Source of the DNA: Rhodoferax sp.
GTDB taxonomy: Bacteria > Pseudomonadota > Gammaproteobacteria > Burkholderiales > Burkholderiaceae_C
Assembly: GCF_012927445.1 (NCBI RefSeq)
Contig: NZ_JABBPD010000004.1
Coordinates: 841,039-905,038 of the forward strand
Direction: 5' to 3'
DNA length: 64,000 bases
Made by a program: the position numbers and the translations under genes. The notes under the pieces are model-generated. The model searched no databases and was not told where the DNA came from. It saw nothing but the letters and a program-made list of their open reading frames with translations. Positions 1 through 64,000 of the stretch are shown in pieces (positions within the stretch are counted from its first letter, which is position 1; each line of letters starts with the position of its first letter).

Positions 1-176
1 TGCATGCTGCGGAACTTGGGCATTTTGAAAATGGTGTTGTTGCGCCCCACCCGGTCAGACCAATACAGGGCTGGCCCTTTTGAAGTCAGGCGCACCGCCA
101 AGGCGACGAGAGCAATCGGCAGCAACAAGACCAGCCCAGCGCAAGCGCCTGCGAGCAGATCAAACAGTCTTTTCAT
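1..176 (-). CDS. Undecaprenyl-phosphate sugar transferase, 5' end (runs off left edge)
   Basis: This is the N-terminal 58 codons of a PglC/WcaJ-type sugar-phosphate transferase, which loads the first sugar of the O-unit onto undecaprenyl phosphate at the inner membrane. The start MKRLFDLLAG is followed by one hydrophobic helix, then the family-typical [15 protein letters not shown] and FKMPKFRSM. The ATG is at 176. This is the only copy in the window that keeps the reading through the FKMPKFRSM motif, so it is probably the functional gene, with its catalytic part beyond the window. Three broken copies of the same gene lie at 762-1117, 2063-2200 and 2968-3288. Confidence 0.85.
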   Translation of the reverse strand, partial: MKRLFDLLAGACAGLVLLLPIALVALAVRLTSKGPALYWSDRVGRNNTIFKMPKFRSM

Positions 177-186
177 TACGATGCAT

Positions 187-222
187 CGTCATTGCGAGGA
201 GCGTAGCGACGCGGCAATCCAT
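187..222. repeat. REP-like element (CATTGCGAGGAGCG family), copy A
   Basis: A 36-base element built around ATTGCGAGGAGCG...GCGGCAAT, whose ends can pair as a hairpin. A near-identical copy lies at 1149-1184. Both sit at the same place, between an epimerase-tail remnant and the head of a sugar transferase copy, so they were duplicated with the flanking DNA. Elements with this core are widespread in proteobacterial genomes (from memory). Confidence 0.7.
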
Positions 223-232
223 ATTCGTCATG

Positions 233-298
233 TCCCACCATTGTCTGCTGCAACCCTTCATCGATTAAGAGCGGCGGGACACAGCCCAACGGCTGCCT
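233..298 (-). pseudogene. Epimerase C-terminal remnant, copy 1
   Basis: On the minus strand this reads RQPLGCVPPLLIDEGLQQTM, which aligns with the C-terminal tail of the intact epimerase at 3272-4264 (RQLLGWVPPVSMAEGLRRAV). It is the most decayed of three such tails. It lies upstream of the transferase gene at 1-176, the same relative order as the intact epimerase and the transferase head at 2968-3288. Confidence 0.6.
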
Positions 299-344
299 AA
301 TGTTTGTGTCTTCCAATGGGAAACTTCTGAACATTTGCGCCATA

Positions 345-395
345 CGCTTCAAAAAGAATAGCTGCTCACGCATACAAGACGATGGCTGCAGCCAT
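345..395. repeat. Dispersed GGGGGCTAG-family repeat, diverged copy R1
   Basis: Contains AAGAATAGCTGCTCACGCAT followed by a degraded GACGATGGCTGCAGCC core. It corresponds to the better preserved copies at 1312-1385 and 2300-2372. Like them it lies between a toxin-antitoxin module and an epimerase-tail remnant. Confidence 0.6.
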
Positions 396-400
396 AAACG

Positions 401-700
401 TTAGAAATCAAGTTGGGTACTGCTGGCGTGCGTGCAAAACGCGTAGTACATCGATAACGTCCCGCTCAACGCGATAGACCACGATGTAGTTGGGATGGGT
501 GCGCAAGTAATGGGCCTATGACTCGCCTCTATTTCGTCTATGAGGGCGTCCATTTCCGCCATGACTTGATCATGAGGAATGCTTGGCCTTGGGTCGTCTA
601 TCGCTTCCTTCACTTTGGCACAAAACCATTGATCGTAGCTGGCTGCCTCTTCTTCGCTCGCAAATTCAAAAATCCGCGGGTCAAGGGTTGCGGTGTTCAT
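401..700 (-). CDS. RelB/ParD-like antitoxin with aberrant C-terminus
   Basis: The N-terminal half ([13 protein letters not shown], then [26 protein letters not shown]) looks like the short antitoxins paired with ParE/RelE toxins. These bind the toxin and autorepress the operon. From about residue 60 the frame reads through what should be the downstream toxin gene, in the wrong frame, and ends in an unrelated tail (see 408-515). The antitoxin core may therefore still fold, but its own stop codon and the toxin start were lost in a deletion. The annotated end is the first stop in the fused frame. Confidence 0.65.
408..515 (-). pseudogene. ParE/RelE-type toxin, C-terminal remnant
   Basis: In the frame shifted from the antitoxin, the minus strand reads [20 protein letters not shown] then LHARQQYPT-stop. 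This is the typical final beta-strands and C-terminus of a ParE/RelE-family ribonuclease/gyrase toxin. Only about 35 of the usual 90-100 residues remain, and the N-terminal two thirds are absent. The toxin is therefore dead and its C-terminus is fused out of frame to the antitoxin. Confidence 0.75.
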
Positions 701-761
701 GCGTTCTCCAGATCGGGTTGTCGTGTTGGAATATCAACACTAAGCAATTGTGCATCGATTT

Positions 762-1117
762 TCCTGGCACCAACGCATGCACACCTTGCCGGGTACGCAA
801 TTCAATCAAATCGTGCTGATTGAACAGGGCTGGGCGCGGCCCGACAAAACTCATGTCGCCCGCCAGAATGCTCCACAACTGCGGCAGCTCGTCCAGGCTG
901 CTCTTGCGCAAGAAGCTGCCGATGGGCGTCAAGTAAGCATCCGGGTTGCTCAGCAAATGCGTCGCCACCGCAGGGGAGGTGTTGCGCCCACCCGGTCAGA
1001 CCAATATAGCGCCGGGCCTTTTGAAGTCAAGCGCACCGCCAAGGCCACCAGCACAATCGGCAACAACAAGACAAGGCCAGCGCACCCGCCTGCGATCAGA
1101 TCAAATAGTCTTTTCAT
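762..1117 (-). pseudogene. Sugar transferase remnant, copy 2
   Basis: Starts with an ATG at 1117 (MKRLFDLIAGG...), runs through [12 protein letters not shown] and is broken by a one-base deletion in the C-run near 988-990, where GCGCCCACC stands against GCGCCCCACC in the other copies. The rest continues in another frame as [42 protein letters not shown] and ends at GVHALVPG. The internal FKMPKFRSM segment is missing, as in copy 4. It is not functional. Confidence 0.8.
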
Positions 1118-1148
1118 TACGTTACATCGTCATAGCGAGCGAGCGTGT

Positions 1149-1184
1149 CGTCATTGCGAGGAGCGCAGCGACGTGGCAATCCAT
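1149..1184. repeat. REP-like element (CATTGCGAGGAGCG family), copy B
   Basis: Nearly the same 36 bases as 187-222 (GCGCAGCGACGTGG in place of GCGTAGCGACGCGG). It lies between the transferase remnant copy 2 and the epimerase tail copy 2. The ATTGC/GCAAT ends form a short stem. Confidence 0.7.
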
Positions 1185-1185
1185 G

Positions 1186-1311
1186 AACCCCATCCCCCAC
1201 CGCCCGCCGCAGTCCCCCGTCCACCGACATCGGCGGCAGCCAGCCCAACAGGCTGCGCGCTTTGGAAATATCGACCTGCAAATTACCGCATAGGCGCTGC
1301 ATCGCATCGCA
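1186..1311 (-). pseudogene. Epimerase C-terminal remnant, copy 2
   Basis: Minus-strand reading YGDAMQRLCGNLQVDISKAR then SLLGWLPPMSVDGGLRRAVG, close to the end of the intact epimerase (GDAVQRLCGNLQVDISKARQ). It begins abruptly at its 5' end next to the dispersed repeat at 1312-1385. No start or Rossmann domain is present. Confidence 0.8.
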
Positions 1312-1385
1312 ATACTATTCAAAAACAATAGCTGCTCACGCAGTGTTGACGGGGGCTACAGCCCTGAAAGCTATAAATTAATTGG
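1312..1385. repeat. Dispersed GGGGGCTAG-family repeat, copy R2
   Basis: Contains ATTCAAAAACAATAGCTGCT, CACGCAGTGTTGACGGGGGC and TACAGCCCTGAAAGCTATAA. It is almost identical over the whole length to 2300-2372, and together with the epimerase tail on its left it forms a direct repeat of about 140 bp. It separates the HicAB module from the epimerase tail. Confidence 0.8.
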
Positions 1386-1433
1386 AAGCTGACCCCAATT
1401 GCATCCTTACTTTTTCAATTAATCACATCGGAT

Positions 1434-1622
1434 CTAAAACTTATGATCAATACCGGCTTGCTTCATGATGCCGTTGGCTGTGTGCCGCGATTCACAATTT
1501 GTAGAAACAGTCTGATTGCGCACGCCATTGCTCCAAATTTGGTGCGATGTGCCGTTTTGTCTGATGATTTTGTAACCATGCAGGCGCAGTATCTCAGCCA
1601 CCTGTTTGTAAAAACCATTCAT
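1434..1622 (-). CDS. hicA: HicA-family mRNA interferase toxin
   Basis: A 62-residue protein with the small double-stranded-RNA-binding fold of HicA, which cleaves mRNA when not held by HicB. Visible family features are the N-terminal helix (VAEILRLHGYKIIRQNGTSH) with the catalytic histidine in the NGTSH turn, then the strand with SNGVRNQTVS and the C-terminal helix HTANGIMKQAGI. It is full length for the family. The start ATG overlaps the stop of the upstream hicB by four bases (ATGA), so the two are translationally coupled. It is the only one of the three toxins at this end that looks intact. Confidence 0.8.
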   Translation of the reverse strand: MNGFYKQVAEILRLHGYKIIRQNGTSHQIWSNGVRNQTVSTNCESRHTANGIMKQAGIDHKF

Positions 1623-1894
1623 GCTGCATGAGGTAGCTCTGAGCTAAGCCTGAAGTCGGCGCGTGCCAGAGGCTTCGGTTGATGCAGCGCTAGCTCAAGC
1701 AAGCTAGATGCCGCCAATAGGGCTTCATTTTTCAAATCTTCAAGGGTACGCCCCTCGACGATAAGACCATCCAAATCCGGGCTTTGAGCAATATAGACAT
1801 TGGCTTCCGGATCATGCGATATATCAACACGCAAGCGCACAGGCAGACCCATGCGGGCCAACACCTTCCAAAACGGAAAACCAACTCTGTACAT
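1619..1894 (-). CDS. hicB: HicB-like antitoxin (DUF1902 type)
   Basis: A partial RNase-H-like HicB fold: MYRVGFPFWKVLARMGLPVR, RVDISHDPEANVYIAQSPDL, DGLIVEGRTLEDLKNEALLA. This matches the DUF1902 antitoxins found next to hicA. It neutralises HicA and probably represses the operon. I chose the ATG at 1894 because AAGGGA lies about seven bases upstream; an in-frame ATG at 1921 would add nine residues that are not family-like. The antitoxin comes first and the toxin second, the reverse of E. coli hicAB but common with DUF1902 partners. Confidence 0.75.
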   Translation of the reverse strand: MYRVGFPFWKVLARMGLPVRLRVDISHDPEANVYIAQSPDLDGLIVEGRTLEDLKNEALLAASSLLELALHQPKPLARADFRLSSELPHAA

Positions 1895-2062
1895 CTTTAT
1901 TCCCTTTGTAAACCAATCCATTTGATGACAAACTCTATCACGAATACCTTGAATACCTTCGCGGCTGGGGAGCAGCTACAACATACCAACCCCCTGCAGG
2001 AGCGGCGCCCTCGCCGCGGTTGACTTCAAACCCCATCGGCCCGAGGCGGGCCACCTACAAAG

Positions 2063-2299
2063 ACCATTCACCTGCGCCCAGCCGGTCAGGCCGGGTACCA
2101 GTGCATGGACACCTTGCTGGGTGCGCAATTCAATCAAATCGTGTTGATTAAACAGCGCATGGCGCGGCCCCACAAAACTCATGTCACCCACCAGAATGCT
2201 CCCGTCCGCTGGCACCACCGGCACCCAGCCCGGCAACTGCCGCGCGTTCGCGATATCCACCTGCAAATTGCCGCACAAGCGCTGCATCGCATCGCCATA
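2063..2299 (-). pseudogene. Chimeric remnant: epimerase tail joined to transferase core (copy 3)
   Basis: One open frame reads YGDAMQRLCGNLQVDIANAR and QLPGWVPVVPADG (epimerase tail) and passes directly into [20 protein letters not shown] and [17 protein letters not shown] (middle of the sugar transferase). A deletion therefore removed the rest of the epimerase tail and the N-terminal half of the transferase while keeping frame. After WAQVNG the frame continues to 1976 in non-homologous sequence. The frame is open but has neither a membrane helix nor a full catalytic domain, so it is treated as debris. Bases 1922-2062 hold no other gene that I can see. Confidence 0.8.
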
Positions 2300-2372
2300 C
2301 TATTCAAAAACAATAGCTGCTCACGCAGTGTTGACGGGGGCTACAGCCCTAAAAGCTATAAATTAATTGGAA
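2300..2372. repeat. Dispersed GGGGGCTAG-family repeat, copy R3
   Basis: Nearly identical to 1312-1385 (AACAATAGCTGCTCACGCAG, GTTGACGGGGGCTACAGCCC). It lies between the third antitoxin gene and the chimeric remnant, repeating the order toxin-antitoxin / repeat / epimerase tail seen twice to the left. Confidence 0.8.
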
Positions 2373-2399
2373 TCTAACCCCAATTACCGACTCCGAAAG

Positions 2400-2720
2400 T
2401 CAGGCCATGACCACGGTTGTGCGAATTTCCACCTGGAGTGAGCGCTTGATGGCGGCAAAAATTGCCGAGATATTGCTCATCGTGGGATTGCCTGACTTCG
2501 ACAGCATCCGGTGCAGGCTCTTGGCTGGTTTGTGAATGTCTTGCGCCAAAGACTCGAAGCCTACAGTGGCATTCACCAAATCGCGCAGGATCAATTTGGC
2601 GGTATCGGGTTCGCCATCAAAAAATAGTGTTACAGCTTCATCCAGCATTGCCTGCGCAAAAGCCGGATCGTTTTGCACACGAGCAACAACGGTATCCTTG
2701 AAATCCCGGGTCAGTGCCAT
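2400..2720 (-). CDS. HigA-like antitoxin (XRE-type addiction module antidote)
   Basis: A 106-residue protein of the family that accompanies Gp49-like HigB toxins. It has an N-terminal MALTRDFKDTVVARVQNDPA and AMLDEAVTLFFDGE segment, then a helix-turn-helix of the XRE type around VGFESLAQDIHKPAKSLHRM and LSKSGNPTMSNISAIFAAIK. It would bind operator DNA and the toxin. It lies 12 bases downstream of the truncated toxin gene. As the toxin is damaged, this is probably an orphan antitoxin. Confidence 0.75.
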   Translation of the reverse strand: MALTRDFKDTVVARVQNDPAFAQAMLDEAVTLFFDGEPDTAKLILRDLVNATVGFESLAQDIHKPAKSLHRMLSKSGNPTMSNISAIFAAIKRSLQVEIRTTVVMA

Positions 2721-2732
2721 ATCACATTCCTT

Positions 2733-2942
2733 TCAGTATTTGAGCCTTGCGCCGCTTGTAGTCCAATCGATTTTGTATTCACCAATGCCACGGAACCACT
2801 CCACGTTGGAAAGATTACCCTGCTCCATTCGCGCCGCGGCCACGCTGACCTTGGCAGCGACCATCGCATCCAGTGTGCCAAACCAGTCGGCGTAGGGGCT
2901 TTTGCCGTCCGACAGCAGCAGTTCTTTGACGTGGTAAGTCAT
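2733..2942 (-). pseudogene. HigB-like (Gp49-type RelE) toxin with internal deletion
   Basis: The start is family-like ([20 protein letters not shown], then [23 protein letters not shown]). Directly after IDW the frame runs into TTSGARLKY-stop. In the neighbouring frame, from the same point, the DNA reads [13 protein letters not shown]-stop (stop at 2722-2724), which is the normal C-terminus of this family. A deletion of roughly 25-35 codons, not a multiple of three, has removed the core strands with the catalytic residues. The protein should be inactive. Confidence 0.8.
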
Positions 2943-2967
2943 AAGGCAAATAGTAACATATATGTTT

Positions 2968-3288
2968 CTACAAAATCAAGTCGTGCTGATTAGACAGCGC
3001 CGGGCGCGGTCCGACAAAACTCATGTCACCCACCAGAATGCTCCACAGCTGAGGCAACTCGTCCAGGCTGCTTTTGCGCAAGAAGCTGCCGATGGGCGTC
3101 AAATACGCATCCGGGTCGCTCAGCAAATGAGTCGCCACCGCAGGGGAGGTGTTGCGCCCCACCCGGTCGGACCAATACAAGGCTGGCCCTTTTGAAGTCA
3201 GGCGCACCGCCAAGGCGACCAACACAATCGGCAACATCAAGACAAGCCCAGCGCAAGCGCCTGCGACCAGATCAAATAGTCTTTTCAT
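2968..3288 (-). pseudogene. Sugar transferase, 3'-truncated copy 4
   Basis: Starts at the ATG at 3288 (MKRLFDLVAGACAGLVLMLP), has one N-terminal membrane helix, [15 protein letters not shown], then jumps to [30 protein letters not shown] and [20 protein letters not shown], where it stops. The FKMPKFRSM segment and the C-terminal catalytic part are missing, and it is about 107 residues against roughly 190-200 for the family. Its start lies 17 bases inside the end of the intact epimerase, so this is the ancestral junction, with the gene interrupted by the HigBA module. Confidence 0.8.
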
Positions 3289-4264
3289 GCAACGCACCCC
3301 CCACCGCCCGCCGCAGCCCCTCGGCCATAGACACCGGTGGCACCCAGCCCAGCAACTGCCGAGCTTTGGAAATATCCACCTGCAAATTGCCACACAGGCG
3401 CTGCACCGCGTCGCCCTTGCCTAGCAGGGTCGCCCCCGCCTGCAAGGCCCACACCGGCACTGGCAGCAAACGTGCGGGCACTCCGGCAGCGCGCGCCATG
3501 CCACGCACCAGCTCGGTGGTGGAAAGGTCTTGCCCATCACTCACCAAAAAAGTCTGGTTGGCCGCTTGGGGGTGAGAGATACAGGTGACGATGAAATCCA
3601 CCAGATTGCTAAGGGCCACCAGGCTGCGCTGGTTATGCACCGCGCCTAAAGGCAAGGGCCAGCCGCGCTGCACGGCGCGCATGAGGGCTGCAAAGTTGGC
3701 CTTGACACCGGGTCCATAAACAAGCGGCGGGCGGATGATGACCATCTCCATGCTGGTGTCTGCAGCCAGCTGGCGCAAGCCCTGCTCAGCCTCGTGCTTG
3801 CTCAGGCCGTAGGCATCTTGTGGGTCGGGCCCGTCCGCTTCAGTAAACGCTCGCCCGGGCAGCGTACTCTCGCCATTGACCTTAACCGAGCTGATAAACA
3901 CAAACCGCTTGACCCCTGCCGCTGCAGCTTGGCGGGCCAGGTTCAAAGTGCCTTGCACGTTGACGGCGCGAAAAGCCGTTAGCGGGTCGGCCTCGGTGTC
4001 GTGCATGACGTGGACGCGGGCGGCGAGGTGGACGATCACTTCGACTCCCGCCAATGCATGACTCCAATTGACATCAGCGGTTAACTCACCCACATTTACA
4101 GTGCTCACGCCATCTGGTGTCGATGCTTCGTCGCGACGAACACAGGCGCGCGTTTCAATTCCTTCACGGACCAGTCTTGCCACCAGAGACGAGCCAACAA
4201 ACCCAGTTGCACCCGTGACAAGAATCAGGCCATCCTGATTGACCGCAGTCTTGGGAGACATCAC
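3272..4264 (-). CDS. NAD-dependent epimerase/dehydratase (UDP-sugar 4-epimerase-like)
   Basis: An extended SDR of 330 residues that acts on a nucleotide sugar in the cytoplasm. The Rossmann motif GATGFVGSS is near residues 18-26 and the catalytic YGLSK pair is in the middle. Such genes commonly sit directly before the initiating transferase in O-antigen loci (WbpV/Gne-like) and supply its UDP-HexNAc substrate; the exact sugar cannot be read from sequence. The start overlaps the stop of the upstream UDP-GlcNAc 2-epimerase-type gene by four bases. Its last 60 codons or so are the donor of the three decayed tails found at 233-298, 1186-1311 and 2210-2299. Confidence 0.85.
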   Translation of the reverse strand: MMSPKTAVNQDGLILVTGATGFVGSSLVARLVREGIETRACVRRDEASTPDGVSTVNVGELTADVNWSHALAGVEVIVHLAARVHVMHDTEADPLTAFRAVNVQGTLNLARQAAAAGVKRFVFISSVKVNGESTLPGRAFTEADGPDPQDAYGLSKHEAEQGLRQLAADTSMEMVIIRPPLVYGPGVKANFAALMRAVQRGWPLPLGAVHNQRSLVALSNLVDFIVTCISHPQAANQTFLVSDGQDLSTTELVRGMARAAGVPARLLPVPVWALQAGATLLGKGDAVQRLCGNLQVDISKARQLLGWVPPVSMAEGLRRAVGGALHEKTI

Positions 4265-5391
4265 GACTTGCGCCAGACCTTCCTGTTCACAAAGTCCGTG
4301 TAGCTCAGAATAATGCGCAGCACCTTGTCTGAAACATTCGTGGCTTCGTAGTCCTTTACCAGCGCAAGCGTACGGTTAGCACCGCGTGACTGGGTTTCAA
4401 GCACCTCCAGTGCCTGTAGCACGCGATCCACATCAAGGCCCACAAACATCACTGCGGCCTCTTCAAAGCCTTCTGGCCGTTCATGAACCTCGCGCAAATT
4501 CAGCGCGGGGAAGTTCAGAATCGATGACTCTTCGGTAATAGTGCCGCTGTCTGACAGCACAGCCCGCGCCGAAGTTTGCAAACGAACGTAGTCCAAGAAC
4601 CCAAAAGGTTTGTGGAACTGCACTAGCGGATGCGCGACCAACGCCATGGCATCCATGCGCTTGCGAGTTCGGGGATGGGTAGAAACGATGACCGGCAGTC
4701 CAAAGCGCTCAGCCACAGCATTCATAACACTGAACAAGCGTTGCAAATTTTCAGGCGAATCGACATTTTCTTCGCGGTGCGAACTCACCACAAAATAAGC
4801 TTGCTCACCCAAACCCAGTCGATTTAGCACCGTAGAGGCATCCACCCCCTCACGGTAATACTCAATCACCTCGCGCATCGGACTGCCGGTTTTGATGACT
4901 TGGTCCGGCGGCAATCCTTCACGTAGCAAATACTCGCGGGCAATCTCGCTATACGTCAGATTAATGTCTGAGGTGTGGTCAACAATGCGCCGGTTGATTT
5001 CTTCGGGCACCCGGAAATCAAAACAACGGTTACCCGCCTCCATATGAAAAATTGGAATTTTTCGACGTTTGGCCGCAATGGCAGCCAGGCTGCTGTTAGT
5101 GTCCCCCAGCAACAGCAAGGCTTCGGGTTGGTATTGTTCCATTGCCTTGTCTGCGGACATGATGACCTGCCCGATAGTCTCGGCTGCCGTTGCACCCGCA
5201 GCCTCCAGAAAAACATCTGGCTTACGAATACCGAGGTCACTGAAAAAAACCTCATTGAGCTCGTAGTCGTAGTTTTGTCCGGTATGCACCAGCACATGCT
5301 CGCAATGCTGGTCCAGTTTGGGAATCACTCGCGACAGACGAATGATCTCGGGCCGGGTGCCCACAATGGTCATAACCTTGAGCTTACGCAT
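4261..5391 (-). CDS. UDP-N-acetylglucosamine 2-epimerase-family enzyme (WbvD/FnlC-like)
   Basis: A 376-residue WecB-fold enzyme. The N-terminus VMTIVGTRPEIIRLSRVIPK, the HTGQNYDYELNEVFF segment and the later SDSGTITEESS motif mark the non-hydrolysing UDP-HexNAc 2-epimerases, and the NYDYELNEVFF form is typical of the CapG/FnlC/WbvD subgroup that makes the L-amino sugar in the last step. It is the third enzyme in a row with 5384-6394 (4,6-dehydratase/epimerase) and 6420-7310 (RmlD-type reductase), overlapping the former by eight bases. The set most resembles the UDP-L-QuiNAc pathway (WbvB-WbvR-WbvD); UDP-L-FucNAc is the alternative. Confidence 0.85.
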   Translation of the reverse strand: MRKLKVMTIVGTRPEIIRLSRVIPKLDQHCEHVLVHTGQNYDYELNEVFFSDLGIRKPDVFLEAAGATAAETIGQVIMSADKAMEQYQPEALLLLGDTNSSLAAIAAKRRKIPIFHMEAGNRCFDFRVPEEINRRIVDHTSDINLTYSEIAREYLLREGLPPDQVIKTGSPMREVIEYYREGVDASTVLNRLGLGEQAYFVVSSHREENVDSPENLQRLFSVMNAVAERFGLPVIVSTHPRTRKRMDAMALVAHPLVQFHKPFGFLDYVRLQTSARAVLSDSGTITEESSILNFPALNLREVHERPEGFEEAAVMFVGLDVDRVLQALEVLETQSRGANRTLALVKDYEATNVSDKVLRIILSYTDFVNRKVWRKS

Positions 5392-6394
5392 GCACGGCCT
5401 CCCGAATCATGTCGAGTTTCATCAGGGTATCTTTAACCTGCGAGATATTTAACCGATGGGTGTTGTGTGACGTGTAGTCTTCAATTTCAGATATTTTCGT
5501 CTCCCCTTCAACAAAATACTTGTCGTAATTCAAGTCACGCGAGTCTGCAGGTATGCGGTAATAGCCCCCCAAATCCTCGGCACGCGCCATTTCCTCGCGG
5601 GAGACCAAGGATTCGTAAAGCTTCTCACCATGACGCGTGCCAATGATCTTGATGTCGCTGGCGGCGCGCAAGAGCTCTTTCATGGCTTGCGCCAAATCAC
5701 CCACCGTTGACGCCGGGGCCTTTTGCACAAAAATATCGCCGGGGCGGGCGTGCTCAAACGCGTACAAAACCAAATCTACTGACTCAGCCAGAGACATGAG
5801 AAAACGTGTCATGTTCGGATCAGTGATCGTCAATGGTTTACCCGCCTGCAACTGACCAAGAAACAGCGGAATTACCGAACCACGCGAGGCCATGACGTTG
5901 CCATAGCGAGTAGCGGACAACACCGTTTTACCCGGATCACAGAGGCGCGACTTGGCCACCATCACCTTCTCCATCATGGCCTTGGAGATGCCCATGGCGT
6001 TGATGGGATACACGGCCTTGTCTGTGCTTAGCACCACGCATCGCTTTACTTCATTGGCTATCGCCGCACGCATCACATTTTCGGCACCTTGCACATTGGT
6101 GCGCAGGGCCTCCATTGGGTAAAACTCGCATGACGGCACCTGCTTCAAAGCTGCAGCGTGAAACACATAGTCCACACCGCGTAGCGCGTCATGCACACTG
6201 TCGTACTGCCGAACATCACCAATATAGAACTTGACCTTGTCGCTATTGAGTGCAATGCGCATGTCTTCCTGCTTCTTTTCGTCGCGACTAAAAATACGAA
6301 TTTCGGCCAAATCTGAATGCAAAAATCGGCTCAGCACCGCGTTACCAAAGGAGCCAGTGCCCCCCGTAATAAGTAATACCTTGTCCTTGAACAT
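5384..6394 (-). CDS. UDP-GlcNAc 4,6-dehydratase/5-epimerase (WbvB/FnlA/CapE-like)
   Basis: An SDR of 336 residues of the FlaA1/CapE type that turns UDP-GlcNAc into a 4-keto-6-deoxy intermediate with inverted C5. Visible are the GGTGSFGNAVL nucleotide loop at the N-terminus, FHAAALKQVPSCEFYPMEAL, and STDKAVYPINAMGISKAMME. In the last segment MxxxK stands where other SDRs have YxxxK, as known for this subgroup. The start MFKDKVLLITGG at 6394 is preferred because AAGGGA lies about five bases upstream; an in-frame ATG at 6409 adds five residues. It is the first committed step of the L-amino sugar branch. Confidence 0.88.
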   Translation of the reverse strand: MFKDKVLLITGGTGSFGNAVLSRFLHSDLAEIRIFSRDEKKQEDMRIALNSDKVKFYIGDVRQYDSVHDALRGVDYVFHAAALKQVPSCEFYPMEALRTNVQGAENVMRAAIANEVKRCVVLSTDKAVYPINAMGISKAMMEKVMVAKSRLCDPGKTVLSATRYGNVMASRGSVIPLFLGQLQAGKPLTITDPNMTRFLMSLAESVDLVLYAFEHARPGDIFVQKAPASTVGDLAQAMKELLRAASDIKIIGTRHGEKLYESLVSREEMARAEDLGGYYRIPADSRDLNYDKYFVEGETKISEIEDYTSHNTHRLNISQVKDTLMKLDMIREAVHA

Positions 6395-6419
6395 ATTTTC
6401 CCTTTGCAATTAATTTTGA

Positions 6420-7310
6420 TTAAGAAAACTCGCGCATCCGGTGCACCAACTCTGGCCATGCTTGCGGCTGGTAACCAGTGGCTTGCCGGAATCGGGATGA
6501 ATCGAGTGAACGGTTAATCGCAAGGCTTTCATCCGGCGCAATGTCAATCGTTTTACCGTATGCCTTGGCAATTAAGTTGAGTAAATCAAACTTGTTGATT
6601 GGCTCCGCAGACACGTGATAAACACCATGCAACTCAGGATGTGGCACCACAAAATCCCGAATCACCCGCGCCAACTCCACGGTGGGTAAACCGGAAAAAA
6701 TAGCACGCGTAAACCCTTTAACACTACCCTGCTGCGCCAAAAACCACCCCACCAAACTGTGCGCACCACTCAACTCATGACCGATGATGGATGTGCGCAA
6801 CGTAATGGCGTGCGGATAATCCACTTCGCCAAGAAATTTGCTACGCCCGTACAAGTCTTTTGCATCAGACACATCGGCTTCGGCATACATACCCTTGGCA
6901 CCAGAAAAAATACAGTCCGTGCTCATGTGTATCAGCCGGGCGCCCGTCAAACCACAAAGCCGGGCGAGCCGGTGCGGCAGCAATGCATTAATGGGAATGG
7001 CCGCCAAGGGGTCATCAGCCTCCGCGAGCTGCTTAACCAAACCAATGCAGTTGATTACCACATCAGGCCGCGCCTTGGTAAACAAGCTGATCAAGCTGTC
7101 CATGTTTTCCACATCCACACCGCAGATCACGCGATCAGACAGATCCGCAGGCAATAAGCGAAGTGCGCCTGCTGACCGGGCCGACCCAACGGCCTCATAT
7201 CCAGCACTCTGCGCAAAAAAACGCAATACCGCATTGCCCAGCATGCCTGTAGCGCCAAGCACCAATACTTTGGTTTTCTTATCAATCATCGTTTGCAGTA
7301 TTTCAGTCAT
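6420..7310 (-). CDS. RmlD-type NDP-4-keto-sugar reductase (WbvR-like)
   Basis: A 296-residue SDR resembling dTDP-4-dehydrorhamnose reductase, with VLVLGATGMLGNAVL, STDCIFSGAKGMYAE, and the YGRSK catalytic pair. No rmlA/B/C genes are nearby, so a role in dTDP-rhamnose synthesis is unlikely. Between a FnlA-type and a FnlC-type enzyme it should reduce the C4 keto group of the UDP-L-sugar intermediate. It lacks the C-terminal cupin domain of CapF/FnlB (about 370 residues), which points to the L-QuiNAc rather than the L-FucNAc route. The start overlaps the WbuB-like gene by four bases. Confidence 0.8.
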   Translation of the reverse strand: MTEILQTMIDKKTKVLVLGATGMLGNAVLRFFAQSAGYEAVGSARSAGALRLLPADLSDRVICGVDVENMDSLISLFTKARPDVVINCIGLVKQLAEADDPLAAIPINALLPHRLARLCGLTGARLIHMSTDCIFSGAKGMYAEADVSDAKDLYGRSKFLGEVDYPHAITLRTSIIGHELSGAHSLVGWFLAQQGSVKGFTRAIFSGLPTVELARVIRDFVVPHPELHGVYHVSAEPINKFDLLNLIAKAYGKTIDIAPDESLAINRSLDSSRFRQATGYQPQAWPELVHRMREFS

Positions 7311-8551
7311 TTATTAATATCGGTAATGGCAGGCAGGTCACCACGCACCACGTTGGAAAGAATCTGAGCCAGTCGCTTGGCAAGTAAGGCTGGTTCAAAA
7401 TGCTGCGCGTAATACATAAGGCCGCGCTGCGCCATTTGTTGCAGTTCTTCTGGCAATGCATCACGTAGTCGAATCACCGCATCGGCCAATGCTTGTGCAT
7501 CTTCCGCTGGGCATGCAACGCCAGCACCTGCGGCCATCACTACGCGTGCACCTTCGCCGTCCAGTGACGCAATGATCGGCTTACCCGCAGCCAAATAAGC
7601 TTGCACCTTGCTGGGCACCGTTTGGCTGATGATGGGGTCTTTAACCAAACTAACTAAAACAGCCGAAGCTTGGGCCAAAATACCCGGCATATCCGACGGA
7701 GAGAAGCGGCCGGGCAGATTCACGTTATCCAAGCCAAGACGATCTACCTCGCGGTGAAGCCATTCACTGCGGCTACCACTCCCTACCAATACAAAGCGCA
7801 CATCTTGCTCATCGCGCAATAACTGTGCGGCTGCCAGAATGGTATCAAGCGCCTGCACAGTGCCCAGGTTGCCCGCAAAAACAATATTAAAACCAGGCTT
7901 AAGTTGTAGCGGTGATACCTGCCCGGTATCCGGTGTCGAAAAAGCAAGTTCACCCGGATTAGGGTGGTACACCACTGGCGTGTTGTCGGCCATCTTTAAA
8001 ACCGGCTCGACGAAAGCCTGCGACTGCACTAACAACAAATCGTTTTTACGATAGATCCAGCGCACAACGGCGGCCACAGCAATCAGTATTTTTTGATTGT
8101 GAACAAAGCCAGTTGCACTCAAACTCTCAGGCCAGAGGTCCTGCACCCAAGTAACCAACTTGATATTTTTGAGCCAGGCCAGCCATACCGCCGGAATAGC
8201 CTGCAGGATCGGTGAGGGCGCATAAACGAGTATCACGTCGAAGCGCTGCCCACGCAATAGCCAAGAGCCAAACACGACACCCGACACGATGAAAGACAGG
8301 TAGTTGAGTACCAGGCGAAGTGCTGAACTACGGCCGCGTGGAACCAGAGGCACACGGTAGATCGTCAGACCATCGTGGATTTGTGTGCACAGCGACGCTG
8401 CCGAATAACCACTATGAACCAAGCCATCAGGGTAGTTCGGCTGACCAGTCAGCACAGAGACTTCACAGCCTGTATCGCGTAGCGACTGCACGACCTCTGT
8501 AATCCGAAACGTCTCCGGCCAGAAATATTGCGTAATGACTAGTACATTCAC
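7307..8551 (-). CDS. GT4 glycosyltransferase, WbuB-like (L-FucNAc/L-QuiNAc transferase)
   Basis: A 414-residue GT-B enzyme beginning NVLVITQYFWPETFRITEVV, the hallmark of WbuB-type transferases. The acceptor domain has TGQPNYPDGLVHSGYSA; the donor domain has FNIVFAGNLGTVQALDTIL and a C-terminal VPSKVQAYLAAGKPIIA segment. WbuB homologues transfer L-FucNAc in E. coli O26-type loci, where they also follow fnlABC. By position and family this enzyme should transfer the L-amino sugar made by the three downstream genes, at the cytoplasmic face of the inner membrane. Confidence 0.85.
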   Translation of the reverse strand: MNVLVITQYFWPETFRITEVVQSLRDTGCEVSVLTGQPNYPDGLVHSGYSAASLCTQIHDGLTIYRVPLVPRGRSSALRLVLNYLSFIVSGVVFGSWLLRGQRFDVILVYAPSPILQAIPAVWLAWLKNIKLVTWVQDLWPESLSATGFVHNQKILIAVAAVVRWIYRKNDLLLVQSQAFVEPVLKMADNTPVVYHPNPGELAFSTPDTGQVSPLQLKPGFNIVFAGNLGTVQALDTILAAAQLLRDEQDVRFVLVGSGSRSEWLHREVDRLGLDNVNLPGRFSPSDMPGILAQASAVLVSLVKDPIISQTVPSKVQAYLAAGKPIIASLDGEGARVVMAAGAGVACPAEDAQALADAVIRLRDALPEELQQMAQRGLMYYAQHFEPALLAKRLAQILSNVVRGDLPAITDINK

Positions 8552-8559
8552 TGGCGTAC

Positions 8560-9693
8560 TTACTTTGCCAGAATCTTCTGGTACAGCTTAATGTAGTTGG
8601 GTGCGATGACATCCCAGGTGTAGTGCTGCGAGACAAATCGTTTCCAGATTGGCGCGATCTGTGCAAGGACGCCTGGGTCTGTCAGAAGTTGGACTAGGCC
8701 ATCGGCAATCGCAGCAGCATTCGCTGCCACTTCAAGTCGGGGGTCTACCGATCTGACATCGCTGAAACCACATTGATCAGTGAGCAGCACGGCGGTCCCG
8801 CAGATGCCGGCTTCCAGCGCGACGATGGACATGGCCTCTTGCCTAGATGAGACAACCAGCAATGCGGCATGTCGATACAACATAGCCTTGCCCTCACCCT
8901 CCACATGCCCAAGAAAATGAACACGTTCGCCCAAACCATGCATTTGCACAGATGCTTGAAGGGTCGACAGCATGCCTCCATCCGGCCCCGCAAACACAAG
9001 TTGGTGCCCTGGCAACTGTGCGCAGACGCTGATGAATGCGTCAAGCAACAGATCAGGGCCCTTTATCAGATTGAGGCGTCCCATGAATAATATGATTGGG
9101 TCCTCGGCCAAGCCATATCTCTCAGACAGACTCTGCTCATTCGTGACCGCAAAATCATCTTCGCACACACCGTTTGGAATAACAGTGACCTGTGACGCAG
9201 ACACGCCGTAGTCTTGGAACTGAGGTAACTCTCCCTCGGTCACGGCAATCCAGGCCGATGCATTTCGAATTATCGACTGCCCTACCAACAGGTTATACAG
9301 GCGCTTGAGCCATGCAGAACGCCCGAACATAGGCAAAGCGCCTGCAGGACAAACGACATAGGGCCGACCCTTGGAACGGAGAACAAAGTAGATCATTGCA
9401 TTGAGCAAACTCCAATGCCCCATCAGGTGGACTACATCGGCCTCGCTCACCAAGCGACGAATAGCGCTCCATTTAAATGCGGGAACATAAAACCGAGGCC
9501 AAATACAAGGCAAGGCAACCAACCTGGCGGGAAACAGTGCTGCCACACGTGCAGTATCCAGCCCCATATCAAGCGTGAGGACAGTACAACGCGCATCGAG
9601 TCTACTAATGAACCGACTCATCTGAAAAGTTCTTTCAGCTGTTCCGCCGCCGCTTTTCAGATCAAGGGTTGAATTGACATTGAGTACTCGCAT
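8560..9693 (-). CDS. GT4-family glycosyltransferase
   Basis: A 377-residue retaining GT-B transferase. The N-terminal domain starts MRVLNVNSTLDLKSGGGTAE; the donor domain has ILFMGRLNLIKGPDLLLDAF and the EX7E motif EAMSIVALE, which binds the nucleotide sugar. It presumably adds one residue of the O-unit; the donor sugar is not readable. Its ATG shares one base with the stop of the upstream SDR (TAATG), and it lies eight bases before the WbuB-like gene, so it is in the same operon. Confidence 0.85.
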   Translation of the reverse strand: MRVLNVNSTLDLKSGGGTAERTFQMSRFISRLDARCTVLTLDMGLDTARVAALFPARLVALPCIWPRFYVPAFKWSAIRRLVSEADVVHLMGHWSLLNAMIYFVLRSKGRPYVVCPAGALPMFGRSAWLKRLYNLLVGQSIIRNASAWIAVTEGELPQFQDYGVSASQVTVIPNGVCEDDFAVTNEQSLSERYGLAEDPIILFMGRLNLIKGPDLLLDAFISVCAQLPGHQLVFAGPDGGMLSTLQASVQMHGLGERVHFLGHVEGEGKAMLYRHAALLVVSSRQEAMSIVALEAGICGTAVLLTDQCGFSDVRSVDPRLEVAANAAAIADGLVQLLTDPGVLAQIAPIWKRFVSQHYTWDVIAPNYIKLYQKILAK

Positions 9694-10664
9694 TACGAAT
9701 CAACCTTTCCTGGAGACTTCAGACAAGCAGAACGATACCAGGCAATATAACTAGACAAACTTTCATCAAATGACATTGGGCCTCTAAAGCCAAGAAAACG
9801 TAATTTTCCAGAGTCGTAACGACAAAGTGGATTGACATTATTTTTCATTAGCAAGCGAAGCATCAGCGAAAGCAACCATGTTGGGAAAAAAATATGTGGC
9901 CAGCTTATGTCGCGGATCCCAAACCCATTTATCAGAGCCAGTCTCACACTAAAAAAATTATTAGCGGAGGCGTCGTCGTCAGAGACGATAAACACTTCTC
10001 CATCAAAAGCACTAATGTCATCAATCAAAAAAATAAGTGCAGCGACCACATTATCTACGTGGATCAAGTTCATGCTACGGAACCCAAAAACCAAGGATTT
10101 AAGTTTATTAAATAAGCGAACGCCGTGAACAAGGTCTTGAGCAAGCTTCTTCAAATTTTGACCACCTGGCCCGAAGACTGCCGTTGGGCGCAATATCGCA
10201 ACATCGAAGCAATCATGACCACTTGCGAGAATTACCGCCTCCAACTTCAGTTTAGTCATGGCATAGGCAGTGAAGGGACGACAAGGGCTTGACTCCATCA
10301 CCCGTTGATCGGGAGTCCGCCCTGCCACATCGGCTGTACTGCAATGAATAAACCGAGCTATTCGCGCCGACTTACACGCGACAAGCAGGTTGTTGATGGC
10401 GGCAACATTTATGGAATCGTCTTCATCAACGAGATACGCCAAATTTATTAGCGTACACCCCGGCTCGAGAAAGCCATCCAGTGAAGCCAAATTCGTAATA
10501 TCACCCACGACTATTTCGACCTCCGGCGGAAATGCATCGCGTGTCGAATCAATGTTTAACGACCTGGTAAGAATCTTTATTCGATTACCACCCGCAGCCA
10601 ACAACGCACGCACCAAATGGACACCAATAAAACCGGAAGCACCCGTGATAGCCAGCGTCTTCAT
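9693..10664 (-). CDS. NAD-dependent epimerase/dehydratase (extended SDR)
   Basis: A 323-residue SDR with TLAITGASGFIGVHLVRALL at the N-terminus, HCSTADVAG, and YAMTKLKLE as the catalytic Tyr/Lys pair. It modifies a nucleotide-linked or lipid-linked sugar. The C-terminal third is more hydrophobic (IFFPTWLLSLMLRLLM), as in SDRs that sit near the membrane. It lies between the Wzy-like gene and a GT4 gene; the substrate is unknown. Confidence 0.75.
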   Translation of the reverse strand: MKTLAITGASGFIGVHLVRALLAAGGNRIKILTRSLNIDSTRDAFPPEVEIVVGDITNLASLDGFLEPGCTLINLAYLVDEDDSINVAAINNLLVACKSARIARFIHCSTADVAGRTPDQRVMESSPCRPFTAYAMTKLKLEAVILASGHDCFDVAILRPTAVFGPGGQNLKKLAQDLVHGVRLFNKLKSLVFGFRSMNLIHVDNVVAALIFLIDDISAFDGEVFIVSDDDASANNFFSVRLALINGFGIRDISWPHIFFPTWLLSLMLRLLMKNNVNPLCRYDSGKLRFLGFRGPMSFDESLSSYIAWYRSACLKSPGKVDS

Positions 10665-10715
10665 AACCAGTTATCTTCAATATGAAATGGCATAGCACTC
10701 ATTAAAATTTAATAA

Positions 10716-11753
10716 TTACGAAAACAATGAATTTATAGATGAAATGTTATTATTAAATCCATCCCCATACTCAATAATACAATAAATAAATAAAAATGAC
10801 TTGAATGCAAAATAAATTACAGTTCCAATGACACCAAAATTTAAACCATTATTATTTTTCAAACCATAATACAAAAAAATGAAGTAAGCCATCATATTAA
10901 TACGATCAGACCCCACAAAAAAAACAGCCAATATAACGGGAATAAATACAAAAATAGACTGAATTTTACTCTTTGCGTACCAAAAAGAAAGAATGGCTAA
11001 AACACTGACCACAAACAAATCAGCCAAATTTTTCTGTGCAGCAATATCATAGTAATATTCATATTTTGAATACATATGATCACCCAAAAATAAAAACAAC
11101 AACAAAGACAGCAGCAACAAAAAAACCAGGGAAAAAATATCAATAAAAACCACATTAAAAGCTTTATAAAATTTCAATAAACTAGAGCCAATGCGAATGA
11201 AAAACATTGAAACATAAATTAATAAAACTTGAACATGCGAAAGCACTGCCAAAACTGCAGATAGAAGAAATAATTTTTTATTGTTTTTAACCAACAAAGA
11301 AATAAACAAGAAAATAAATCCAAACTTCAATCTTTCAGCAGCAAAGTACAGAACAAAGTAATAAAAATTTGAACTAGTTATCACTGAAGCAACAAAAACA
11401 GATACCTTTAATTTCTCAAAAAACTTCATTGATAAATATGCAAGCAACGAATTAGACATCGCCATGATTAGATCTTTATCAAAACCTGCCCCACTAGCGA
11501 GCCAAGTGATAAAGTAATGTACTAACTCTTGACTCCCAAGATTAGAATTATAAAAATAAAACCCTTCCAATAAACTTAAATTTGATATTCCATCATAAGT
11601 ATTTTTGTAAGAATTTTGATCTCCGTAAATGTAATAAGGCGAAATCAATAATGACAATAAAAAAACAAAGACACAAACGGATAGCGTTGCAATTTCATAC
11701 TTACCAAATGATCTATTTTTTAATACCGTTGCGTTAAAAATATTTCCATTCAT
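10716..11753 (-). CDS. O-antigen polymerase, Wzy/EpsG-like membrane protein
   Basis: A 345-residue protein that is almost entirely hydrophobic, with about ten predicted membrane segments, e.g. IATLSVCVFVFLLSLLI near the N-terminus and VVFIDIFSLVFLLLLSLLLF in the middle. An early YGDQNSYKNTYDG loop is typical of EpsG-type polymerases, which join O-units on the periplasmic side. The DNA is far richer in A+T than the surrounding core genes, as is usual for wzy. Assignment is by topology and context, since Wzy proteins share little sequence. Its start overlaps the WbsX-like stop by four bases. Confidence 0.75.
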   Translation of the reverse strand: MNGNIFNATVLKNRSFGKYEIATLSVCVFVFLLSLLISPYYIYGDQNSYKNTYDGISNLSLLEGFYFYNSNLGSQELVHYFITWLASGAGFDKDLIMAMSNSLLAYLSMKFFEKLKVSVFVASVITSSNFYYFVLYFAAERLKFGFIFLFISLLVKNNKKLFLLSAVLAVLSHVQVLLIYVSMFFIRIGSSLLKFYKAFNVVFIDIFSLVFLLLLSLLLFLFLGDHMYSKYEYYYDIAAQKNLADLFVVSVLAILSFWYAKSKIQSIFVFIPVILAVFFVGSDRINMMAYFIFLYYGLKNNNGLNFGVIGTVIYFAFKSFLFIYCIIEYGDGFNNNISSINSLFS

Positions 11754-12853
11754 CCAATCACCCGCTTAAGTGCTTGCAAATATTTCATACCCCATTTGGT
11801 GTCCGGCTCTAAATGATTCCCTTCTGCCCATTCATTCCATGATTTCACAAATATAATTTTGTGTTCATCCGTGCGATCACCCAATGCATGTACTGCGTTT
11901 CTTAAATGCTCTTCAAAAAGTGCAGGTGTTGAATTCGCAAGTACCAGGCCCTTACGCCCCTTGCGTGGCGTGTTATCCCAGTTCGGATAAACGCATGGAT
12001 AAGCCTCGCAATCGAACTGATTGAGATCGGGCACCAGATGTTTAATCGCCTCGCTATAGTCAACAATGCGTGGGCCGCCCATACCTAACCGTCTTCTAAT
12101 ACCCCACACGATTCTTGCAGCTTCATTAAGAACAGGATTTGCTGTGTTTGTCACCGCTAACGTAGAAAGGGTAATTGCATCTAGTCCAAGTGCAGCCGCA
12201 TCTTTAAAGTCAAGCATATTTATACCGATGATGTGCAAGCCCTTTAGTCCTGCCTTCAATGCTAATTCACGCCAAAGATCAAATCTTATTTTTGCATCTG
12301 GCATATCCGTAGGTTTAAATATTACTAATATAGGCTTTCCATCCACAGTCATATAACGGTGATCACGGAAAGCATTTAACAAATAATCAAAGTGTGCTCT
12401 ATCATCGGCATCCCCTGGGTATGTCTGATCAATAAGCCTACGGTGCGGTTCATCTTTCCAAATTCCATTCCATGAGTGATTTGCCCAACCCAAGCAAAAT
12501 GGAAAATCTGGTGAACCGGACTTAAGAACCTCATTAAATGGACGCTCCAACATTCTGCGACCGTCAAACCAATAATGCCAATAACAGAAACCAGCAACAC
12601 CATTGTCTGCAGCCATTTCAGCCTGTGCAACGCGTGTTTCAGGCAACCTCAGATCATAAAAACCCAAGTCAGCGGGAATGACAGGTTGCTCATGCCCCTT
12701 ATACAAAGATTTAGCACTAGCAACATTTGTCCACTCTGAAAAGCCATTACCCCACCATTGATTATTTTCAAGTGTCGGGTGAAATTGCGGCAAATAAAAA
12801 GCGATGATGCGTGCAGCCTTTTTACTCTTTAGTTCTTCGGACATGATTCCCAT
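11750..12853 (-). CDS. WbsX-like glycosyltransferase / GH99-like domain protein
   Basis: A 367-residue protein with the WbsX family signature: RIIAFYLPQFHPTLENNQWW near the N-terminus, GFSEWTNV, FCYWHYWFDGRRMLERPFNE, and WNEWAEGNHLEPD near the C-terminus. WbsX-like proteins occur in many O-antigen and rhamnan loci. They are annotated as transferases but have a GH99-like fold, so the reaction is uncertain. The start overlaps the acyltransferase gene by 25 bases. A second ATG at 12844 is possible. Confidence 0.85.
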   Translation of the reverse strand: MGIMSEELKSKKAARIIAFYLPQFHPTLENNQWWGNGFSEWTNVASAKSLYKGHEQPVIPADLGFYDLRLPETRVAQAEMAADNGVAGFCYWHYWFDGRRMLERPFNEVLKSGSPDFPFCLGWANHSWNGIWKDEPHRRLIDQTYPGDADDRAHFDYLLNAFRDHRYMTVDGKPILVIFKPTDMPDAKIRFDLWRELALKAGLKGLHIIGINMLDFKDAAALGLDAITLSTLAVTNTANPVLNEAARIVWGIRRRLGMGGPRIVDYSEAIKHLVPDLNQFDCEAYPCVYPNWDNTPRKGRKGLVLANSTPALFEEHLRNAVHALGDRTDEHKIIFVKSWNEWAEGNHLEPDTKWGMKYLQALKRVIG

Positions 12854-13536
12854 TTCTTATTTAAAAAATTAAATCTTTTTATTATTTTTGCAGGTATCCC
12901 ACCAATAATTACATTATTGGGTACATCGCTTGTCACGATTGAATTAGCTCCAATAATTACCCCACTCCCAATCTGAACAGAGCCTATGATTGCGACGTTA
13001 TCACCAATCCAAACATTGCAGCCAATTCGCACAGGGCCATGTGATGACAAACGGCGTAAAACAGGCGGTTCACACGGGTGACTTTGCACATCACCTTTAT
13101 ATGAGCCATGATTATGATCACTGATATATACCCCACTTCCAAATAAGCAATCATCGCCTATTTCAATTCTATTTATGGCTGAAATATGTAAATGCTCAGA
13201 AGCATAAAATCCACGACCGATGCTTATGACTGGATATACCTTACTATCAAAAGGATTAACTATTACTTCTATCCAGGCATGACGACCTATTGAAACTGAT
13301 TCTGTTAAAACGATAAATCTCGTACCAATTACTCGCGAGCCCTTTCCAAGATATGAGTTTTTCCATCCAATACAAAAAGCAGCAAACTTACCTTCTAATA
13401 TATAAAATATAAAGCTGATTATGCGAAACAAAGCAACACGCGGCTTCTCATTAGAGATAACACTGGAAATAGTCGAAATATGCTTTTTAAAATACATAAC
13501 TAATTTATAAAGACGGATAACAAAATAGCACACCAT
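12829..13536 (-). CDS. Hexapeptide-repeat acyltransferase (LbH family)
   Basis: A 235-residue protein with a C-terminal left-handed beta-helix: repeated hexapeptides such as IGRGFYASEHLHISAINRIE, IGDDCLFGSGVYISDHNH, IGCNVWIGDNVAIIGSVQIG and VIIGANSIVTSDVPNNVIIG. This is the CysE/NodL/WcaF class, which O-acetylates sugars using acetyl-CoA; the SDHNHG segment carries the probable catalytic histidine. It probably decorates an O-unit sugar. The first 60 residues are not part of the helix. A later ATG at 13497 is also plausible. Confidence 0.85.
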   Translation of the reverse strand: MVCYFVIRLYKLVMYFKKHISTISSVISNEKPRVALFRIISFIFYILEGKFAAFCIGWKNSYLGKGSRVIGTRFIVLTESVSIGRHAWIEVIVNPFDSKVYPVISIGRGFYASEHLHISAINRIEIGDDCLFGSGVYISDHNHGSYKGDVQSHPCEPPVLRRLSSHGPVRIGCNVWIGDNVAIIGSVQIGSGVIIGANSIVTSDVPNNVIIGGIPAKIIKRFNFLNKKWESCPKN

Positions 13537-13563
13537 GCTTAGCCAAGAAAAATACGAATAATA

Positions 13564-14538
13564 TTATTTAAATAGCTTAAAATACATTCTAGAAAAAAAT
13601 AAAACACATCTAGTTAGAAATTTTGGCAATAAAATTACCGGGAATAATATTAGCCAATATGAAATATAGCCTCTAAATGGAGCTACTGATTTTATTAAAT
13701 TCTCCGACATAAATATGCCGCCTTCGCCGAAACGACTTATCCATATGAGGCCAGGCAAATAACTAAATATCAAATGCTTTTCAATCTGTTTAGTTACAGC
13801 TGAATTTTTCCCACATACAGAATGTAAGATGACAGGAAAATTACCTCCAAATGTTGTGACCAACTTGTAGCCACCAGTATTACCAGACGTAGCAAGAATG
13901 CAGCGCTGTTCAATAATTTTAAAATGACTGCCAGTCATTAAAAGTGGCAGTATCCAGCCAAGTTGCACGAGGCTAGTCCCGGTAAATCGACGGGTGCTGA
14001 GTCCAGAGTTCAGTTCATATAGCCGCTCTAGATTGACCACCATACCAGATATAAATGTGACCCATACATTAACTTGCTGCGCGAAATCTTCACGTGAAAG
14101 CACTATGGTCGCTAGTGTAGTAATGGGTTCTCCATCATCCGAACTAGTAATATGTGGCATCCATTCACTGCTCAGGTAAAGAATGTCTGTGTCTTCGCAT
14201 TCCAATAAATTAACTATTTGGCGTAATGCACCTGATTTAGGAAGGTCGTCATCACCAATCATCCAAAAAAACCGGGTTTTAACTTGATCTATACATCTAC
14301 AAAAATTTTCGTCAGGCCCAAGGTTTTCAGAATTATGCAATATCTGAGCATTGGGACATAACTTAAGAAAAGCCTCGATCACTATAGGCGTGTGGTCAGT
14401 TGATGCGTTGTTTCCAACAATCAATTCAACTTTGTCTTCAAGACCGCGCAATTCCAACGCCAACGTTGTTAATAGCAGGGATAGACACTCGGCCCGGTTA
14501 TAGGTCGGGATAACTATTGTGAGTAAGGGACTAGACAT
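13564..14538 (-). CDS. GT2-family glycosyltransferase
   Basis: A 324-residue GT-A transferase. The N-terminus LTIVIPTYNRAECLSLLLTT, VGNNASTDHT, and WMIGDDDLPKSGALRQIV (with DDD as the DXD metal site) are clear. A hydrophobic C-terminal stretch (YISYWLILFPVILLPKFL) suggests membrane contact. It should add one residue of the O-unit. Its ATG overlaps the stop of wzx in TAATG. The region 10.7-14.5 kb is A+T-rich, in keeping with horizontal origin. Confidence 0.85.
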   Translation of the reverse strand: MSSPLLTIVIPTYNRAECLSLLLTTLALELRGLEDKVELIVGNNASTDHTPIVIEAFLKLCPNAQILHNSENLGPDENFCRCIDQVKTRFFWMIGDDDLPKSGALRQIVNLLECEDTDILYLSSEWMPHITSSDDGEPITTLATIVLSREDFAQQVNVWVTFISGMVVNLERLYELNSGLSTRRFTGTSLVQLGWILPLLMTGSHFKIIEQRCILATSGNTGGYKLVTTFGGNFPVILHSVCGKNSAVTKQIEKHLIFSYLPGLIWISRFGEGGIFMSENLIKSVAPFRGYISYWLILFPVILLPKFLTRCVLFFSRMYFKLFK

Positions 14539-15890
14539 TAATTAGTTCTTTTTAAATATCGATAAAACAACCATATCGTCCAAGGCAGAGAAACAAAAAC
14601 ACATATAGCCATATACAAAAGCATCATGGTGAGAATGCCATATATTGACCCCATATAAACAACGGAGGCAATCATTACACCAACAACAATAGACTGCGTC
14701 AACATGGGCTCCTCACGATGTGCACGCATGTAAATGGCCATGGCGAACACCATTGAATTGACTGTTGTAACTATTGCCAAAACAGCCAATACGTTTGGGG
14801 ATGCAATGCGCAGCATCAGTGGCAGCCCTATCTGGGTTAAATACCAGGCAACGAATACGAAACCTGTTGACGTTAATGCGATGGCTACAGTTGAGCGGAT
14901 AAACAAGGCTTTGAATAAACTATTCAATTCACGTCGCTCGCCACGGGCAATGTGCATTGTGAAATTCGGTGCCTTGGCATTAACCCAGCTCATGCCGATA
15001 GTTGATATGGCAGAGAACACCGTTAGCGCCATTCCAAGTCGACCCGCTTCGACAGCACCATGATGTGAAAAAACCATGGGTGTGAACAGATTAAATATAA
15101 GGTAACCACTGGCCCAGCTTAATGCGATGCGCCATTGCAATGGCAGTACATCTTTGCGCCAGTTCAACTGGTTTTTTATATCCACCGCTTGGCTGGACAG
15201 CCAGTGCAACATATTGCCATGCGCTTTTAGCCAGTAGCCCGTGCATAAGGCGCTGACGACGGGCATGACAGTTGCGGCCCACAAGCCGCCGCCCGATAGT
15301 AGCGTTGCCCAAAGAATGGCGTACCCCAGCACCGACTGCACCAGGCGCAGGCGTGCAACCTGCCCAACTTTGCCACAGCCTTCCATTACCGCAAGCCCAG
15401 GGCTTAGCCATAGGTTGACTGCGGTAGCACCAACCAACACAACCCATGCACCCAGCCAAACGGACACAGGTTCAGTTCCTTTTTGGCTAAAGAAGACGGC
15501 ACCGGCAATGCCCCCTATGATCGCGAACAGCATGGCCGAAACACCATACCAACGGCGTATCAGCCGCGCCAGTGAACTGAGCCGACCCAGATGCGATTCT
15601 TTGCCAGTCAGCCGTCCGTCGGACGTTTCGGTCAAGTGAGCCACTTCATGACTGACAAGCTGCATGACGATCTGATTCAACCCCAACTCAAAGAAAACCT
15701 GAAGCGCAAGCACGCTTGCGAAGGTGAAGTAATAACCCTGCTCGGTAGGACTTAGCCAAAGCGGCAACAGGAATACTGTGGCCCCACCAGCCAAGATTCC
15801 CCACCCGCGAAATAGCAGCGTGACCAGCACATGAAAGTCCAAACCAGCAATAGCTCTAAAGCGGGAAATTTTCAGTTGAAGAACACTCAT
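14538..15890 (-). CDS. wzx: O-antigen flippase, Wzx-like
   Basis: A 450-residue polytopic membrane protein of the MOP superfamily (polysaccharide transporter group), with about twelve hydrophobic segments. The first pair lies around GWGILAGGATVFLLPLWLSP and YYFTFASVLALQVFFELGLN, the latter with the family-typical EQGYYF/FFELGL pattern. It moves the lipid-linked O-unit across the inner membrane. It is the only flippase candidate in the locus, matching a Wzx/Wzy-dependent system together with the Wzy-like and Wzz proteins. Confidence 0.8.
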   Translation of the reverse strand: MSVLQLKISRFRAIAGLDFHVLVTLLFRGWGILAGGATVFLLPLWLSPTEQGYYFTFASVLALQVFFELGLNQIVMQLVSHEVAHLTETSDGRLTGKESHLGRLSSLARLIRRWYGVSAMLFAIIGGIAGAVFFSQKGTEPVSVWLGAWVVLVGATAVNLWLSPGLAVMEGCGKVGQVARLRLVQSVLGYAILWATLLSGGGLWAATVMPVVSALCTGYWLKAHGNMLHWLSSQAVDIKNQLNWRKDVLPLQWRIALSWASGYLIFNLFTPMVFSHHGAVEAGRLGMALTVFSAISTIGMSWVNAKAPNFTMHIARGERRELNSLFKALFIRSTVAIALTSTGFVFVAWYLTQIGLPLMLRIASPNVLAVLAIVTTVNSMVFAMAIYMRAHREEPMLTQSIVVGVMIASVVYMGSIYGILTMMLLYMAICVFVSLPWTIWLFYRYLKRTN

Positions 15891-15914
15891 TAAATAAATT
15901 GCCAGGTTGCATAT

Positions 15915-16991
15915 TCAAAGAAACGATTGAATAGTTCTGCGAAAACCATCCTGTACGGTAACAATGGGCGACCACCCCAAAGATTTAATCTTTTCGATTG
16001 AAGGACAAGAGCGAGTTATAGGGCTTTTTAGATATGCACTGCTTCTGACTGGTACATCAAACTGCGTGCCAATCCCACGCTCGGGGAAGAGCCCTGCAAC
16101 TACCGTTGCCAAGTCTCTAATTGATATTTCGGCTTCTGGATTACCCACGTTATAAGCCTCTGCTTTGCCACCGGACAGGAGTACAGTCAAGAAGCCGATG
16201 GTGGCATCAGCGATGTAGCAGAACGGACGCAGGGCCAATCCGTCGCTTTTGAGAATAATGTTCCTTTTCGCAACGACATCAGCCACAAAGTCAGCAAATA
16301 CGCGACCGTCGTCCAACGCCATACCTGGTCCGTAAGTATGGAATGGGCGCACGACAGTGGTGTGCAACCCGTATTGCTGCCTCCAAGCAGCACACATGGT
16401 CTCGCCAATCCGTTTGCTCTCTGCGTAGCACGAGCGCACATTCATTGGGTCGATGTAACCGTAATCCTGTTCTCCAACCAACTGATTCGAGTCAATGGGT
16501 ACGCCGTAAACCTCACCGCTACTGAAGAACAGAAACTTCTCAGCTTGGCTTTTTACCGCATGCTCCAGCAGGTACATAGTGCCGGCCGAATTTGCAAGCA
16601 AGGTACCGACCGGGTCGACCCCATAGTATTTTGGGCTGGCTTGGCTTGCGCTATGAATGATGAAGTCAGCGCGCGGGAAATCACCCGGCAGCGGTTGTGA
16701 TACGTCGTGCTGCACAACGAATAAATCTGGGGCGCCTAAGTATGCTGAAAGTCGAGCTTCGACGCTCCGAGTGCTTCTGGCGACACAGATTACTTTGATA
16801 TTCAGTTTATTCAACCCTCCAACTGCCAGCAAAGACTTAACCAAATAGGCTGCTAAAAACCCGCCGCCGCCTGTAACTAATACAGTTTTGTCTCGCAGGT
16901 CTTCCCAAGGAAGCGTAGCTGAAGCGATGCGCTTTAAATCTTCCCGAATTACTGGGTTGGATTCTGATATTAATTGTTGTGATTCAATCAT
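15915..16991 (-). CDS. NAD-dependent epimerase/dehydratase, branched-sugar module candidate
   Basis: An extended SDR of 358 residues. TVLVTGGGGFLAAYLVKSLL is the nucleotide loop, SSGEVYGVP precedes the catalytic YAESK, and RPFHTYGPGM follows, as in dTDP-glucose dehydratase and UDP-glucuronate decarboxylase relatives. It lies 70 bases after another SDR and close to the ThDP/aldolase module. It may be the reductase or epimerase that finishes the branched sugar, but the step is not readable. I chose the ATG at 16991; an upstream TTG at 17024 would add eleven residues. Confidence 0.75.
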   Translation of the reverse strand: MIESQQLISESNPVIREDLKRIASATLPWEDLRDKTVLVTGGGGFLAAYLVKSLLAVGGLNKLNIKVICVARSTRSVEARLSAYLGAPDLFVVQHDVSQPLPGDFPRADFIIHSASQASPKYYGVDPVGTLLANSAGTMYLLEHAVKSQAEKFLFFSSGEVYGVPIDSNQLVGEQDYGYIDPMNVRSCYAESKRIGETMCAAWRQQYGLHTTVVRPFHTYGPGMALDDGRVFADFVADVVAKRNIILKSDGLALRPFCYIADATIGFLTVLLSGGKAEAYNVGNPEAEISIRDLATVVAGLFPERGIGTQFDVPVRSSAYLKSPITRSCPSIEKIKSLGWSPIVTVQDGFRRTIQSFL

Positions 16992-17061
16992 TGGATAAAA
17001 ATAGCAGCTTCTGATCTGTAGCAATCTGGCTGGTGGCGCCTAGGATGGCTATGCGCATGGC

Positions 17062-18114
17062 TTAACGCTCTGCTGAGAACCAGCGCCATGTCTTGTTAAC
17101 GGTCTGCTCCAACGAACACGTCTGAGTCACACCCAGGGCTTTCTGGGTGGTGGTGGTGTTCGGGTACAAATCGTCTTGCTGCCCCTGCTTCGAAGGCACG
17201 GTATTGAGCACCACGCGCGGCTTGGGTGAAATATGTTCTCCAATGAGTTTGACCAGCTCCAGATGGGTCACGGCAGTTGAACTGCCCACGTTGTAGGTTG
17301 CGCCATCGGCGCCATTGACCAGTGCAGCCAGCGTCCACCAGGCGGCGTCGCTGCCATACATATAGCTGCGGCGTGCAGTGCCGTCGCCATGAATGCGAAT
17401 ATCGCTGCCAGTAAGCACGTCACGCAGAAAGCTGTTCAGCGCCCAAGGGCGGTCTAACTCTTGGTAAGGTCCGGCGAAGGTGAACGGGCGGATGGTACTG
17501 ATGGGCATGCGGAACTGACTACGATAAATCGCCGCCAGGTTTTCTGCCGCACGTTTGGCTTCCACGTAAACCGTGTGTAACTGTCCGCATGGAATAGGAA
17601 AATAGTCGGTTTCAGTCAGCGCGCCCGGGCGGTTCGGTGAGCCACTAACCAGGCAAGAACTGACGTTCAAAAACCGCGACAGGTTATCAAGTTGGGTTGC
17701 GGCGTCAAGGGCGTTGTTCAATCCCAGTAGGGTGGTTTGCTGCACGCGCAGCGGGTCAGATGAATGCACCCGGTTGTTAGGAATGCCGGCTGCATGCACC
17801 ACAAAGTTGGTGTTGCGGGCAAATTCAAACGGTGAGCGCACATCTTGCGCCTTCAAATGGATATCGCTCCGCGCGGATAGGTGCGGATACTTCAGTGCCC
17901 AATCATTGACACTACGCGCATACAGATCGAGCGTGATGCCAAGGCGGTGCTCATCGTTGAGCGCTGCTACTGTCTCTGCGATCCAGGTACCCAAAAAACC
18001 AGTACCACCAGTCACTGCAATGTGTTGCAGGCCGAGCTTGGAGCGAATCTGAGGTTGCGAAGCACAGGCAAGCAAACAATCTTGACGGACTTCCAAAAAA
18101 CGATCTATTGGCAT
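17062..18114 (-). CDS. NAD-dependent epimerase/dehydratase coupled to the aldolase
   Basis: An extended SDR of 350 residues: HIAVTGGTGFLGTWIAETVA, NVSSCLVSG, catalytic YVEAK, then RPFTFAGPYQELDRPWALNS. It starts three bases after the aldolase stop, so it belongs to the tight four-gene unit ThDP enzyme / acetaldehyde dehydrogenase / aldolase / SDR. That arrangement makes it the best candidate for the ketoreductase acting on the branch keto group after the ThDP step (the role of YerF in yersiniose synthesis). This role is inferred from context only. Confidence 0.75.
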   Translation of the reverse strand: MPIDRFLEVRQDCLLACASQPQIRSKLGLQHIAVTGGTGFLGTWIAETVAALNDEHRLGITLDLYARSVNDWALKYPHLSARSDIHLKAQDVRSPFEFARNTNFVVHAAGIPNNRVHSSDPLRVQQTTLLGLNNALDAATQLDNLSRFLNVSSCLVSGSPNRPGALTETDYFPIPCGQLHTVYVEAKRAAENLAAIYRSQFRMPISTIRPFTFAGPYQELDRPWALNSFLRDVLTGSDIRIHGDGTARRSYMYGSDAAWWTLAALVNGADGATYNVGSSTAVTHLELVKLIGEHISPKPRVVLNTVPSKQGQQDDLYPNTTTTQKALGVTQTCSLEQTVNKTWRWFSAER

Positions 18115-18117
18115 GGA

Positions 18118-19140
18118 TTAAGTTCTCAATGAGGTGTTTTGGGCTGCCAATTCTCTGGCAACTTCAAAGATCAGACTTTCTTGCCCAGCCACGGCATTAC
18201 GCTTACCAAGACCGAAGAAGATGTCGCGTCCATCAACCTTGTATTCTTTAGCGGCTTGCGCAACGGGTTTGGCAAAGCCAGAGAAAACGCCAGACAAACC
18301 ACTCACAATGGACATGGGTGAAATACTGGCAGCTACTGGGTTGAATTCTTTCTCGGCGACATCGGCAGCATCCAGAATCTTGTACAGGTCAATACCCGTC
18401 TCAAACCCTAGTCGATCAAACACAGCCACCAATACTTCAAGCTGGGTGTTACCGGCCCCAGCGCCAAAGCCGCGAATGGTTCCATCAATAATGGTGGCAC
18501 CGGCATTGACGGCAGCTACAGAATTTATAACGGCCATTCCCAGATTATTGTGGCCATGAAAGCCTACGGGAATTGACAAACCATCTACCAGCGTTGAAAT
18601 GCGTTCGGTGACATTTTCAGGGAAATAAGCCCCTGCTGAGTCCATGATGATGACGGCTTCAGCACCATAGGACTCCATCTTTTTGGCTTCTTCCAGCAAA
18701 ATGGCGGGCGTTGCCATGTGGCTCATCATCAGCACGCCAAATGCCTCCTTGCCAACGTTGCGGATGTAGCCGATATGGCGGTCGGTGATGTCGGCCTCGG
18801 TGCAGTGTGAAGCAATGCGAAATACATCTACGCCAGCATCCACTGCTTTGGCCAAATCGGTCTTGATGGTTGCAAAGCCTGGTATCACATGGATGCCGAG
18901 GCGTGACTTAACCAGGTTGGTGCGCGATAGCATCAAGATGTCGTCGTCGCTCAGCAGGCACTCACCCACCAGCATGGACGATGCACCCAAACCATTGCCA
19001 TGCCCAACTTCAACGATAGGCACACCGGCAGCTTCTGCCGCCTTGCAATAAGCAACGAAGCTCTCGCGACTAAGTTGATGGCGTACCGCATGATTGCCGT
19101 CGCGCAGAGTGGGGTCACTGATAAGGATTTTTTTGGTCAT
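18118..19140 (-). CDS. 4-hydroxy-2-oxovalerate aldolase (DmpG/BphI-like)
   Basis: A 340-residue class II pyruvate aldolase. The active-site segment SDPTLRDGNHAVRHQ gives R13, D14 and H17, matching the catalytic Arg-Asp-His of BphI. The metal ligands are the H195-G-H197 pair. In aromatic meta-cleavage pathways it splits 4-hydroxy-2-oxovalerate to pyruvate and acetaldehyde and channels the aldehyde to its dehydrogenase; the reaction is reversible. Its ATG overlaps the dehydrogenase stop by four bases. No ring-cleavage, hydratase or hydrolase genes are present, so a biosynthetic role in this O-antigen operon is more likely. Confidence 0.88.
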   Translation of the reverse strand: MTKKILISDPTLRDGNHAVRHQLSRESFVAYCKAAEAAGVPIVEVGHGNGLGASSMLVGECLLSDDDILMLSRTNLVKSRLGIHVIPGFATIKTDLAKAVDAGVDVFRIASHCTEADITDRHIGYIRNVGKEAFGVLMMSHMATPAILLEEAKKMESYGAEAVIIMDSAGAYFPENVTERISTLVDGLSIPVGFHGHNNLGMAVINSVAAVNAGATIIDGTIRGFGAGAGNTQLEVLVAVFDRLGFETGIDLYKILDAADVAEKEFNPVAASISPMSIVSGLSGVFSGFAKPVAQAAKEYKVDGRDIFFGLGKRNAVAGQESLIFEVARELAAQNTSLRT

Positions 19141-20036
19141 GTCGATGACTCCCGAAAGGATGCAGATTTCGCGATGAGTTCAGCCATGGCAATCGCTGCA
19201 CAGTTAATGATGTCCAAGTTACCTGCATATTGCGGGAGGTAATCACCGGCGCCAACAACTTTAACTGTAACAACGATTTTGTTGTCTTGTATGGTCGGTG
19301 GCAAGATCAGTTTGTAGCCCGGTACATATTGCTTTATTTTTTCAACCATCGCATTTACCGCTGCTTGAATAGCAGGCAGGTCTGGATTGGCGATCTTGGC
19401 GTAGATCGTGGTTTGCATATCGATAGGCGGCATGGCCGGATTCAAGATCAGGATCGCTTTGGTGTGCTTTGCACCTGTTAGCGCCATGAGTGCGTCTTGG
19501 GTGGTTTCGATATATTCATCAAGATTTTGTCGGGTGGCGGGGCCAGCGCTTCTGGACGCGATGCTGGAGGCCACCTCGATGTACTCAATGTGGCTATGCA
19601 CTTGCGAGATGGCATAGGCGATGGGGATAGAGGCCTGCCCACCACAGGTCACCATATTGACGTTTCTTGCCCCGGTGGCTACACATTCTTCAGCATTCAG
19701 GGCTGGCACACAAAGTTCACCCAACTTGGCCGGGGTCATGTCGATGACGGTCTTGCCAAGTTTGTCCAAAATGGGCCAGTGTTCCATGTGGGCGTTCGCC
19801 GAGGTGCAGTCAAAGACGACATCGCAAATTGCAGGGTTGTTGACGATGGCTTCAATGCCACGGTCGGAAATCGGCACGCCCAATGCATTGGCGCGCTTCA
19901 TGCCCGTTGAATTGAAATTGCGACCCGCAAACAACGTGCAGGTCATACCCTGGGTGCGCATGACTTTAATCATCAAGTCAGTGCCGATGTTGCCAGTGCC
20001 GATGATGGCAATTTTGAGTTTGTGGGGGGATGTCAT
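19137..20036 (-). CDS. Acetaldehyde dehydrogenase, acylating (DmpF/BphJ-like)
   Basis: A 299-residue NAD-dependent enzyme linking acetaldehyde and acetyl-CoA. LKIAIIGTGNIGTDLMIKVM is the Rossmann loop, and NMVTCGGQASIPIAY carries the catalytic cysteine at C131. It forms a channelling complex with the aldolase encoded immediately downstream (four-base overlap). In a biosynthetic setting it would reduce acetyl-CoA to acetaldehyde and pass it to the aldolase. It starts 13 bases after the ThDP enzyme, in the same operon. Confidence 0.88.
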   Translation of the reverse strand: MTSPHKLKIAIIGTGNIGTDLMIKVMRTQGMTCTLFAGRNFNSTGMKRANALGVPISDRGIEAIVNNPAICDVVFDCTSANAHMEHWPILDKLGKTVIDMTPAKLGELCVPALNAEECVATGARNVNMVTCGGQASIPIAYAISQVHSHIEYIEVASSIASRSAGPATRQNLDEYIETTQDALMALTGAKHTKAILILNPAMPPIDMQTTIYAKIANPDLPAIQAAVNAMVEKIKQYVPGYKLILPPTIQDNKIVVTVKVVGAGDYLPQYAGNLDIINCAAIAMAELIAKSASFRESST

Positions 20037-20049
20037 TTGGGCCTTTAGC

Positions 20050-21885
20050 TTAAAGCGACTTGGATTTTTCGTGTACGCCGATCAGCATGGCACGCTCTAG
20101 CACGTCACGGGGTACTAGCGGTGACAAATCTTCGAGTGGCGGCGAGACCAGCGTGCCGTCTTCCTTGGATACCAGTGAAAGCTTAGGGGTGAAGAGTTGC
20201 TCCGGATGCATGAACACTTCACAGATAACCGGGCCAGTGGCGGCTTGCACCTTGGCGAGCGTTTCATCGCACTCATCCCAGTTGTGTATCTGGTAAGCGG
20301 GCATATCAAATGCAGCAGCAATCTTGGCAAAGTCAGGACAAGATACACCAGAGGCTTTGTCGGTGCCAACGTAGCCGGTTTTGAATAAAGCATTTTGCGT
20401 ATGCTTGATCATCAGGTAGCCGTCATTGTTAAAGATGAATAGTTTGATGGGCAGCTTGTGGTGAGCAATCGTTTGCATCTCTTGCAAATTAAGCATCATG
20501 CCGCCATCGCAATTGAGGCACATCACCTCTCCATGATTAAGTGCGAACGACGCACCTATGGCGGCAGGTAGGCCATAGCCCATTTCGCCCAGACCCGTTG
20601 AGGTCATTAACCGCTGACCGTCCGCAATGTGCAGGGCTTGATGGGCGCACAACAAAGCCGTGCCCATATCGGTGACAACGATCTGGTCTTTCTTGAAGAA
20701 GGTGTTTAGACGTTCCATGAAACGGTACGAGTTAATGAAGCCACCCTTGTCGTCGTGCTCTGGCCCGACCCAGGGAAACTGATCTTGGTACGCATTGCAT
20801 CTTGCAAGCCAGTCAGTCTTGCGAGTAATGACCAATTGCTGCAGCCGCTCTGTCAGCGCGCTCATGAATACAGCGGCATCACACTCAATCATTTCCTGGG
20901 TACGTGTCTGATGTTTGGATGCTTCTTGTGGATCGATGTCAACCACGTCAATCCGCGCGCCGCGCGCCAGTTCTGATAAGTCGTAGCCAATTTGCGGAAT
21001 CGCCAAGCGGGTGCCAATGGTCAGCAGGTAATCACAATTTTGCAAAATGAAGTTGGCGGCGCGTTGACCATACACGCCTGCGCGACCAAACACGAGGGGA
21101 TGCTTTGAGTCGATCATGTCAATTCCGGCCCATGACACCAGCGCTGGGACGCCTAGCAAGTCAAGCAGGGGCTCAATCTTCTTTTCTGCACCGGCAAGGC
21201 GTATGCCATTGCCGAGCCAGAGTAACGGACGCTGCGCCGTAAGCAAGGCGCTCACAACGCTGTCAACCTGCACTGCCATTTGTGGAGTCAAATGATTTAC
21301 CGAGGTTGGTGCCAAAAACTGAGCGGAGGTTGCTGGATCAATTCGGTTTGACTGGATGTCCATAGGGATTTCGATCCAGCACGGGCCGGGACGCTGATTG
21401 AGCGCAACATGTGCTGCTTTCTGAATCTCGTAGACCGCCTGCTCTGGCGAAGTTACGCGATGAGCATATTTGGTGACCTTGCGAACCATATCGACTGAGT
21501 CGTAGCCCTGCACGCCCCACATGCGGTGCGTATTCTCAACCTTGGTGAATTTGGAGTTTTCGTTACCGGCAATAACGATGCACGGGATCGAATCAGCCCA
21601 TGCAGACACCACGCCTGTGACCCCGTTGGTCGAGCCTGCGCCGGTGGTTAGCAGAGCTGCCGACAACTTGCCGCAGGTGCGGTAATAGGTTTGCATCGCC
21701 ATACAAGCTGCTTGCTCGTGGTGGACGCAGATGATCTCCGTGAAGCCGCGGCGAGAAATGGCCTCGTACAAATGCACGTTGCCTGCGCCAATGATGCCAA
21801 AAACATGTTCAATTCCCAAGTCTTCAAGAGCTTGAGCAATCAACTCGCTTACCTTTACTTTTTCCATAACCTGCATCGTGTTCAT
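20050..21885 (-). CDS. ThDP-dependent acetolactate-synthase-like enzyme (possible YerE-type ligase)
   Basis: A 611-residue enzyme with all three domains of the ALS/POX family. E57 in HHEQAA is the glutamate that activates thiamine diphosphate. The Mg/ThDP motif is NCDGGMMLNLQ (about 458-468) ending in NND at 486-488, with C replacing the first G of GDG. The family decarboxylates a 2-oxoacid and transfers the acyl carbanion. YerE of this family adds a two-carbon unit to CDP-3,6-dideoxy-4-keto-glucose to make yersiniose; here the donor may be 4-hydroxy-2-oxovalerate from the coupled aldolase. There is no small ilvN-type subunit gene, arguing against valine biosynthesis. A start at M7 is possible. 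Confidence 0.85.
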   Translation of the reverse strand: MNTMQVMEKVKVSELIAQALEDLGIEHVFGIIGAGNVHLYEAISRRGFTEIICVHHEQAACMAMQTYYRTCGKLSAALLTTGAGSTNGVTGVVSAWADSIPCIVIAGNENSKFTKVENTHRMWGVQGYDSVDMVRKVTKYAHRVTSPEQAVYEIQKAAHVALNQRPGPCWIEIPMDIQSNRIDPATSAQFLAPTSVNHLTPQMAVQVDSVVSALLTAQRPLLWLGNGIRLAGAEKKIEPLLDLLGVPALVSWAGIDMIDSKHPLVFGRAGVYGQRAANFILQNCDYLLTIGTRLAIPQIGYDLSELARGARIDVVDIDPQEASKHQTRTQEMIECDAAVFMSALTERLQQLVITRKTDWLARCNAYQDQFPWVGPEHDDKGGFINSYRFMERLNTFFKKDQIVVTDMGTALLCAHQALHIADGQRLMTSTGLGEMGYGLPAAIGASFALNHGEVMCLNCDGGMMLNLQEMQTIAHHKLPIKLFIFNNDGYLMIKHTQNALFKTGYVGTDKASGVSCPDFAKIAAAFDMPAYQIHNWDECDETLAKVQAATGPVICEVFMHPEQLFTPKLSLVSKEDGTLVSPPLEDLSPLVPRDVLERAMLIGVHEKSKSL

Positions 21886-22017
21886 TTAATAAATAATCCC
21901 AAATAAATATTCGTTTTAATGTTGTTCACAACAGAATTATTTCTTTTAAAAAGTTAAAGCCCGATCCGCTTGCATCTTGGCGGCTTTGAGGGGTCTGGGC
22001 TTGCATTCGGTTATTGC

Positions 22018-22075
22018 TCTGTTTTCAATAGCTTCTTACGCTTGCTACACGGGGGCTAGAGGCTGATTAGCTTTT
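22018..22075. repeat. Dispersed GGGGGCTAG-family repeat, copy R4
   Basis: TTTCAATAGCTTCTTACGCT, then CACGGGGGCTAGAGGCTGAT. On the minus strand the repeat supplies the last codons (KANQPLAPV) and the stop of the HEPN gene. It separates the MNT-HEPN module from the ThDP enzyme gene. Confidence 0.8.
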
Positions 22076-22557
22076 AAAATACCCACCGCAACGGCTTCAG
22101 CTTCGATCGCGGTAACTGCATCAAAAAGCATTTTTGCCGCTTCACGGGCGGTTAGCAGGGCTTGCAGAAAAAGCTCGGCGTCCGACATGTACTCATGCAC
22201 CAACAGGTTGCGCAGCTTTCTGGCGCCAATAAAAATCTCGGCATTTTCAATCCATTGCATTTTTTCAGCGAAGGCGAGCACGTCCAACATGGATTTGGGT
22301 GACTCGCCCAACAAGGCAGCAAAGCGGGGAATCAACTTTTCGCCAAGGTGATCTTGCAATCGACCAAAGCGGCTGACAAAAGCATCGACTTTTTCGGCCA
22401 AATCGTCGCGGGAGTTGAGTTGCTTCACCCAGTCTGCGTCCATCGGCTGTGCAAATAGCGTGCGGTGGGTATAACGAAGATGCGTGGTCTCTTTACGGGC
22501 TAACTCAAGCGCCAGCAATGCGTGCTCGGCATGCTCCGGCAGGTAGCGCAGGCTCAT
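22045..22557 (-). CDS. HEPN-domain (HepT-like) putative RNase toxin
   Basis: A 170-residue, mostly helical protein. FIGARKLRNLLVHEYM contains the RX4H motif (R-NLLV-H) that forms the ribonuclease site of HEPN toxins. It overlaps by four bases the upstream gene for a minimal nucleotidyltransferase, the usual partner, which inactivates HEPN toxins by adenylylation. Length is within the range of HepT-like proteins, slightly extended because its C-terminus reads into the dispersed repeat. It lies inside the sugar operon between the ThDP enzyme and the KilA-N gene. Confidence 0.75.
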   Translation of the reverse strand: MSLRYLPEHAEHALLALELARKETTHLRYTHRTLFAQPMDADWVKQLNSRDDLAEKVDAFVSRFGRLQDHLGEKLIPRFAALLGESPKSMLDVLAFAEKMQWIENAEIFIGARKLRNLLVHEYMSDAELFLQALLTAREAAKMLFDAVTAIEAEAVAVGILKANQPLAPV

Positions 22558-22853
22558 AATAAAACTCCGGTTCGTTTGGCAATTTCAAAAACGGGGGCCG
22601 ACGGGGTGTTAGCGTCTTTGAGTATGACGTCGATCTTGCGGTCACCCAGTGCGAGCGTCAAGGCGCCGTGCAGTTGGCAAAGCACTTGGGCACGGTTGGC
22701 AAACCGGGCATCGGTCTCAAAAAACAAATCTATATCGCCGCCCCTGCGGTCGTCCAGCGCCATGGATCCAAACACGCTAACTTGCGCGCCCACCCCCAGC
22801 ACCCGCTGGGCGGTGTGGCGAATGGCTTGTACTTGGTCTGGGGTTAGGCGCAT
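22554..22853 (-). CDS. Minimal nucleotidyltransferase antitoxin (MntA-like)
   Basis: A 99-residue protein with the polymerase-beta-type signature GSMALDDRRGGDIDLFF, that is GS...D-x-D, followed by a third acidic strand (RKIDVIL). This is the MNT domain that pairs with HEPN toxins and transfers nucleotides to them. It is directly upstream of, and translationally coupled to, the HEPN gene. The length is typical and the active-site residues are all present. Confidence 0.8.
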   Translation of the reverse strand: MRLTPDQVQAIRHTAQRVLGVGAQVSVFGSMALDDRRGGDIDLFFETDARFANRAQVLCQLHGALTLALGDRKIDVILKDANTPSAPVFEIAKRTGVLL

Positions 22854-22887
22854 GGCGATAGGTTCACTTTTTATGCGGGAATTCTGC

Positions 22888-22945
22888 TATATTTTTAGTA
22901 GCTTCTTACGCATACTGGACGGGGGCTAGAGGGTGATTTCATAAA
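22888..22945. repeat. Dispersed GGGGGCTAG-family repeat, copy R5
   Basis: GTAGCTTCTTACGCATACTG then GACGGGGGCTAGAGGGTGAT. It lies in the gap between the KilA-N gene and the MNT-HEPN pair, upstream of mntA. Confidence 0.85.
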
Positions 22946-22954
22946 CGCTACGCA

Positions 22955-23773
22955 CTACTTTAATTTCTTAACTGCGGGGCTAGCTAGCAACGATCGCATC
23001 TGATAAATAGCGGTGGCATTTAATGTCTTCAGCCGCCCTACCTGCGCCACACCTTGCCGGATTAACTCGGCGTTGATGCTTTCAAGGTTAGATAGCACGA
23101 CCAGTTGCTCGACAGTGGCGCAGTCGCGGATGTTGCCCTTGCTGTTTGGATTTTGTTCACGCCACTGCTTGGCTGTCATGCCAAACAAGGCTGCATTTAG
23201 CACGTCAGCTTCTGAAGCATAGATCAAACCTGTTTGCAGGGGTGTGATACTCGCGGGGATTAAAGTTTGTGCAATGGCATCGGTATGGATGCGGTAATTG
23301 ATTTTGCTTAACGAACGCGTTAGGTTCCATTCAAGCGTTTTGGACTGTATCTCGTCATCTTTTAAACGCTGAAACTCTTTGATCAGGTAGAGCTTGAACT
23401 TGGGGCTGATCCAACTGGCAAACTCAAATGCAATGTCCTTGTGAGCGTAGGTGCCACCGTAGCGCCCTGCTTTGGCCATCACGCCTGTCGCATGGGTTCG
23501 GGTAATCCATTGCTTGACCGACATCGTGAAGCGGTTAAGTCCCGCGTCCTTTTTAATCTCCTCGAATTCGAGGGAATTAAAACCCGGGTTGTAAATCTCT
23601 TCCCATACAGATAAAAACTCAAGCGTATTTTTGTTGCGCAACCAGTTGTCGATGACCACAGAGCCACTTTCGCTTTGGCGCACCATGTCGGTTAGCGAGA
23701 TGTAATCGGTCTCTGACTGCTCAATGATGGTGACAGGCACGCTTTGCACGAGCAGGATTTTATTTTTTGACAT
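22955..23773 (-). CDS. KilA-N domain protein
   Basis: A 272-residue protein. The N-terminal part (YISLTDMVRQSESGSVVIDN, WLRNKNTLEFLSVWEEIYNP, then AGRYGGTYAHKDIAFEFASW and ISPKFKLYLIKEFQRLKDDE) matches the KilA-N DNA-binding domain known from phage anti-repressors and related chromosomal proteins. The C-terminal half resembles a region seen in stand-alone KilA-N proteins; its role is unknown to me. It lies alone between two copies of the dispersed repeat, in the same direction as the sugar genes but unrelated to them. Confidence 0.8.
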   Translation of the reverse strand: MSKNKILLVQSVPVTIIEQSETDYISLTDMVRQSESGSVVIDNWLRNKNTLEFLSVWEEIYNPGFNSLEFEEIKKDAGLNRFTMSVKQWITRTHATGVMAKAGRYGGTYAHKDIAFEFASWISPKFKLYLIKEFQRLKDDEIQSKTLEWNLTRSLSKINYRIHTDAIAQTLIPASITPLQTGLIYASEADVLNAALFGMTAKQWREQNPNSKGNIRDCATVEQLVVLSNLESINAELIRQGVAQVGRLKTLNATAIYQMRSLLASPAVKKLK

Positions 23774-23779
23774 CGCTTA

Positions 23780-23840
23780 TTTGCTCTGTTTCTAATAGCT
23801 GCTTACGCTTTTTTTATATGAGCTAGAGGGCGTTTTAACT
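23780..23840. repeat. Dispersed GGGGGCTAG-family repeat, degenerate copy R6
   Basis: TTTCTAATAGCTGCTTACGC followed by ATGAGCTAGAGGGCGTTTTA; the G-run is lost. It fills the short gap between rfbH and the KilA-N gene. Confidence 0.65.
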
Positions 23841-23841
23841 A

Positions 23842-25164
23842 TTAAAAGTTAACACCAAGGTAGGACTCGATCTTGGCTGCCGCAAACTCCAGCATCTCCC
23901 GGGTCAGCGCCGGTTGCACCCCAATCCAGAAGGTGTTGTTCATCACGTTGTCGGTATTGGTCAGGTCGCCGCTGATGCGGTAGTTGGCCCCGGCCATGTA
24001 GGGTTGGCGCGTCAGGTTGCCGGCAAACAGCAGGCGCGTGCCGACTTTGTTCTGGTCCAGGTAGGTCAGCAGGTCCAGCCGCGTCACCGGGCAGTTTTCT
24101 TTCAGGGTGATCGGGAAGCCGAACCACGAGGGATCGGAGTGCTCGGTGGGCTCGGGCAGGCTGACGAATTCTTCGCAGTCTTTCAGGCGCTCTTTCAGGA
24201 AGGCAAAGTTGTCTTTGCGGGCCTGGATGAATTGCGGGGCTTTCTCCAATTGGGCCAAACCGCAGGCAGCTTGCATGTCGGTGATTTTGAGGTTGTAGCC
24301 CAGGTGGCTGTAGGTGTATTTGTGGTCGTAGCCGTAAGGCAAGTCACCCAATTGCTGGCAAAAGCGTTTGCCACAGGTGTTGTCTTTGCCGGGCTGGCAA
24401 TAACAATCGCGGCCCCAGTCGCGAAAGCTCTCGGCAATGGTTTTAAGCTCATCGTGCTTGGTAAACACCGCGCCGCCTTCACCCATGGTGATGTGGTGCG
24501 CCGGGTAAAAGCTGAGCGTGCCAATGTCGCCAAAGGTGCCGACCATCTGGCCACGGTAGGTGGTGCCCAGCGCGTCGCAACAGTCTTCTACCAGCCACAA
24601 GTTGTGCTTTTTGCACAGGGCGGTGACCACGTCCAGGTTAAAGGTGTTGCCCAGGCTGTGCGCCAGCATGATGGCTTTGGTTTTGGGGCTGATGGCGGCT
24701 TCGATCTTGCTGGCATCAATGTTGTGGGTGAGGCGGTCCACATCCACAAACACCGGCACCGCGCCAAATTGCAGGATGGGGTTGACGGTGGTGGGGAAGC
24801 CCGCCGCCACGCCAATGACTTCATCGCCTTTTTTGATGGCACGCTCGCCCAGCTTGGGGGATGTGAGGGTGCTGAACGCGACCAGGTTGGCGGACGAGCC
24901 GGAGTTGACGGTGATCAGGTGCTTGATGCCGATGAAGGCGGCAAGCTTTTTCTCAAATTCGGCGTTGAAGCGGCCTGTGGTTAGCCAGCCGTCCAGGCTG
25001 GCTTCAACCATGTTTTTGAGTTCTTCTGCGCCTATGACTTTGCCGGAGGGGGGGACGACCGATAGACCCGGGAGGAAGGGTTGCGGTGCCAGGGCGATAG
25101 CGGCGTACTCATCCACCAGTTTGGCAATCTGCTCGCGGAGGGCTTGGGTTTTGGCGTTTTGCAT
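23842..25164 (-). CDS. rfbH: CDP-4-keto-6-deoxy-D-glucose 3-dehydrase (E1, RfbH/AscC)
   Basis: A 440-residue PMP-dependent iron-sulfur enzyme that, with an E3 reductase, removes the C3 hydroxyl of CDP-4-keto-6-deoxyglucose. In the aminotransferase fold, the usual PLP lysine is replaced by histidine ([14 protein letters not shown]223), the hallmark of E1. Cysteines C196, C254, C256 and C264 exactly fit the C-X57-C-X1-C-X7-C pattern of its [2Fe-2S] cluster. The product is CDP-3,6-dideoxy-4-keto-glucose. The matching RfbG and RfbF lie upstream, separated by two unrelated genes. No E3 (AscD) gene is seen in the window. Confidence 0.93.
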
Positions 25165-25212
25165 GTTTTGAGTCAGATGATAAGTTTTGAAAATATGAAA
25201 CTGGGGTGCTGA

Positions 25213-25719
25213 TTAGTTCACGCACCATTCAAGCGCACCCAAGTTTGCTTTGCTGACGACGAGTGGATGTGCATCAACAGGCTTGAGTAGCTGGCGGATT
25301 TTTTGCTTTACATCAGCGGGACTGATGGCGATGGGGCGTAGTTTTGAGTGTTTGGCGGGCTGCTCAAGATGCAGAACCACCCGCAGACTGCGCGCGAGGG
25401 TGACTGCACGGGCAATTTGTTTTTCGCCTGCGTCGTTGGCGCAGTTTTTAGCGGGGATTAACGCCGCCAGTGTGTCAAACACCTTGTGTGCCACTTCATC
25501 GCCCAGTTCGGAGGGCTTGGTGCGCTGCTGTTGACGGTAGTCTTTTACCTCGATGAGCCATGCTGTTTTGTTGGGGGCCACGGCCAGAAGGTCTAATGCT
25601 TTGATGCCGTTCCACATCCGCGACACTTGGTTCCGGTAAAACGACCAAACGTCATATTGACTGACTTGCCAGTTGTCAGAGAAGTCAAAGCTCAAGCCAT
25701 CCACGTTGTAGCGCTGCAT
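25213..25719 (-). CDS. PD-(D/E)xK nuclease-like protein
   Basis: A 168-residue protein not assigned to a named family. IKALDLLAVAPNKTAWLIEV followed by KDYR has the strand-turn-strand layout of a PD-(D/E)xK nuclease core: D43, then E57-V-K59. It starts two bases after the stop of the AAA ATPase gene, so the two form a unit. ATPase-plus-nuclease pairs are common in anti-phage defence. It sits between rfbG and rfbH with no link to sugar synthesis. The fold call rests on one short motif. Confidence 0.6.
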   Translation of the reverse strand: MQRYNVDGLSFDFSDNWQVSQYDVWSFYRNQVSRMWNGIKALDLLAVAPNKTAWLIEVKDYRQQQRTKPSELGDEVAHKVFDTLAALIPAKNCANDAGEKQIARAVTLARSLRVVLHLEQPAKHSKLRPIAISPADVKQKIRQLLKPVDAHPLVVSKANLGALEWCVN

Positions 25720-25721
25720 GC

Positions 25722-26771
25722 TTAGATGTCCTCGGCCAAAAAACGGTCGGATTGCGCTAGCTCTTCATCGAGTGCGGCAATGTCGCCCAGATCATCGGGG
25801 CTGTCGCCCTGCTGGATTTCAATGCCGTCGTCTTTGCGATGTAGCCCGAAGAACCTCGCCTTGATATTTTTATTGGCTTTGTTGGCGAGTAATATTTCGA
25901 TCTCACGCAGTAGAAAAAGGCTGTGCGTGGCAATGAAGACCTGGATGCCTGCGCCAGACAGGTCAAGGATGCTTTTGGCAACCGATTTAATGAGCCTTGG
26001 GTTGAGGTTGGCTTCGGGTTCGTCCCAGAATAAATACCCCTTGTCGAGCAACGCGCCGGTGCTGATTAACCGCGACAGCATGCCCAGCTTGCGCAGGCCT
26101 TCCGCCACCAGCGGCATTTCCACACGACCGTCAGCACTGCGCAAATAGAAGCGGCCGTTTTTATCAAGCTCTATGGCACCGCCCATAGCGGCTTCTAGTG
26201 GGGCCAACAGTTCTCGCACACGCTTTTCTTTGGGGCCTTTTTGCATGGGCGCGCCAAGCAGCAGGCAAGTGTCGCGCCAGATTTCTTCAAATTCGAGATA
26301 GTGTCCTTCGTACACAGAAACAAAGTTGGGGAAGATGGTGAGCAATTCCCGGGTTGGCAAATAGGTTGCGGGTACATCCATCCAGGCTTTAGGCAGCTTG
26401 TCGATGCTGACTTCACTTTTGCTGTTGGTGGCAAAGCTAAATGAGGTGTCCCAGTCAGCGGACTCGAACATCAGACTGATGTCGCAGCGCTCGCGCCCTT
26501 GTTTTCGCCGTGCCAGGCGGCCCAGCGATTCGGGCCTGAAGACGTTAATCAATTTGTCAGCGTAACGTGTCTGTAGCGCTGATTTGGTTGGAAGTGGTGC
26601 ATTGGGCTTGCGGCCTTCTTCTGCACTGACAGCCAAAACTGAATAAACCATCTTGAGCAAGTGCGTTTTGCCCGCACCGTTTTCTCCAACGATCACATTC
26701 AGGTTGTCTCCAAACTCAAGGCTGGCTTGAGGAAAAACTGTCAGATTGCTGATCGTCATGCGCTTAAGCAT
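25722..26771 (-). CDS. AAA ATPase (OLD/ABC-type, AAA15/21-like)
   Basis: A 349-residue SMC/ABC-type ATPase. Walker A is GENGAGKTH at residues 29-37, Walker B is [15 protein letters not shown] around residue 250, and the switch histidine is in [14 protein letters not shown]. This resembles the ATPase part of OLD-family proteins but lacks a C-terminal TOPRIM domain; the nuclease-like partner is the separate downstream gene. The ATG at 26771 overlaps the rfbG stop (TGATG), so it is translated with the sugar operon. A role in phage defence is inferred from the architecture. Confidence 0.75.
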
Positions 26772-27829
26772 CAGAGCACCTTTGGTTGGTATTGGTTGAT
26801 CTGGCCAAGAGTAACCGCCTGCATGTTCGCGCCAGCCAACCACTGTTGGTGCCAGTCAACAGAGGCTTGCAGTGCCGCCTGTAACGTCCAGCGCGGTTGC
26901 CAGCCCAGGCGAGCTTTGGCTTTGGAGATGTCTAGCTTGAGGTAGTTGGCTTCATGCGGGTGAACACCGCCGTCTTGTTGCCAGCTTGCACCGTTGCCCC
27001 AACTGCTCACCATGTGCTCAACAATCCATTGCACGGGTTGAGCATCGTCGTCTGTGGGGCCAAAGTTCCAGCCCTCGGCAAATGTTTGGCCGTCGGTGTA
27101 GAGCCGTTCTGCCAACGCCAAATAACCGCTGAGCGGCTCCAGCACATGCTGCCAGGGGCGGGTGGCGTGGGGGTTGCGGATGATGACGGGTTGGTTTTGC
27201 TCAAAGGCACGCAAGATGTCGGGGATCAAACGATCTGCCGCCCAGTCGCCACCGCCGATGACGTTGCCAGCGCGGGCAGATGCCATGGCAATGCTTTTTT
27301 CTTGAAAAAAGGAGCTACGGTAGGCGCTGGTGACCAGCTCAGCACAACCTTTGCTGTTGCTGTAGGGGTCGTGGCCGCCCATGGGTTCGTTTTCACGGTA
27401 GCCCCAGGCCCATTCTTTGTTTTCGTAGCATTTGTCAGTGGTGACATTGACCACGGCTTTGACGCCGGGGCTGTTGCGCACGGCTTCGAGCAAATGCACG
27501 GTGCCCATGACGTTGGTGGAGTAAGTCTCGACCGGATTTTGGTACGAGTAACGTACCAAAGGTTGCGCCGCCATGTGGATGACGATCTCAGGCTTGTGCT
27601 CGGCAAAGACGGCCTGCAATTTGACGAGGTCGCGGATGTCGCCAATGATGCTGGTCATGCCTTGGCTGACCTTGGCAACGTCAAACAAGCTCGGATTGGT
27701 GGGCGGCGCCAGGGCATAACCAACGACTTGCGCGCCCATGGATTGCAACCAGAGCGACAGCCAGCTGCCTTTGAAACCAGTGTGGCCGGTCAGCAGGACA
27801 CGCTTGCCATGCCAGAAAGAGGGGTTCAT
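26771..27829 (-). CDS. rfbG: CDP-glucose 4,6-dehydratase (RfbG)
   Basis: A 352-residue extended SDR, characteristic of Rfb[21 protein letters not shown] at the N-terminus, [40 protein letters not shown], and the catalytic [10 protein letters not shown]. It converts CDP-glucose to CDP-4-keto-6-deoxyglucose. The start [11 protein letters not shown] at 27829 overlaps the stop of rfbF by four bases. It feeds RfbH, two genes downstream, on the path to 3,6-dideoxyhexoses. Confidence 0.93.
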
Positions 27830-28599
27830 GACCAAACCTTCCACGGGGCTTTGCCGGATTGCCACAACTCTTCAAGGTGGATTTTGTCGCGCAAGGTATC
27901 CATGGGTTGCCAAAAGCCGTGGTGCTGGAAGGCGGCCAAATTACCTTCTTGGGCCAAACGCTCCAAGGGTTCACGCTCCCAAGTCGTCTGGTCATCCGTG
28001 ATGTAGTCAATAACCGCTGGTGACAGTACAAAGAAGCCGCCGTTGATCATGGCGCCATCACCTTTTGGTTTTTCCATGAAGCTGTTGACCTTGTCGCCTT
28101 TCAGGTCGAGTGCACCGAAACGACCGGGCGGAATCGTGCCTGTGAGGGTGGCTTTGACGTTTTTCGCTTTGTGGAAAGCGATCAGTGCGGTAATGTTGAC
28201 GTCAGCCACGCCATCGCCATACGTAAAGCAAAAAGCTTCTTCGTCTTTGACGTAATCAGCCACGCGTCTCAAGCGGCCACCGGTCATGGTGTCTTCACCG
28301 GTGTCTACCAGGGTGACGCGCCAGGGTTCCGCGCTACGGTGGTGGACTTCCATGCTGTTTTTACTCATGTCGAAGGTGACATCGGACATGTGCAGGAAGT
28401 AGTTGGCAAAGTACTCTTTGATGACATAGCCCTTATAGCCGCAGCAAATGACGAAGTCGTTGATGCCGTGGTGGGAATAAGTCTTCAAAATGTGCCACAG
28501 GATGGGCTTGCCGCCGATTTCGATCATCGGTTTAGGACGCGTCGAGGTTTCTTCGGAAATGCGGGTGCCTAGGCCACCGGCGAGAATGACTGCTTTCAT
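27826..28599 (-). CDS. rfbF: Glucose-1-phosphate cytidylyltransferase (RfbF)
   Basis: A 257-residue nucleotidyltransferase. [20 protein letters not shown] begins with the GGLGTR nucleotide-binding loop, followed by [19 protein letters not shown] and [10 protein letters not shown]. It makes CDP-glucose from CTP and glucose 1-phosphate, the entry to all CDP-dideoxyhexoses. I chose the ATG at 28599, where homology begins; an upstream in-frame start at 28644 adds fifteen unlike residues encoded by the dispersed repeat region. Confidence 0.92.
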
Positions 28600-28610
28600 T
28601 TTTTGTTTAT

Positions 28611-28672
28611 TCCAATGCAATTGTTTTGATAGCTGCTTGTGCATACTGGACGGGGGCTAGAGGCTGATTTCA
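28611..28672. repeat. Dispersed GGGGGCTAG-family repeat, copy R7
   Basis: TTTTGATAGCTGCTTGTGCA, TACTGGACGGGGGCTAGAGG, then CTGATTTCATTCAAC. It shares the longer right end ATTTCATTCAAC with the copy at 30112-30175; in both, TCA is the stop codon of the neighbouring leftward gene. The two copies bracket the AlbA-like gene. Confidence 0.85.
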
Positions 28673-30109
28673 TTCAACAACCTCCCAGTAGCCGCCTTTG
28701 GCGGGGCCGATGCGGCGCAGTTTGCCTTCAGCACGCAGTTTGCGAACAGCCCGCTCAATGGCGCTGTCTGACTTGTCAAGATGCTGAGCTAGCTCAGGGA
28801 TGGATGTGCTCGGCGCCGCTGCAAGCTGGCGAAGGATCAGATTTGGCGTTTTCCCCGGCGTTTTCCCCGGCGTTTTCCCCGGCGTTTGCTCCGAAGTGCC
28901 GTCGTTTTTTGAACGAGCCAAGGATGCGGGCAGAGCAAAAGTCATGCTCACGAAGTCGTCATTGACCCTCAAGGAGGGGGCCGCAAGACCCGCCTCTTGC
29001 ATCAAGCCAACAATTTTGAGAGTGCCCCGACCCCAGGTTTCAATCAAACCACGACGGTAAAACACCTTGGCAATCCAGGGGTTCCATGGCTTGGATTCGT
29101 GAGGCAGATAGAGTTTTTCAGGGGTCAGCCCAAAATGCAGCTCACCGGGGGAGATGACCTCAAGCCGATCGTCGTACAAAGCCACTGACACCGAGCCTGC
29201 GGCACTGGCGTAGTCGCGGTGGATAAAGGCATTGGCCAGTGCTTCGCGTACGGCTTCTACGGGCAGCGCGGGTGTGTCGATGCGGGCCATTTGACCGGGC
29301 ACAATTTTGCCGGCCACGGGCATCCAGTCAATCAGAAAGCGCTCGGCCCGGCGCATCAGGGCAAAGGCGTTGCCCGCGTATTGCCGGTTGTCCAGGAACT
29401 CGTCGCGCGTGGTGCCTTTGAAGCGGGCGACGCGCAGATTAAATTGAGGAAACTCAGGAATGGCGTGATCATCCCGACAAAACAGCGCGATGGCAGCGCG
29501 GCTGATTTGGTCGCCCTGTACCAGTAAACCCAAACCTCGCAGCAAGCCCATGGGGTCACGGGTGCCGGGGTCTTCCATGCGGCCGCGTCGTATGGCCTCT
29601 TCAATGGTGACCACAAGTTCACGCGGGTCCAATGTGTCGATGCCGCAGCCCACGGCTGCCTGCATTTCCCAGCGGTTAGTGGCGTGCATCGACTCGATGA
29701 GTAAGCGCTGATAAGTGGCACGCGGCATGACGCGGGTGGTGTTGAGTACGCGCTCATAAGGTACGCCGCGAAAGGAAATGGGAGTCTGTTCGGCACGCCC
29801 GACTTGAACCAGCAGCACTTCCAATCCAGCCTCACTCCCCTCTGCGACCGGGATGCGCTGAAGGTGCGGGAGCAGCGGCGGCTCAAAGCCTTGAAACTCC
29901 TGGGCCAACTCTTCCAACGTGCGGTCGGTCACTTTTTGCCCTACCACTTTGCCAGCGGGGGTGACGCCGAACACCACTTGCCCGCCTTGCCCATTGGCCA
30001 GCGCGCACAGACTGCGGCAGGCGCGGTCTTTCTCTGCCGTGGACTTTTTGAGTTCCAGCGTCAGGGATTCGCCTGCGGCGATCAGGGTTTGAAGGGCAAC
30101 GAGCGTCAT
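28670..30109 (-). CDS. AlbA_2/Schlafen-type ATP-binding putative regulator
   Basis: A 479-residue protein. The N-terminal AlbA_2 domain is recognised by ESLTLELKKSTAEKDRACRS and LANGQGGQVVFGVTP. The middle has an HATPase-like segment (EAVREALANAFIHRDYASA, SPGELHFGLTPEKLYLPHES, YRRGLIETWGRGTLKI). The C-terminus is a winged helix (LAQHLDKSDSAIERAVRKLR) preceded by a TPGK repeat. Such proteins are annotated as putative DNA-binding transcriptional regulators or divergent helicases, and some belong to defence islands. It lies between gmd and rfbF, bracketed by two copies of the dispersed repeat, and looks like an inserted module. Confidence 0.8.
   Translation of the reverse strand: MTLVALQTLIAAGESLTLELKKSTAEKDRACRSLCALANGQGGQVVFGVTPAGKVVGQKVTDRTLEELAQEFQGFEPPLLPHLQRIPVAEGSEAGLEVLLVQVGRAEQTPISFRGVPYERVLNTTRVMPRATYQRLLIESMHATNRWEMQAAVGCGIDTLDPRELVVTIEEAIRRGRMEDPGTRDPMGLLRGLGLLVQGDQISRAAIALFCRDDHAIPEFPQFNLRVARFKGTTRDEFLDNRQYAGNAFALMRRAERFLIDWMPVAGKIVPGQMARIDTPALPVEAVREALANAFIHRDYASAAGSVSVALYDDRLEVISPGELHFGLTPEKLYLPHESKPWNPWIAKVFYRRGLIETWGRGTLKIVGLMQEAGLAAPSLRVNDDFVSMTFALPASLARSKNDGTSEQTPGKTPGKTPGKTPNLILRQLAAAPSTSIPELAQHLDKSDSAIERAVRKLRAEGKLRRIGPAKGGYWEVVE
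28845..28887. repeat. 12-bp tandem repeat inside the AlbA-like gene
   Basis: About three and a half copies of GGCGTTTTCCCC, encoding Thr-Pro-Gly-Lys on the minus strand between the ATP-binding part and the C-terminal winged helix. The unit is a multiple of three, so copy-number change would alter linker length without shifting the frame. Confidence 0.9.
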
Positions 30110-30111
30110 GA

Positions 30112-30175
30112 GTTAGTTGCTATTGTTTTAATAGCTATTTGCACATACTAGACGGGGGCTAGGGGCTGATTTCAT
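30112..30175. repeat. Dispersed GGGGGCTAG-family repeat, copy R8
   Basis: TGCTATTGTTTTAATAGCTA, TTTGCACATACTAGACGGGG, GCTAGGGGCTGATTTCATTC. It is the best preserved copy at its left end. It provides the stop codon region of gmd and separates it from the AlbA-like gene. Confidence 0.85.
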
Positions 30176-31281
30176 TCAACGCTCACATTAACGCTGTAGC
30201 CGTGCTGCTTGAGCAGTGCATGCTGTTTGGCTTGGGCTAAGTCATTAGCCACCATCTCGGCGCACATTTCTTGCGCAGTAATCTCGGGCACCCAGCCCAG
30301 TTTTTGCTTGGCTTTGCTGGGGTCGCCGAGCAGGGTTTCGACTTCGGTGGGGCGGAAATAGCGGGGGTCGATGCGGACAATGGCGGTTTCTTGGGTGGTG
30401 CCAGCGATGACGGCATAGGCCACTTCATTGACACCGGTGCCTTCCCAGCGCAGTTGCAGGCCCAGCGCGGTAGCGGTCCACTCGATGAATTGGCGCACGC
30501 TGTATTGCACGCCGGTGGCGATGACGAAGTCTTCGGCCGTGTCTTGTTGCAGCATCATCCATTGCATGCGCACGTAGTCTTTGGCGTGGCCCCAGTCGCG
30601 CAGGGCATCGATGTTACCCATGTACAGGCAGCTCTCCAGCCCTTGGCTGATGTTGGCCATACCACGGGTGATTTTCCGAGTAACGAAGGTTTCGCCCCGA
30701 CGCGGGCTTTCGTGGTTAAACAAGATGCCGTTGCAGGCATACATGCCATAGGCTTCGCGGTAGTTGACCGTGATCCAGTAGGCGTACATCTTGGCCACGG
30801 CGTAGGGGCTGCGCGGGTAAAACGGGGTGGTTTCGCGCTGCGGGGTTTCTTGCACCAGACCGAACAGTTCGCTGGTAGAGGCTTGGTAGAAGCGGGTTTT
30901 CTTCTCCAGTCCCAGGATGCGAATAGCTTCCAAAATGCGCAGGGTGCCCATGCCGTCCACATCGGCGGTGTATTCGGGGCTCTCAAAGCTGACGGCGACG
31001 TGGGACTGCGCCCCAAGGTTGTAGATCTCGTCGGGCTGCGTTTCCTGGATGATGCGCGTGAGGTTGCTGCTGTCGCTCAGGTCGCCGTAGTGCAGCTTGA
31101 AGCGGGCGTTGTCCACATGCGGGTCTTGGTAGATGTGGTCGACGCGCTGGGTGTTGAACGAGCTGGCACGGCGTTTGATGCCGTGCACGATGTAGCCTTT
31201 TTCCAGCAGAAATTCGGCTAGGTAAGAGCCGTCTTGGCCGGTGATGCCAGTGATGAGGGCGGTTTTTGGGGCAGTGGTCAT
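30172..31281 (-). CDS. gmd: GDP-mannose 4,6-dehydratase
   Basis: A 369-residue SDR that makes GDP-4-keto-6-deoxymannose. [20 protein letters not shown] at the N-terminus, [35 protein letters not shown] and the catalytic [10 protein letters not shown] are all characteristic. Together with the upstream fcl (four-base overlap) it supplies GDP-L-fucose or a related sugar. Its final codons and stop lie in the dispersed repeat copy R8. Confidence 0.95.
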
Positions 31282-32261
31282 GATGTGGGCAATGCCTGGT
31301 TGCTATTCAAAAAATCTTGGTAGGCGACCGGCAAGCCTTCTTGCAGGCTGACCTTGGCTTGCCAACCCAGCGCATTCAAGCGGCTGCTGTCCATCAGCTT
31401 GCGCGGGCTGCCGTCTGGTTTAGTCGGGTCAAAGTCAATTTTGCCTTGGTAGCCCACCGCCTGGCTGACGGCTTGGGCGAGCTGGGCGATGGTGATGTCT
31501 GAGCCATAGCCCACATTAATGTGGCTTTGCATCGGCTGGGTGTGGGCGCCGTAGGTGGCTGGGGCCAGATTCATCACATGCACGCTGGCGGCGGCCATGT
31601 CGTCAACGTACAAAAACTCTCGGCATGGTGTACCGGTGCCCCAGATGGTGACGATGGGGGAGTTGTTGACTTTAGCTTCATGAAAGCGACGTATCAGCGC
31701 GGGAATAACGTGGCTATTTTCCGGGTGGTAATTGTCACCGGGTCCATACAGATTAGTGGGCATGACGCTGCGGTAGTCCACGCCGTGGCTGGCGCCGTAC
31801 TGACGGTTGTAACTCTCACACAGTTTGATACCAGCGATTTTGGCAATGGCGTAAGGCTCGTTGGTGGGCTCTAGCGTGCCGGTGAGCAAGGCAGCCTCCG
31901 TCATGGGCTGGGGGGCCAGCTTGGGATAGATGCAGCTGGAGCCTAAAAACAGAAGCTTCTGCACCCCGACGCGCCAGGCTTGATGGATGACGTTGGCCTC
32001 CATCATCAGGTTTTGGTAAATGAACTCGGCCGGATAGGTGTTGTTGGCATGAATACCGCCCACTTTGGCTGCGGCCAGATACACCTGGTCTGGTTTTTCG
32101 GCATCAAAAAAAGCGCTGACGGCGGCTTGGTTGGTGAGGTCCAACTCCGCATGGGTACGGGTGACGATGTGGGTCTGGCCTTGTTGTTGCAAGGTGCGAA
32201 TGATGGCTGCGCCGACCATGCCGCGGTGGCCGGCTACATATATTTTGGACTGTGGGGTCAT
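31278..32261 (-). CDS. fcl: GDP-L-fucose synthase
   Basis: A 327-residue bifunctional 3,5-epimerase/4-reductase. [20 protein letters not shown] is the nucleotide loop. [20 protein letters not shown] and the catalytic YAIAKIAG follow, then [20 protein letters not shown]. With Gmd it completes GDP-L-fucose synthesis from GDP-mannose. The start overlaps the MarR-type regulator stop by four bases and the stop overlaps gmd by four bases. Confidence 0.95.
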
Positions 32262-32683
32262 GTGGGATTTTGCGTTTGCGTTTGCGTTTGCGTTTGCGTT
32301 TGCGTTTCCGTGCCGTTTTCAGCGACTTCCTGCTGTAACGCTTCAATCTCGGCATTGAGCAGTGCGTATTCTTCTAACTTGCGAGCCAGAAATTGCCCGG
32401 TGAGCGCGGTCTTGGCAGCAATGCCGGCGGGCGTGAGCAGGTAGACGTAGGCGAGCTTGCGTTTGCTGCTTTGAAAGTTCTGCATCTTCAGCAAGCCCTT
32501 GTCGAGCAGCGCCCGCAGGCAAAAGTTGGTTTTACCGAGACTCACCCCCAAAGCTGCGGCCAAATCGCGTTGGTTGATCTGCGGGTTGGCCTCCAGCAGG
32601 CGCAGTACCTTCAGGTGCGTATCCTGGTGGAGCGCGGGCGATAACACATGTTCAATCATTGAACAAATGGTATCACGGACCAC
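32258..32683 (-). CDS. MarR-family EPS-associated transcriptional regulator
   Basis: A 141-residue winged-helix protein of the type found at the head of exopolysaccharide loci. [40 protein letters not shown] is the helix-turn-helix, and [20 protein letters not shown] the wing. A C-terminal coiled-coil-like helix follows ([20 protein letters not shown]), then a Thr-Gln repeat tail encoded by a hexanucleotide repeat. The frame opens with a GTG at 32683, sharing one base with the wzz stop; an ATG at 32659 is an alternative. It probably controls the polysaccharide operon in which it lies. Confidence 0.85.
32272..32307. repeat. Hexanucleotide repeat (GCGTTT)6 in the MarR-type gene
   Basis: Six perfect copies of GCGTTT, encoding (Thr-Gln)n at the C-terminus of the regulator, just 11 bases before the fcl start codon. 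Expansion keeps the frame but changes tail length. Confidence 0.95.
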
Positions 32684-33573
32684 TAAACCCGCTGTTTAAA
32701 TCCTATTGCAGCACGCAGCTTGGCTTGTTTTTCTGCCGTTTCCGGATCAAGCGCCGCATTCTTCCAAGCCTGGCGCATGAACACCCACAGCAGCAGCGCA
32801 AAGCCACTGCCCAGCGCAGCCAGAACGGCAATCCAACTCTTTTTCGGGGCAACTGGTTCAGTAGACAAGGTCGGCGGCTGCATGACAACATCGCGCGCCA
32901 AACCCTGCAATGATCGAGGAATACTCAGCACATCCGCCTGATAACGCGCCTGCAACTCACCCACAGCGACAATGCTGGTGTTTGCCCCGCCTAAGGTGAG
33001 AGGCTTATTGAGGACGGCTGAATCCTCTCCAGTCAGACGATCCAGAAGACGACGCACAGACTCCAGCGAAACTTTAGCCTGAATAAGGCGAACTTCCAGG
33101 TCGGCGCGATCTTTTTCTCCTGGTATCGTGCTTTTTAGCCAGTTGTCGATAACAGCATTGGCTATTTTCTGCGCTTCTAACGGCGTGTTGGCTGTAGTGT
33201 CAAGACGCAACAAACCGTCTTTACCGACTGTCGCCTTGATCTGACTGGCAAGCGTGGCGCGTGCGCGTTCAATTGTGTGTCCTGCAGACAAACTGAGCGA
33301 CTGAATTACGGGATCCAGCACCAATGGCGAAACCATCATTGCAGCCGCCTGCGCAGGTGTTGGTGTTGGTGTTGGTGTTGGTGTTGGTGTTGGTGTTGGT
33401 GTTGACGTTGGCAGCGCCAAAATCGCCTGACTGGTAAAACTCTGTGGTAAGGCATAGCCTATTGCCAATGCCAGCAATCCAACCACAATAGGCCCCAAAA
33501 TCAACAACTTGAGGTTTTCAGCGACTACAAGCAGCAGGTCCAGCAGGCTGACTTCGTTTTCTTCGATATCCAT
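32683..33573 (-). CDS. wzz: Chain-length determinant protein (Wzz family)
   Basis: A 296-residue inner-membrane co-polymerase that sets O-antigen chain length with Wzy. It has the two-helix Wzz layout: EVSLLDLLLVVAENLKLLIL and GPIVVGLLALAIGYALP near the N-terminus, a periplasmic helical domain with long coiled stretches (DRADLEVRLIQAKVSLESVR), and WIAVLAALGSGFALLLWVFM near residue 255. Directly after the first membrane segment comes a run of eight Thr-Pro pairs encoded by a hexanucleotide repeat, which is unusual for Wzz. It is the first gene of the polysaccharide locus; only 41 bases separate it from the upstream reductase gene. Confidence 0.88.
   Translation of the reverse strand: MDIEENEVSLLDLLLVVAENLKLLILGPIVVGLLALAIGYALPQSFTSQAILALPTSTPTPTPTPTPTPTPTPAQAAAMMVSPLVLDPVIQSLSLSAGHTIERARATLASQIKATVGKDGLLRLDTTANTPLEAQKIANAVIDNWLKSTIPGEKDRADLEVRLIQAKVSLESVRRLLDRLTGEDSAVLNKPLTLGGANTSIVAVGELQARYQADVLSIPRSLQGLARDVVMQPPTLSTEPVAPKKSWIAVLAALGSGFALLLWVFMRQAWKNAALDPETAEKQAKLRAAIGFKQRV
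33356..33403. repeat. Hexanucleotide repeat (GGTGTT)8 in wzz
   Basis: Eight perfect copies of GGTGTT, encoding (Thr-Pro)8 in the periplasmic part of Wzz just after its first membrane helix. Such tracts change length readily by replication slippage, here without frameshift. Confidence 0.97.
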
Positions 33574-33614
33574 ATTATTTAGTTATTCCCTTTGTTTTGA
33601 TTCTAACAATCGGG

Positions 33615-35612
33615 TCAAAAATGAATCCCCCGCATCATCTGCTGCAGCGCAACCGCCTCCGGCGACAGCTGCTGCTTGACGGGCTTCTCCTCCGGCTTAC
33701 CCCCTTTGGCCGCGCCCGAGTCCGGGAACATGCGAAAACTGGTATTCATGGCGATTTGCGCAAAACGCGGCAACACGGCGTGCAACAGTTGCCCGGCGGT
33801 ACCCAGACGGGTGGCGATGCGCACCGGCTTGAAAATGCAGGCTTGGGCCACCAGATCGGCCGCTTCTTCGGGTGACAGTGTCGGCACGTTGTTGTACAGG
33901 CCAGTGGGCGCGATCATGGGGGTGCGCACCAGCGGCATGTTGATGGTGGTGAAGGACACGCCCTGATCGGCAAACTCGCTGGCGGCACAGCGTGTCCAAG
34001 CGTCCAGCGCGGCCTTGGAGGCGACATAGGCGCTGAAACGCGGCGCGTTGGTGAGAACGCCAATCGAGCTGATATTGACCACATGACCGTTTTTCTTGGC
34101 CGTCATGCTGGGCAGCAAGCCCATGGTGACCCGCAGGCTGCCAAAATAGTTCAGCTGCATGGTGCGCTCAAAATCATGAAAACGGTCATAGCTTGATTCG
34201 ATGGCGCGGCGGATGGAGCGGCCGGCGTTGTTGATCAAGAAGTCCACACTGCCATGATCAACAAGGAGTTGCGTCAAAAAACGGTCGCAGTCCGCCATGT
34301 CGGCAATGTCCGCCGGGTAGGCGACAAAACTGTAGCCTTTGGCCCGGGCCTGCTTGCAGGCTTCTTCCAGCTTGTCCACATCGCGACCGCAAATGAGAAC
34401 GGTGGCACCGGCCTCGGCAAACTTGTGCGCAGTCGCCAGGCCAATACCCGATGAGCCACCAGTCACCAACACCACTTTGCCCGCCACCGTGCCGCGCAAC
34501 GAACGGTCGATGTGCAGATCGGGGTCAAGGTGACGCTCCCAGTAATCCCACAGGCGCCAGGCGTAATCTTTCAGATTGGGGCATGCCACCCCCGTGCCTT
34601 TCAGTGAGGCGAGGGCTTCGCGGCAATCAAACCGCGTGGGGTAGTTGACAAACGTGAGCATGTCGTCCGGCAGGCCCAGGTCTTTCATGATGGCGTTGCG
34701 CACCCGGCGCACCGGCGCCAGCGCCATCAGGCCCTTGGTTACGCTGCGCGGGATAAACCCGAACAAGGCCGCGTTGATGAACAGGTTCATCTTGGGCGCA
34801 TGCGCCGCTTTGCTGAAAATATCGAGCACATCGCCCACGCGGTAGCCCACCGGATCCACCAGGTGAAAGCATTTTTTTGCGATCCCGTCCTGATGACTGA
34901 TAACGTCCAGCGCAACCACCACAAAGTCCACCGGCACAATATTGATGCGCCCGCCCTCCAGGCCAATCGAGGGCAACCAGGGCGGCAGCAACTGGCGCAT
35001 GCGCTGGATCAGCTTGAAGAAATAGTAGGGGCCATCCACCTTGTCCATTTCACCCGTGGTGCTGTCGCCCACCACCATGGCGGGGCGGTACACCGACCAG
35101 GGCACCTTGCATTCCTGGCGCACGATTTTTTCGCTTTCGTGCTTGGTCATGAAATAGGGGTGCTCGTAGTGTTCAGCCTCGTCAAACATGTCCTCGCGGA
35201 ACACGCCCTCATACAGGCCGGCGGCGGCAATCGAACTGACGTGGTGAAAATGCCCGGCGTCGATGGCTTTGGCCAACTCCACCGCGTGGCGGGTACCGTC
35301 GATGTTGGCGGCAATCTGGCGGGCCTCGTCCGCGCCCAGGTCATAGACCGCCGCCAGATGATAAAAATGGTCAATCTGGCCCTTGAGCATTTTTATGCCG
35401 TCGGCCGACACTCCTAGTTTTTTGCTGGTGAGGTCGCCAAACACCGGCACCACCCGCGCCGCAATGGTGCCCCAGTAATGCCGCAAGGCCGCCACCTTGC
35501 CCTCACTCTCCCTGCGAATCAGAAAGTAGACCACCGAGTCTTCGCGCTCCAGCAGTTTTTTGACGAGCCGTTTGCCAATGAAGCCGGTGGCCCCGGTAAC
35601 GAAATACTGCAT
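33615..35612 (-). CDS. Two-domain fatty acyl-CoA reductase-like SDR protein
   Basis: A 665-residue fusion of two Rossmann domains. The N-terminal extended SDR has MQYFVTGATGFIGKRLVKKL, FYHLAAVYDLGADE and the YFMTK pair near residue 155. The C-terminal classical SDR has VVLVTGGSSGIGLATAHKFA near residue 380 and YVASKAALDAW near 530. Length and layout match the Marinobacter fatty acyl-CoA reductase of about 661 residues that makes fatty alcohol from acyl-CoA. A WS/DGAT gene and an acyl-CoA-binding protein gene lie within 6 kb, which supports a role in wax ester formation. Function is by family resemblance. Confidence 0.75.
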   Translation of the reverse strand: MQYFVTGATGFIGKRLVKKLLEREDSVVYFLIRRESEGKVAALRHYWGTIAARVVPVFGDLTSKKLGVSADGIKMLKGQIDHFYHLAAVYDLGADEARQIAANIDGTRHAVELAKAIDAGHFHHVSSIAAAGLYEGVFREDMFDEAEHYEHPYFMTKHESEKIVRQECKVPWSVYRPAMVVGDSTTGEMDKVDGPYYFFKLIQRMRQLLPPWLPSIGLEGGRINIVPVDFVVVALDVISHQDGIAKKCFHLVDPVGYRVGDVLDIFSKAAHAPKMNLFINAALFGFIPRSVTKGLMALAPVRRVRNAIMKDLGLPDDMLTFVNYPTRFDCREALASLKGTGVACPNLKDYAWRLWDYWERHLDPDLHIDRSLRGTVAGKVVLVTGGSSGIGLATAHKFAEAGATVLICGRDVDKLEEACKQARAKGYSFVAYPADIADMADCDRFLTQLLVDHGSVDFLINNAGRSIRRAIESSYDRFHDFERTMQLNYFGSLRVTMGLLPSMTAKKNGHVVNISSIGVLTNAPRFSAYVASKAALDAWTRCAASEFADQGVSFTTINMPLVRTPMIAPTGLYNNVPTLSPEEAADLVAQACIFKPVRIATRLGTAGQLLHAVLPRFAQIAMNTSFRMFPDSGAAKGGKPEEKPVKQQLSPEAVALQQMMRGIHF

Positions 35613-35706
35613 GAAAATCTCCGGTTAGATGGCGCTAAAAATTAGGATACCCCACCTACACGGCGACGCAACCACCCCGTAAAGTACACCGCATGCACCG
35701 CGCTGC

Positions 35707-35724
35707 ATTTGCTCCGCAGCAAAT
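35707..35724. promoter_or_regulatory. Inverted repeat upstream of the phasin gene
   Basis: ATTTGCT-CCGC-AGCAAAT, a perfect 7-base inverted repeat with a 4-base centre, 39 bases before the phasin ATG. It contains TGC...GCA, as in sites bound by the PHA regulator PhaR (recalled pattern), so it may be an operator. The phasin leader then ends with TTATCTGGAG before the start codon. Confidence 0.4.
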
Positions 35725-35762
35725 AACAGTGTGCAAATTACTCAATTTATCTGGAGTTCATC

Positions 35763-36389
35763 ATGGTCAAAAAGTTGCGCAAAATCAATCCATCGAAAGA
35801 AGCCGACGCGCCGTTGACGGGCTCGGTGAAAGACTCGGCCCAGCAAATCTGGCAAGCCGGTCTGGGCGCGTTCAACAAGGCCCAGGCCGAGGGCTCCAAG
35901 GCATTTGAGGCCCTCGTCAAGGAGGGGGTGAGCCTGCAGCGCAAAACGCAATCCGCAGCCGAAGAGAAAATCTCGGAAGCCACCAGCAAAATGTCCAGCA
36001 TGGCCAATGACATTTCCTCCAAGGCGTCTGGCCAGTGGGACAAGCTGGAAAGCATTTTTGAAGATCGGGTGGCCAAGGTGCTGAACAAGCTGGGCGTGCC
36101 CTCCGCCATGGACGTCAATGCCCTGATCGCCCGCATTGACGAGCTGAACAAGAGCGTTAAAAAACTGTCGGCCAAAGAGGCGGCACCGAAAGCCGCGGCC
36201 AAAACGGCGTCAAAAACCGCGACCAAGGTTGCCCCCAAAGCCCCGGCCAAAAAAACGGCTAAGACTGCGGTGAAGCCGGTGCTCAAGGCGGCGCCCAAAA
36301 CAGCGCCCGCACCTGCAACAAAGCCAGCCGTCAAACGCGCACCCGCCCGTAAAACAGCAGCCGTGGCGCTGGAGGCCACGCCGGATTAA
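35763..36389 (+). CDS. Phasin-family protein with lysine/alanine-rich tail
   Basis: A 208-residue PHA-granule-associated protein of the PhaF/PhaI type. Residues 15-120 form amphipathic helices (SVKDSAQQIWQAGLGAFNKA, QAEGSKAFEALVKEGVSLQR, MDVNALIARIDELNKSVKKL). The last 80 residues are histone-H1-like KPAAKTA repeats that could bind DNA and help share granules between daughter cells. It is transcribed rightward, divergent from the acyl-CoA reductase, with SD TCTGGAG eight bases before the ATG. Confidence 0.85.
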   Translation: MVKKLRKINPSKEADAPLTGSVKDSAQQIWQAGLGAFNKAQAEGSKAFEALVKEGVSLQRKTQSAAEEKISEATSKMSSMANDISSKASGQWDKLESIFEDRVAKVLNKLGVPSAMDVNALIARIDELNKSVKKLSAKEAAPKAAAKTASKTATKVAPKAPAKKTAKTAVKPVLKAAPKTAPAPATKPAVKRAPARKTAAVALEATPD

Positions 36390-36462
36390 TATCGCGCCAC
36401 CGTGAGTGGCCTTGCTGCATCGCAACAACTTTTTTGGGGCATCCGCTCTACACTTTGCGCTT

Positions 36463-37716
36463 ATGACGCGTCAACCCACACGCCGACCCAAAATTGCCTT
36501 GGCCTTGTCGGGTGGCGGTCCCTTGGGTGCCATTTACGAAGTGGGGGCGCTGTGCGCGCTGCAAGAGTCGCTGAACGGCATCGACTTCACCCAGTTGCAA
36601 CACTATGTGGGCGTCTCCGCGGGCGGCTTCATTGCCGCGGGATTGGCCAATGGCATCACACCCCGGCAACTGTGTGCGTCCTTTATCGAAAACGACAACG
36701 AGCCCTCCGAGACCTTCGATCCCTCTTGGTTGCTGGCCCCGGCTTATGGTGAATTTGCGCGCCGGGCCATCCAGCTGCCGAGCTTGTTCGTCTCTGCCTT
36801 GTGGCATCTCTCGGCAGGGCGCCAGTCATTCGTTCACGCGCTGGAGCGCTTGGGCCCGGCCCTGCCCACTGGCCTGTTTTCCAACGAGCAGATTGATGTT
36901 GAGTTGGGCCGTTTGTTTTCGCAAGACGGGCGCACCAATGACTTCCGTCAGCTCAAGACCCAGTTGACGCTGGTGGCCACCAATCTGGACAGTGGCGAAG
37001 CCGTGCCCTTTGGCCGCCCCGGCTGGGACCATGTGCCGATCTCCAAAGCGGTACAAGCCAGTTCCGCCCTGCCCGGCCTGTTTCCACCGGTGGAAATTGA
37101 GGGCAGCTACTATGTCGATGGCGCCCTGAAGAAGACCATGCACGCCTCCGTCGCCCTGGACCAGGGCATGGACCTGATGCTGTGCCTGAACCCGCTGGTG
37201 CCGTTTGATGCCACGGTATCGGCAGCCCCCAAAGTCATGCAGCGCGGCCTGTCGGCCGAGCAACAGCACATTCCGCACATTGTGGATGGCGGTTTGCCAG
37301 CGGTGCTGAGTCAGACCTTCCGCTCCATGATTCATTCGCGCATGGTGCTCGGCATCAAGCAATACGAGCGCAACTATCCGAAGACCGACATCATCCTGAT
37401 TGAGCCCGATCACCGCGACCCCGAGCTGTACCTGGCCAACACCTTCAGCTACGCGCAGCGCCGCCACTTGGCCGAACACGCCTACCAGCAAACGCGCCAG
37501 ATGCTGCGCTCGCGCAAAACCGGTCTCTCGGCCAAATTGTGGCGCCATGGCATCACCTTGCACCATGATGCGTTAGACGACCCCACGCGCCACCTCTGTG
37601 CGCCCGCCAAGGCGCCCACCCAAGTCGGGCAAGCGATTGCCACGCTGCAGGAAATCATGGTTGATCTAGGCCACATCGTCAATTCAGCGGCGCACAAGGA
37701 AAAAAACACATGGTGA
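36463..37716 (+). CDS. Patatin-like phospholipase/esterase
   Basis: A 417-residue patatin-fold hydrolase. KIALALSGGGPLGAIYEVGA carries the oxyanion hole, GVSAG at residues 50-54 the catalytic serine, and YYVDGAL near residue 219 the catalytic aspartate (DGA). It should hydrolyse acyl esters, either phospholipid, storage lipid or PHA-related. The start MTRQPTRRPKI at 36463 is chosen because the hydrolase fold begins at once after it. Its end overlaps the TetR gene by seven bases. Confidence 0.85.
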   Translation: MTRQPTRRPKIALALSGGGPLGAIYEVGALCALQESLNGIDFTQLQHYVGVSAGGFIAAGLANGITPRQLCASFIENDNEPSETFDPSWLLAPAYGEFARRAIQLPSLFVSALWHLSAGRQSFVHALERLGPALPTGLFSNEQIDVELGRLFSQDGRTNDFRQLKTQLTLVATNLDSGEAVPFGRPGWDHVPISKAVQASSALPGLFPPVEIEGSYYVDGALKKTMHASVALDQGMDLMLCLNPLVPFDATVSAAPKVMQRGLSAEQQHIPHIVDGGLPAVLSQTFRSMIHSRMVLGIKQYERNYPKTDIILIEPDHRDPELYLANTFSYAQRRHLAEHAYQQTRQMLRSRKTGLSAKLWRHGITLHHDALDDPTRHLCAPAKAPTQVGQAIATLQEIMVDLGHIVNSAAHKEKNTW

Positions 37717-38372
37717 AAAAAGCGCCCCGGCGCACCGCCGAACGGATTCTGGAAGTCACCCTCGATCTGTTCAATCGCTTTGGCGAACCCAATGTCTCCA
37801 CCACCTTGATCTCCGCCGAACTGGGCATCAGCCCGGGCAATCTTTACTACCACTACCCCGCCAAAGACGAACTCATCAACTCGCTGTTTGACCGCTACGA
37901 GCAGGCCCTGAATGAGCTGCTGAATGCCAGCGACGGCGTGCGCGACGTGGAGGACGCCTGGTTCTTTATGCACACGCTGTTTGAGTTGATCTGGCAGTAC
38001 CGCTTTTTGTACCGCGACCTGAACGATCTGCTGAGCAAAAACCGGCGACTGGAAACCCATTTCCAGTCCGTCCTGAAAAACAAAACCCGTGCCGTGCGCG
38101 CCCTGCTGGACGGCATGAGCCGCACGGGCGCCGTGCGCATCGATTCGCGCGAGGTCGAGGCCACCGCCACCAGCATGGTGGTGGTGCTGACCTACTGGCT
38201 GAGTTTTGAATATGTGCGCGACCCGCGCCGCGCCCTGGAGCCGGAAAACGCACAAGCCGCCCTGCTGCGCGGTGCGCAACATGTCTTGAACCTGCTGGTG
38301 CCCTATCTGGAACAGGGCCAGCGCCTGCACCTGCTGAAGCTGGTGGGCGCCTACAATAATGTTAACAATTAA
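37710..38372 (+). CDS. TetR/AcrR-family regulator
   Basis: A 220-residue repressor-type protein. The N-terminal helix-turn-helix is RTAERILEVTLDLFNRFGEP, NVSTTLISAELGISPGNLYY, HYPAKDELI; the C-terminal ligand domain is helical. It is co-transcribed with the patatin gene (seven-base overlap) and probably regulates this lipid cluster in response to an acyl compound. The ligand is unknown. Confidence 0.88.
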   Translation: MVKKAPRRTAERILEVTLDLFNRFGEPNVSTTLISAELGISPGNLYYHYPAKDELINSLFDRYEQALNELLNASDGVRDVEDAWFFMHTLFELIWQYRFLYRDLNDLLSKNRRLETHFQSVLKNKTRAVRALLDGMSRTGAVRIDSREVEATATSMVVVLTYWLSFEYVRDPRRALEPENAQAALLRGAQHVLNLLVPYLEQGQRLHLLKLVGAYNNVNN

Positions 38373-38395
38373 AAAGTCAGGCAGAGGAAACAACA

Positions 38396-39169
38396 ATGGC
38401 CAAATGGACCGCTTTTCCCTATGTGGGCGACTATGTATTTGATGCGGCCAGTGTCAAAAACAACTGGGCGCGTCTGCATGCGGGCGACGCCGAGCCGCTG
38501 CCCCAAGACGGCAAAGTACTGCAAGCCTGGGCCCTGTTTCACAGCGGCGAATTCCAGAAAGCCGTCGACATGGGACTCCAGATTGGCGGCGCCGGTCTGA
38601 CCGTGGCCAACAAGTCTTCCTGCATCTACGCCACATACCTTGAAAAGAAAGAACGCGCCCGCCTCGACCTGTACATGGAGGTCGCCCGCCGCGCCGAGCG
38701 CCAAACCCAGGACGACCCGGGCAACGTCAACGCCCATTACTGGCAAGCCTACGCCTTGGGCCGCTACAGCCAAGGCATCAGCGTTGCCAAGGCCTTGGCC
38801 CAGGGCCTGGGCACCAAGGTCAAGGAATCGCTGGAAACCGTGATCCAACTGGAGCCCAAACACGCCGATGCCCACATGGCGCTGGGCGCGTTTCACGCCG
38901 AGGTCATCGACAAGGTCGGCTCGCTGATTGGCGGCATGACCTACGGGGCCAAGAAAGACACCGGCCTGCGGCTGCTCCAGGAGGCCCTCCAACTGAACTT
39001 TCAGTCGGCCATTGGCATGATCGAATACGCCAATGCCATGGTGATGCTCGACGGCGAGAAGATGATGAAAGAGGCGACCCGGCTGTACCAGCTGGCGGCA
39101 GCCGCCAAGCCGATGGATGCGATGGAACGGCTGGATGTTGAAATGGCCAAGGTCGAACTGGAAGATTGA
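38396..39169 (+). CDS. Conserved helical-repeat (TPR-like) protein
   Basis: A 257-residue protein with several TPR-like helix pairs: QAWALFHSGEFQKAVDMGLQ, NAHYWQAYALGRYSQGIS, AHMALGAFHAEVIDKVGSLI, and EATRLYQLAAAAKPMDAMER. It has no signal peptide or membrane helix, so it should be cytoplasmic. It follows the TetR gene by 23 bases with AGAGGA before its ATG. I cannot name a function; the position suggests a role in the storage-lipid cluster. It ends four bases before the convergent WS/DGAT gene. Confidence 0.75.
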   Translation: MAKWTAFPYVGDYVFDAASVKNNWARLHAGDAEPLPQDGKVLQAWALFHSGEFQKAVDMGLQIGGAGLTVANKSSCIYATYLEKKERARLDLYMEVARRAERQTQDDPGNVNAHYWQAYALGRYSQGISVAKALAQGLGTKVKESLETVIQLEPKHADAHMALGAFHAEVIDKVGSLIGGMTYGAKKDTGLRLLQEALQLNFQSAIGMIEYANAMVMLDGEKMMKEATRLYQLAAAAKPMDAMERLDVEMAKVELED

Positions 39170-39173
39170 TTCA

Positions 39174-40712
39174 TCATTCACCCCACGGCAGCATCAGCGC
39201 CAGCAAAGTCAGCTTGGCGAATTCGGGTTCAAACTTCTCAATGATTTTTTGGGGATCGGGGCACAGCGTGGCATCGCTGATCACGCCAAACTGCACGCCT
39301 CCGCCGTAACTCAAAATGGAGACCCCCAGGCCCACGGTACCGGACTGGGGCACCCACACCAGATCTTGCTCCAGCGTGGCGCCACAAAACTTGAGCTTTT
39401 CGCGCGGGCCCGGCACATTGGTCATGACGGCGGTGGTTTTCCGGGAAAACAAACTGAGCATGGCGTCTTGCGCCGGCTTGACCAGCAGCCCGGCGACCGC
39501 CAGCAGGCCGAATGTCAGCAGCGGCTGCAGGCTGCCTTTCATCTCGCCCATGCGACGGCGCACTTCATACACCCGTTCCACCGGGTTCGCCAAGCCCAGC
39601 GGCAAGACCACGGGCGCCAGGCCAAACCGGTTGCCGAGTTGGTAAGCCTCTTCAATCGGGCGCAGGTTCACCGGCACCATGGCCCGGATTTCTTTGCCGG
39701 CGGTGTCATCGCCCAAAGCGTGGAGGTAGCCGCCAAGGGCGCCCGCCACGCAACTCAGCAACACATCGTTGATGGAGCAGTTCAAGGCCCGCCCAATGGC
39801 CTTCACTTCGTCCAGCGGAATCGGCTGGCACCACGCCACCCGCTTGGTCGTGCCGGGCATGCCTTTGAGCCGGGTCGGTGAGTCGTCGGCCATCAGGGCC
39901 AGTGCGCCCGCATCCCGCATCGCCTGGTACGCCACCCGGGCCAGTTCGGCAGAACCGGTCAGGCCTTTGCCGACCAGCTTCTCGATGCCTTTTTTCGGCG
40001 CGCGCAGCATCGCCAGGGCGCTGGCGGCCCCGTCCCCGGCGGCCTCAAGGGTAGTCACCGCCACAGTTGTGAACGGTTTGAGCAGCGTGTCCGTGAGCCA
40101 GGCCCCGACACCGTCCAGCCCCTCCTCCGGCGAGGCTTTGGGCGGCGGTGGCCCCTCTCCACCGTCCACCATCGACTGCGTGACGACGATCAAGGCGATG
40201 CCATCGGCAATGCAATGGTGAATACGCGCCATCAGCGCCGAGCCGCCCTGGTAATGCTCGACCAGATGAAACTGCCACAGCGGATGCTGCATGTCGAGCG
40301 GCTGCACGGCGAGCTCGCCCAAACGGGCCTGCAAGGCCTGTTGTTCGTGCCCTTTTGAGGTGGCCGGCAGCGTCTCACGCACCACATGGCGCTCGATGTT
40401 GAAGTCGGTGTCGGTGACCCAGGTGGCGCCGGTGGCGTCCAGCTCGACCCGCTGGCCGAAGCGCGGGTATTGCAGCAGGCGCTCTTCGATGCGCTGGCTC
40501 ACCGCCGGGTAACTGACACCGGGCTTGATGATCCACACGCCCAGGATCATCATCAAATTCATCGGAGAATCCATGCGCAACCAGGCGGTATCGACCCGGC
40601 TCATGCGCTCGCGCGTCACCGCCGGCGTGCGGCTGGCCGCGTCGGTCTTCTGGCGCGCGGGCTGTTGGATGGGCTTTTGAGCGGCTTTTTTGGCCGGGAT
40701 TCGGGTCACCAT
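39174..40712 (-). CDS. WS/DGAT-family O-acyltransferase
   Basis: A 512-residue wax ester synthase / diacylglycerol acyltransferase. The active-site motif HHCIADG is at residues 165-171, preceded by PLWQFHLVEHYQGGSA; the later NDVLLSCVAGALGGYLH and NVPGPREKLKFCGATL blocks are also family features. It joins acyl-CoA to fatty alcohol or diacylglycerol at the membrane. The first 35 residues (AKKAAQKPIQQPARQKT) form a basic extension. With the acyl-CoA reductase at 33615-35612 it could complete wax ester synthesis. Confidence 0.9.
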   Translation of the reverse strand: MVTRIPAKKAAQKPIQQPARQKTDAASRTPAVTRERMSRVDTAWLRMDSPMNLMMILGVWIIKPGVSYPAVSQRIEERLLQYPRFGQRVELDATGATWVTDTDFNIERHVVRETLPATSKGHEQQALQARLGELAVQPLDMQHPLWQFHLVEHYQGGSALMARIHHCIADGIALIVVTQSMVDGGEGPPPPKASPEEGLDGVGAWLTDTLLKPFTTVAVTTLEAAGDGAASALAMLRAPKKGIEKLVGKGLTGSAELARVAYQAMRDAGALALMADDSPTRLKGMPGTTKRVAWCQPIPLDEVKAIGRALNCSINDVLLSCVAGALGGYLHALGDDTAGKEIRAMVPVNLRPIEEAYQLGNRFGLAPVVLPLGLANPVERVYEVRRRMGEMKGSLQPLLTFGLLAVAGLLVKPAQDAMLSLFSRKTTAVMTNVPGPREKLKFCGATLEQDLVWVPQSGTVGLGVSILSYGGGVQFGVISDATLCPDPQKIIEKFEPEFAKLTLLALMLPWGE

Positions 40713-40793
40713 AGAGTCTCCAGAGCGACAAACAAGTGGCGCAAAGACAGTTCTTGAGGAAGTTTCCCTATTTTGGCGGCAAAACGGCCCGTA

Positions 40794-40830
40794 AGATACT
40801 GCGCAAATACCCCATGTGTGTGCGGTATCT
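40794..40830. promoter_or_regulatory. Inverted repeat in the leader of the acyl-CoA-binding protein gene
   Basis: AGATACTGCGCA pairs with TGTGCGGTATCT, 10 of 12 positions perfect, with 13 bases between, ending 20 bases before the ATG. The right arm is close to the ribosome binding site TCTGGAG. It could be a regulator operator or a leader hairpin. A possible promoter overlaps it: TTGGCG at 40773-40778 and GATACT at 40795-40800, spaced 16. Confidence 0.4.
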
Positions 40831-40850
40831 CACCTTATCTGGAGAAAACC

Positions 40851-41105
40851 ATGTCTGACCTGAAAACAAAATTTGAAGCTGCGGTGGCCGAGTCAAAAAA
40901 CCTGAGCGAACGCCCCGACAACGCCACGCTGCTCAAAATTTATGCGCTGTACAAGCAGGCCAGCGTTGGCGACAACACCGACCCCAAACCCGGTTTCAGC
41001 GACATGGTGGGGCGCGCCAAATGGGAGGCCTGGAATGGACTCAAAGGAACAGCCAGCACCGACGCCATGCAGCAGTACATTGACCTGATTGAATCCCTGA
41101 GCTGA
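40851..41105 (+). CDS. Acyl-CoA-binding protein
   Basis: An 84-residue ACBP. It shows the four-helix signature: LKTKFEAAVAESKNLSERPD, ATLLKIYALYKQASVGDNT, the conserved KPGFSDMVGRAKWEAWNGLK and a final helix ending in YIDLIESL. It binds and buffers long-chain acyl-CoA in the cytoplasm. The ATG at 40851 with GGAG eight bases upstream is preferred over an earlier in-frame codon. Its position beside WS/DGAT fits substrate delivery for lipid storage. Confidence 0.93.
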   Translation: MSDLKTKFEAAVAESKNLSERPDNATLLKIYALYKQASVGDNTDPKPGFSDMVGRAKWEAWNGLKGTASTDAMQQYIDLIESLS

Positions 41106-41106
41106 A

Positions 41107-41409
41107 TCACCACGGCGAGGCGGGCTTGAGCAAGTCGTCCAGATTTTTCACGATTTCAGTCTCGATCCGGGCTTTGAACGCGCCCAGCAAAAAGCCGAGC
41201 TTGGCGTTGAGTTCGAACTTGTTCCTGGTGACCGACAAGGTGCCCTGAACACCGGAGCGTGTGAAACACACTTCATCCAACGCTTTGCCTTCCTCGTAGG
41301 TGCAGGTCATGCCAAATTCCTGTTCAGCCTGTTCGGCCCAGGAGAAGGCGATTTTTCGCGCCGCCGGCAGGCCGAGCGTGTGTTCACGCAGGATATGAAG
41401 ATCAGCCAC
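41107..41409 (-). CDS. Polyhydroxyalkanoic acid system family protein
   Basis: A 100-residue protein of the PHA_gran_rgn family: MADLHILREHTLGLPAARKI at the N-terminus and RSGVQGTLSVTRNKFELNAK, LGFLLGAFKARIETEIVKNL at the C-terminus. Members are found near PHA genes in proteobacteria and may regulate or coat granules; the biochemical role is unknown. It overlaps the upstream aminopeptidase stop by eight bases and is convergent with the ACBP gene. Confidence 0.82.
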   Translation of the reverse strand: MADLHILREHTLGLPAARKIAFSWAEQAEQEFGMTCTYEEGKALDEVCFTRSGVQGTLSVTRNKFELNAKLGFLLGAFKARIETEIVKNLDDLLKPASPW

Positions 41410-42484
41410 TTAAATTCTCCGTTGAAATTTGTTTCAGGGCCCGGGCCCGCTCCGCGGCCGGCAGGTGCGCCAGCCGCCTGACCGCATCATAAAACCGTCG
41501 CCAGTCTTGCCCTTCGCGGGCAAACAAGGCTTCGAAAGCGGGCACCCCTTCGTCATAGGCGGCCTGGGCGCCAAACGAGGCATTGTTGGCCCCGGCGACC
41601 CAGGCGTCATAACCACTGTAGCCACCCCAGCTGACTTTGAGCCGCGCATAGTCTTCACGGAAGTTGTTCATTGCTACTATTTTCATAGCTACTTGCGCAG
41701 GCAGATCGGGGGCTAGAGGCTCATTTTCCTTGTAAATTGCGGCCAACCGGGTGCGCGTGGCCTGCGTCAGCGCGCGAAACTGGCGCCGCCGGGCGTCGAA
41801 CGTGGCGTACTCTTGTTGCGCCGCCGCCGAGCCCTGCGTGGCGAGCCAACGCTCGCCGCCCAGCCGCTCCACCGCCGTGGCAAAAGACTCGTTGAACACG
41901 GTGTCGTCTTTGACATACAGCACCTGATGCGCCAGCTCATGAAAAATCATGCGCGCCAACTCGCCTTCCGGGTAGTTGATGAAGGTATTGAGCAGCGGGT
42001 CACCACCCAGCCAATTCAGCCAGCCCAGCGTGGAATAGGCCGGCACGCCGTAGACGCTGACCTCCAGCCCCTCCTGCGCCAGCAGCTGCGCCTGTTCACG
42101 CGCGTCGGCCTCACGGAAATAGCCGCGGTAACCGACGCAGCCGGTCACCGGAAAACACCAGGTTTTGAGGGTGAGCGAAAACTCGGGCGCCGCCACCACA
42201 TTCCAGACGACGGCGCGGCGCTGCAAATCGGCGTAGCGCTGGTAGCTGGCGTTATCGGGCAATTGGAGCTCGGTCACGGCAAAGCGGCGAATGCGCTGGG
42301 CCAACGCAAGGCGCTGCTTCAAGGCCGGAGCGACCTGCTCATCGGCCAGCCACTGCGCCACCGGCCGGGACGCTTGCATCATGTGCAAGTGACCGCCCGC
42401 GGATTGCAGGTAATAGCGGGTATCAGCGCACGCCGTGAGCAAGCAGAACAGGATCAGGCCGACAAAAATTTGGGCAGTGCGCAT
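41402..42484 (-). CDS. Putative zinc aminopeptidase, lipoprotein (PF10023-like)
   Basis: A 360-residue exported protein. The N-terminal signal ends in the lipobox LLTAC (C19), so it should be a lipoprotein. HELAHQVLYVKDD at residues 182-194 gives the HExxH zinc site, with FNESFATAVERLGGERWL supplying the downstream glutamate. The C-terminal half contains SWGGYSGYD, typical of the family. Residues 252-274 (ENEPLAPDLPAQVAMKIVAM) are encoded by a copy of the dispersed genomic repeat, which has entered the gene in frame. Confidence 0.82.
   Translation of the reverse strand: MRTAQIFVGLILFCLLTACADTRYYLQSAGGHLHMMQASRPVAQWLADEQVAPALKQRLALAQRIRRFAVTELQLPDNASYQRYADLQRRAVVWNVVAAPEFSLTLKTWCFPVTGCVGYRGYFREADAREQAQLLAQEGLEVSVYGVPAYSTLGWLNWLGGDPLLNTFINYPEGELARMIFHELAHQVLYVKDDTVFNESFATAVERLGGERWLATQGSAAAQQEYATFDARRRQFRALTQATRTRLAAIYKENEPLAPDLPAQVAMKIVAMNNFREDYARLKVSWGGYSGYDAWVAGANNASFGAQAAYDEGVPAFEALFAREGQDWRRFYDAVRRLAHLPAAERARALKQISTENLSG
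41670..41725. repeat. Dispersed GGGGGCTAG-family repeat, copy R9, inside a coding sequence
   Basis: CTATTTTCATAGCTACTTGC then ATCGGGGGCTAGAGGCTCAT. It has the same orientation as the copies in the polysaccharide locus but lies wholly within the aminopeptidase gene, without a stop in the coding frame. Confidence 0.85.
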
Positions 42485-42510
42485 CGAGTTGCAGTTTACG
42501 ATGTAGCCCT

Positions 42511-42837
42511 ATGCTCTACAAATTCAAATCCAAATCCACCGGTGATGTCATCATGCTGCAGCCCAATGGACAGCGTGTGCTGGAGATCATCGGCAAAGAC
42601 ACCCAGACCGGCACGGGCATCATCCTGCCCGACCAGATGCCGGCGGCGATTGCGGCACTGGAAGCCGCCATTGCCCAAGAGGACGCCGATCGAGCGGCGG
42701 CCGTGGCAGAGGCGCAAGGCCGCAAGGAGCCCCCACCTCATTTTGAGGCTGTCTCACTGCGCCAGCGCGCCCTGCCCTTTATCGAGATGCTGCGCCGCTG
42801 CCAGAAAGACGGCCACGAGGTCGTCTGGGGGGTGTAA
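42511..42837 (+). CDS. DUF1840-like conserved protein
   Basis: A 108-residue protein: MLYKFKSKSTGDVIMLQPNG, QRVLEIIGKDTQTGTGIILP, DQMPAAIAALEAAIAQED and a C-terminal VSLRQRALPFIEMLRRCQKD. This pattern matches the DUF1840 family, common in Betaproteobacteria and of unknown function. It is cytoplasmic by sequence. It diverges from the aminopeptidase gene (26 bases between starts) and ends directly against the stop of the Bug-family gene. Confidence 0.8.
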   Translation: MLYKFKSKSTGDVIMLQPNGQRVLEIIGKDTQTGTGIILPDQMPAAIAALEAAIAQEDADRAAAVAEAQGRKEPPPHFEAVSLRQRALPFIEMLRRCQKDGHEVVWGV

Positions 42838-43821
42838 TCAGTCGGCGAACTTGCCCGCCGCTTCGATCAGCGGCTTGAACTTGGCAATTTCAGCCGCGAC
42901 GAAGGCCTTGTGGCCGGCCGGCTCCATGCGCGAGTCGGTCACGACGAGGGCGCCCAGCGCTTCCTGCTTCCGGATGAATTCCGGGTTTTTCAAGGCCCGC
43001 TTCAAGGCCTCATTGAGTTGCTTGAGCACCGGCGCCGGGGTGCCCTTGGGCGCATACAGGCCGTGCCAGATCGTCAGCGAGAAACCCTTCAGACCGACCT
43101 CCTGCAACGACGGGTAGTCCTTGAGCAAGGGCGGGCTGGCAAGCCGCCCGGCCGTGGTCACCGCAAAGGCCTTGACGCGGCCCGATTCAATCTGGGCCGT
43201 GGTGTTGGTGGTCTGGTCGCACAGCACATCGACCTGCCCCGCCACCAGGGCGGTCATGGCCGGCGCCGTGCCGCCAAACGGAATGGTGGTCATGGCCTCT
43301 TTGGCGTTGACGGCCGACTGCCACATGAGGCCGCACAGGTGCGAGGCCGAGCCCAGACCGGCGTGCGCAATATTGAGCTTGCCACCGTTGGCCCGGATGT
43401 AATTTTCAAAATCGCGGTAGTTCGTGGCCGGCAGCTGCGGCTTGCCGATCAAGGTCATCGGCACGTCGTTGACAATGCCCAGGTACTCAAAGTCGTCCAG
43501 TGGTTTGAATTGCAGCTTGCGGTACAGGCTCACCGTGGAGGCCATGCCGATGTGCCAGAGCAGCAGCGTGTGGCCATCCGGGTTGGCCTTGGCCACCTTG
43601 GTCGCGCCAATCGTGCCACCGGCACCGTTGACGTTTTCAATCACAAAGTGCCCGCCCGGCAGCGTCTTGCGCAAGGCCGCGGCCAGATCGCGCGCCACCC
43701 GGTCGGTTGGGCCACCGGCCGCATAGGGCACCACGATGGCAATCGGCTTGCTGCCGGGGTACCCCTGGGCATTGGCCCACAACCCAGTCACAGCGGCGGC
43801 CAGCACCAGTAAACGTTTCAC
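42838..43821 (-). CDS. Bug-family (tripartite tricarboxylate-type) periplasmic receptor
   Basis: A 327-residue exported binding protein. A signal peptide (LLVLAAAVTGLWANAQG) is followed by YPGSKPIAIVVPYAAGGPTD and RVARDLAAALRKTLPGGHFV, the standard start of Bug receptors. HAGLGSASHLCGLMWQ and QVDVLCDQTTNTTAQIESGR are further family marks. Bug receptors bind small organic acids, often aromatic or dicarboxylic. No TctA/TctB genes are adjacent. It is 39 bases downstream of the PaaK-like ligase on the same strand, so ligand and ligase substrate may be related. Confidence 0.9.
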   Translation of the reverse strand: MKRLLVLAAAVTGLWANAQGYPGSKPIAIVVPYAAGGPTDRVARDLAAALRKTLPGGHFVIENVNGAGGTIGATKVAKANPDGHTLLLWHIGMASTVSLYRKLQFKPLDDFEYLGIVNDVPMTLIGKPQLPATNYRDFENYIRANGGKLNIAHAGLGSASHLCGLMWQSAVNAKEAMTTIPFGGTAPAMTALVAGQVDVLCDQTTNTTAQIESGRVKAFAVTTAGRLASPPLLKDYPSLQEVGLKGFSLTIWHGLYAPKGTPAPVLKQLNEALKRALKNPEFIRKQEALGALVVTDSRMEPAGHKAFVAAEIAKFKPLIEAAGKFAD

Positions 43822-43860
43822 GACAGCACTCCTATTGAATCCGTGCCGCGCGACTATAAA

Positions 43861-45117
43861 TCACTTGTAACTGCGGGCGTCCTCAATCACCTTGCCATCA
43901 TTGGGCAGGCTGCCGGGCAAGACCAGTTCCACCTGACCGCGCAACTTGGTGACGTCACGGATGGCATCGCCGATTTTGGCCGCCAGTGCATCGGGGCCAC
44001 CACAGGCGGTCTCGACCTTGAGCGTCATGATGTCATTGGCCATCTCGCCGGTCACCACCAACCGGGCCCGCGCAACTTCGGGAAAGCGGCGGATGATGTC
44101 GGCGACCTGGCCGGGGTGCACAAACATGCCGCGGATTTTGGTGGTCTGGTCGGCGCGCCCCATCCAGCCCTTGATGCGGGAATTGGTGCGCCCGGTCGGG
44201 CAGGGCCCGCTCAGCAGCGCCGACAGATCGCCGGTGCCAAAACGAATCAAGGGATAGTCGGGGTTCAGCGTCGTCACCACGACCTCGCCCACTTCACCGG
44301 GGGCGACCGGGTCGCCGGTGCCGGGCCGCACGATCTCAACGATCACGCCTTCATCAATCACCAGGCCGTCGCGCGCCTGCGTCTCGTAGGCGATCGAGCC
44401 CAGGTCGGCCGTGGCATAGCACTGGTACCCCGTGATACCGCGCTCGGCAAACCAGTCGCGCAAGGACGGCGGAAAGGCTTCGCCGCCAAACATGGCTTTC
44501 TTCACGCTGGGCAAGGCCACCCCCATCTCGGCCGCCTTGTCCACAATGATTTTCAGAAAGCTCGGCGTGCCAATATAGCCCGCTGGCTGCAGTTCGGCCA
44601 TGGTCTGCACCTGTTGCTCGGTCTGCCCGGTGCCACCCGGAAACACGGTGCAGCCCAGCGCGTGGGCGCCCGACTCCATCATCGAACCGGCGGGCACAAA
44701 GTGGTAGCTGAAGCAGTTGTGAATCAGCTCGCCGGGCCGAAAGCCGGCCGCGAACATGGCGCGGGACATGCGCCAATAATTTCTGGCGGCGCCCTCCGGC
44801 TCATAGATCGGGCCGGGACTGGAAAAAATGCGTGGCATGTGGGCACCCAGGCCCACCGCGCTGAAGCCGCCAAACACATCACCTCCGGCGCTGCGGGTGG
44901 CCTGCTGGCGTTCCAGCAGTTCATGCTTGCGGATCACCGGCAGTCCGGCCAGCGCCTGCCGACTGCTCACCGCCGCCGGATTAACGTCTTTCAATATTTC
45001 GGCAAAGGCCGCCGATGATTTTTTGGCATGGGCCACCTGGCCTGGCAAGGCCGCCATCAGCGCAGCTTCGCGCGCCGTGGTGTCGCGCGTTTCCAGCGCA
45101 TCGTAATGTTCAGTCAT
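43861..45117 (-). CDS. Phenylacetate-CoA ligase-family AMP-forming enzyme (PaaK-like)
   Basis: A 418-residue adenylate-forming enzyme. The N-terminal part has HAKKSSAAFAEILKDVNPAA and VIRKHELLERQQ. The motif around AMFGGEAFPPSLRDWFAERG and YATADLGSIAYETQARDGLV contacts the adenylate; GRADQTTKIRGMFVHPGQVA is the hinge and C-terminal domain. It activates an aryl or short carboxylic acid as a CoA thioester. It is shorter than the long-chain-type ligase at 50290-52236 and ends the transport/activation cluster. The substrate is not readable. Confidence 0.85.
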   Translation of the reverse strand: MTEHYDALETRDTTAREAALMAALPGQVAHAKKSSAAFAEILKDVNPAAVSSRQALAGLPVIRKHELLERQQATRSAGGDVFGGFSAVGLGAHMPRIFSSPGPIYEPEGAARNYWRMSRAMFAAGFRPGELIHNCFSYHFVPAGSMMESGAHALGCTVFPGGTGQTEQQVQTMAELQPAGYIGTPSFLKIIVDKAAEMGVALPSVKKAMFGGEAFPPSLRDWFAERGITGYQCYATADLGSIAYETQARDGLVIDEGVIVEIVRPGTGDPVAPGEVGEVVVTTLNPDYPLIRFGTGDLSALLSGPCPTGRTNSRIKGWMGRADQTTKIRGMFVHPGQVADIIRRFPEVARARLVVTGEMANDIMTLKVETACGGPDALAAKIGDAIRDVTKLRGQVELVLPGSLPNDGKVIEDARSYK

Positions 45118-45172
45118 GGTTTTTCCTGTGAGGCCCCAGGTCAGACAGGGCCGAAGCGGGTGTTGAATTTTT

Positions 45173-45982
45173 TTAGGCCAACCAGCGCTTGCGGCGCTTG
45201 TAACTCTTCACATCCTTGAAGCTCTTGCGTTCGCCGCCGCCCACGCCCAGGTAGAACTCCTTGACGTCTTCGTTGTTGGCGAGGTCACTGGCGGCACCGT
45301 CCATCACCACGCGACCGGACTCCATGATGTAACCGTAGTCGGCGTATTTCAGGGCCATGTTGGTGTTCTGCTCGGCCAGCAAAAAGGTGACTTTTTCCTT
45401 GTGGTTGAGGTCTTTCACAATCTCAAACACTTCTTCCACAATCTGCGGTGCCAGCCCCATGGACGGCTCGTCCAGCAGCACCATGCTGGGGTTGGCCATC
45501 AGGGCGCGGCCAATGGCGCACATCTGCTGCTCACCACCCGAGGTGTAGGCGGCCTGACTGGTGCGCCGGGTTTTGAGGCGCGGAAAATAGTTGTAGACCT
45601 TTTCCAGATTACGCGCAATCTCGCCTTTGTCCTTGCGGGTGTAGCCGCCGGTCAGCAGGTTTTCTTCGATCGTCAGGTGGGCAAAACAGTGGCGCCCCTC
45701 CATCACCTGCACCACGCCACGCTGCACCAGATCCGCCGGCGACAGGTTCTCAATGCGCTCGCCACGCAACTCAATCGAGCCCTTGGTCACCTCGCCACGC
45801 TCACCCTTGAGCAGGTTGGAGATGGCGCGCAAGGTGGTGGTCTTGCCCGCGCCGTTGCCGCCCAGAATGGCCACAATCTTGCCTTCCGGCACGCTGAGGG
45901 AAACGCCCTTCAGCACCAGGATGACGTGGTTGTAAATGACCTCGATGCCATTCACGTTGAGAACGATGTTTTTGGAGTCCAT
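45173..45982 (-). CDS. livF: Branched-chain amino acid-type ABC transporter ATP-binding protein (LivF)
   Basis: A 269-residue ATPase with Walker A GGNGAGKTT near residue 42, the signature YTSGGEQQMCAIGRAL and Walker B MVLLDEPSMGL. It is slightly longer than usual (about 235) because of a basic C-terminal tail (KSFKDVKSYKRRKRWLA). With LivG, LivH, LivM and the receptor it forms a HAAT-family importer. In clusters with CoA ligases these transporters often take up aromatic or other carboxylic acids rather than amino acids. Confidence 0.92.
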   Translation of the reverse strand: MDSKNIVLNVNGIEVIYNHVILVLKGVSLSVPEGKIVAILGGNGAGKTTTLRAISNLLKGERGEVTKGSIELRGERIENLSPADLVQRGVVQVMEGRHCFAHLTIEENLLTGGYTRKDKGEIARNLEKVYNYFPRLKTRRTSQAAYTSGGEQQMCAIGRALMANPSMVLLDEPSMGLAPQIVEEVFEIVKDLNHKEKVTFLLAEQNTNMALKYADYGYIMESGRVVMDGAASDLANNEDVKEFYLGVGGGERKSFKDVKSYKRRKRWLA

Positions 45983-46035
45983 ATAGCCTTGCCTTTACCA
46001 ATCGGCAGCACTGCGCGCAATGCTGTCGATTGAAC

Positions 46036-46065
46036 TGTCATTGCGGACTTGCGCCCGCAATGACA
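46036..46065. terminator. Intercistronic REP-like hairpin between receptor and livF
   Basis: TGTCATTGCGG and CCGCAATGACA form a perfect 11-base stem with an 8-base loop in the 89-base gap between the receptor gene and livF. No U-run follows, so it is more likely an mRNA-stabilising or attenuating hairpin than a full terminator. It would raise receptor over ATPase output, as REP elements do behind malE. Confidence 0.6.
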
Positions 46066-46071
46066 CATCCA

Positions 46072-47403
46072 TTAGGACTGGCAGTCCGCCGGGGCGCGCC
46101 GGCTCATCTTCTTGTCGGCCAGATATTTATCCGCGCCGGCCTTGACCATGGGCTTGAGAATCTGCTCGTCAGCCTGGTACCAATCGGCACCCACGTTCCA
46201 CTTGCTGCCATCCCAGGTTTGCACACGCGCCCAGGTCGAACCCATGTGATCCTGGCAGGAGGTGCTGAGCGGCCGCATGACGCCGGCAAAGCCCAAGGCA
46301 TCCAGCTTTTTCTGGTCCAGCGCCAGGTTCTCCAGGCCCCAGCGCACTTGCTCGCCGGTCATGACCTTGCCCTTGCCAAAACGCTCCTGCGCGCGGCGCA
46401 CCGCCTCGACGCCAAGCATCTGGATGATGACGCCCCGGGTGTACAACACCGAACCGACTTCGTCTTTCGGCCCCGTGCCCTGGCCCTTGGCATGCACGGT
46501 CTTGAGGATGTCCTGGATCACCTTGGGTTGTTGACCCGACGTGTTCAGGGCCAGCGCGTGGTAACCCTTGGCGCCGTCACCCACGTCCTTCACGTCGGGC
46601 TCAGCACCGGCCCACCACACGCCATACATCTTGTCGCGGGGATAACCGGTGGCCTGTGCTTCTTTCAGCGCGGTGGAATTCATCACACCCCAGCCCCACA
46701 GCAGCACATAGTCAGGCTTGCTTTGGCGCACCTGCAGCCAAGTGGCTTTTTGCTCCACCCCTGGCGCCGTCACCGGCAGCAACTGCAGGTCAAAGCCGTG
46801 CATCTTGGCGCGCTCCTGCAGCGCGGGAATAGGCTCTTTGCCGAACGGGCTGTCGTGGTAGACCAGCGAGATCTTTTTACCCTTGAGCTTGTCGAGGCCA
46901 CCCAGGCTCTTGCCGATGTGCTGAATCAGGATGTCAGCCCCGGTCCAGTAGCTGCCCATGAGGGGAAAGTTCCACTTGAACGCGGTGCCGTCCTGCGCCA
47001 CCGACAGACCATAGCCGAGGGTAATCAGCGGGATTTTGTCAACGGGCGCTTTCTCGGTCAGCGCGAACGTGATGCCGGTGGCTTGCGGGTCGAACAAGGC
47101 GACACCGGGCTTGCTTTTCAGACGCTCGTAGCACTCGACGCCACGGTCGGTGGCGTAGCCGGTTTCACATTCCTCGAAGGTGAGCTTGACGCCGTTGACG
47201 CCACCATCGCGGGCATTGATCATCTTGATGTAATCCTGCTTGCCGTTGGCCCAAGGCACGCCATTGGGTGCGTATGGACCGGTGCGGTAGGACAGCAGCG
47301 GGAAGAACTGCTCCTTGGCTTGCGCGAAGGCGTTGCTTGTCACCAAGACAGAGGCGCTAGCAGCCACCAGGGCGCTGGCGAGTACGAGTTTACGAAGCTT
47401 CAT
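46072..47403 (-). CDS. ABC transporter substrate-binding protein (LivK-type)
   Basis: A 443-residue periplasmic receptor of the HAAT family. The N-terminal signal (LVLASALVAASASVLVTSNA) is followed by EQFFPLLSYRTGPYAPNGVP, then KISLVYHDSPFGKEPIPALQ and YVLLWGWGVMNSTALKEA typical of the periplasmic-binding-protein type 1 fold. It is longer than classical LivK (about 370), as in receptors for aromatic acids. Its gene precedes the hairpin at 46036-46065, which may boost its expression. Confidence 0.9.
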   Translation of the reverse strand: MKLRKLVLASALVAASASVLVTSNAFAQAKEQFFPLLSYRTGPYAPNGVPWANGKQDYIKMINARDGGVNGVKLTFEECETGYATDRGVECYERLKSKPGVALFDPQATGITFALTEKAPVDKIPLITLGYGLSVAQDGTAFKWNFPLMGSYWTGADILIQHIGKSLGGLDKLKGKKISLVYHDSPFGKEPIPALQERAKMHGFDLQLLPVTAPGVEQKATWLQVRQSKPDYVLLWGWGVMNSTALKEAQATGYPRDKMYGVWWAGAEPDVKDVGDGAKGYHALALNTSGQQPKVIQDILKTVHAKGQGTGPKDEVGSVLYTRGVIIQMLGVEAVRRAQERFGKGKVMTGEQVRWGLENLALDQKKLDALGFAGVMRPLSTSCQDHMGSTWARVQTWDGSKWNVGADWYQADEQILKPMVKAGADKYLADKKMSRRAPADCQS

Positions 47404-47474
47404 TGGTCTCTCCTGTTATTGAATATGGAAGCACTGGGAACACGAAAAACAAAGCGAAAAATCAGGGCACTGGA

Positions 47475-48551
47475 TCAATGCGGGAACGGCCACAGACGCA
47501 GTTTTTGTTTGGAGATTGCCCACAACTTGGCCAGACCATGCGGCTCCACAATCAGGAACCAGACAATCAGGCCGCCAAACACCATCAACTCCGCATGCGA
47601 GACGCCGGCGGTCGATATTTCAATCCCGACCACGCTGGCCAGAACCGGCAAGAACTGGCTCAGGAAAATAGGCAAGAGGACAATGAACGCGGCACCAAAG
47701 AAGCTGCCCATGATGGAGCCCATGCCGCCAATAATCACCATGAACAAGAGCTTGAACGACTGGTCGACCGAGAACGCGGCCGGCTCCCAGGCTCCCAGGT
47801 AAATGAAAGCCCACAAGGCCCCCGCGATACCCACGATGAAGGAGCTGACGGCAAAGGCGGTGAGCTTGGCGTACATGGGCCGGATGCCGATCACGGCAGC
47901 GGCGACGTCCATGTCGCGAATCGCCATCCACTCCCGCCCCACCGCGCCGCGCACCAGGTTTTTGGCCAGCAAGGCAATGATCGCCAGCAAGGAGAGGCAG
48001 AACAGGTATTTGGCCAGCGGGCTTTCCAGCGACAGACCGAACACTTGCAGGTTGGACACCGACACCGAGCCCGAGGACGAGTTGTTGGTGAACCATTGAA
48101 TACGCAAGAACATCCAGTCGGAAAAGAACTGGGCCGCCAGCGTTGCCACCGCCAGGTACAAGCCTTTGACACGCAAGCTGGGCAGACCGAACAAGATGCC
48201 GAACAGCATGGCGCAGACCCCGCCCAGAATCAGCGCCACCAGCAAGGGCATGCCCTCGACGCGGACAAAAAAGTTGTAGGCGGCATACGCCCCCACCGCC
48301 ATGAAAGCCCCGGAGCCCAATGAAATCTGGCCGCAGTAACCCACCAGAATATTGACGCCAATGGCCGCCAGCGAAAAGATCAAAAAGGGAATCAGGATGG
48401 CGCGAAAGGTGTAGTCGCTGGCCATGAGGGGCACCGCCAAAAATGCGATGGCCAGCAGCACGAACAGCGCCACGCGGTCTTGCGCAATCGGCAGGATCTG
48501 CTGATCCGCGCGGTAGCTTGTTTTGAATTGACCGTTTTCTCTGTAAAACAT
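47475..48551 (-). CDS. livM: ABC transporter permease (LivM)
   Basis: A 358-residue membrane protein with eight or nine helices. FLAVPLMASDYTFRAILIPF and IGVNILVGYCGQISLGSGAF hold the conserved NILVGYCGQISLG segment of LivM permeases, and RGAVGREWMAIRDMDVAAAV is the cytoplasmic EAA-like loop that contacts the ATPases. It lies ten bases after livH. Confidence 0.92.
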   Translation of the reverse strand: MFYRENGQFKTSYRADQQILPIAQDRVALFVLLAIAFLAVPLMASDYTFRAILIPFLIFSLAAIGVNILVGYCGQISLGSGAFMAVGAYAAYNFFVRVEGMPLLVALILGGVCAMLFGILFGLPSLRVKGLYLAVATLAAQFFSDWMFLRIQWFTNNSSSGSVSVSNLQVFGLSLESPLAKYLFCLSLLAIIALLAKNLVRGAVGREWMAIRDMDVAAAVIGIRPMYAKLTAFAVSSFIVGIAGALWAFIYLGAWEPAAFSVDQSFKLLFMVIIGGMGSIMGSFFGAAFIVLLPIFLSQFLPVLASVVGIEISTAGVSHAELMVFGGLIVWFLIVEPHGLAKLWAISKQKLRLWPFPH

Positions 48552-48560
48552 ACTTTTCTT

Positions 48561-49490
48561 TCAGACGCGATCAATAATTTTTTCGCCAAACAAACCCTGG
48601 GGCCGAATCAGCAGGAAGCCCAGCGCCAGCACATAGGCAAACCAGATCTCGATACCGCCGCCGACATAAGGGCCGATGAATACCTCGGACAATTTCTCAC
48701 CAACGCCAATGATCAGGCCGCCCACGATGGCGCCGGGAACCGAGGTCAAACCACCCAAAATAACCACCGGCAGAGCGCGCATGGCGACCGTGGTGAGCGA
48801 AAACTGCACCCCCAGCTTGCTGCCCCAGATCACACCCGCCACCAAAGCAACGACACCCGCGACGCACCACACGATGACCCAGATGCGGTTGAGCGGAATG
48901 CCAATACTTTGGGCCGCCTGGTGGTCATCGGCCACCGCACGCAAGGCACGGCCGGTCGCGGTTTTCTGGAAGAACACACTGAGCAGGCCCACCAAAGCGG
49001 CGGCAATCAGGGCGGCGTAAAAATCTTCCTTGTTGATCATGATGCCGCCTTCAAAGGCGCTCTCCAGAATCATGACCGGGTCTTTCGGCATGCCAATGTC
49101 GATCTTGTAAATGCTGCTGCCAAAGATGCTCTGCCCGAGACCTTCCATGAAGTAGGCAATGCCCAGGGTGGCCATCAGCAAGGTGGTGCCTTCCTGGTTG
49201 ACCAGATGGCGCAGCACCAGGTTTTCAATGACCCAGGCCACGACAAACATCACCACCGCCGCCCCGACAAAGGCGATCATGTTGGCGGCGATCGGGTTGG
49301 TGATGCCGGTGTAGAGCGGCACCCACTCGGAAAAACGGGCCATCGCCAGCGCGGCGAACAACACCATGGCGCCCTGCGCAAAATTGAACACGCCAGAGGC
49401 CTTGTAGATCAGCACAAAGCCCAGCGCCACCAGCGAATACAGCATGCCGGCCATCAGGCCGCCCAGCAGTGTTTCAAGAAAAAATGCCAT
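48561..49490 (-). CDS. livH: ABC transporter permease (LivH)
   Basis: A 309-residue membrane protein with about eight helices. LLGGLMAGMLYSLVALGFVL, YKASGVFNFAQGAMVLFAAL is the hallmark of LivH permeases (VxNFAQG), and TATGRALRAVADDHQAAQSI is the ATPase-contacting loop. It pairs with LivM, encoded just downstream. Confidence 0.93.
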   Translation of the reverse strand: MAFFLETLLGGLMAGMLYSLVALGFVLIYKASGVFNFAQGAMVLFAALAMARFSEWVPLYTGITNPIAANMIAFVGAAVVMFVVAWVIENLVLRHLVNQEGTTLLMATLGIAYFMEGLGQSIFGSSIYKIDIGMPKDPVMILESAFEGGIMINKEDFYAALIAAALVGLLSVFFQKTATGRALRAVADDHQAAQSIGIPLNRIWVIVWCVAGVVALVAGVIWGSKLGVQFSLTTVAMRALPVVILGGLTSVPGAIVGGLIIGVGEKLSEVFIGPYVGGGIEIWFAYVLALGFLLIRPQGLFGEKIIDRV

Positions 49491-49510
49491 TTTTTTAATC
49501 TCCCGCTGCG

Positions 49511-50293
49511 TCAGTGACTCGTGCCGAGATAGGCGCTGATCACTTCTTCGTTGTTGCGTACTTCGTCCGGCGTGCCGTCGCCGATTTTTTTGCCGTAATC
49601 GAGCACCACCACGCGATCGGAAATATCCATCACCACGCCCATGTCATGCTCGATCAGCACCACGGTGGTGCCGAACTCCTGGTTCACGTCCAGCACGAAG
49701 CGGCACATGTCCTGCTTCTCTTCCACATTCATGCCGGCCATCGGTTCATCGAGCAACAGCACCTGCGGCTCCATGGCCAGTGCGCGCCCCAAGTCGACCC
49801 GCTTTTGCAGGCCATAGGGCAGCTGGCCGACCGGGGTTTTGCGGTAGGCCTGAATTTCCAGAAAGTCGATGATGTGCTCAACCTTTTCGCGGTGCAACTC
49901 TTCTTCGCGCTGGGCCGGCCCGATACGCAGCGCCTGCCACAGCAGATTGCTTTTGATCTTGAGATTGCGGCCAGTCATGATGTTGTCGATGACGCTCATG
50001 CCCTTGAACAGCGCCAGATTCTGGAAGGTGCGGCCGATGCCCATCACCGCCACTTGGTGGCTGTCCATGTGGCTAAAGGTTTTGCCGCGGAAGGTGATGG
50101 AGCCCTGCTGCGGCGTGTAGACGCCGTTGATGCAGTTCAGCATGGAACTCTTGCCGGCGCCATTCGGCCCGATGATGGCGCGCACTTCATGCTCGCGCAC
50201 ATTGAACGAGATGTCGGTCAGCGCCTTGACGCCACCGAAACTGAGCGAGATGTTTTTGACGTCAAGAATGACGTCGCCAATTTTTTTAGTCAT
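49511..50293 (-). CDS. livG: ABC transporter ATP-binding protein (LivG)
   Basis: A 260-residue ATPase: Walker A GPNGAGKSS near residue 42, signature PYGLQKRVDLGRAL (in place of the canonical LSGGQ), Walker B VLLLDEPMAGM, and the LivG-type C-terminus VVVLDYGKKIGDGTPDEVRN. Its start overlaps the stop of the acyl-CoA ligase gene by four bases, so the ligase and transporter are in one operon. Confidence 0.93.
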   Translation of the reverse strand: MTKKIGDVILDVKNISLSFGGVKALTDISFNVREHEVRAIIGPNGAGKSSMLNCINGVYTPQQGSITFRGKTFSHMDSHQVAVMGIGRTFQNLALFKGMSVIDNIMTGRNLKIKSNLLWQALRIGPAQREEELHREKVEHIIDFLEIQAYRKTPVGQLPYGLQKRVDLGRALAMEPQVLLLDEPMAGMNVEEKQDMCRFVLDVNQEFGTTVVLIEHDMGVVMDISDRVVVLDYGKKIGDGTPDEVRNNEEVISAYLGTSH

Positions 50294-52236
50294 GCTGCTG
50301 CCTTTACGGGGGCAAAGGTCTTTGCGTCGTCGATTCTGAGCGTGGCACTGACGCTGCCGGTGCGGCCATCCTCAAACTTGACCTGGGTTTCGATGAACTG
50401 CGAGGTGCGCCCTTCGTACAGGGCATCGACCAGCGCCCTGTATTTTTCCGCGATGAAACCGCGACGAACCTTGTTGGTGCGAGTCAACTCGCCATCGTCG
50501 GCATCCAGCTCCTTGTGCAGCACCAGGAAACGACTCACTTGCGAACCGGCCAGCAGCGTGTCCACACTCAGGTCGGCGTTCACTTGCTCGATGCACTCTT
50601 TGATGAGCTGGTAGACCTCGGGCTTTTGCGCCAGATCGGAGTAGCCGGCATACGGCAGGTTGCGCCGCTCGGCCCAGTTGCCGACCGCATCAAAATCGAT
50701 GTTGACCATGACGCAGACTTGGGCGCGACCATCGCCATAGGCCACCACCTCCTTGATGTGCGGGAAGAACTTGAGCTTGTTCTCGACGTACTTGGGCGCA
50801 AACATGGAACCGTCATTGGCGCCACCCTTGATACGGCCCACGTCTTTGACGCGGTCGATGATCTTGAGATGACCGTGCGCATCCAGAAAGCCGGCATCGC
50901 TGGTGTGGTACCAGCCGTCGGCCGTCAGCACCTCGGCGGTGGCGGTCGGGTTTTTGTAGTATTCCTTGAACAAGCCGGGCGACTTGACCAGAATCTCGCC
51001 GTTGTCGGCCAGCTTGATTTCCACACCGGAACAAGGAACGCCCACGGTGTCAGCACGCGCCTCATGGTCCGGCTGCAGGCACACAAACACGGCGGTCTCG
51101 GTCGAGCCGTACAGCTGCTTGAGGTTGATGCCAATGGAGCGGTAAAAGGTGAACAGGTCGGGGCCGATGGCTTCACCGGCGGTGTAGGCCACCCGCACGC
51201 GGCTCATGCCCAGACTGTTACGCAGGGGACCGTACACCAGCACATTGCCCAGCGCATACAACAGGCCATCCATGAACGAGACCGATTGACCGTCCATCTT
51301 GATCGGGCCCACCCGCTTCGCCACGCGCATGAAGGTGTGGAACATGCGGCGCTTGATGGCACCGGCATCTTCCATGCGAATCATCACGCTGGTGAGCAGC
51401 CCTTCAAACACCCGGGGCGGCGCAAAGTAATAGGTCGGTCCGATTTCCTTCAGGTCGATGGTGACCGTCGCCGCCGATTCGGGGCAGTTCACCACGTAGC
51501 CACAGGCCAGCCATTGCGCATAGCTGAAGATATTTTGACCAATCCAGGCTGGCGGCAAGTAGGCCAGCACTTCTTCCTTGTGGGTCAGTTTGTCAAAGTC
51601 AGCGCCGGCCTTGGCCCGGTTCAGCAGCGAGTTGTGCGTGTGCACCACACCCTTGGGGTTGCCGGTGGTGCCGGAGGTGAAAAACATGGCGCCCACATCA
51701 TCGGGCTTCACCTTGCTCACCTCGGCTTGGAAAAAGCCAGGGTGCAGGCCGGCAAAGACCTTGCCCGCGGCCACCAGTTCATCGACCGCCGCCAGACCCG
51801 GCTCGTCGTAATTGCGCAGGCCGCGTGGATCGTCAAAGTAGATATTGGAGAGCTGTGGGCACTTGTCGCGAATTTCCAGCAGCTTGTCGACCTGCTCCTG
51901 GTCTTCGGCAAAAGCAAACCGCACTTCGGCGTCATTGATGGGAAACACACACTCCAGCGCGGCGGCGTCCTGGTACAGGGGAATGGGCACCGCACCGAGC
52001 GACTGCGCCGCCAGCATGGTGGCATACAGGCGCGGGCGATTCGCCCCCACCACGATCATGTGCTCACCTCGGCGCAGGCCCGCCTGATGCAGGCCGCACG
52101 CCAACTGCGCCACCAGCGTGGCCAGATCGGCCCACGACAGCGCCTGCCAGATGCCATACTCTTTTTCGCGCATGGCGGGTTCTGTCGGCCGCTGGGCGGC
52201 GTGATCTAAAAGAAGTCGAGGGAAAGTGGTCTGCAT
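50290..52236 (-). CDS. AMP-dependent long-chain-type acyl-CoA ligase
   Basis: A 648-residue adenylate-forming enzyme of the FadD15/long-chain group. The P-loop is MFFTSGTTGNPKGVVHTHNS, the AMP-binding segment LKQLYGSTETAV and the hinge HLKIIDRVKDVGRIKGG with a GGANDGSMFAPK loop. It heads the operon with livG, livH, livM, the receptor, livF and the PaaK-like gene. This arrangement occurs in many Betaproteobacteria and suggests uptake of a carboxylic acid followed by CoA activation. The substrate is unknown. Confidence 0.9.
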   Translation of the reverse strand: MQTTFPRLLLDHAAQRPTEPAMREKEYGIWQALSWADLATLVAQLACGLHQAGLRRGEHMIVVGANRPRLYATMLAAQSLGAVPIPLYQDAAALECVFPINDAEVRFAFAEDQEQVDKLLEIRDKCPQLSNIYFDDPRGLRNYDEPGLAAVDELVAAGKVFAGLHPGFFQAEVSKVKPDDVGAMFFTSGTTGNPKGVVHTHNSLLNRAKAGADFDKLTHKEEVLAYLPPAWIGQNIFSYAQWLACGYVVNCPESAATVTIDLKEIGPTYYFAPPRVFEGLLTSVMIRMEDAGAIKRRMFHTFMRVAKRVGPIKMDGQSVSFMDGLLYALGNVLVYGPLRNSLGMSRVRVAYTAGEAIGPDLFTFYRSIGINLKQLYGSTETAVFVCLQPDHEARADTVGVPCSGVEIKLADNGEILVKSPGLFKEYYKNPTATAEVLTADGWYHTSDAGFLDAHGHLKIIDRVKDVGRIKGGANDGSMFAPKYVENKLKFFPHIKEVVAYGDGRAQVCVMVNIDFDAVGNWAERRNLPYAGYSDLAQKPEVYQLIKECIEQVNADLSVDTLLAGSQVSRFLVLHKELDADDGELTRTNKVRRGFIAEKYRALVDALYEGRTSQFIETQVKFEDGRTGSVSATLRIDDAKTFAPVKAAA

Positions 52237-52317
52237 CCCGGTACCTTGTCTTCAAATGGGAGCAACCTCGGCGCCTGCCGTCGGGTTGCTGGAATGAGTT
52301 GAATGATAGACACTCGT

Positions 52318-52346
52318 TTGACGTCAAGTTGTCATTTGGACGACAA
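52318..52346. promoter_or_regulatory. Palindromes in the divergent ligase/Crp-Fnr intergenic region
   Basis: TTGACGTCAA (52318-52327) is a perfect palindrome. One base later TTGTC...GACAA (52329-52333 and 52342-52346) forms an inverted repeat spaced by eight, similar in layout to a Crp/Fnr half-site pair. They lie in the 184-base gap between the ligase operon and its divergent regulator gene, so they are candidate operators for it. Confidence 0.4.
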
Positions 52347-52420
52347 TTAGCGCTTATCTCGGTAGGTGTTTTCCCTTCACTTTCCGCCAACTTACGCCGC
52401 ACCGCACGCCCAACCGCTTC

Positions 52421-53131
52421 ATGAGCTCCGATGCTTCGCTCTTTCTACGCCGCCGCCCCTTGACCGAGGCGGAACTCGGCACCATTCCGTGGATGCACCT
52501 GCTGGCACCCACCGAGCGCCAGCGCGCCGTGGATGACCTGAAAATCACCGACGCCAACCCGGGCGAATATTTGTGCCGCACCGGTCGCCCCGTCACCTAC
52601 TGGTTTGGCGTGGTGGACGGCCTGCTCAAGATGAGCGCCGACAATGCCGAGGGCCAGACCATGACCTTTACCGGCGTGCCGCCCGGCGGCTGGTTTGGCG
52701 AGGGCACGGCCCTGAAGCGCGAAACCTACCGCTACAACATCCAGGCCCTGCGCAAAAGCATGGTCGCCGGCCTGCACGTCGACACCTTCCACTGGCTGCT
52801 GGACCACTCGATTGGCTTCAACCGCTTTGTGATGAACCAGCTCAACGAACGATTGGGCCAGTTCATTGCCGCGCGCGAAATTGACCGCATGAACAACCCC
52901 GACTTGCGGGTGGCGCGCAGTTTGGCCTCGTTGTTCAACCCCGTGCTGTACCCCGGCGTGGGCGCCGTGCTGCGCATCACCCAGCAGGAACTGGCGTATT
53001 TGGTCGGCCTGTCGCGGCAACGCGTGAACGAGGCCTTGACGGCGCTGGCCGAGCAAGGCTGCATCCGGGTCGAATATGGCGGTCTGCGGGTGTTGAACCT
53101 GCAGGCCTTGCGCTCCCAGATATTTTTATAA
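52421..53131 (+). CDS. Crp/Fnr-family transcriptional regulator
   Basis: A 236-residue regulator with an N-terminal cyclic-nucleotide-binding-like barrel (GVVDGLLKMSADNAEGQTMT, FTGVPPGGWFGEGTALKRET), the long dimer helix and a C-terminal winged helix (ITQQELAYLVGLSRQRVNEA). There is no N-terminal cysteine cluster, so it is not an oxygen-sensing Fnr, and the effector is unknown. It is transcribed away from the ligase/liv operon and is its likely regulator. Confidence 0.88.
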   Translation: MSSDASLFLRRRPLTEAELGTIPWMHLLAPTERQRAVDDLKITDANPGEYLCRTGRPVTYWFGVVDGLLKMSADNAEGQTMTFTGVPPGGWFGEGTALKRETYRYNIQALRKSMVAGLHVDTFHWLLDHSIGFNRFVMNQLNERLGQFIAAREIDRMNNPDLRVARSLASLFNPVLYPGVGAVLRITQQELAYLVGLSRQRVNEALTALAEQGCIRVEYGGLRVLNLQALRSQIFL

Positions 53132-53138
53132 GAAATCA

Positions 53139-53189
53139 GCCTCTAGCCCCCGTAAAATATGCGCAAGCAGCTACCAAATATATAGCAAC
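53139..53189. repeat. Dispersed GGGGGCTAG-family repeat, copy R10 (inverted)
   Basis: AAATCAGCCTCTAGCCCCCG followed by ATATGCGCAAGCAGCTACCA. It is the only copy in the opposite orientation. It fills the gap between the Crp/Fnr gene and the pseudouridine synthase gene, right behind a stop codon, like most other copies. Confidence 0.85.
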
Positions 53190-54092
53190 ATGACCGACTC
53201 TAAAACACCCCCCACATTTCGCCGCGCCGCCGCTCCGCTGGGCCGCGCACCCTCCGCTGCGTCGAGCACCCCTGTGCCCGGTGGCACCCTGCGCTTGAAC
53301 AAGCGCATGGCCGAACTCGGGCTGGCCTCGCGCCGCGAAGCCGACGACTGGATTGGCCGCGGTTGGGTCAAGGTCAACGGCGAGGTCGCCACCATGGGCA
53401 TGCAGGTGCTGCCGGATGTGCGCATTGAAATCAACAAGCAGGCGCAGGGCCAGCAGGCCAACCAGGTGACGATTTTGCTCAACAAGCCAATGGGCATCGT
53501 GAGCGGCCAGGCCGAGGACGGCCACCTGCCGGCCATCACCTTGATCCAGCCGCAAAACCGCTGGGTCGAAGACAACGCCCGTTTCTTCTTCCACCCCAAG
53601 CAGCTGCAGAGCCTGGTGCCGGCCGGCCGACTGGACATTGATTCGATCGGTCTGCTGGTGCTGACGCAGGACGGCCGGGTGGCGCGCCAACTGATCGGTG
53701 AAGAGTCGGTGATGGAGAAAGAATACCTGGTGCGGGTGAGCTACATCGGCTTTGCCGAGCCCGATGGCCAACCGGACCGGTTGTTGCAGATCAACGAGGG
53801 CGACCCCGTGACCACCAACGTGCAGGCGATGTTCCCACCCGCCGGCCTGGCGAAGTTGCGCCACGGTCTGAGCCTGGACGGCCAGGCGCTGAAACCGGCC
53901 AAGGTGGCGTGGCAAAACCCGGAACAGCTGCGCATCGTGCTGACCGAAGGCAAGAAGCGCCAGATTCGCCGCATGTGCGAACTGGTCGGGCTGAAAGTGG
54001 TGGGCCTGAAGCGGGTGCGCATCGGCAACGTGATGCTGGGCAACCTACCGGTGGGCCAGTGGCGCTACTTGGCGCCACACGAGCGGTTCTAG
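53190..54092 (+). CDS. 23S rRNA pseudouridine synthase (RluF/RsuA family)
   Basis: A 300-residue enzyme. The S4 RNA-binding domain comes first (RLNKRMAELGLASRREADDW), then the RsuA-type catalytic domain with AGRLDIDSIGLLVLTQDG, whose aspartate in RLD attacks the uridine, and GKKRQIRRMCELVGLKVVGL near the C-terminus. The SIGLLVLTQDG and GLKVVGLKRVRIG forms fit RluF better than RluB. The first 35 residues (Pro/Ala-rich) are extra. It ends one base before the convergent FimV-like gene. Confidence 0.85.
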   Translation: MTDSKTPPTFRRAAAPLGRAPSAASSTPVPGGTLRLNKRMAELGLASRREADDWIGRGWVKVNGEVATMGMQVLPDVRIEINKQAQGQQANQVTILLNKPMGIVSGQAEDGHLPAITLIQPQNRWVEDNARFFFHPKQLQSLVPAGRLDIDSIGLLVLTQDGRVARQLIGEESVMEKEYLVRVSYIGFAEPDGQPDRLLQINEGDPVTTNVQAMFPPAGLAKLRHGLSLDGQALKPAKVAWQNPEQLRIVLTEGKKRQIRRMCELVGLKVVGLKRVRIGNVMLGNLPVGQWRYLAPHERF

Positions 54093-54093
54093 C

Positions 54094-56130
54094 CTAAGCG
54101 CCGGACTTGGGGTCGGCCGGCTTGGGCGGCGTCGGCAACTCAGGCAAATCAAAATGAATTTCGGTGTCACTGCCCACCGATCGCCGGGCACCCGCACCTG
54201 ACACGGCTGCCGGGTGCTCCTCGAAGATCAACAGGGGAATGTCGACCTCCACCGTCGACAGTGAAGCCGCCGCTGGATTCTCAGCCGCTGAATCCGACAA
54301 GTCCAGATCCAGATCTAGATCCAGTTCATGCGACTGCGGGTTCGCCAGCGCGGACAAGTCAGCAAAGTTAACGGCGGCACTGGCTTGGGCCGCACCACTG
54401 GCGGCAGCGTCAGCCTTGGGCTGCGCGCCCGCCAGCGGGTGAAGCAGCAGACCGCTCTGCGCTACGCCGTGCAGCAACAACAGATCACGAAATGCAGCCA
54501 AATCAAAAGACGACGGCCGGACCGCCTGCGGATCGTGAAAAATACAGCTTTCAATGACTTCCAGCACCGTGGGCGTTGCCCACAGGGCGGTGATGCGGGA
54601 CATGACGTCGGGGTAGGCGTCCAGACCCTTGCCTTCGTTCTTGAAGAAGGCGAATTCCGGCACTTGCCCGTTAAACAACAGGTTGAAATCCGCACGCACT
54701 TGCTGAAATTCAGTTTTCATACTGAGTGAATGGAAGATGCTGAGCAAATCCAGGTAAACGAAGGGATTCGGCTCGTCACTTTCCTCAATTTGCTTCTTGA
54801 GAATTCGCACCGCCCGTTCGGTTTGTCCGAGCGAAACAAAAAACTCCGCCTGCTGCCGGATGTCCAGCAGTGCCTCGGAACCAAGGTTGCACAGGGGCTT
54901 GGTTTGTGCCGCCGGCGCTGGCGGCGCCAGTGACGGCCGCGGGCGATTCTCGCTGGCCTCCGCATCGGATTGCATCAGGTTGTCAAAAATCGAATCGCTC
55001 ATTTCCATCAGGTTGACACCCGGCTCATATTCTGGACCGTCGTCATTGAGTGAGGCGACCAAGGCCGGTGGCGAGGTCTTTTGGGATACCGATTCTTCGT
55101 CCTTGTGGGGAGGCAAGGGTTCTGGCGAAGGCTCGGTTGGCACCGATGCGGGCGTCGCGGTGGCGCTGTTCCACCACGCATCGTCATCGGCCGGAACACG
55201 GCGCTGGCGATGCCAGAGAAAAGCCACGGCAGCCAGGCAGGCCAGCACCAGAGCGATCAAGCCGTAAAGCCATCCGCTGGGGAATCGCTCCGACTCCGCC
55301 TTTTGCAGGCGGGCTTTCAAGTCGGCGAGACTGGCTTCATTCTTTGCGGCCAAGGCCAGCCCCGCTTTGACGGCCACTTCCAGCGACTGGATTTTTTGCG
55401 TGTTACGCAAAGCGTCTTCCGGCGCGTCGAACGTCATGAAAGAGTCAAGATTGGCGACCCGGTCAGAGAGCAGTTCCAGAGGGTCCAGCTTCAATCGGGA
55501 CTGACCGGTCGGGGTTTTGACCTCGGTCGGCGCCCGCTTGGGCGCGACAACCGCGGTCTTCCCCTCAACTCGTTTGGTGACGGTTTCCGGGCGCGTCGCT
55601 GGCCGGGGCTCCCGCACTGTTTTTGCTTTAGCGGTCGGCTCAGCCTGGGGCGCGCCGGCCGATGCACCGGCAAAAGAAGAAGTGGCGGGAATCGAGCCCG
55701 CGCGCGTCGGCGGCAGCGCCGTCAGGGGTGTCAGACGTGCCGCGGGTGCAGCGACCTCGCTTGGCAAATCGGCCAGCAGGACGTAGCGGCGAGTTGTTTT
55801 CTGTCCGCACCCAGTCCGCAAATAAACGGTGACCATCGGCTCGTCAACGACGGCGGAAGACATGATCCGCACATTGGTCGTCTGGGGCTGTCCCGTTGCT
55901 TCGACGACCACCCGCACCCGACTGGTGTCCTGGCGCGTATCCGCATGAAACACTTCGGCATCGAAACACAGGGATGCGGCATCTTCGCCCGCGTCCAGCT
56001 GAACCGGCACCACCATGTCCAGGGGCTTACCAATCAGAGCGGCACCCCGAATGCGACCCAGCGTCAGCGCCTCACTACTGAAAGCAACGCAAAGCAACGC
56101 AACCCCAACAATATTGACTCTATGTTCCAA
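54094..56130 (-). CDS. FimV-like protein with signal peptide, one membrane helix and acidic tail
   Basis: A 678-residue protein laid out like FimV: a signal peptide (NIVGVALLCVAFSSEALTLG), a periplasmic domain starting RIRGAALIGKPLDMVVPVQL, a Pro/Ala-rich linker, a helix pair of coiled-coil character, one membrane span (WLYGLIALVLACLAAVAFLW, about residue 290), and a cytoplasmic acidic region with TPR-like helices (DIRQQAEFFVSLGQTERAVR, ILKKQIEESDEPNPFVYLDL). A short Asp-Leu repeat (ELDLDLDLDLSD) lies near the C-terminus. FimV-type proteins organise the pole and type IV pili. No LysM domain is evident. Confidence 0.75.
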   Translation of the reverse strand: MEHRVNIVGVALLCVAFSSEALTLGRIRGAALIGKPLDMVVPVQLDAGEDAASLCFDAEVFHADTRQDTSRVRVVVEATGQPQTTNVRIMSSAVVDEPMVTVYLRTGCGQKTTRRYVLLADLPSEVAAPAARLTPLTALPPTRAGSIPATSSFAGASAGAPQAEPTAKAKTVREPRPATRPETVTKRVEGKTAVVAPKRAPTEVKTPTGQSRLKLDPLELLSDRVANLDSFMTFDAPEDALRNTQKIQSLEVAVKAGLALAAKNEASLADLKARLQKAESERFPSGWLYGLIALVLACLAAVAFLWHRQRRVPADDDAWWNSATATPASVPTEPSPEPLPPHKDEESVSQKTSPPALVASLNDDGPEYEPGVNLMEMSDSIFDNLMQSDAEASENRPRPSLAPPAPAAQTKPLCNLGSEALLDIRQQAEFFVSLGQTERAVRILKKQIEESDEPNPFVYLDLLSIFHSLSMKTEFQQVRADFNLLFNGQVPEFAFFKNEGKGLDAYPDVMSRITALWATPTVLEVIESCIFHDPQAVRPSSFDLAAFRDLLLLHGVAQSGLLLHPLAGAQPKADAAASGAAQASAAVNFADLSALANPQSHELDLDLDLDLSDSAAENPAAASLSTVEVDIPLLIFEEHPAAVSGAGARRSVGSDTEIHFDLPELPTPPKPADPKSGA

Positions 56131-56236
56131 AACGGACTTCCTGAGTAATCATTTTTATTTCACGCCGAATTGGCAACTTGCGGGTAAAAAAACAGTGTCC
56201 ACAGACAACGATCCAGCGCTTAACAGCTGAACAATC

Positions 56237-56283
56237 CATGGCGCACCCCGTACGGGCAGACGCGCCATGCACAACAGCATGGC
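56237..56283. other. Two overlapping hairpins in a 514-base gap (56131-56644)
   Basis: CATGGCGC (56237-56244) can pair with GCGCCATG (56262-56269). The same right arm, as GCCATGC (56264-56270), can instead pair with GCATGGC (56277-56283). The two stems exclude each other. CCCGTACGGG lies in the loop of the first. Otherwise I see no gene, repeat copy or clear promoter in this gap between the FimV-like gene and the alpha/beta hydrolase. Confidence 0.45.
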
Positions 56284-56644
56284 CCTAGATCTGATGGAAG
56301 ATAGGCGCACCGTTCCCCCTGCATACTGAGCGAGTCTACCTATTGTCAGTAACCGTTTGCGACAAACATACTTGAGGGCGCTGGTGATGCAGCCGCTTCA
56401 CCGCCCCAAAAGCTGCTATCGACCCTGCGGGCCCGCGTCAGCGAGGCCCTTTGTGTGAGCCTGCGCTGAGGGGAAGTAGCCGGGGAGGAAGTCGGTGGCA
56501 GCCTGCGAATAAGCGATCAGGTTTATGCGATGTTGATTAGCACAAACAGGGTAAAAATGCACGGCTTCCGACTCTACCGCGGCAACCGATTGCGACCCAC
56601 AATGAACCGTGTGTTGGAATTTTTCCTCCAGCGCACGCGCTTTC

Positions 56645-57952
56645 ATGACCAAACCAGTATCCAAAGGCACACTCAAACATCTGCGCGCCTCCGACCTTCG
56701 GGGGCTTGCCCTGCTGGCGACGCAGGCGACGGCGGGCGTGACCCGAATCGCCGAAGGTGTGCACCAATCGGTGTGGCGCACCCTGGGTGCGCCCGATGGT
56801 GGAACGCCAGGACAAACGCGCGGCCTCACCGGTCTGGTTTACACCAGTGTCCGTGGCGTGACGCAGTTGCTGGGCAAGGGGCTTGACACCGTACTGACCA
56901 AGCTGCAACCCCTGCTTGAATCGGCGGAAGACGCCGCACCCGGAACGCCGCAGCGCGAAGCAGTGCTTGCCGCACTCAACGGCGTGATGGGGGACCGCCT
57001 GGCCGCCAGTCACAATCCGCTCGCAACCCCCATGACCCTGCGCTATCAGGGCGTCGCGCTGAACTGGCAGGCCCTGCCAGCCATGCCCGAAGCCACGGGC
57101 AAGGTCTTGCTGCTGATTCATGGCTTATGCATGAACGACCTGCAGTGGCACGCGCAGCGCAACAGTCCGAAAGGCAAAAAAGGACGCGTGCTGGACCACG
57201 GCGAGTCACTCGCCACCGCCCTGGGCTACACCCCGGTCTATCTGCGCTACAACTCCGGCCTGCACACCTCGCAAAATGGGCACGAACTCTCCGCGCTGCT
57301 GGAACAACTGGCCACCCACTGGCCAAGACCGATTGAAGAACTCACCGTCGTGGCCCACAGCATGGGGGGCTTGCTGATCCGCAGTGCCGCGTATTACGCC
57401 CAACAAGAAGCCCTGCACTGGCCGCAACACCTGAAAAACATCGTGTTTCTGGGCACCCCACACCATGGCGCCCCACTGGAGCGGGCCGGCAACTGGGTCG
57501 ACGTCGTTCTGGGCAGCTCGCACTACACCGCACCGTTTGCCAGAATCGGCCACCTGCGCAGCGCGGGCATCACAGACCTGCGCTACGGTCATGTGCTGGA
57601 TACCGACTGGCAGGGCCATGATCGCTTTCACCGTAAACCCGATAACCGCCAACCGGTGCCCTTGCCTGAAGGCGTGGCCTGTTACACCGTGGCTGCGACC
57701 AGAGCGTCCCAACGCAGCACCCTGATTGACCGCCAGTTGGAGGATATTGTGGGAGATGGCCTGGTACCGCTGCACAGCGCACTGGGCCAGCACGACGACC
57801 CACGGCGAAACTTGGCATTCGAAAAAACATCGCAATGGATTGTCTATCGAACGAATCACCTGGCGTTGCTGAGCAATCCCGCGGTAACACGGCAGATGCT
57901 GCGGTGGTTGTCGCCAGGGCGGGACGGGGGCGGCAGCACGTTGGCGCCTTGA
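56645..57952 (+). CDS. Alpha/beta hydrolase, PGAP1/lipase-like
   Basis: A 435-residue protein. KVLLLIHGLCMNDLQWH is the oxyanion strand and LTVVAHSMGGLLIRSAAYYA holds the GXSXG nucleophile (S in HSMGG). FLGTPHHGAPLERAGNWVDV is characteristic of PGAP1-like esterases, and a late RTNHLALLSNPAV supplies the catalytic histidine. The first 120 residues are a helical N-terminal extension with no signal peptide. Substrate unknown, probably a lipid ester. The ATG at 56645 is chosen as the first clear codon after the A+T-richer leader. Confidence 0.8.
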   Translation: MTKPVSKGTLKHLRASDLRGLALLATQATAGVTRIAEGVHQSVWRTLGAPDGGTPGQTRGLTGLVYTSVRGVTQLLGKGLDTVLTKLQPLLESAEDAAPGTPQREAVLAALNGVMGDRLAASHNPLATPMTLRYQGVALNWQALPAMPEATGKVLLLIHGLCMNDLQWHAQRNSPKGKKGRVLDHGESLATALGYTPVYLRYNSGLHTSQNGHELSALLEQLATHWPRPIEELTVVAHSMGGLLIRSAAYYAQQEALHWPQHLKNIVFLGTPHHGAPLERAGNWVDVVLGSSHYTAPFARIGHLRSAGITDLRYGHVLDTDWQGHDRFHRKPDNRQPVPLPEGVACYTVAATRASQRSTLIDRQLEDIVGDGLVPLHSALGQHDDPRRNLAFEKTSQWIVYRTNHLALLSNPAVTRQMLRWLSPGRDGGGSTLAP

Positions 57953-58024
57953 CGTCACAAACCACACAAAGTGCAAAATAAACGTGTCATTTACGGCTTG
58001 CGGTCGATGAACGCCCGACTAAAT

Positions 58025-58053
58025 TTGCCGAGGTTCAGAAAGTTTGCGATAAT
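58025..58053 (+). promoter_or_regulatory. Probable promoter of rpmH
   Basis: TTGCCG (58025-58030) and GATAAT (58048-58053) are spaced by 17 bases, a good sigma-70 match, 96 bases upstream of the rpmH start. The region between the hydrolase gene and rpmH (57953-58148) holds no other gene. Confidence 0.6.
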
Positions 58054-58148
58054 CGCAGATTCCCCCGATTGTGTCGTGGGAGATATGACAGCGGCTTACG
58101 CACTTATATCGGTGGCAGGCCGTCACTGAGCCCTTTAGGATTTCCAAA

Positions 58149-58283
58149 ATGAAACGCACTTACCAACCCTCCAAGATCAAACGCGCCCGCACTCACGGTT
58201 TTCTGGTTCGCATGAAAACCCGCGGCGGCCGTGCTGTGATCAACGCTCGTCGCGCCAAGGGCCGCAAGCGTCTGGCCGTTTAA
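58149..58283 (+). CDS. rpmH: 50S ribosomal protein L34
   Basis: A 44-residue, very basic protein with the standard L34 sequence: [44 protein letters not shown]. The length is exactly that of the family. AGGA lies eight bases upstream of the ATG. It starts the conserved block rpmH-rnpA-yidD-yidC-mnmE. dnaA, the usual neighbour upstream of rpmH in many bacteria, is not present in the window. Confidence 0.97.
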
Positions 58284-58313
58284 TTCTGGCTGCCCGCTTA
58301 GCGCGCAGCTGAC

Positions 58314-58784
58314 TTGCAATTCTGGCACCGCCTCAAATTGCAACGACTGAAAACGCGAAGCCAGTTTCAGGCTGTTCTGGCTGGCGGCACCGTCGCACGT
58401 ACAGCCCATTTTGCTTTGCACTGCGCAGCGCTTGATGCCCCTGTGGTCGAACAGAAAACATCGAAGCCTTCGAGGGCGCCTTCACTGGCGCTCTTTGTTG
58501 TGCAGGATGTGTGGATGGGCGCCATGGTGCCCAAACGCTGGGCAAAACGGGCGGTCACACGCAATGCCATCAAACACCAGATTTACAGTGTGAGCACCGA
58601 TTTCGAGTCAGTGCTTCTTGTGGCTGCCCATGTGGTGCGTTTGCGCGCTGGTTTTGACCGTAAACAATTTATCAGCGCCACATCCGAGGTGCTGAAAGCC
58701 GCCGTTCGTCAAGAATTGCAGCAACTGTTCGCTCGTGCGGTAGCGCGTCTGCCTGCGCCGTCCATACAGGTCGGAGCGCCATGA
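58314..58784 (+). CDS. rnpA: Ribonuclease P protein component
   Basis: A basic protein of up to 156 residues that assists the RNA subunit of RNase P in tRNA 5' maturation. The N-terminal LQRLKTRSQFQAVLAG is typical, as is the RNR-like helix, here KRWAKRAVTRNAIKHQIY. The frame has no ATG near the front: it opens with TTG at 58314, and another TTG at 58338 is where homology begins, so the exact start is uncertain. It follows rpmH by 30 bases and overlaps yidD by four. Confidence 0.92.
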   Translation: MQFWHRLKLQRLKTRSQFQAVLAGGTVARTAHFALHCAALDAPVVEQKTSKPSRAPSLALFVVQDVWMGAMVPKRWAKRAVTRNAIKHQIYSVSTDFESVLLVAAHVVRLRAGFDRKQFISATSEVLKAAVRQELQQLFARAVARLPAPSIQVGAP

Positions 58785-59053
58785 TCAAGACTTTATTGAT
58801 CAGCTTGGTCAAGGGCTACCGTTTGCTGCTCAGTCCATGGCTGGGCTCAGCCTGCCGGTTCGAACCGACGTGCTCCGCGTATTCGCTGCAGGCGCTGCAG
58901 AGGCATGGCGCGGCAGCAGGCAGTTACCTGACACTGGCGCGTCTTGCACGTTGCCATCCTTGGTGCGCGGGCGGGGAAGACCCTGTTCCAGCCCAAAAAC
59001 CCCGGCTCTTTACCCAGCTGCTCCCCTCTTCCACTGAAAAGAAGTCTTCATGA
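58781..59053 (+). CDS. yidD: Membrane protein insertion efficiency factor
   Basis: A 90-residue protein. LLISLVKGYRLLLSPWLGSA, CRFEPTCSAYSLQALQRHGA with its conserved cysteines, and RLARCHPWCAGGEDPVP mark YidD. It has an amphipathic N-terminal helix that lies on the membrane and assists YidC insertion. It overlaps rnpA and yidC by four bases each. Confidence 0.95.
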   Translation: MIKTLLISLVKGYRLLLSPWLGSACRFEPTCSAYSLQALQRHGAAAGSYLTLARLARCHPWCAGGEDPVPAQKPRLFTQLLPSSTEKKSS

Positions 59054-60765
59054 ACGATATTCGCCGCACCATTTTGTGGGTGATTTTTGGCTTTTCCATG
59101 GTTTTGCTGTGGGACCAGTGGCAGGTTTATAACGGCCACAAAGCCACCTTTTTCCCCGGCCAGACCAAAGCGACGGCAACAGCAAATCCACCGCTTGCAA
59201 CGTCCAGTGTTCCCACCGGGGCTCCTGCTACCAATACAACAGCAGGAAACACCCCAACGACGGGGGCTACCGCGTCAATTTCCTCCAATACCAACGCGCC
59301 GGCAGCCCCCCATGAGCGGGTGGTGGTATCGACTGATGTCCTCAAACTGACGTTTGACACCGAAGGCGGTTCGCTGGTGCAGACCGAATTCCTCAAGCAC
59401 GTCGACATGGCCGACAAGACGAAAAATTTTGTCCTGCTGAACGACAACAAAGAGCGCATCTATTTGGCGCAAACCGGCTTGATCGCCGGCGCAGCAGGCG
59501 GGGCTTTCCCCACGCACAAGACGGTGATGACCTTAACGCCGGGCGATCGCACCCTCAAGGAGGACAGCAAAGAGCTGGTCATCCGTTTTGAGTCACCCGA
59601 ACTGGGCGGCGTCAAACTGGTGAAAACCTTCACCTTGACCCGTGGCGCCTACGCCGTGGCCGTCAAGCATGAAGTGATCAATGCCGGCGCTGTGACGGTG
59701 TCGCCGCAGTTGTACCTGCAGTTGGTCCGCGACGGCAACAAGCCACTGGGTGAATCCTCTTTCTACTCCACGTTCACGGGCCCGGCGATTTATACCGAAG
59801 CCAAGAAATACCAAAAAGTGGAATTCAAGGATATCGAAAACAACAAAGTCGATATTGAAAAGACCGCCGAAAACGGCTACGTGGCCATGGTGCAGCATTA
59901 CTTCGCCAGTGCATGGCTGCTGGGCGACGGTATCAAACGCGATCTGTTCATGCGCAAGGTCGACACCAATCTGTACGCCGTGGGCATGATCACCGCCCTG
60001 GACAATATTGCACCCGGCACCAGCAAGACGGTAGAGGCGAAATTCTTTGCCGGTCCGCAGGAAGAAAAAGTGCTTGCTTCGCTGACCCCCGGACTGGAAC
60101 TGGTCAAAGACTACGGCTGGCTCACCATTCTGGCCAAGCCACTGTACTGGCTGCTCGACAAGATCGAAAGCTTCATTGGCAACTGGGGCTGGTCCATCAT
60201 GGCGCTGGTGCTGCTGCTGAAAGCTGCTTTTTACTGGCTCAATGCCAAGGCTTACGCCAGCATGGCCAAAATGAAGGCCGTCAATCCGAAGATCACGGAA
60301 ATGCGCGAACGGCTGAAGGACAACCCGCAGCAGATGCAGCAGGAGATGATGCGCATCTACCGCGAGGAAAAAGTCAACCCCATGGGCGGCTGCTTCCCGA
60401 TCATGATCCAGATCCCGGTGTTCATTGCCTTGTACTGGGTGCTGCTGTCCAGCGTCGAGATGCGCAACGCCCCCTGGGTGTTGTGGATTCACGATCTCTC
60501 GTCGCCTGATCCTTTCTACATCTTGCCGCTGGTCATGACACTGACGACCGTGCTGCAGACCGCCCTCAATCCGGCGCCGCCAGACCCACTGCAGGCCAAG
60601 ATGATGTGGTTCATGCCGCTGGCGTTCAGCGTGATGTTCTTCTTCTTCCCGGCTGGCCTGGTGCTGTACTGGATCACCAACAACGTGTTGTCGATTGCAC
60701 AGCAGTGGGTGATCAACACCCGCATGGGTGTGCCACCGCAGTTCAACTTGCCCAAGTTCAAATAA
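59050..60765 (+). CDS. yidC: Membrane protein insertase YidC
   Basis: A 571-residue inner-membrane insertase. One N-terminal helix (ILWVIFGFSMVLLWDQWQVY) is followed by a Thr/Ala-rich linker and the large periplasmic domain. The conserved Oxa1-like core comes last: ESFIGNWGWSIMALVLLLKA, FPIMIQIPVFIALYWVLLSS, and FPAGLVLYWITNNVLSIAQQ. Length is normal for Gram-negative YidC. It acts with YidD, encoded just upstream, and with Sec. Confidence 0.97.
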   Translation: MNDIRRTILWVIFGFSMVLLWDQWQVYNGHKATFFPGQTKATATANPPLATSSVPTGAPATNTTAGNTPTTGATASISSNTNAPAAPHERVVVSTDVLKLTFDTEGGSLVQTEFLKHVDMADKTKNFVLLNDNKERIYLAQTGLIAGAAGGAFPTHKTVMTLTPGDRTLKEDSKELVIRFESPELGGVKLVKTFTLTRGAYAVAVKHEVINAGAVTVSPQLYLQLVRDGNKPLGESSFYSTFTGPAIYTEAKKYQKVEFKDIENNKVDIEKTAENGYVAMVQHYFASAWLLGDGIKRDLFMRKVDTNLYAVGMITALDNIAPGTSKTVEAKFFAGPQEEKVLASLTPGLELVKDYGWLTILAKPLYWLLDKIESFIGNWGWSIMALVLLLKAAFYWLNAKAYASMAKMKAVNPKITEMRERLKDNPQQMQQEMMRIYREEKVNPMGGCFPIMIQIPVFIALYWVLLSSVEMRNAPWVLWIHDLSSPDPFYILPLVMTLTTVLQTALNPAPPDPLQAKMMWFMPLAFSVMFFFFPAGLVLYWITNNVLSIAQQWVINTRMGVPPQFNLPKFK

Positions 60766-60772
60766 GCATGAC

Positions 60773-60814
60773 CCCCACGCTTGCCGCTGCAGGTGCTGCA
60801 CGCCCCCCGTGGGG
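60773..60814. other. Hairpin-forming GC-rich spacer between yidC and mnmE
   Basis: CCCCACG (60773-60779) pairs with CGTGGGG (60808-60814). The spacer then continues with GGGGCCGGCCGGCGGCGGCT before the mnmE start. It resembles GC-rich intergenic elements I recall from Comamonadaceae, but there is only one copy here. Confidence 0.35.
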
Positions 60815-60850
60815 ATGCTGCCTTGCCAGGGGCCGGCCGGCGGCGGCTGA

Positions 60851-62266
60851 ATGACAGTGTCGCTGCCGCGTCATCAGGATCCCATTGCCGCCATTGCCAC
60901 CGCCCCCGGCCGGGGTGCGGTTGGCATTGTCCGGGTCAGCGGAAGCAACATCGGGGCGCTGATTCAGGCCCTGTTTGCACGGCCGCTCAAGCCACGCGAG
61001 GCGACGTACACCGCATTTCTTGATCGTACCGGGCTGGCGATTGACCAGGGATTGGCCCTCTATTTTCCGGCGCCCCACTCGTTCACGGGCGAGGATGTGC
61101 TGGAATTGCAGGCCCACGGCGGACCGGTGGTGTTGCAACTGTTGCTGGCCCGCTGCCTTGAAGCAGCCGCAGAACTTGAGCCCCTTCGCCAGACGCCCCG
61201 GCTACCGGGACTGCGGGTTGCGTTACCGGGAGAGTTTTCTGAACGCGCGTTCCTCAACGACAAGATTGATCTGACCCAGGCTGAAGCGATTGCCGACCTG
61301 ATTGATGCCAGCACCGAGGCGGCGGCCCGCAGCGCCAGCCGCTCGTTGTCGGGCGCCTTTTCCCAAGAAATCCATAGCCTGCGTGACGCGCTGATTCAGC
61401 TGCGCATGCTGGTGGAAGCGACGCTGGATTTCCCCGAAGAGGAAATCGACTTTCTGCGCAAGGCCGACGCGCATGGACAGCTGTCAAAACTGCAGCAATC
61501 GCTGCAAACCGTGTTGCAAAGAGCCCGCCAAGGTGCCCTGCTGCGCGAAGGCATCAAGGTGGTGATTGCGGGGCAGCCCAATGCGGGCAAGTCGTCGCTG
61601 CTCAATGCCCTGGCCGGGGCCGAGTTGGCCATCGTGACACCGGTTGCCGGCACCACGCGCGACAAGGTACAACAAACCATCCAGATTGAAGGCGTACCCG
61701 TGCATGTCATCGACACGGCCGGCCTACGCGACAGCGAGGATGAGATTGAAAAAATCGGCATTGCACGCGCCTGGGATGCCATTGAGACCGCTGATGCCGT
61801 TTTGTTTTTGCATGATCTGACGCGACGAGATGCTATTGATTACATAGTTGATGACGCAGTTATTGCGGAGGCTCTCGCCCAAAAACTGCCGCCAAGCGTG
61901 CCCATCATTGACCTCTGGAACAAGGCCGATGCCGTGGCCACCTTGAGCGTCGACGGAGGATTGACTCTGTCCGCCAAAACCGGAGCGGGCCTCGATGTCT
62001 TGCGGCACAAGCTGCTGGAGGTGGCAGGTTGGCAGTCCGCCCCCGAGGGGGTCTACATTGCCCGGGAACGGCATTTGCAGGCACTGCGCCAGGTCGATGG
62101 CCATTTGATGGAAGCGAGCGCGCATTTGGCCGCCAACGCGCAGTCGCTGGACCTGCTGGCGGAAGAGCTTCGCCTGGCCCAAAACGCCTTAAGTGAAATA
62201 ACCGGTGAATTTACATCAGATGATCTTCTTGGGGTGATATTCTCCAAGTTTTGCATCGGCAAGTAA
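60851..62266 (+). CDS. mnmE: tRNA uridine-5-carboxymethylaminomethyl modification GTPase
   Basis: A 471-residue GTPase that with MnmG modifies the wobble uridine of several tRNAs. The N-terminal tetrahydrofolate-binding domain begins [20 protein letters not shown]. The G domain has [14 protein letters not shown] at about residues 240-253, then [16 protein letters not shown] and the G4 motif NKAD. The C-terminal motif is CIGK, containing the essential cysteine. A short A+T-rich patch at 61830-61870 lies in the G domain but keeps the frame. Confidence 0.97.
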
Positions 62267-62370
62267 TCGGCTTTCTCCCTCTAGCGGTGGGGATGCCTAC
62301 TGCCAAAAATGGCATATTCCAATAAAACACCCGGGTGCACTCGAGAGGTCATGCTGACCGGAAAGAAATA

Positions 62371-63135
62371 ATGTCATTATTCGATTGGTTTACCCGTACT
62401 AAAAAAGCCCCAAAAAAAACCGCTGTGCCACCGCGCACAGGTTTGGGGCATGTTGCGGCAACAGTGCCTTTAATGCCGTCTGAAAAAATGCGGGGCAAGA
62501 TAGTCCCGGCATCCGCCGGCCATGATACCCATCACAAAACCGAACGTCTGGAACGCCGCGAGCAACTTTACCGCGTGGTGCGGGACTCGATGATCCGCGC
62601 CGGCGTGCTGGCGGCCAGCTACAAATTCAAGGTCTTGTCACTGGATGCGCACGGCCGCCAATACCTGATCATGATGGATTTGAGCAATCAGGTTGCGGGC
62701 GATTCGGCTCGTCTGACCGAGATCGAAAACATGATCACCCAAGCGGCCAAGGCGCGCCATGACATGACGGTCTCGGCCGTTTACTGGCGCGTGAACGCGC
62801 AGAACCCAGCCGCACTGCCGCCAACTCAGGGGGCCTCCGCGACGCTTCCACGGCCCAGGCAAGCCATTGAACAGCAGGCATCCCACCCACCCACCGCACC
62901 CAAGCTGCCGGCCAGCCAACACCCCACTTACGAACCGCTGCAAGCCGACGAAGTTGCGGCCTTCAAACGGGCACTGGCCAGTGTTACCCCGGCGACCCAT
63001 GGGGCGTCGGGTCAAGTCATCACCTCAGGACGTCGTAACCCAGCGCCACCGGTCGAATTTGAAGACACCCAGATGGTGCCACCGGATGAGCACGCCTCGC
63101 CACTCAGTGTGACGCAGTACGGAGACTTGAACTGA
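62371..63135 (+). CDS. Conserved hypothetical protein
   Basis: A 254-residue protein that I cannot name. MSLFDWFTRTKKAPKKTAVP opens with a basic stretch. The middle, from RREQLYRVVRDSMIRAGVLA to YKFKVLSLDAHGRQYLIMMD, reads as a small alpha/beta domain. The last 120 residues are rich in Pro, Ala and Thr and look disordered, ending EHASPLSVTQYGDLN. It has no signal or membrane helix. GGAAAG lies seven bases upstream of the ATG. It is downstream of mnmE and convergent with apt. Confidence 0.7.
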   Translation: MSLFDWFTRTKKAPKKTAVPPRTGLGHVAATVPLMPSEKMRGKIVPASAGHDTHHKTERLERREQLYRVVRDSMIRAGVLAASYKFKVLSLDAHGRQYLIMMDLSNQVAGDSARLTEIENMITQAAKARHDMTVSAVYWRVNAQNPAALPPTQGASATLPRPRQAIEQQASHPPTAPKLPASQHPTYEPLQADEVAAFKRALASVTPATHGASGQVITSGRRNPAPPVEFEDTQMVPPDEHASPLSVTQYGDLN

Positions 63136-63150
63136 TCGTAAAACCTGGCT

Positions 63151-63705
63151 TCAGTGTCCGGAAAAATCAATCAACGTAAAAAGTGGCAGACCCGCCGCCC
63201 TGAGTTTGTCGGACCCGCCAAGCTCGGGCAGATCGACTATTGCGGCGCCTTCGATGACAGTCGCCCCCAGTTTCTCAAGTAATTTCATGCCGGCCATCAT
63301 GGTGCCACCCGTGGCAATCAGGTCGTCGATCAGCAGCACACGATCACCCGTCTTGACGGCGTCCGTGTGCAATTCAACCGTGGCGCTGCCGTACTCCAGC
63401 TCATAGGTTTCTTCGACCGTGGTGAAGGGCAGCTTGCCCTTTTTACGGATCGGCACAAAACCAACATTAAGTTCGTACGCGATCACCGCGCCCAAAATAA
63501 AGCCCCGCGCATCCAGTCCGGCGACCACATCGGGGCGCATGGAGAGGCTCATGTAACGATGGACAAAAGCGTCGATCAAGATCCGGAACACCTTGGCATC
63601 CTGCAACAGCGGCGTGATATCACGAAACTGCACACCCGGTGCCGGCCAGTCCGGCACCGTGCGGATGTGGTCTCTGAGGTACTGGTTGACGCTGAGGTTT
63701 TGCAT
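63151..63705 (-). CDS. apt: Adenine phosphoribosyltransferase
   Basis: A 184-residue purine salvage enzyme making AMP from adenine and [24 protein letters not shown] at the N-terminus, [20 protein letters not shown] and the PRPP loop [20 protein letters not shown] are diagnostic. Length is normal. Confidence 0.95.
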
Positions 63706-63772
63706 GGATCATCAAGTAGGGGGTTGGAGCTGTATTGTGCCTCGTGCCTGATTCTTGTCCCCGGTTGCGGAC

Positions 63773-64000
63773 TTACCCCTTGAGCAATTTCTGTTCGGCC
63801 ATGGCGAGCATTTCAGCCTTGCCCGAGAGCACCAAGGTGTCGCCCTCTTCTATCAGCGGATCCTGTGCAACGGCCTTGACCTTGCCACCGCTGCGCCGCA
63901 GGCTGACAACCCGCACGTCAAACGTGTGCAGGGCCAGATGGCTGAGTGGTTTGCCAATCGACTTGGCGCCCAGCGGCAACGTCAGCGATGACAGGCGCTC
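63773..64000 (-). CDS. C-terminal part of a TrkA-C-domain cation transporter (runs off right edge)
   Basis: The last 75 codons of a protein whose start lies beyond the window. LPLGAKSIGKPLSHLALHTF, DVRVVSLRRSGGKVKAVAQD and PLIEEGDTLVLSGKAEMLAM form a TrkA-C (RCK C) regulatory domain, as found at the end of KefB/KefC-type monovalent cation:proton antiporters. The transport domain is not visible, so the exact family is uncertain. Confidence 0.7.
   Translation of the reverse strand, partial: ERLSSLTLPLGAKSIGKPLSHLALHTFDVRVVSLRRSGGKVKAVAQDPLIEEGDTLVLSGKAEMLAMAEQKLLKG

Follow-up and report, generated by a model that had tools for sequence, protein, structure and literature searches.

The window analyzed here, a stretch of 64,000 nucleotides from a Rhodoferax sp. 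genome, holds the sugar genes rfbF, rfbG, and rfbH together with an aldehyde dehydrogenase (DmpF) and an aldolase (DmpG) of the type that acts in meta-cleavage pathways. This raises the question of what a sugar locus would do with such a pair. We consider it likely that the product of the locus is a ten-carbon 3,6-dideoxy sugar, CDP-activated and 4-C-branched, which shares its carbon skeleton with erwiniose and is formed by way of DmpF, DmpG, and a ThDP enzyme of the JanthE type.

Genes of the locus

All the named pathway genes were found on the minus strand, at positions 15915-28599 of the window. Family calls are NCBIfam equivalogs scored against the model cut-offs, and domains are from Pfam.

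27826..28644, minus strand: rfbF, glucose-1-phosphate cytidylyltransferase (TIGR02623, 479 bits, cut-off 300)
26771..27865, minus strand: rfbG, CDP-glucose 4,6-dehydratase (TIGR02622, 530 bits, cut-off 278)
25722..26843, minus strand: AAA ATPase ORF, interruption between rfbG and rfbH
25213..25719, minus strand: ORF without a Pfam match, interruption between rfbG and rfbH
23842..25164, minus strand: rfbH, CDP-4-keto-6-deoxyglucose 3-dehydratase (NF011936, 749 bits, cut-off 423)
22955..23773, minus strand: KilA-N ORF, interruption between rfbH and the ThDP gene
22045..22557, minus strand: ORF without a Pfam match, interruption between rfbH and the ThDP gene
20050..21885, minus strand: JanthE-type (YerE-like) ThDP carboligase (PDB 8rph, 1061 bits; three TPP domains)
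19137..20036, minus strand: DmpF-type acylating acetaldehyde dehydrogenase (TIGR03215, 400 bits, cut-off 282)
18118..19140, minus strand: DmpG-type 4-hydroxy-2-oxovalerate aldolase (TIGR03217, 363 bits, cut-off 286)
17062..18114, minus strand: SDR1, extended SDR (PF01370, 105 bits)
15915..17024, minus strand: SDR2, extended SDR (PF01370, 146 bits; PDB 2b69, 154 bits)

The likely start of rfbF is 28599, because the TIGR02623 model aligns from residue 16 onward in the longer ORF ending at 28644. The four interrupting ORFs are not part of the pathway. The extent given in the preliminary description (15915-28599) agrees with the ORFs, and the rfbFGH set that it named is borne out by equivalogs above cut-off for RfbF, RfbG, and RfbH. 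The close packing it reported for the YerE-like ThDP enzyme, DmpF, DmpG, and an SDR (spacing of 13, -4, and 3 bases) is exact from the ORF coordinates.

RfbH needs an RfbI/AscD-type reductase as partner. A tblastn search of the window with the proteins of two relatives as queries found no such reductase, and the best homologue in the genome (39% identity) lies far from the locus; we therefore claim less firmly that this single locus encodes the whole pathway. The reductase gene adjoins rfbF in 8 of 29 loci. RfbH itself is encoded in 22 of the 25 ThDP loci of relatives, and in the other three cases it is found elsewhere in the genome, once as a partial match.

The ThDP enzyme and JanthE

The window ThDP enzyme is 75% identical to JanthE of Janthinobacterium sp. 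HH01 (PDB 8RPH, 8RPI, 8RPJ). Its best match in the PDB was 8rph with 1061 bits, and the next reached 259 bits. The latter is also the score of PDB 5ahk, which we take to be a YerE from a review's mention of a PpYerE structure, so that this presumed YerE is far from the window enzyme. Over 200 YerE-like enzymes have reportedly been surveyed in a separate study. In NCBIfam, all 25 matches listed of 54 were below cut-off, the best of those listed being acetolactate synthase (339 bits against a cut-off of 538). A rare ThDP motif, CDG in place of GDG, occupies residues 459-461 and was present in 29/29 JanthE-type rows and in 0/9 other ThDP rows. The catalytic Glu57 is conserved (Glu in 38/38 aligned rows), and the five reported hot-spot residues of JanthE are all identical. 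By these sequence measures, the window enzyme is an orthologue of JanthE.

According to published work on JanthE, the enzyme accepts 4-hydroxy-2-oxovalerate with benzaldehyde as acceptor, also takes pyruvate and other 2-oxo acids, and carries out carboligation with ketones as acceptors; its natural substrates are reported there as unidentified (PMC12188165). The preliminary description had named an enzyme accepting pyruvate only as one finding that would speak against its proposal, and JanthE, as described in that text, is not so restricted. Because pyruvate is also accepted, sequence alone cannot prove the donor, and the promiscuity of JanthE weakens the donor inference. The earlier claim of a transfer from 4-hydroxy-2-oxovalerate gains support from the orthology with JanthE and from its place in a published family of which two members, ErwE and JanthE, take 4-hydroxy-2-oxo acids. 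Whereas the natural substrates of JanthE are reported as unidentified, the neighborhood in the window would supply both a donor and an acceptor, and our reading thereby proposes natural substrates for a crystallized biocatalyst.

A route to erwiniose had been thought undescribed, but ErwE of Pectobacterium atrosepticum has been assigned to this sugar and described with a substrate analogue; the review states that it prefers 4-hydroxy-2-oxo acid donors and is said not to use pyruvate, in contrast to JanthE (PMC12247030). The likeness of this system to the window (CDP-4-keto-3,6-dideoxyglucose as acceptor, hydroxy-2-oxo acids as donors) is drawn from the published description, not from sequence. 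In yersiniose synthesis, the acceptor and the enzyme class of YerE are also alike in the same text, but the branch has two carbons and comes from pyruvate (PMC12247030). Apart from this review, our full-text literature search turned up no publication that connects these enzymes to O-antigen or branched sugars, and primary papers may already propose parts of the route. Donor use by ErwE and JanthE is published; what we add is the linkage of DmpF/DmpG to JanthE-type enzymes, the separation of their clade, and the changes at the stereocontrol residues.

Occurrence of the DmpF/DmpG pair

DmpF and DmpG lie beside the JanthE-type ThDP gene in 23 of the 25 loci of relatives, a recurrence by which the gene set exceeds chance. 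In the bacterial family of the window, 4 of 399 genomes encode a JanthE-type ThDP enzyme, and the same four encode a DmpG of at least 70% identity (the next best has 44%; Fisher 9.6e-10 for the 399 genomes, with relatedness ignored). rfbFGH adjoin in all four. The ThDP enzyme closest to JanthE in this respect, that of locus L016 (96% identity), has rfbFGH, DmpF, DmpG, and SDR1 next to it. Locus L027 breaks off within the ThDP gene, with no DmpG found in its 1.0 Mb genome. The DmpG clade found with JanthE-type enzymes comprises Pseudomonadota, Bacteroidota, and one Acidobacteriota genome. A tie of the DmpF/DmpG pair to the JanthE-type enzyme and rfbFGH across phyla is thus supported.

Elsewhere, 1589 plasmid records match the ThDP enzyme, each with less than 60% identity at its best place, so no near relative occurs there. 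One sampled order had ThDP matches in 3 of 390 genomes (35-37% identity), none of the JanthE type. Of 5426 E. coli genomes, one matches the DmpG/DmpF DNA, over 59 bases within mhpF.

The pair resembles the meta-cleavage enzymes DmpF/DmpG, BphJ/BphI, and MhpF/MhpE in family, catalytic residues, and communication domain (DmpG_comm, PF07836, 80 bits in the window DmpG). Cys131 of DmpF is conserved (56/56 rows), as are Arg17, Asp18, His21, His200, and His202 of DmpG (57/57 rows), the metal and catalytic residues in DmpG numbering. Unlike those enzymes, the window pair belongs to a separate clade, carries His and Phe at the stereocontrol sites, and has a biosynthetic neighborhood. Sugar-locus DmpG separated in the tree from 30 comparison DmpG (support 100/99), and the 26 sugar-locus DmpF rows formed one clade (FastTree support 1.0) apart from 30 others. 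The comparison DmpG were the 26 best non-sugar family matches with a locus available and four others; 21 of the 30 genes have catabolic neighbors in their short flanks and nine have none there, so the label "catabolic" is partly an assumption for this set. The genome of the window has a second DmpG of the catabolic type, with a decarboxylase and a hydratase adjoining, and it falls outside the sugar-locus clade. The preliminary description had named an occurrence of the module mainly in aromatic catabolic loci without rfbFGH as a finding against its proposal; this did not hold, as the catabolic-type DmpG of the same bacterial family, that of the window's genome included, proved to be a separate clade. 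The window DmpF is predicted to run from acetyl-CoA to acetaldehyde, and we infer that the pair works in the direction of synthesis. A catabolic enzyme pair would thereby have been recast for cell-surface biosynthesis across phyla.

Stereocontrol residues of the aldolase

At the positions of BphI Leu87 and Tyr290, the window DmpG has His84 and Phe286. The equivalents of Leu87 to His and Tyr290 to Phe were present in 27/27 sugar-locus aldolases, and the Tyr290 position (Tyr291 in DmpG) held Phe in 27/27 of these rows and Tyr in 30/30 others. By model score the window DmpG is a member of the family, yet it deviates at this active-site Tyr291.

In the BphI literature, Leu87 and Tyr290 set the stereochemistry, and double mutants at these residues turn (4R)-selective; Leu87 was exchanged for Asn or Trp in the mutants assayed, and the parallel with His is by analogy. 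A review describes most stereoselective pyruvate aldolases, BphI included, as 4S-selective. Apart from PMC12247030 and PMC12188165, the published sources used here were PMC3962088, PMC4012138, PMC3962226, PMC9912281, PMC9671505, and PMC8657720. From the residue changes and the behavior of the BphI mutants we predict a (4R) donor: the product of the aldolase is probably (4R)-4-hydroxy-2-oxovalerate, as opposed to the (4S) form of catabolism. We regard it as an even question whether the sugar-locus DmpG clade is a natural (4R)-selective counterpart, with its DmpF dedicated to the supply of (4R)-4-hydroxy-2-oxovalerate, and this same compound the physiological donor of JanthE. Such a natural stereo-inverted pyruvate aldolase, if the prediction is true, would be useful for chiral synthesis.

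Proposed pathway and alternatives

We infer the acceptor in the window organism, the ketone reductase, and the final product. RfbF, RfbG, and RfbH would produce CDP-3,6-dideoxy-4-keto-glucose, aided by a reductase whose gene lies outside the locus. DmpF would convert acetyl-CoA to acetaldehyde and hand it on to DmpG, which would join it with pyruvate to give 4-hydroxy-2-oxovalerate, probably (4R) given the altered active site; this proposes a donor supply for erwiniose-type sugars. The JanthE-type enzyme would decarboxylate the donor and attach the resulting 3-hydroxybutanoyl unit at C4 of the keto sugar. Reduction of the branch ketone would fall to SDR1 (alternatively SDR2), and the finished sugar would enter a surface polysaccharide.

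SDR1, which has no NCBIfam equivalog above cut-off, would be the first candidate for the reductase; it is encoded in 20/25 loci of relatives and missing from 5/25, L027 among these. SDR2, nearest in the PDB to UDP-glucuronate decarboxylases (2b69, 154 bits), is a second candidate tailoring enzyme. SDR sets vary by locus: SDR2 occurs in 5/25 and SDR3 in 14/25, never both, and five of the 25 loci (L005, L012, L014, L022, L028) encode FkbM-type methyltransferases. This variation fits a final sugar that is made from the same donor and acceptor and is erwiniose-like but not erwiniose, that is, another ten-carbon isomer or derivative with a different C4, C5, or C7 configuration, O-methylation, or cyclization. 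The review also lists other C4-branched sugars, including ropiose and aurantose (PMC12247030). Nothing direct opposes such a product, and genes do not reveal configuration; we rate it a real prospect, just short of even.

It is unlikely that the ThDP enzyme moves a two-carbon unit from pyruvate, as for yersiniose, with DmpF/DmpG serving another purpose. JanthE does accept pyruvate in the text cited above (PMC12188165), and DmpF/DmpG are missing from the stretch examined at locus L006, which does have rfbFGH and a JanthE-type enzyme (86%); the best DmpG in that genome (42%) is of the catabolic type. However, the pair is a steady companion of JanthE-type enzymes, and three Pseudomonas loci (L011, L012, L014) pair the JanthE-type gene with a further ThDP gene that is YerE-like (its product 28% identical to JanthE, with the GDG motif), as if the donors of the two differ.

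A branch of more than four carbons, made if DmpG of the sugar-locus clade used another aldehyde (e.g., propanal or a functionalized one), seems quite improbable to us. Altering BphI Leu89 is reported to let aldolases of the DmpG type work with longer aldehydes, and ErwE takes 4-hydroxy-2-oxohexanoate too (the latter from PMC12247030). The Leu89 equivalent is Ile in 27/27 sugar-locus rows, but Ile is also common in the others (14/30), and DmpF in the operon indicates acetyl-CoA. That DmpF/DmpG are a stray catabolic pair breaking down 4-hydroxy-2-oxovalerate is barely credible, even for families known from aromatic breakdown, given the separate clade, the altered active-site residues, and neighbors among which, in annotated ORFs of at least 120 aa, no hydratase, decarboxylase, or ring-cleavage gene was found.

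In other loci with rfbFGH and a ThDP gene, the neighbors differ and include NeuB-like, aminotransferase, and sugar isomerase-like genes. These differing neighbors suggest that branched sugars may follow a mix-and-match gene rule.

Gene content of the locus

The sugar locus (15915-28599) carries, all on the minus strand, rfbF, rfbG, rfbH, a ThDP enzyme, a DmpF-type acylating acetaldehyde dehydrogenase, a DmpG-type 4-hydroxy-2-oxovalerate aldolase and two extended SDRs (SDR1, 17062-18114; SDR2, 15915-17024). Five of these proteins passed NCBIfam equivalog cut-offs; neither SDR reached one among the NCBIfam matches listed. The gene set named in the preliminary description was borne out, and the ORF coordinates reproduced exactly its spacings of 13, −4 and 3 bases from the ThDP gene to the SDR. 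The run is broken up by four further ORFs. Those between rfbH and the ThDP gene (22045-23773) and between rfbG and rfbH (25213-26843) include KilA-N and AAA ATPase ORFs. Two relatives' loci also have interruptions in the rfbG-rfbH-ThDP stretch (L005:2458-4167 and L006:6248-7945); their rfbH ORFs have a long N-terminal extension whose start looks PemK/MazF-like by eye. Nearby glycosyltransferase genes point to a surface polysaccharide, the putative destination of the predicted sugar.

An RfbI/AscD-type reductase was not found in the window locus by tblastn with two relatives' proteins; it occurred in 8 of 29 loci (the window, the 25 loci described below and L094 to L096). The window's genome has its best homologue of this reductase, the RfbH partner, about 0.33 Mb away on the same contig (39%; G000:C2:515032-516018, L099).

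The probable branching enzyme

The best PDB match of the ThDP enzyme was 8rph (1061 bits; second entry, 259 bits), which is JanthE of Janthinobacterium sp. HH01 (PMC12188165). The two proteins are 75% identical and share a CDG motif present in all 29 JanthE-type sequences and in none of the nine other ThDP sequences; the ThDP glutamate is kept in all 38, window included. The five JanthE hot-spot residues named in PMC12188165 are all identical in the window enzyme, if the paper's numbering is chain numbering minus one, with which the residue types agree. That paper gives pyruvate and longer 2-oxo acids as donors for JanthE, and also 4-hydroxy-2-oxovalerate when benzaldehyde is the acceptor; it reports the enzyme's physiological substrates as not identified.

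According to a 2025 review, ErwE of Pectobacterium atrosepticum joins a hydroxy-2-oxo acid to CDP-4-keto-3,6-dideoxyglucose to give erwiniose, as demonstrated in vitro on a substrate analogue; pyruvate is not used by the enzyme, which favours 4-hydroxy-2-oxo acids (PMC12247030). The literature describes erwiniose as a branched sugar of ten carbons, with the branch at C4. The branching step deduced in the preliminary description is sound as chemistry but had thus already been described.

Predicted stereochemistry of the donor

Erwiniose is a 3,6,8-trideoxy-4-C-(1-hydroxyethyl)-octose of D-gulo configuration, with C7 R. In a DmpG tree of 57 sequences, the 27 from loci with a JanthE-type enzyme formed one side of a branch (support 100/99), and 26 sugar-locus DmpF sequences did likewise in a FastTree tree. 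Metal and catalytic residues are kept in 57/57 DmpG sequences and the cysteine in 56/56 DmpF sequences. A blind column comparison found four DmpG columns separating the groups (window residues 35, 84, 121 and 286). By alignment with DmpG 1nvm, residues 84 and 286 are Leu88 and Tyr291, which correspond to BphI Leu87 and Tyr290; this offset of one is the only nearby one giving Leu at both 87 and 89. The Leu87 position is His in 27/27 sugar-locus sequences versus Leu in 29/30 others, and the Tyr290 position Phe in 27/27 versus Tyr in 30/30.

According to PMC3962088, BphI Tyr290Phe loses stereochemical control, and Leu87Asn/Tyr290Phe and Leu87Trp/Tyr290Phe use (4R)- and not (4S)-4-hydroxy-2-oxopentanoate. 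From this behaviour and the His/Phe exchange we predict, by analogy, a (4R) donor, although the BphI mutants had Asn or Trp where the sugar-locus enzymes have His. Such a donor would yield the C7 R centre of erwiniose. Aldehyde length is determined in BphI by Leu89; the sugar clade has Ile at this position, as do 14 of the 30 others, in keeping with acetaldehyde as substrate. A second DmpG in the window's genome, 41% identical, is of catabolic type and has genes for a hydrolase, a hydratase and a decarboxylase beside it. The locus looks like the published JanthE/ErwE branching chemistry, joined in the same operon by a dedicated donor supply that appears to be stereochemically inverted.

Recurrence of the gene set

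Genome contigs scanned with the window ThDP protein yielded 25 loci, which were scored by tblastn at fixed thresholds. This sample leans to near relatives because the queries were window-protein peptides; matches reach down to 58% identity. The co-occurrence of the ThDP/DmpF/DmpG unit with rfbFGH raised in the preliminary description was found: DmpF and DmpG were present in 23 loci, RfbH in 22, and RfbF and RfbG in 19. All three loci lacking RfbH had it elsewhere in the genome; in one of them the match was partial and lay where a contig ends. L006 lacked DmpF/DmpG in the stretch compared, and the best DmpG in its genome (42%) had catabolic neighbours; L027, whose stretch stops within the ThDP gene, showed no DmpG in its 1.0 Mb genome. 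Hosts include Burkholderiales, Pseudomonas, Bacteroidota and one Holophagaceae genome.

SDR1 occurred in 20, SDR3 in 14 and SDR2 in five of the 25 loci. SDR2 and SDR3 never shared a locus, which suggests alternative tailoring steps, perhaps leading to different stereoisomers.

In an independent sample, 4 of 399 genomes of the window's family had a JanthE-type enzyme (E 1e-140 or better), all with adjoining rfbFGH. DmpG was present in 88 (E 1e-60 or better), but none except the same four had it at 70% identity or above (next best, 44%; Fisher's exact test, 9.6e-10, with relatedness ignored and the window's own genome counted). One of the four had the pair split over two contigs, each breaking within DmpF. 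At genus level, a JanthE-type enzyme (85-100%) was present in 2 of 89 genomes, and three more genomes had 34-37% relatives.

In three Pseudomonas loci, rfbH and the JanthE-type gene flank a second ThDP gene (L011:8221-9924, L012:8221-9924, L014:8220-9932), which is YerE-like, has a GDG motif and is 28% identical to JanthE. One keto sugar may there give two branched sugars from a single locus.

Other rfbFGH loci have distant ThDP relatives. In two (L059:9520-12857, L060:8925-12257; 34%), the place of DmpF/DmpG beside the ThDP relative is taken by a NeuB-family gene that includes a cupin domain; these loci perhaps supply the donor for longer branches from phosphoenolpyruvate. Of two with 36-37% relatives (L056:8735-11709, L055:3895-10361), one has a class I/II aminotransferase beside the ThDP gene; in the other, a xylose-isomerase-like gene and SDRs are nearby. 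Their donors probably differ.

In the window, an ORF with Schlafen/AlbA_2 and winged-helix domains (28670-30109) lies between rfbF and a GDP-mannose 4,6-dehydratase-like gene. Two adjacent ORFs (32258-33573) have long (TQ)n and (PT)n dipeptide runs, from short tandem repeats.
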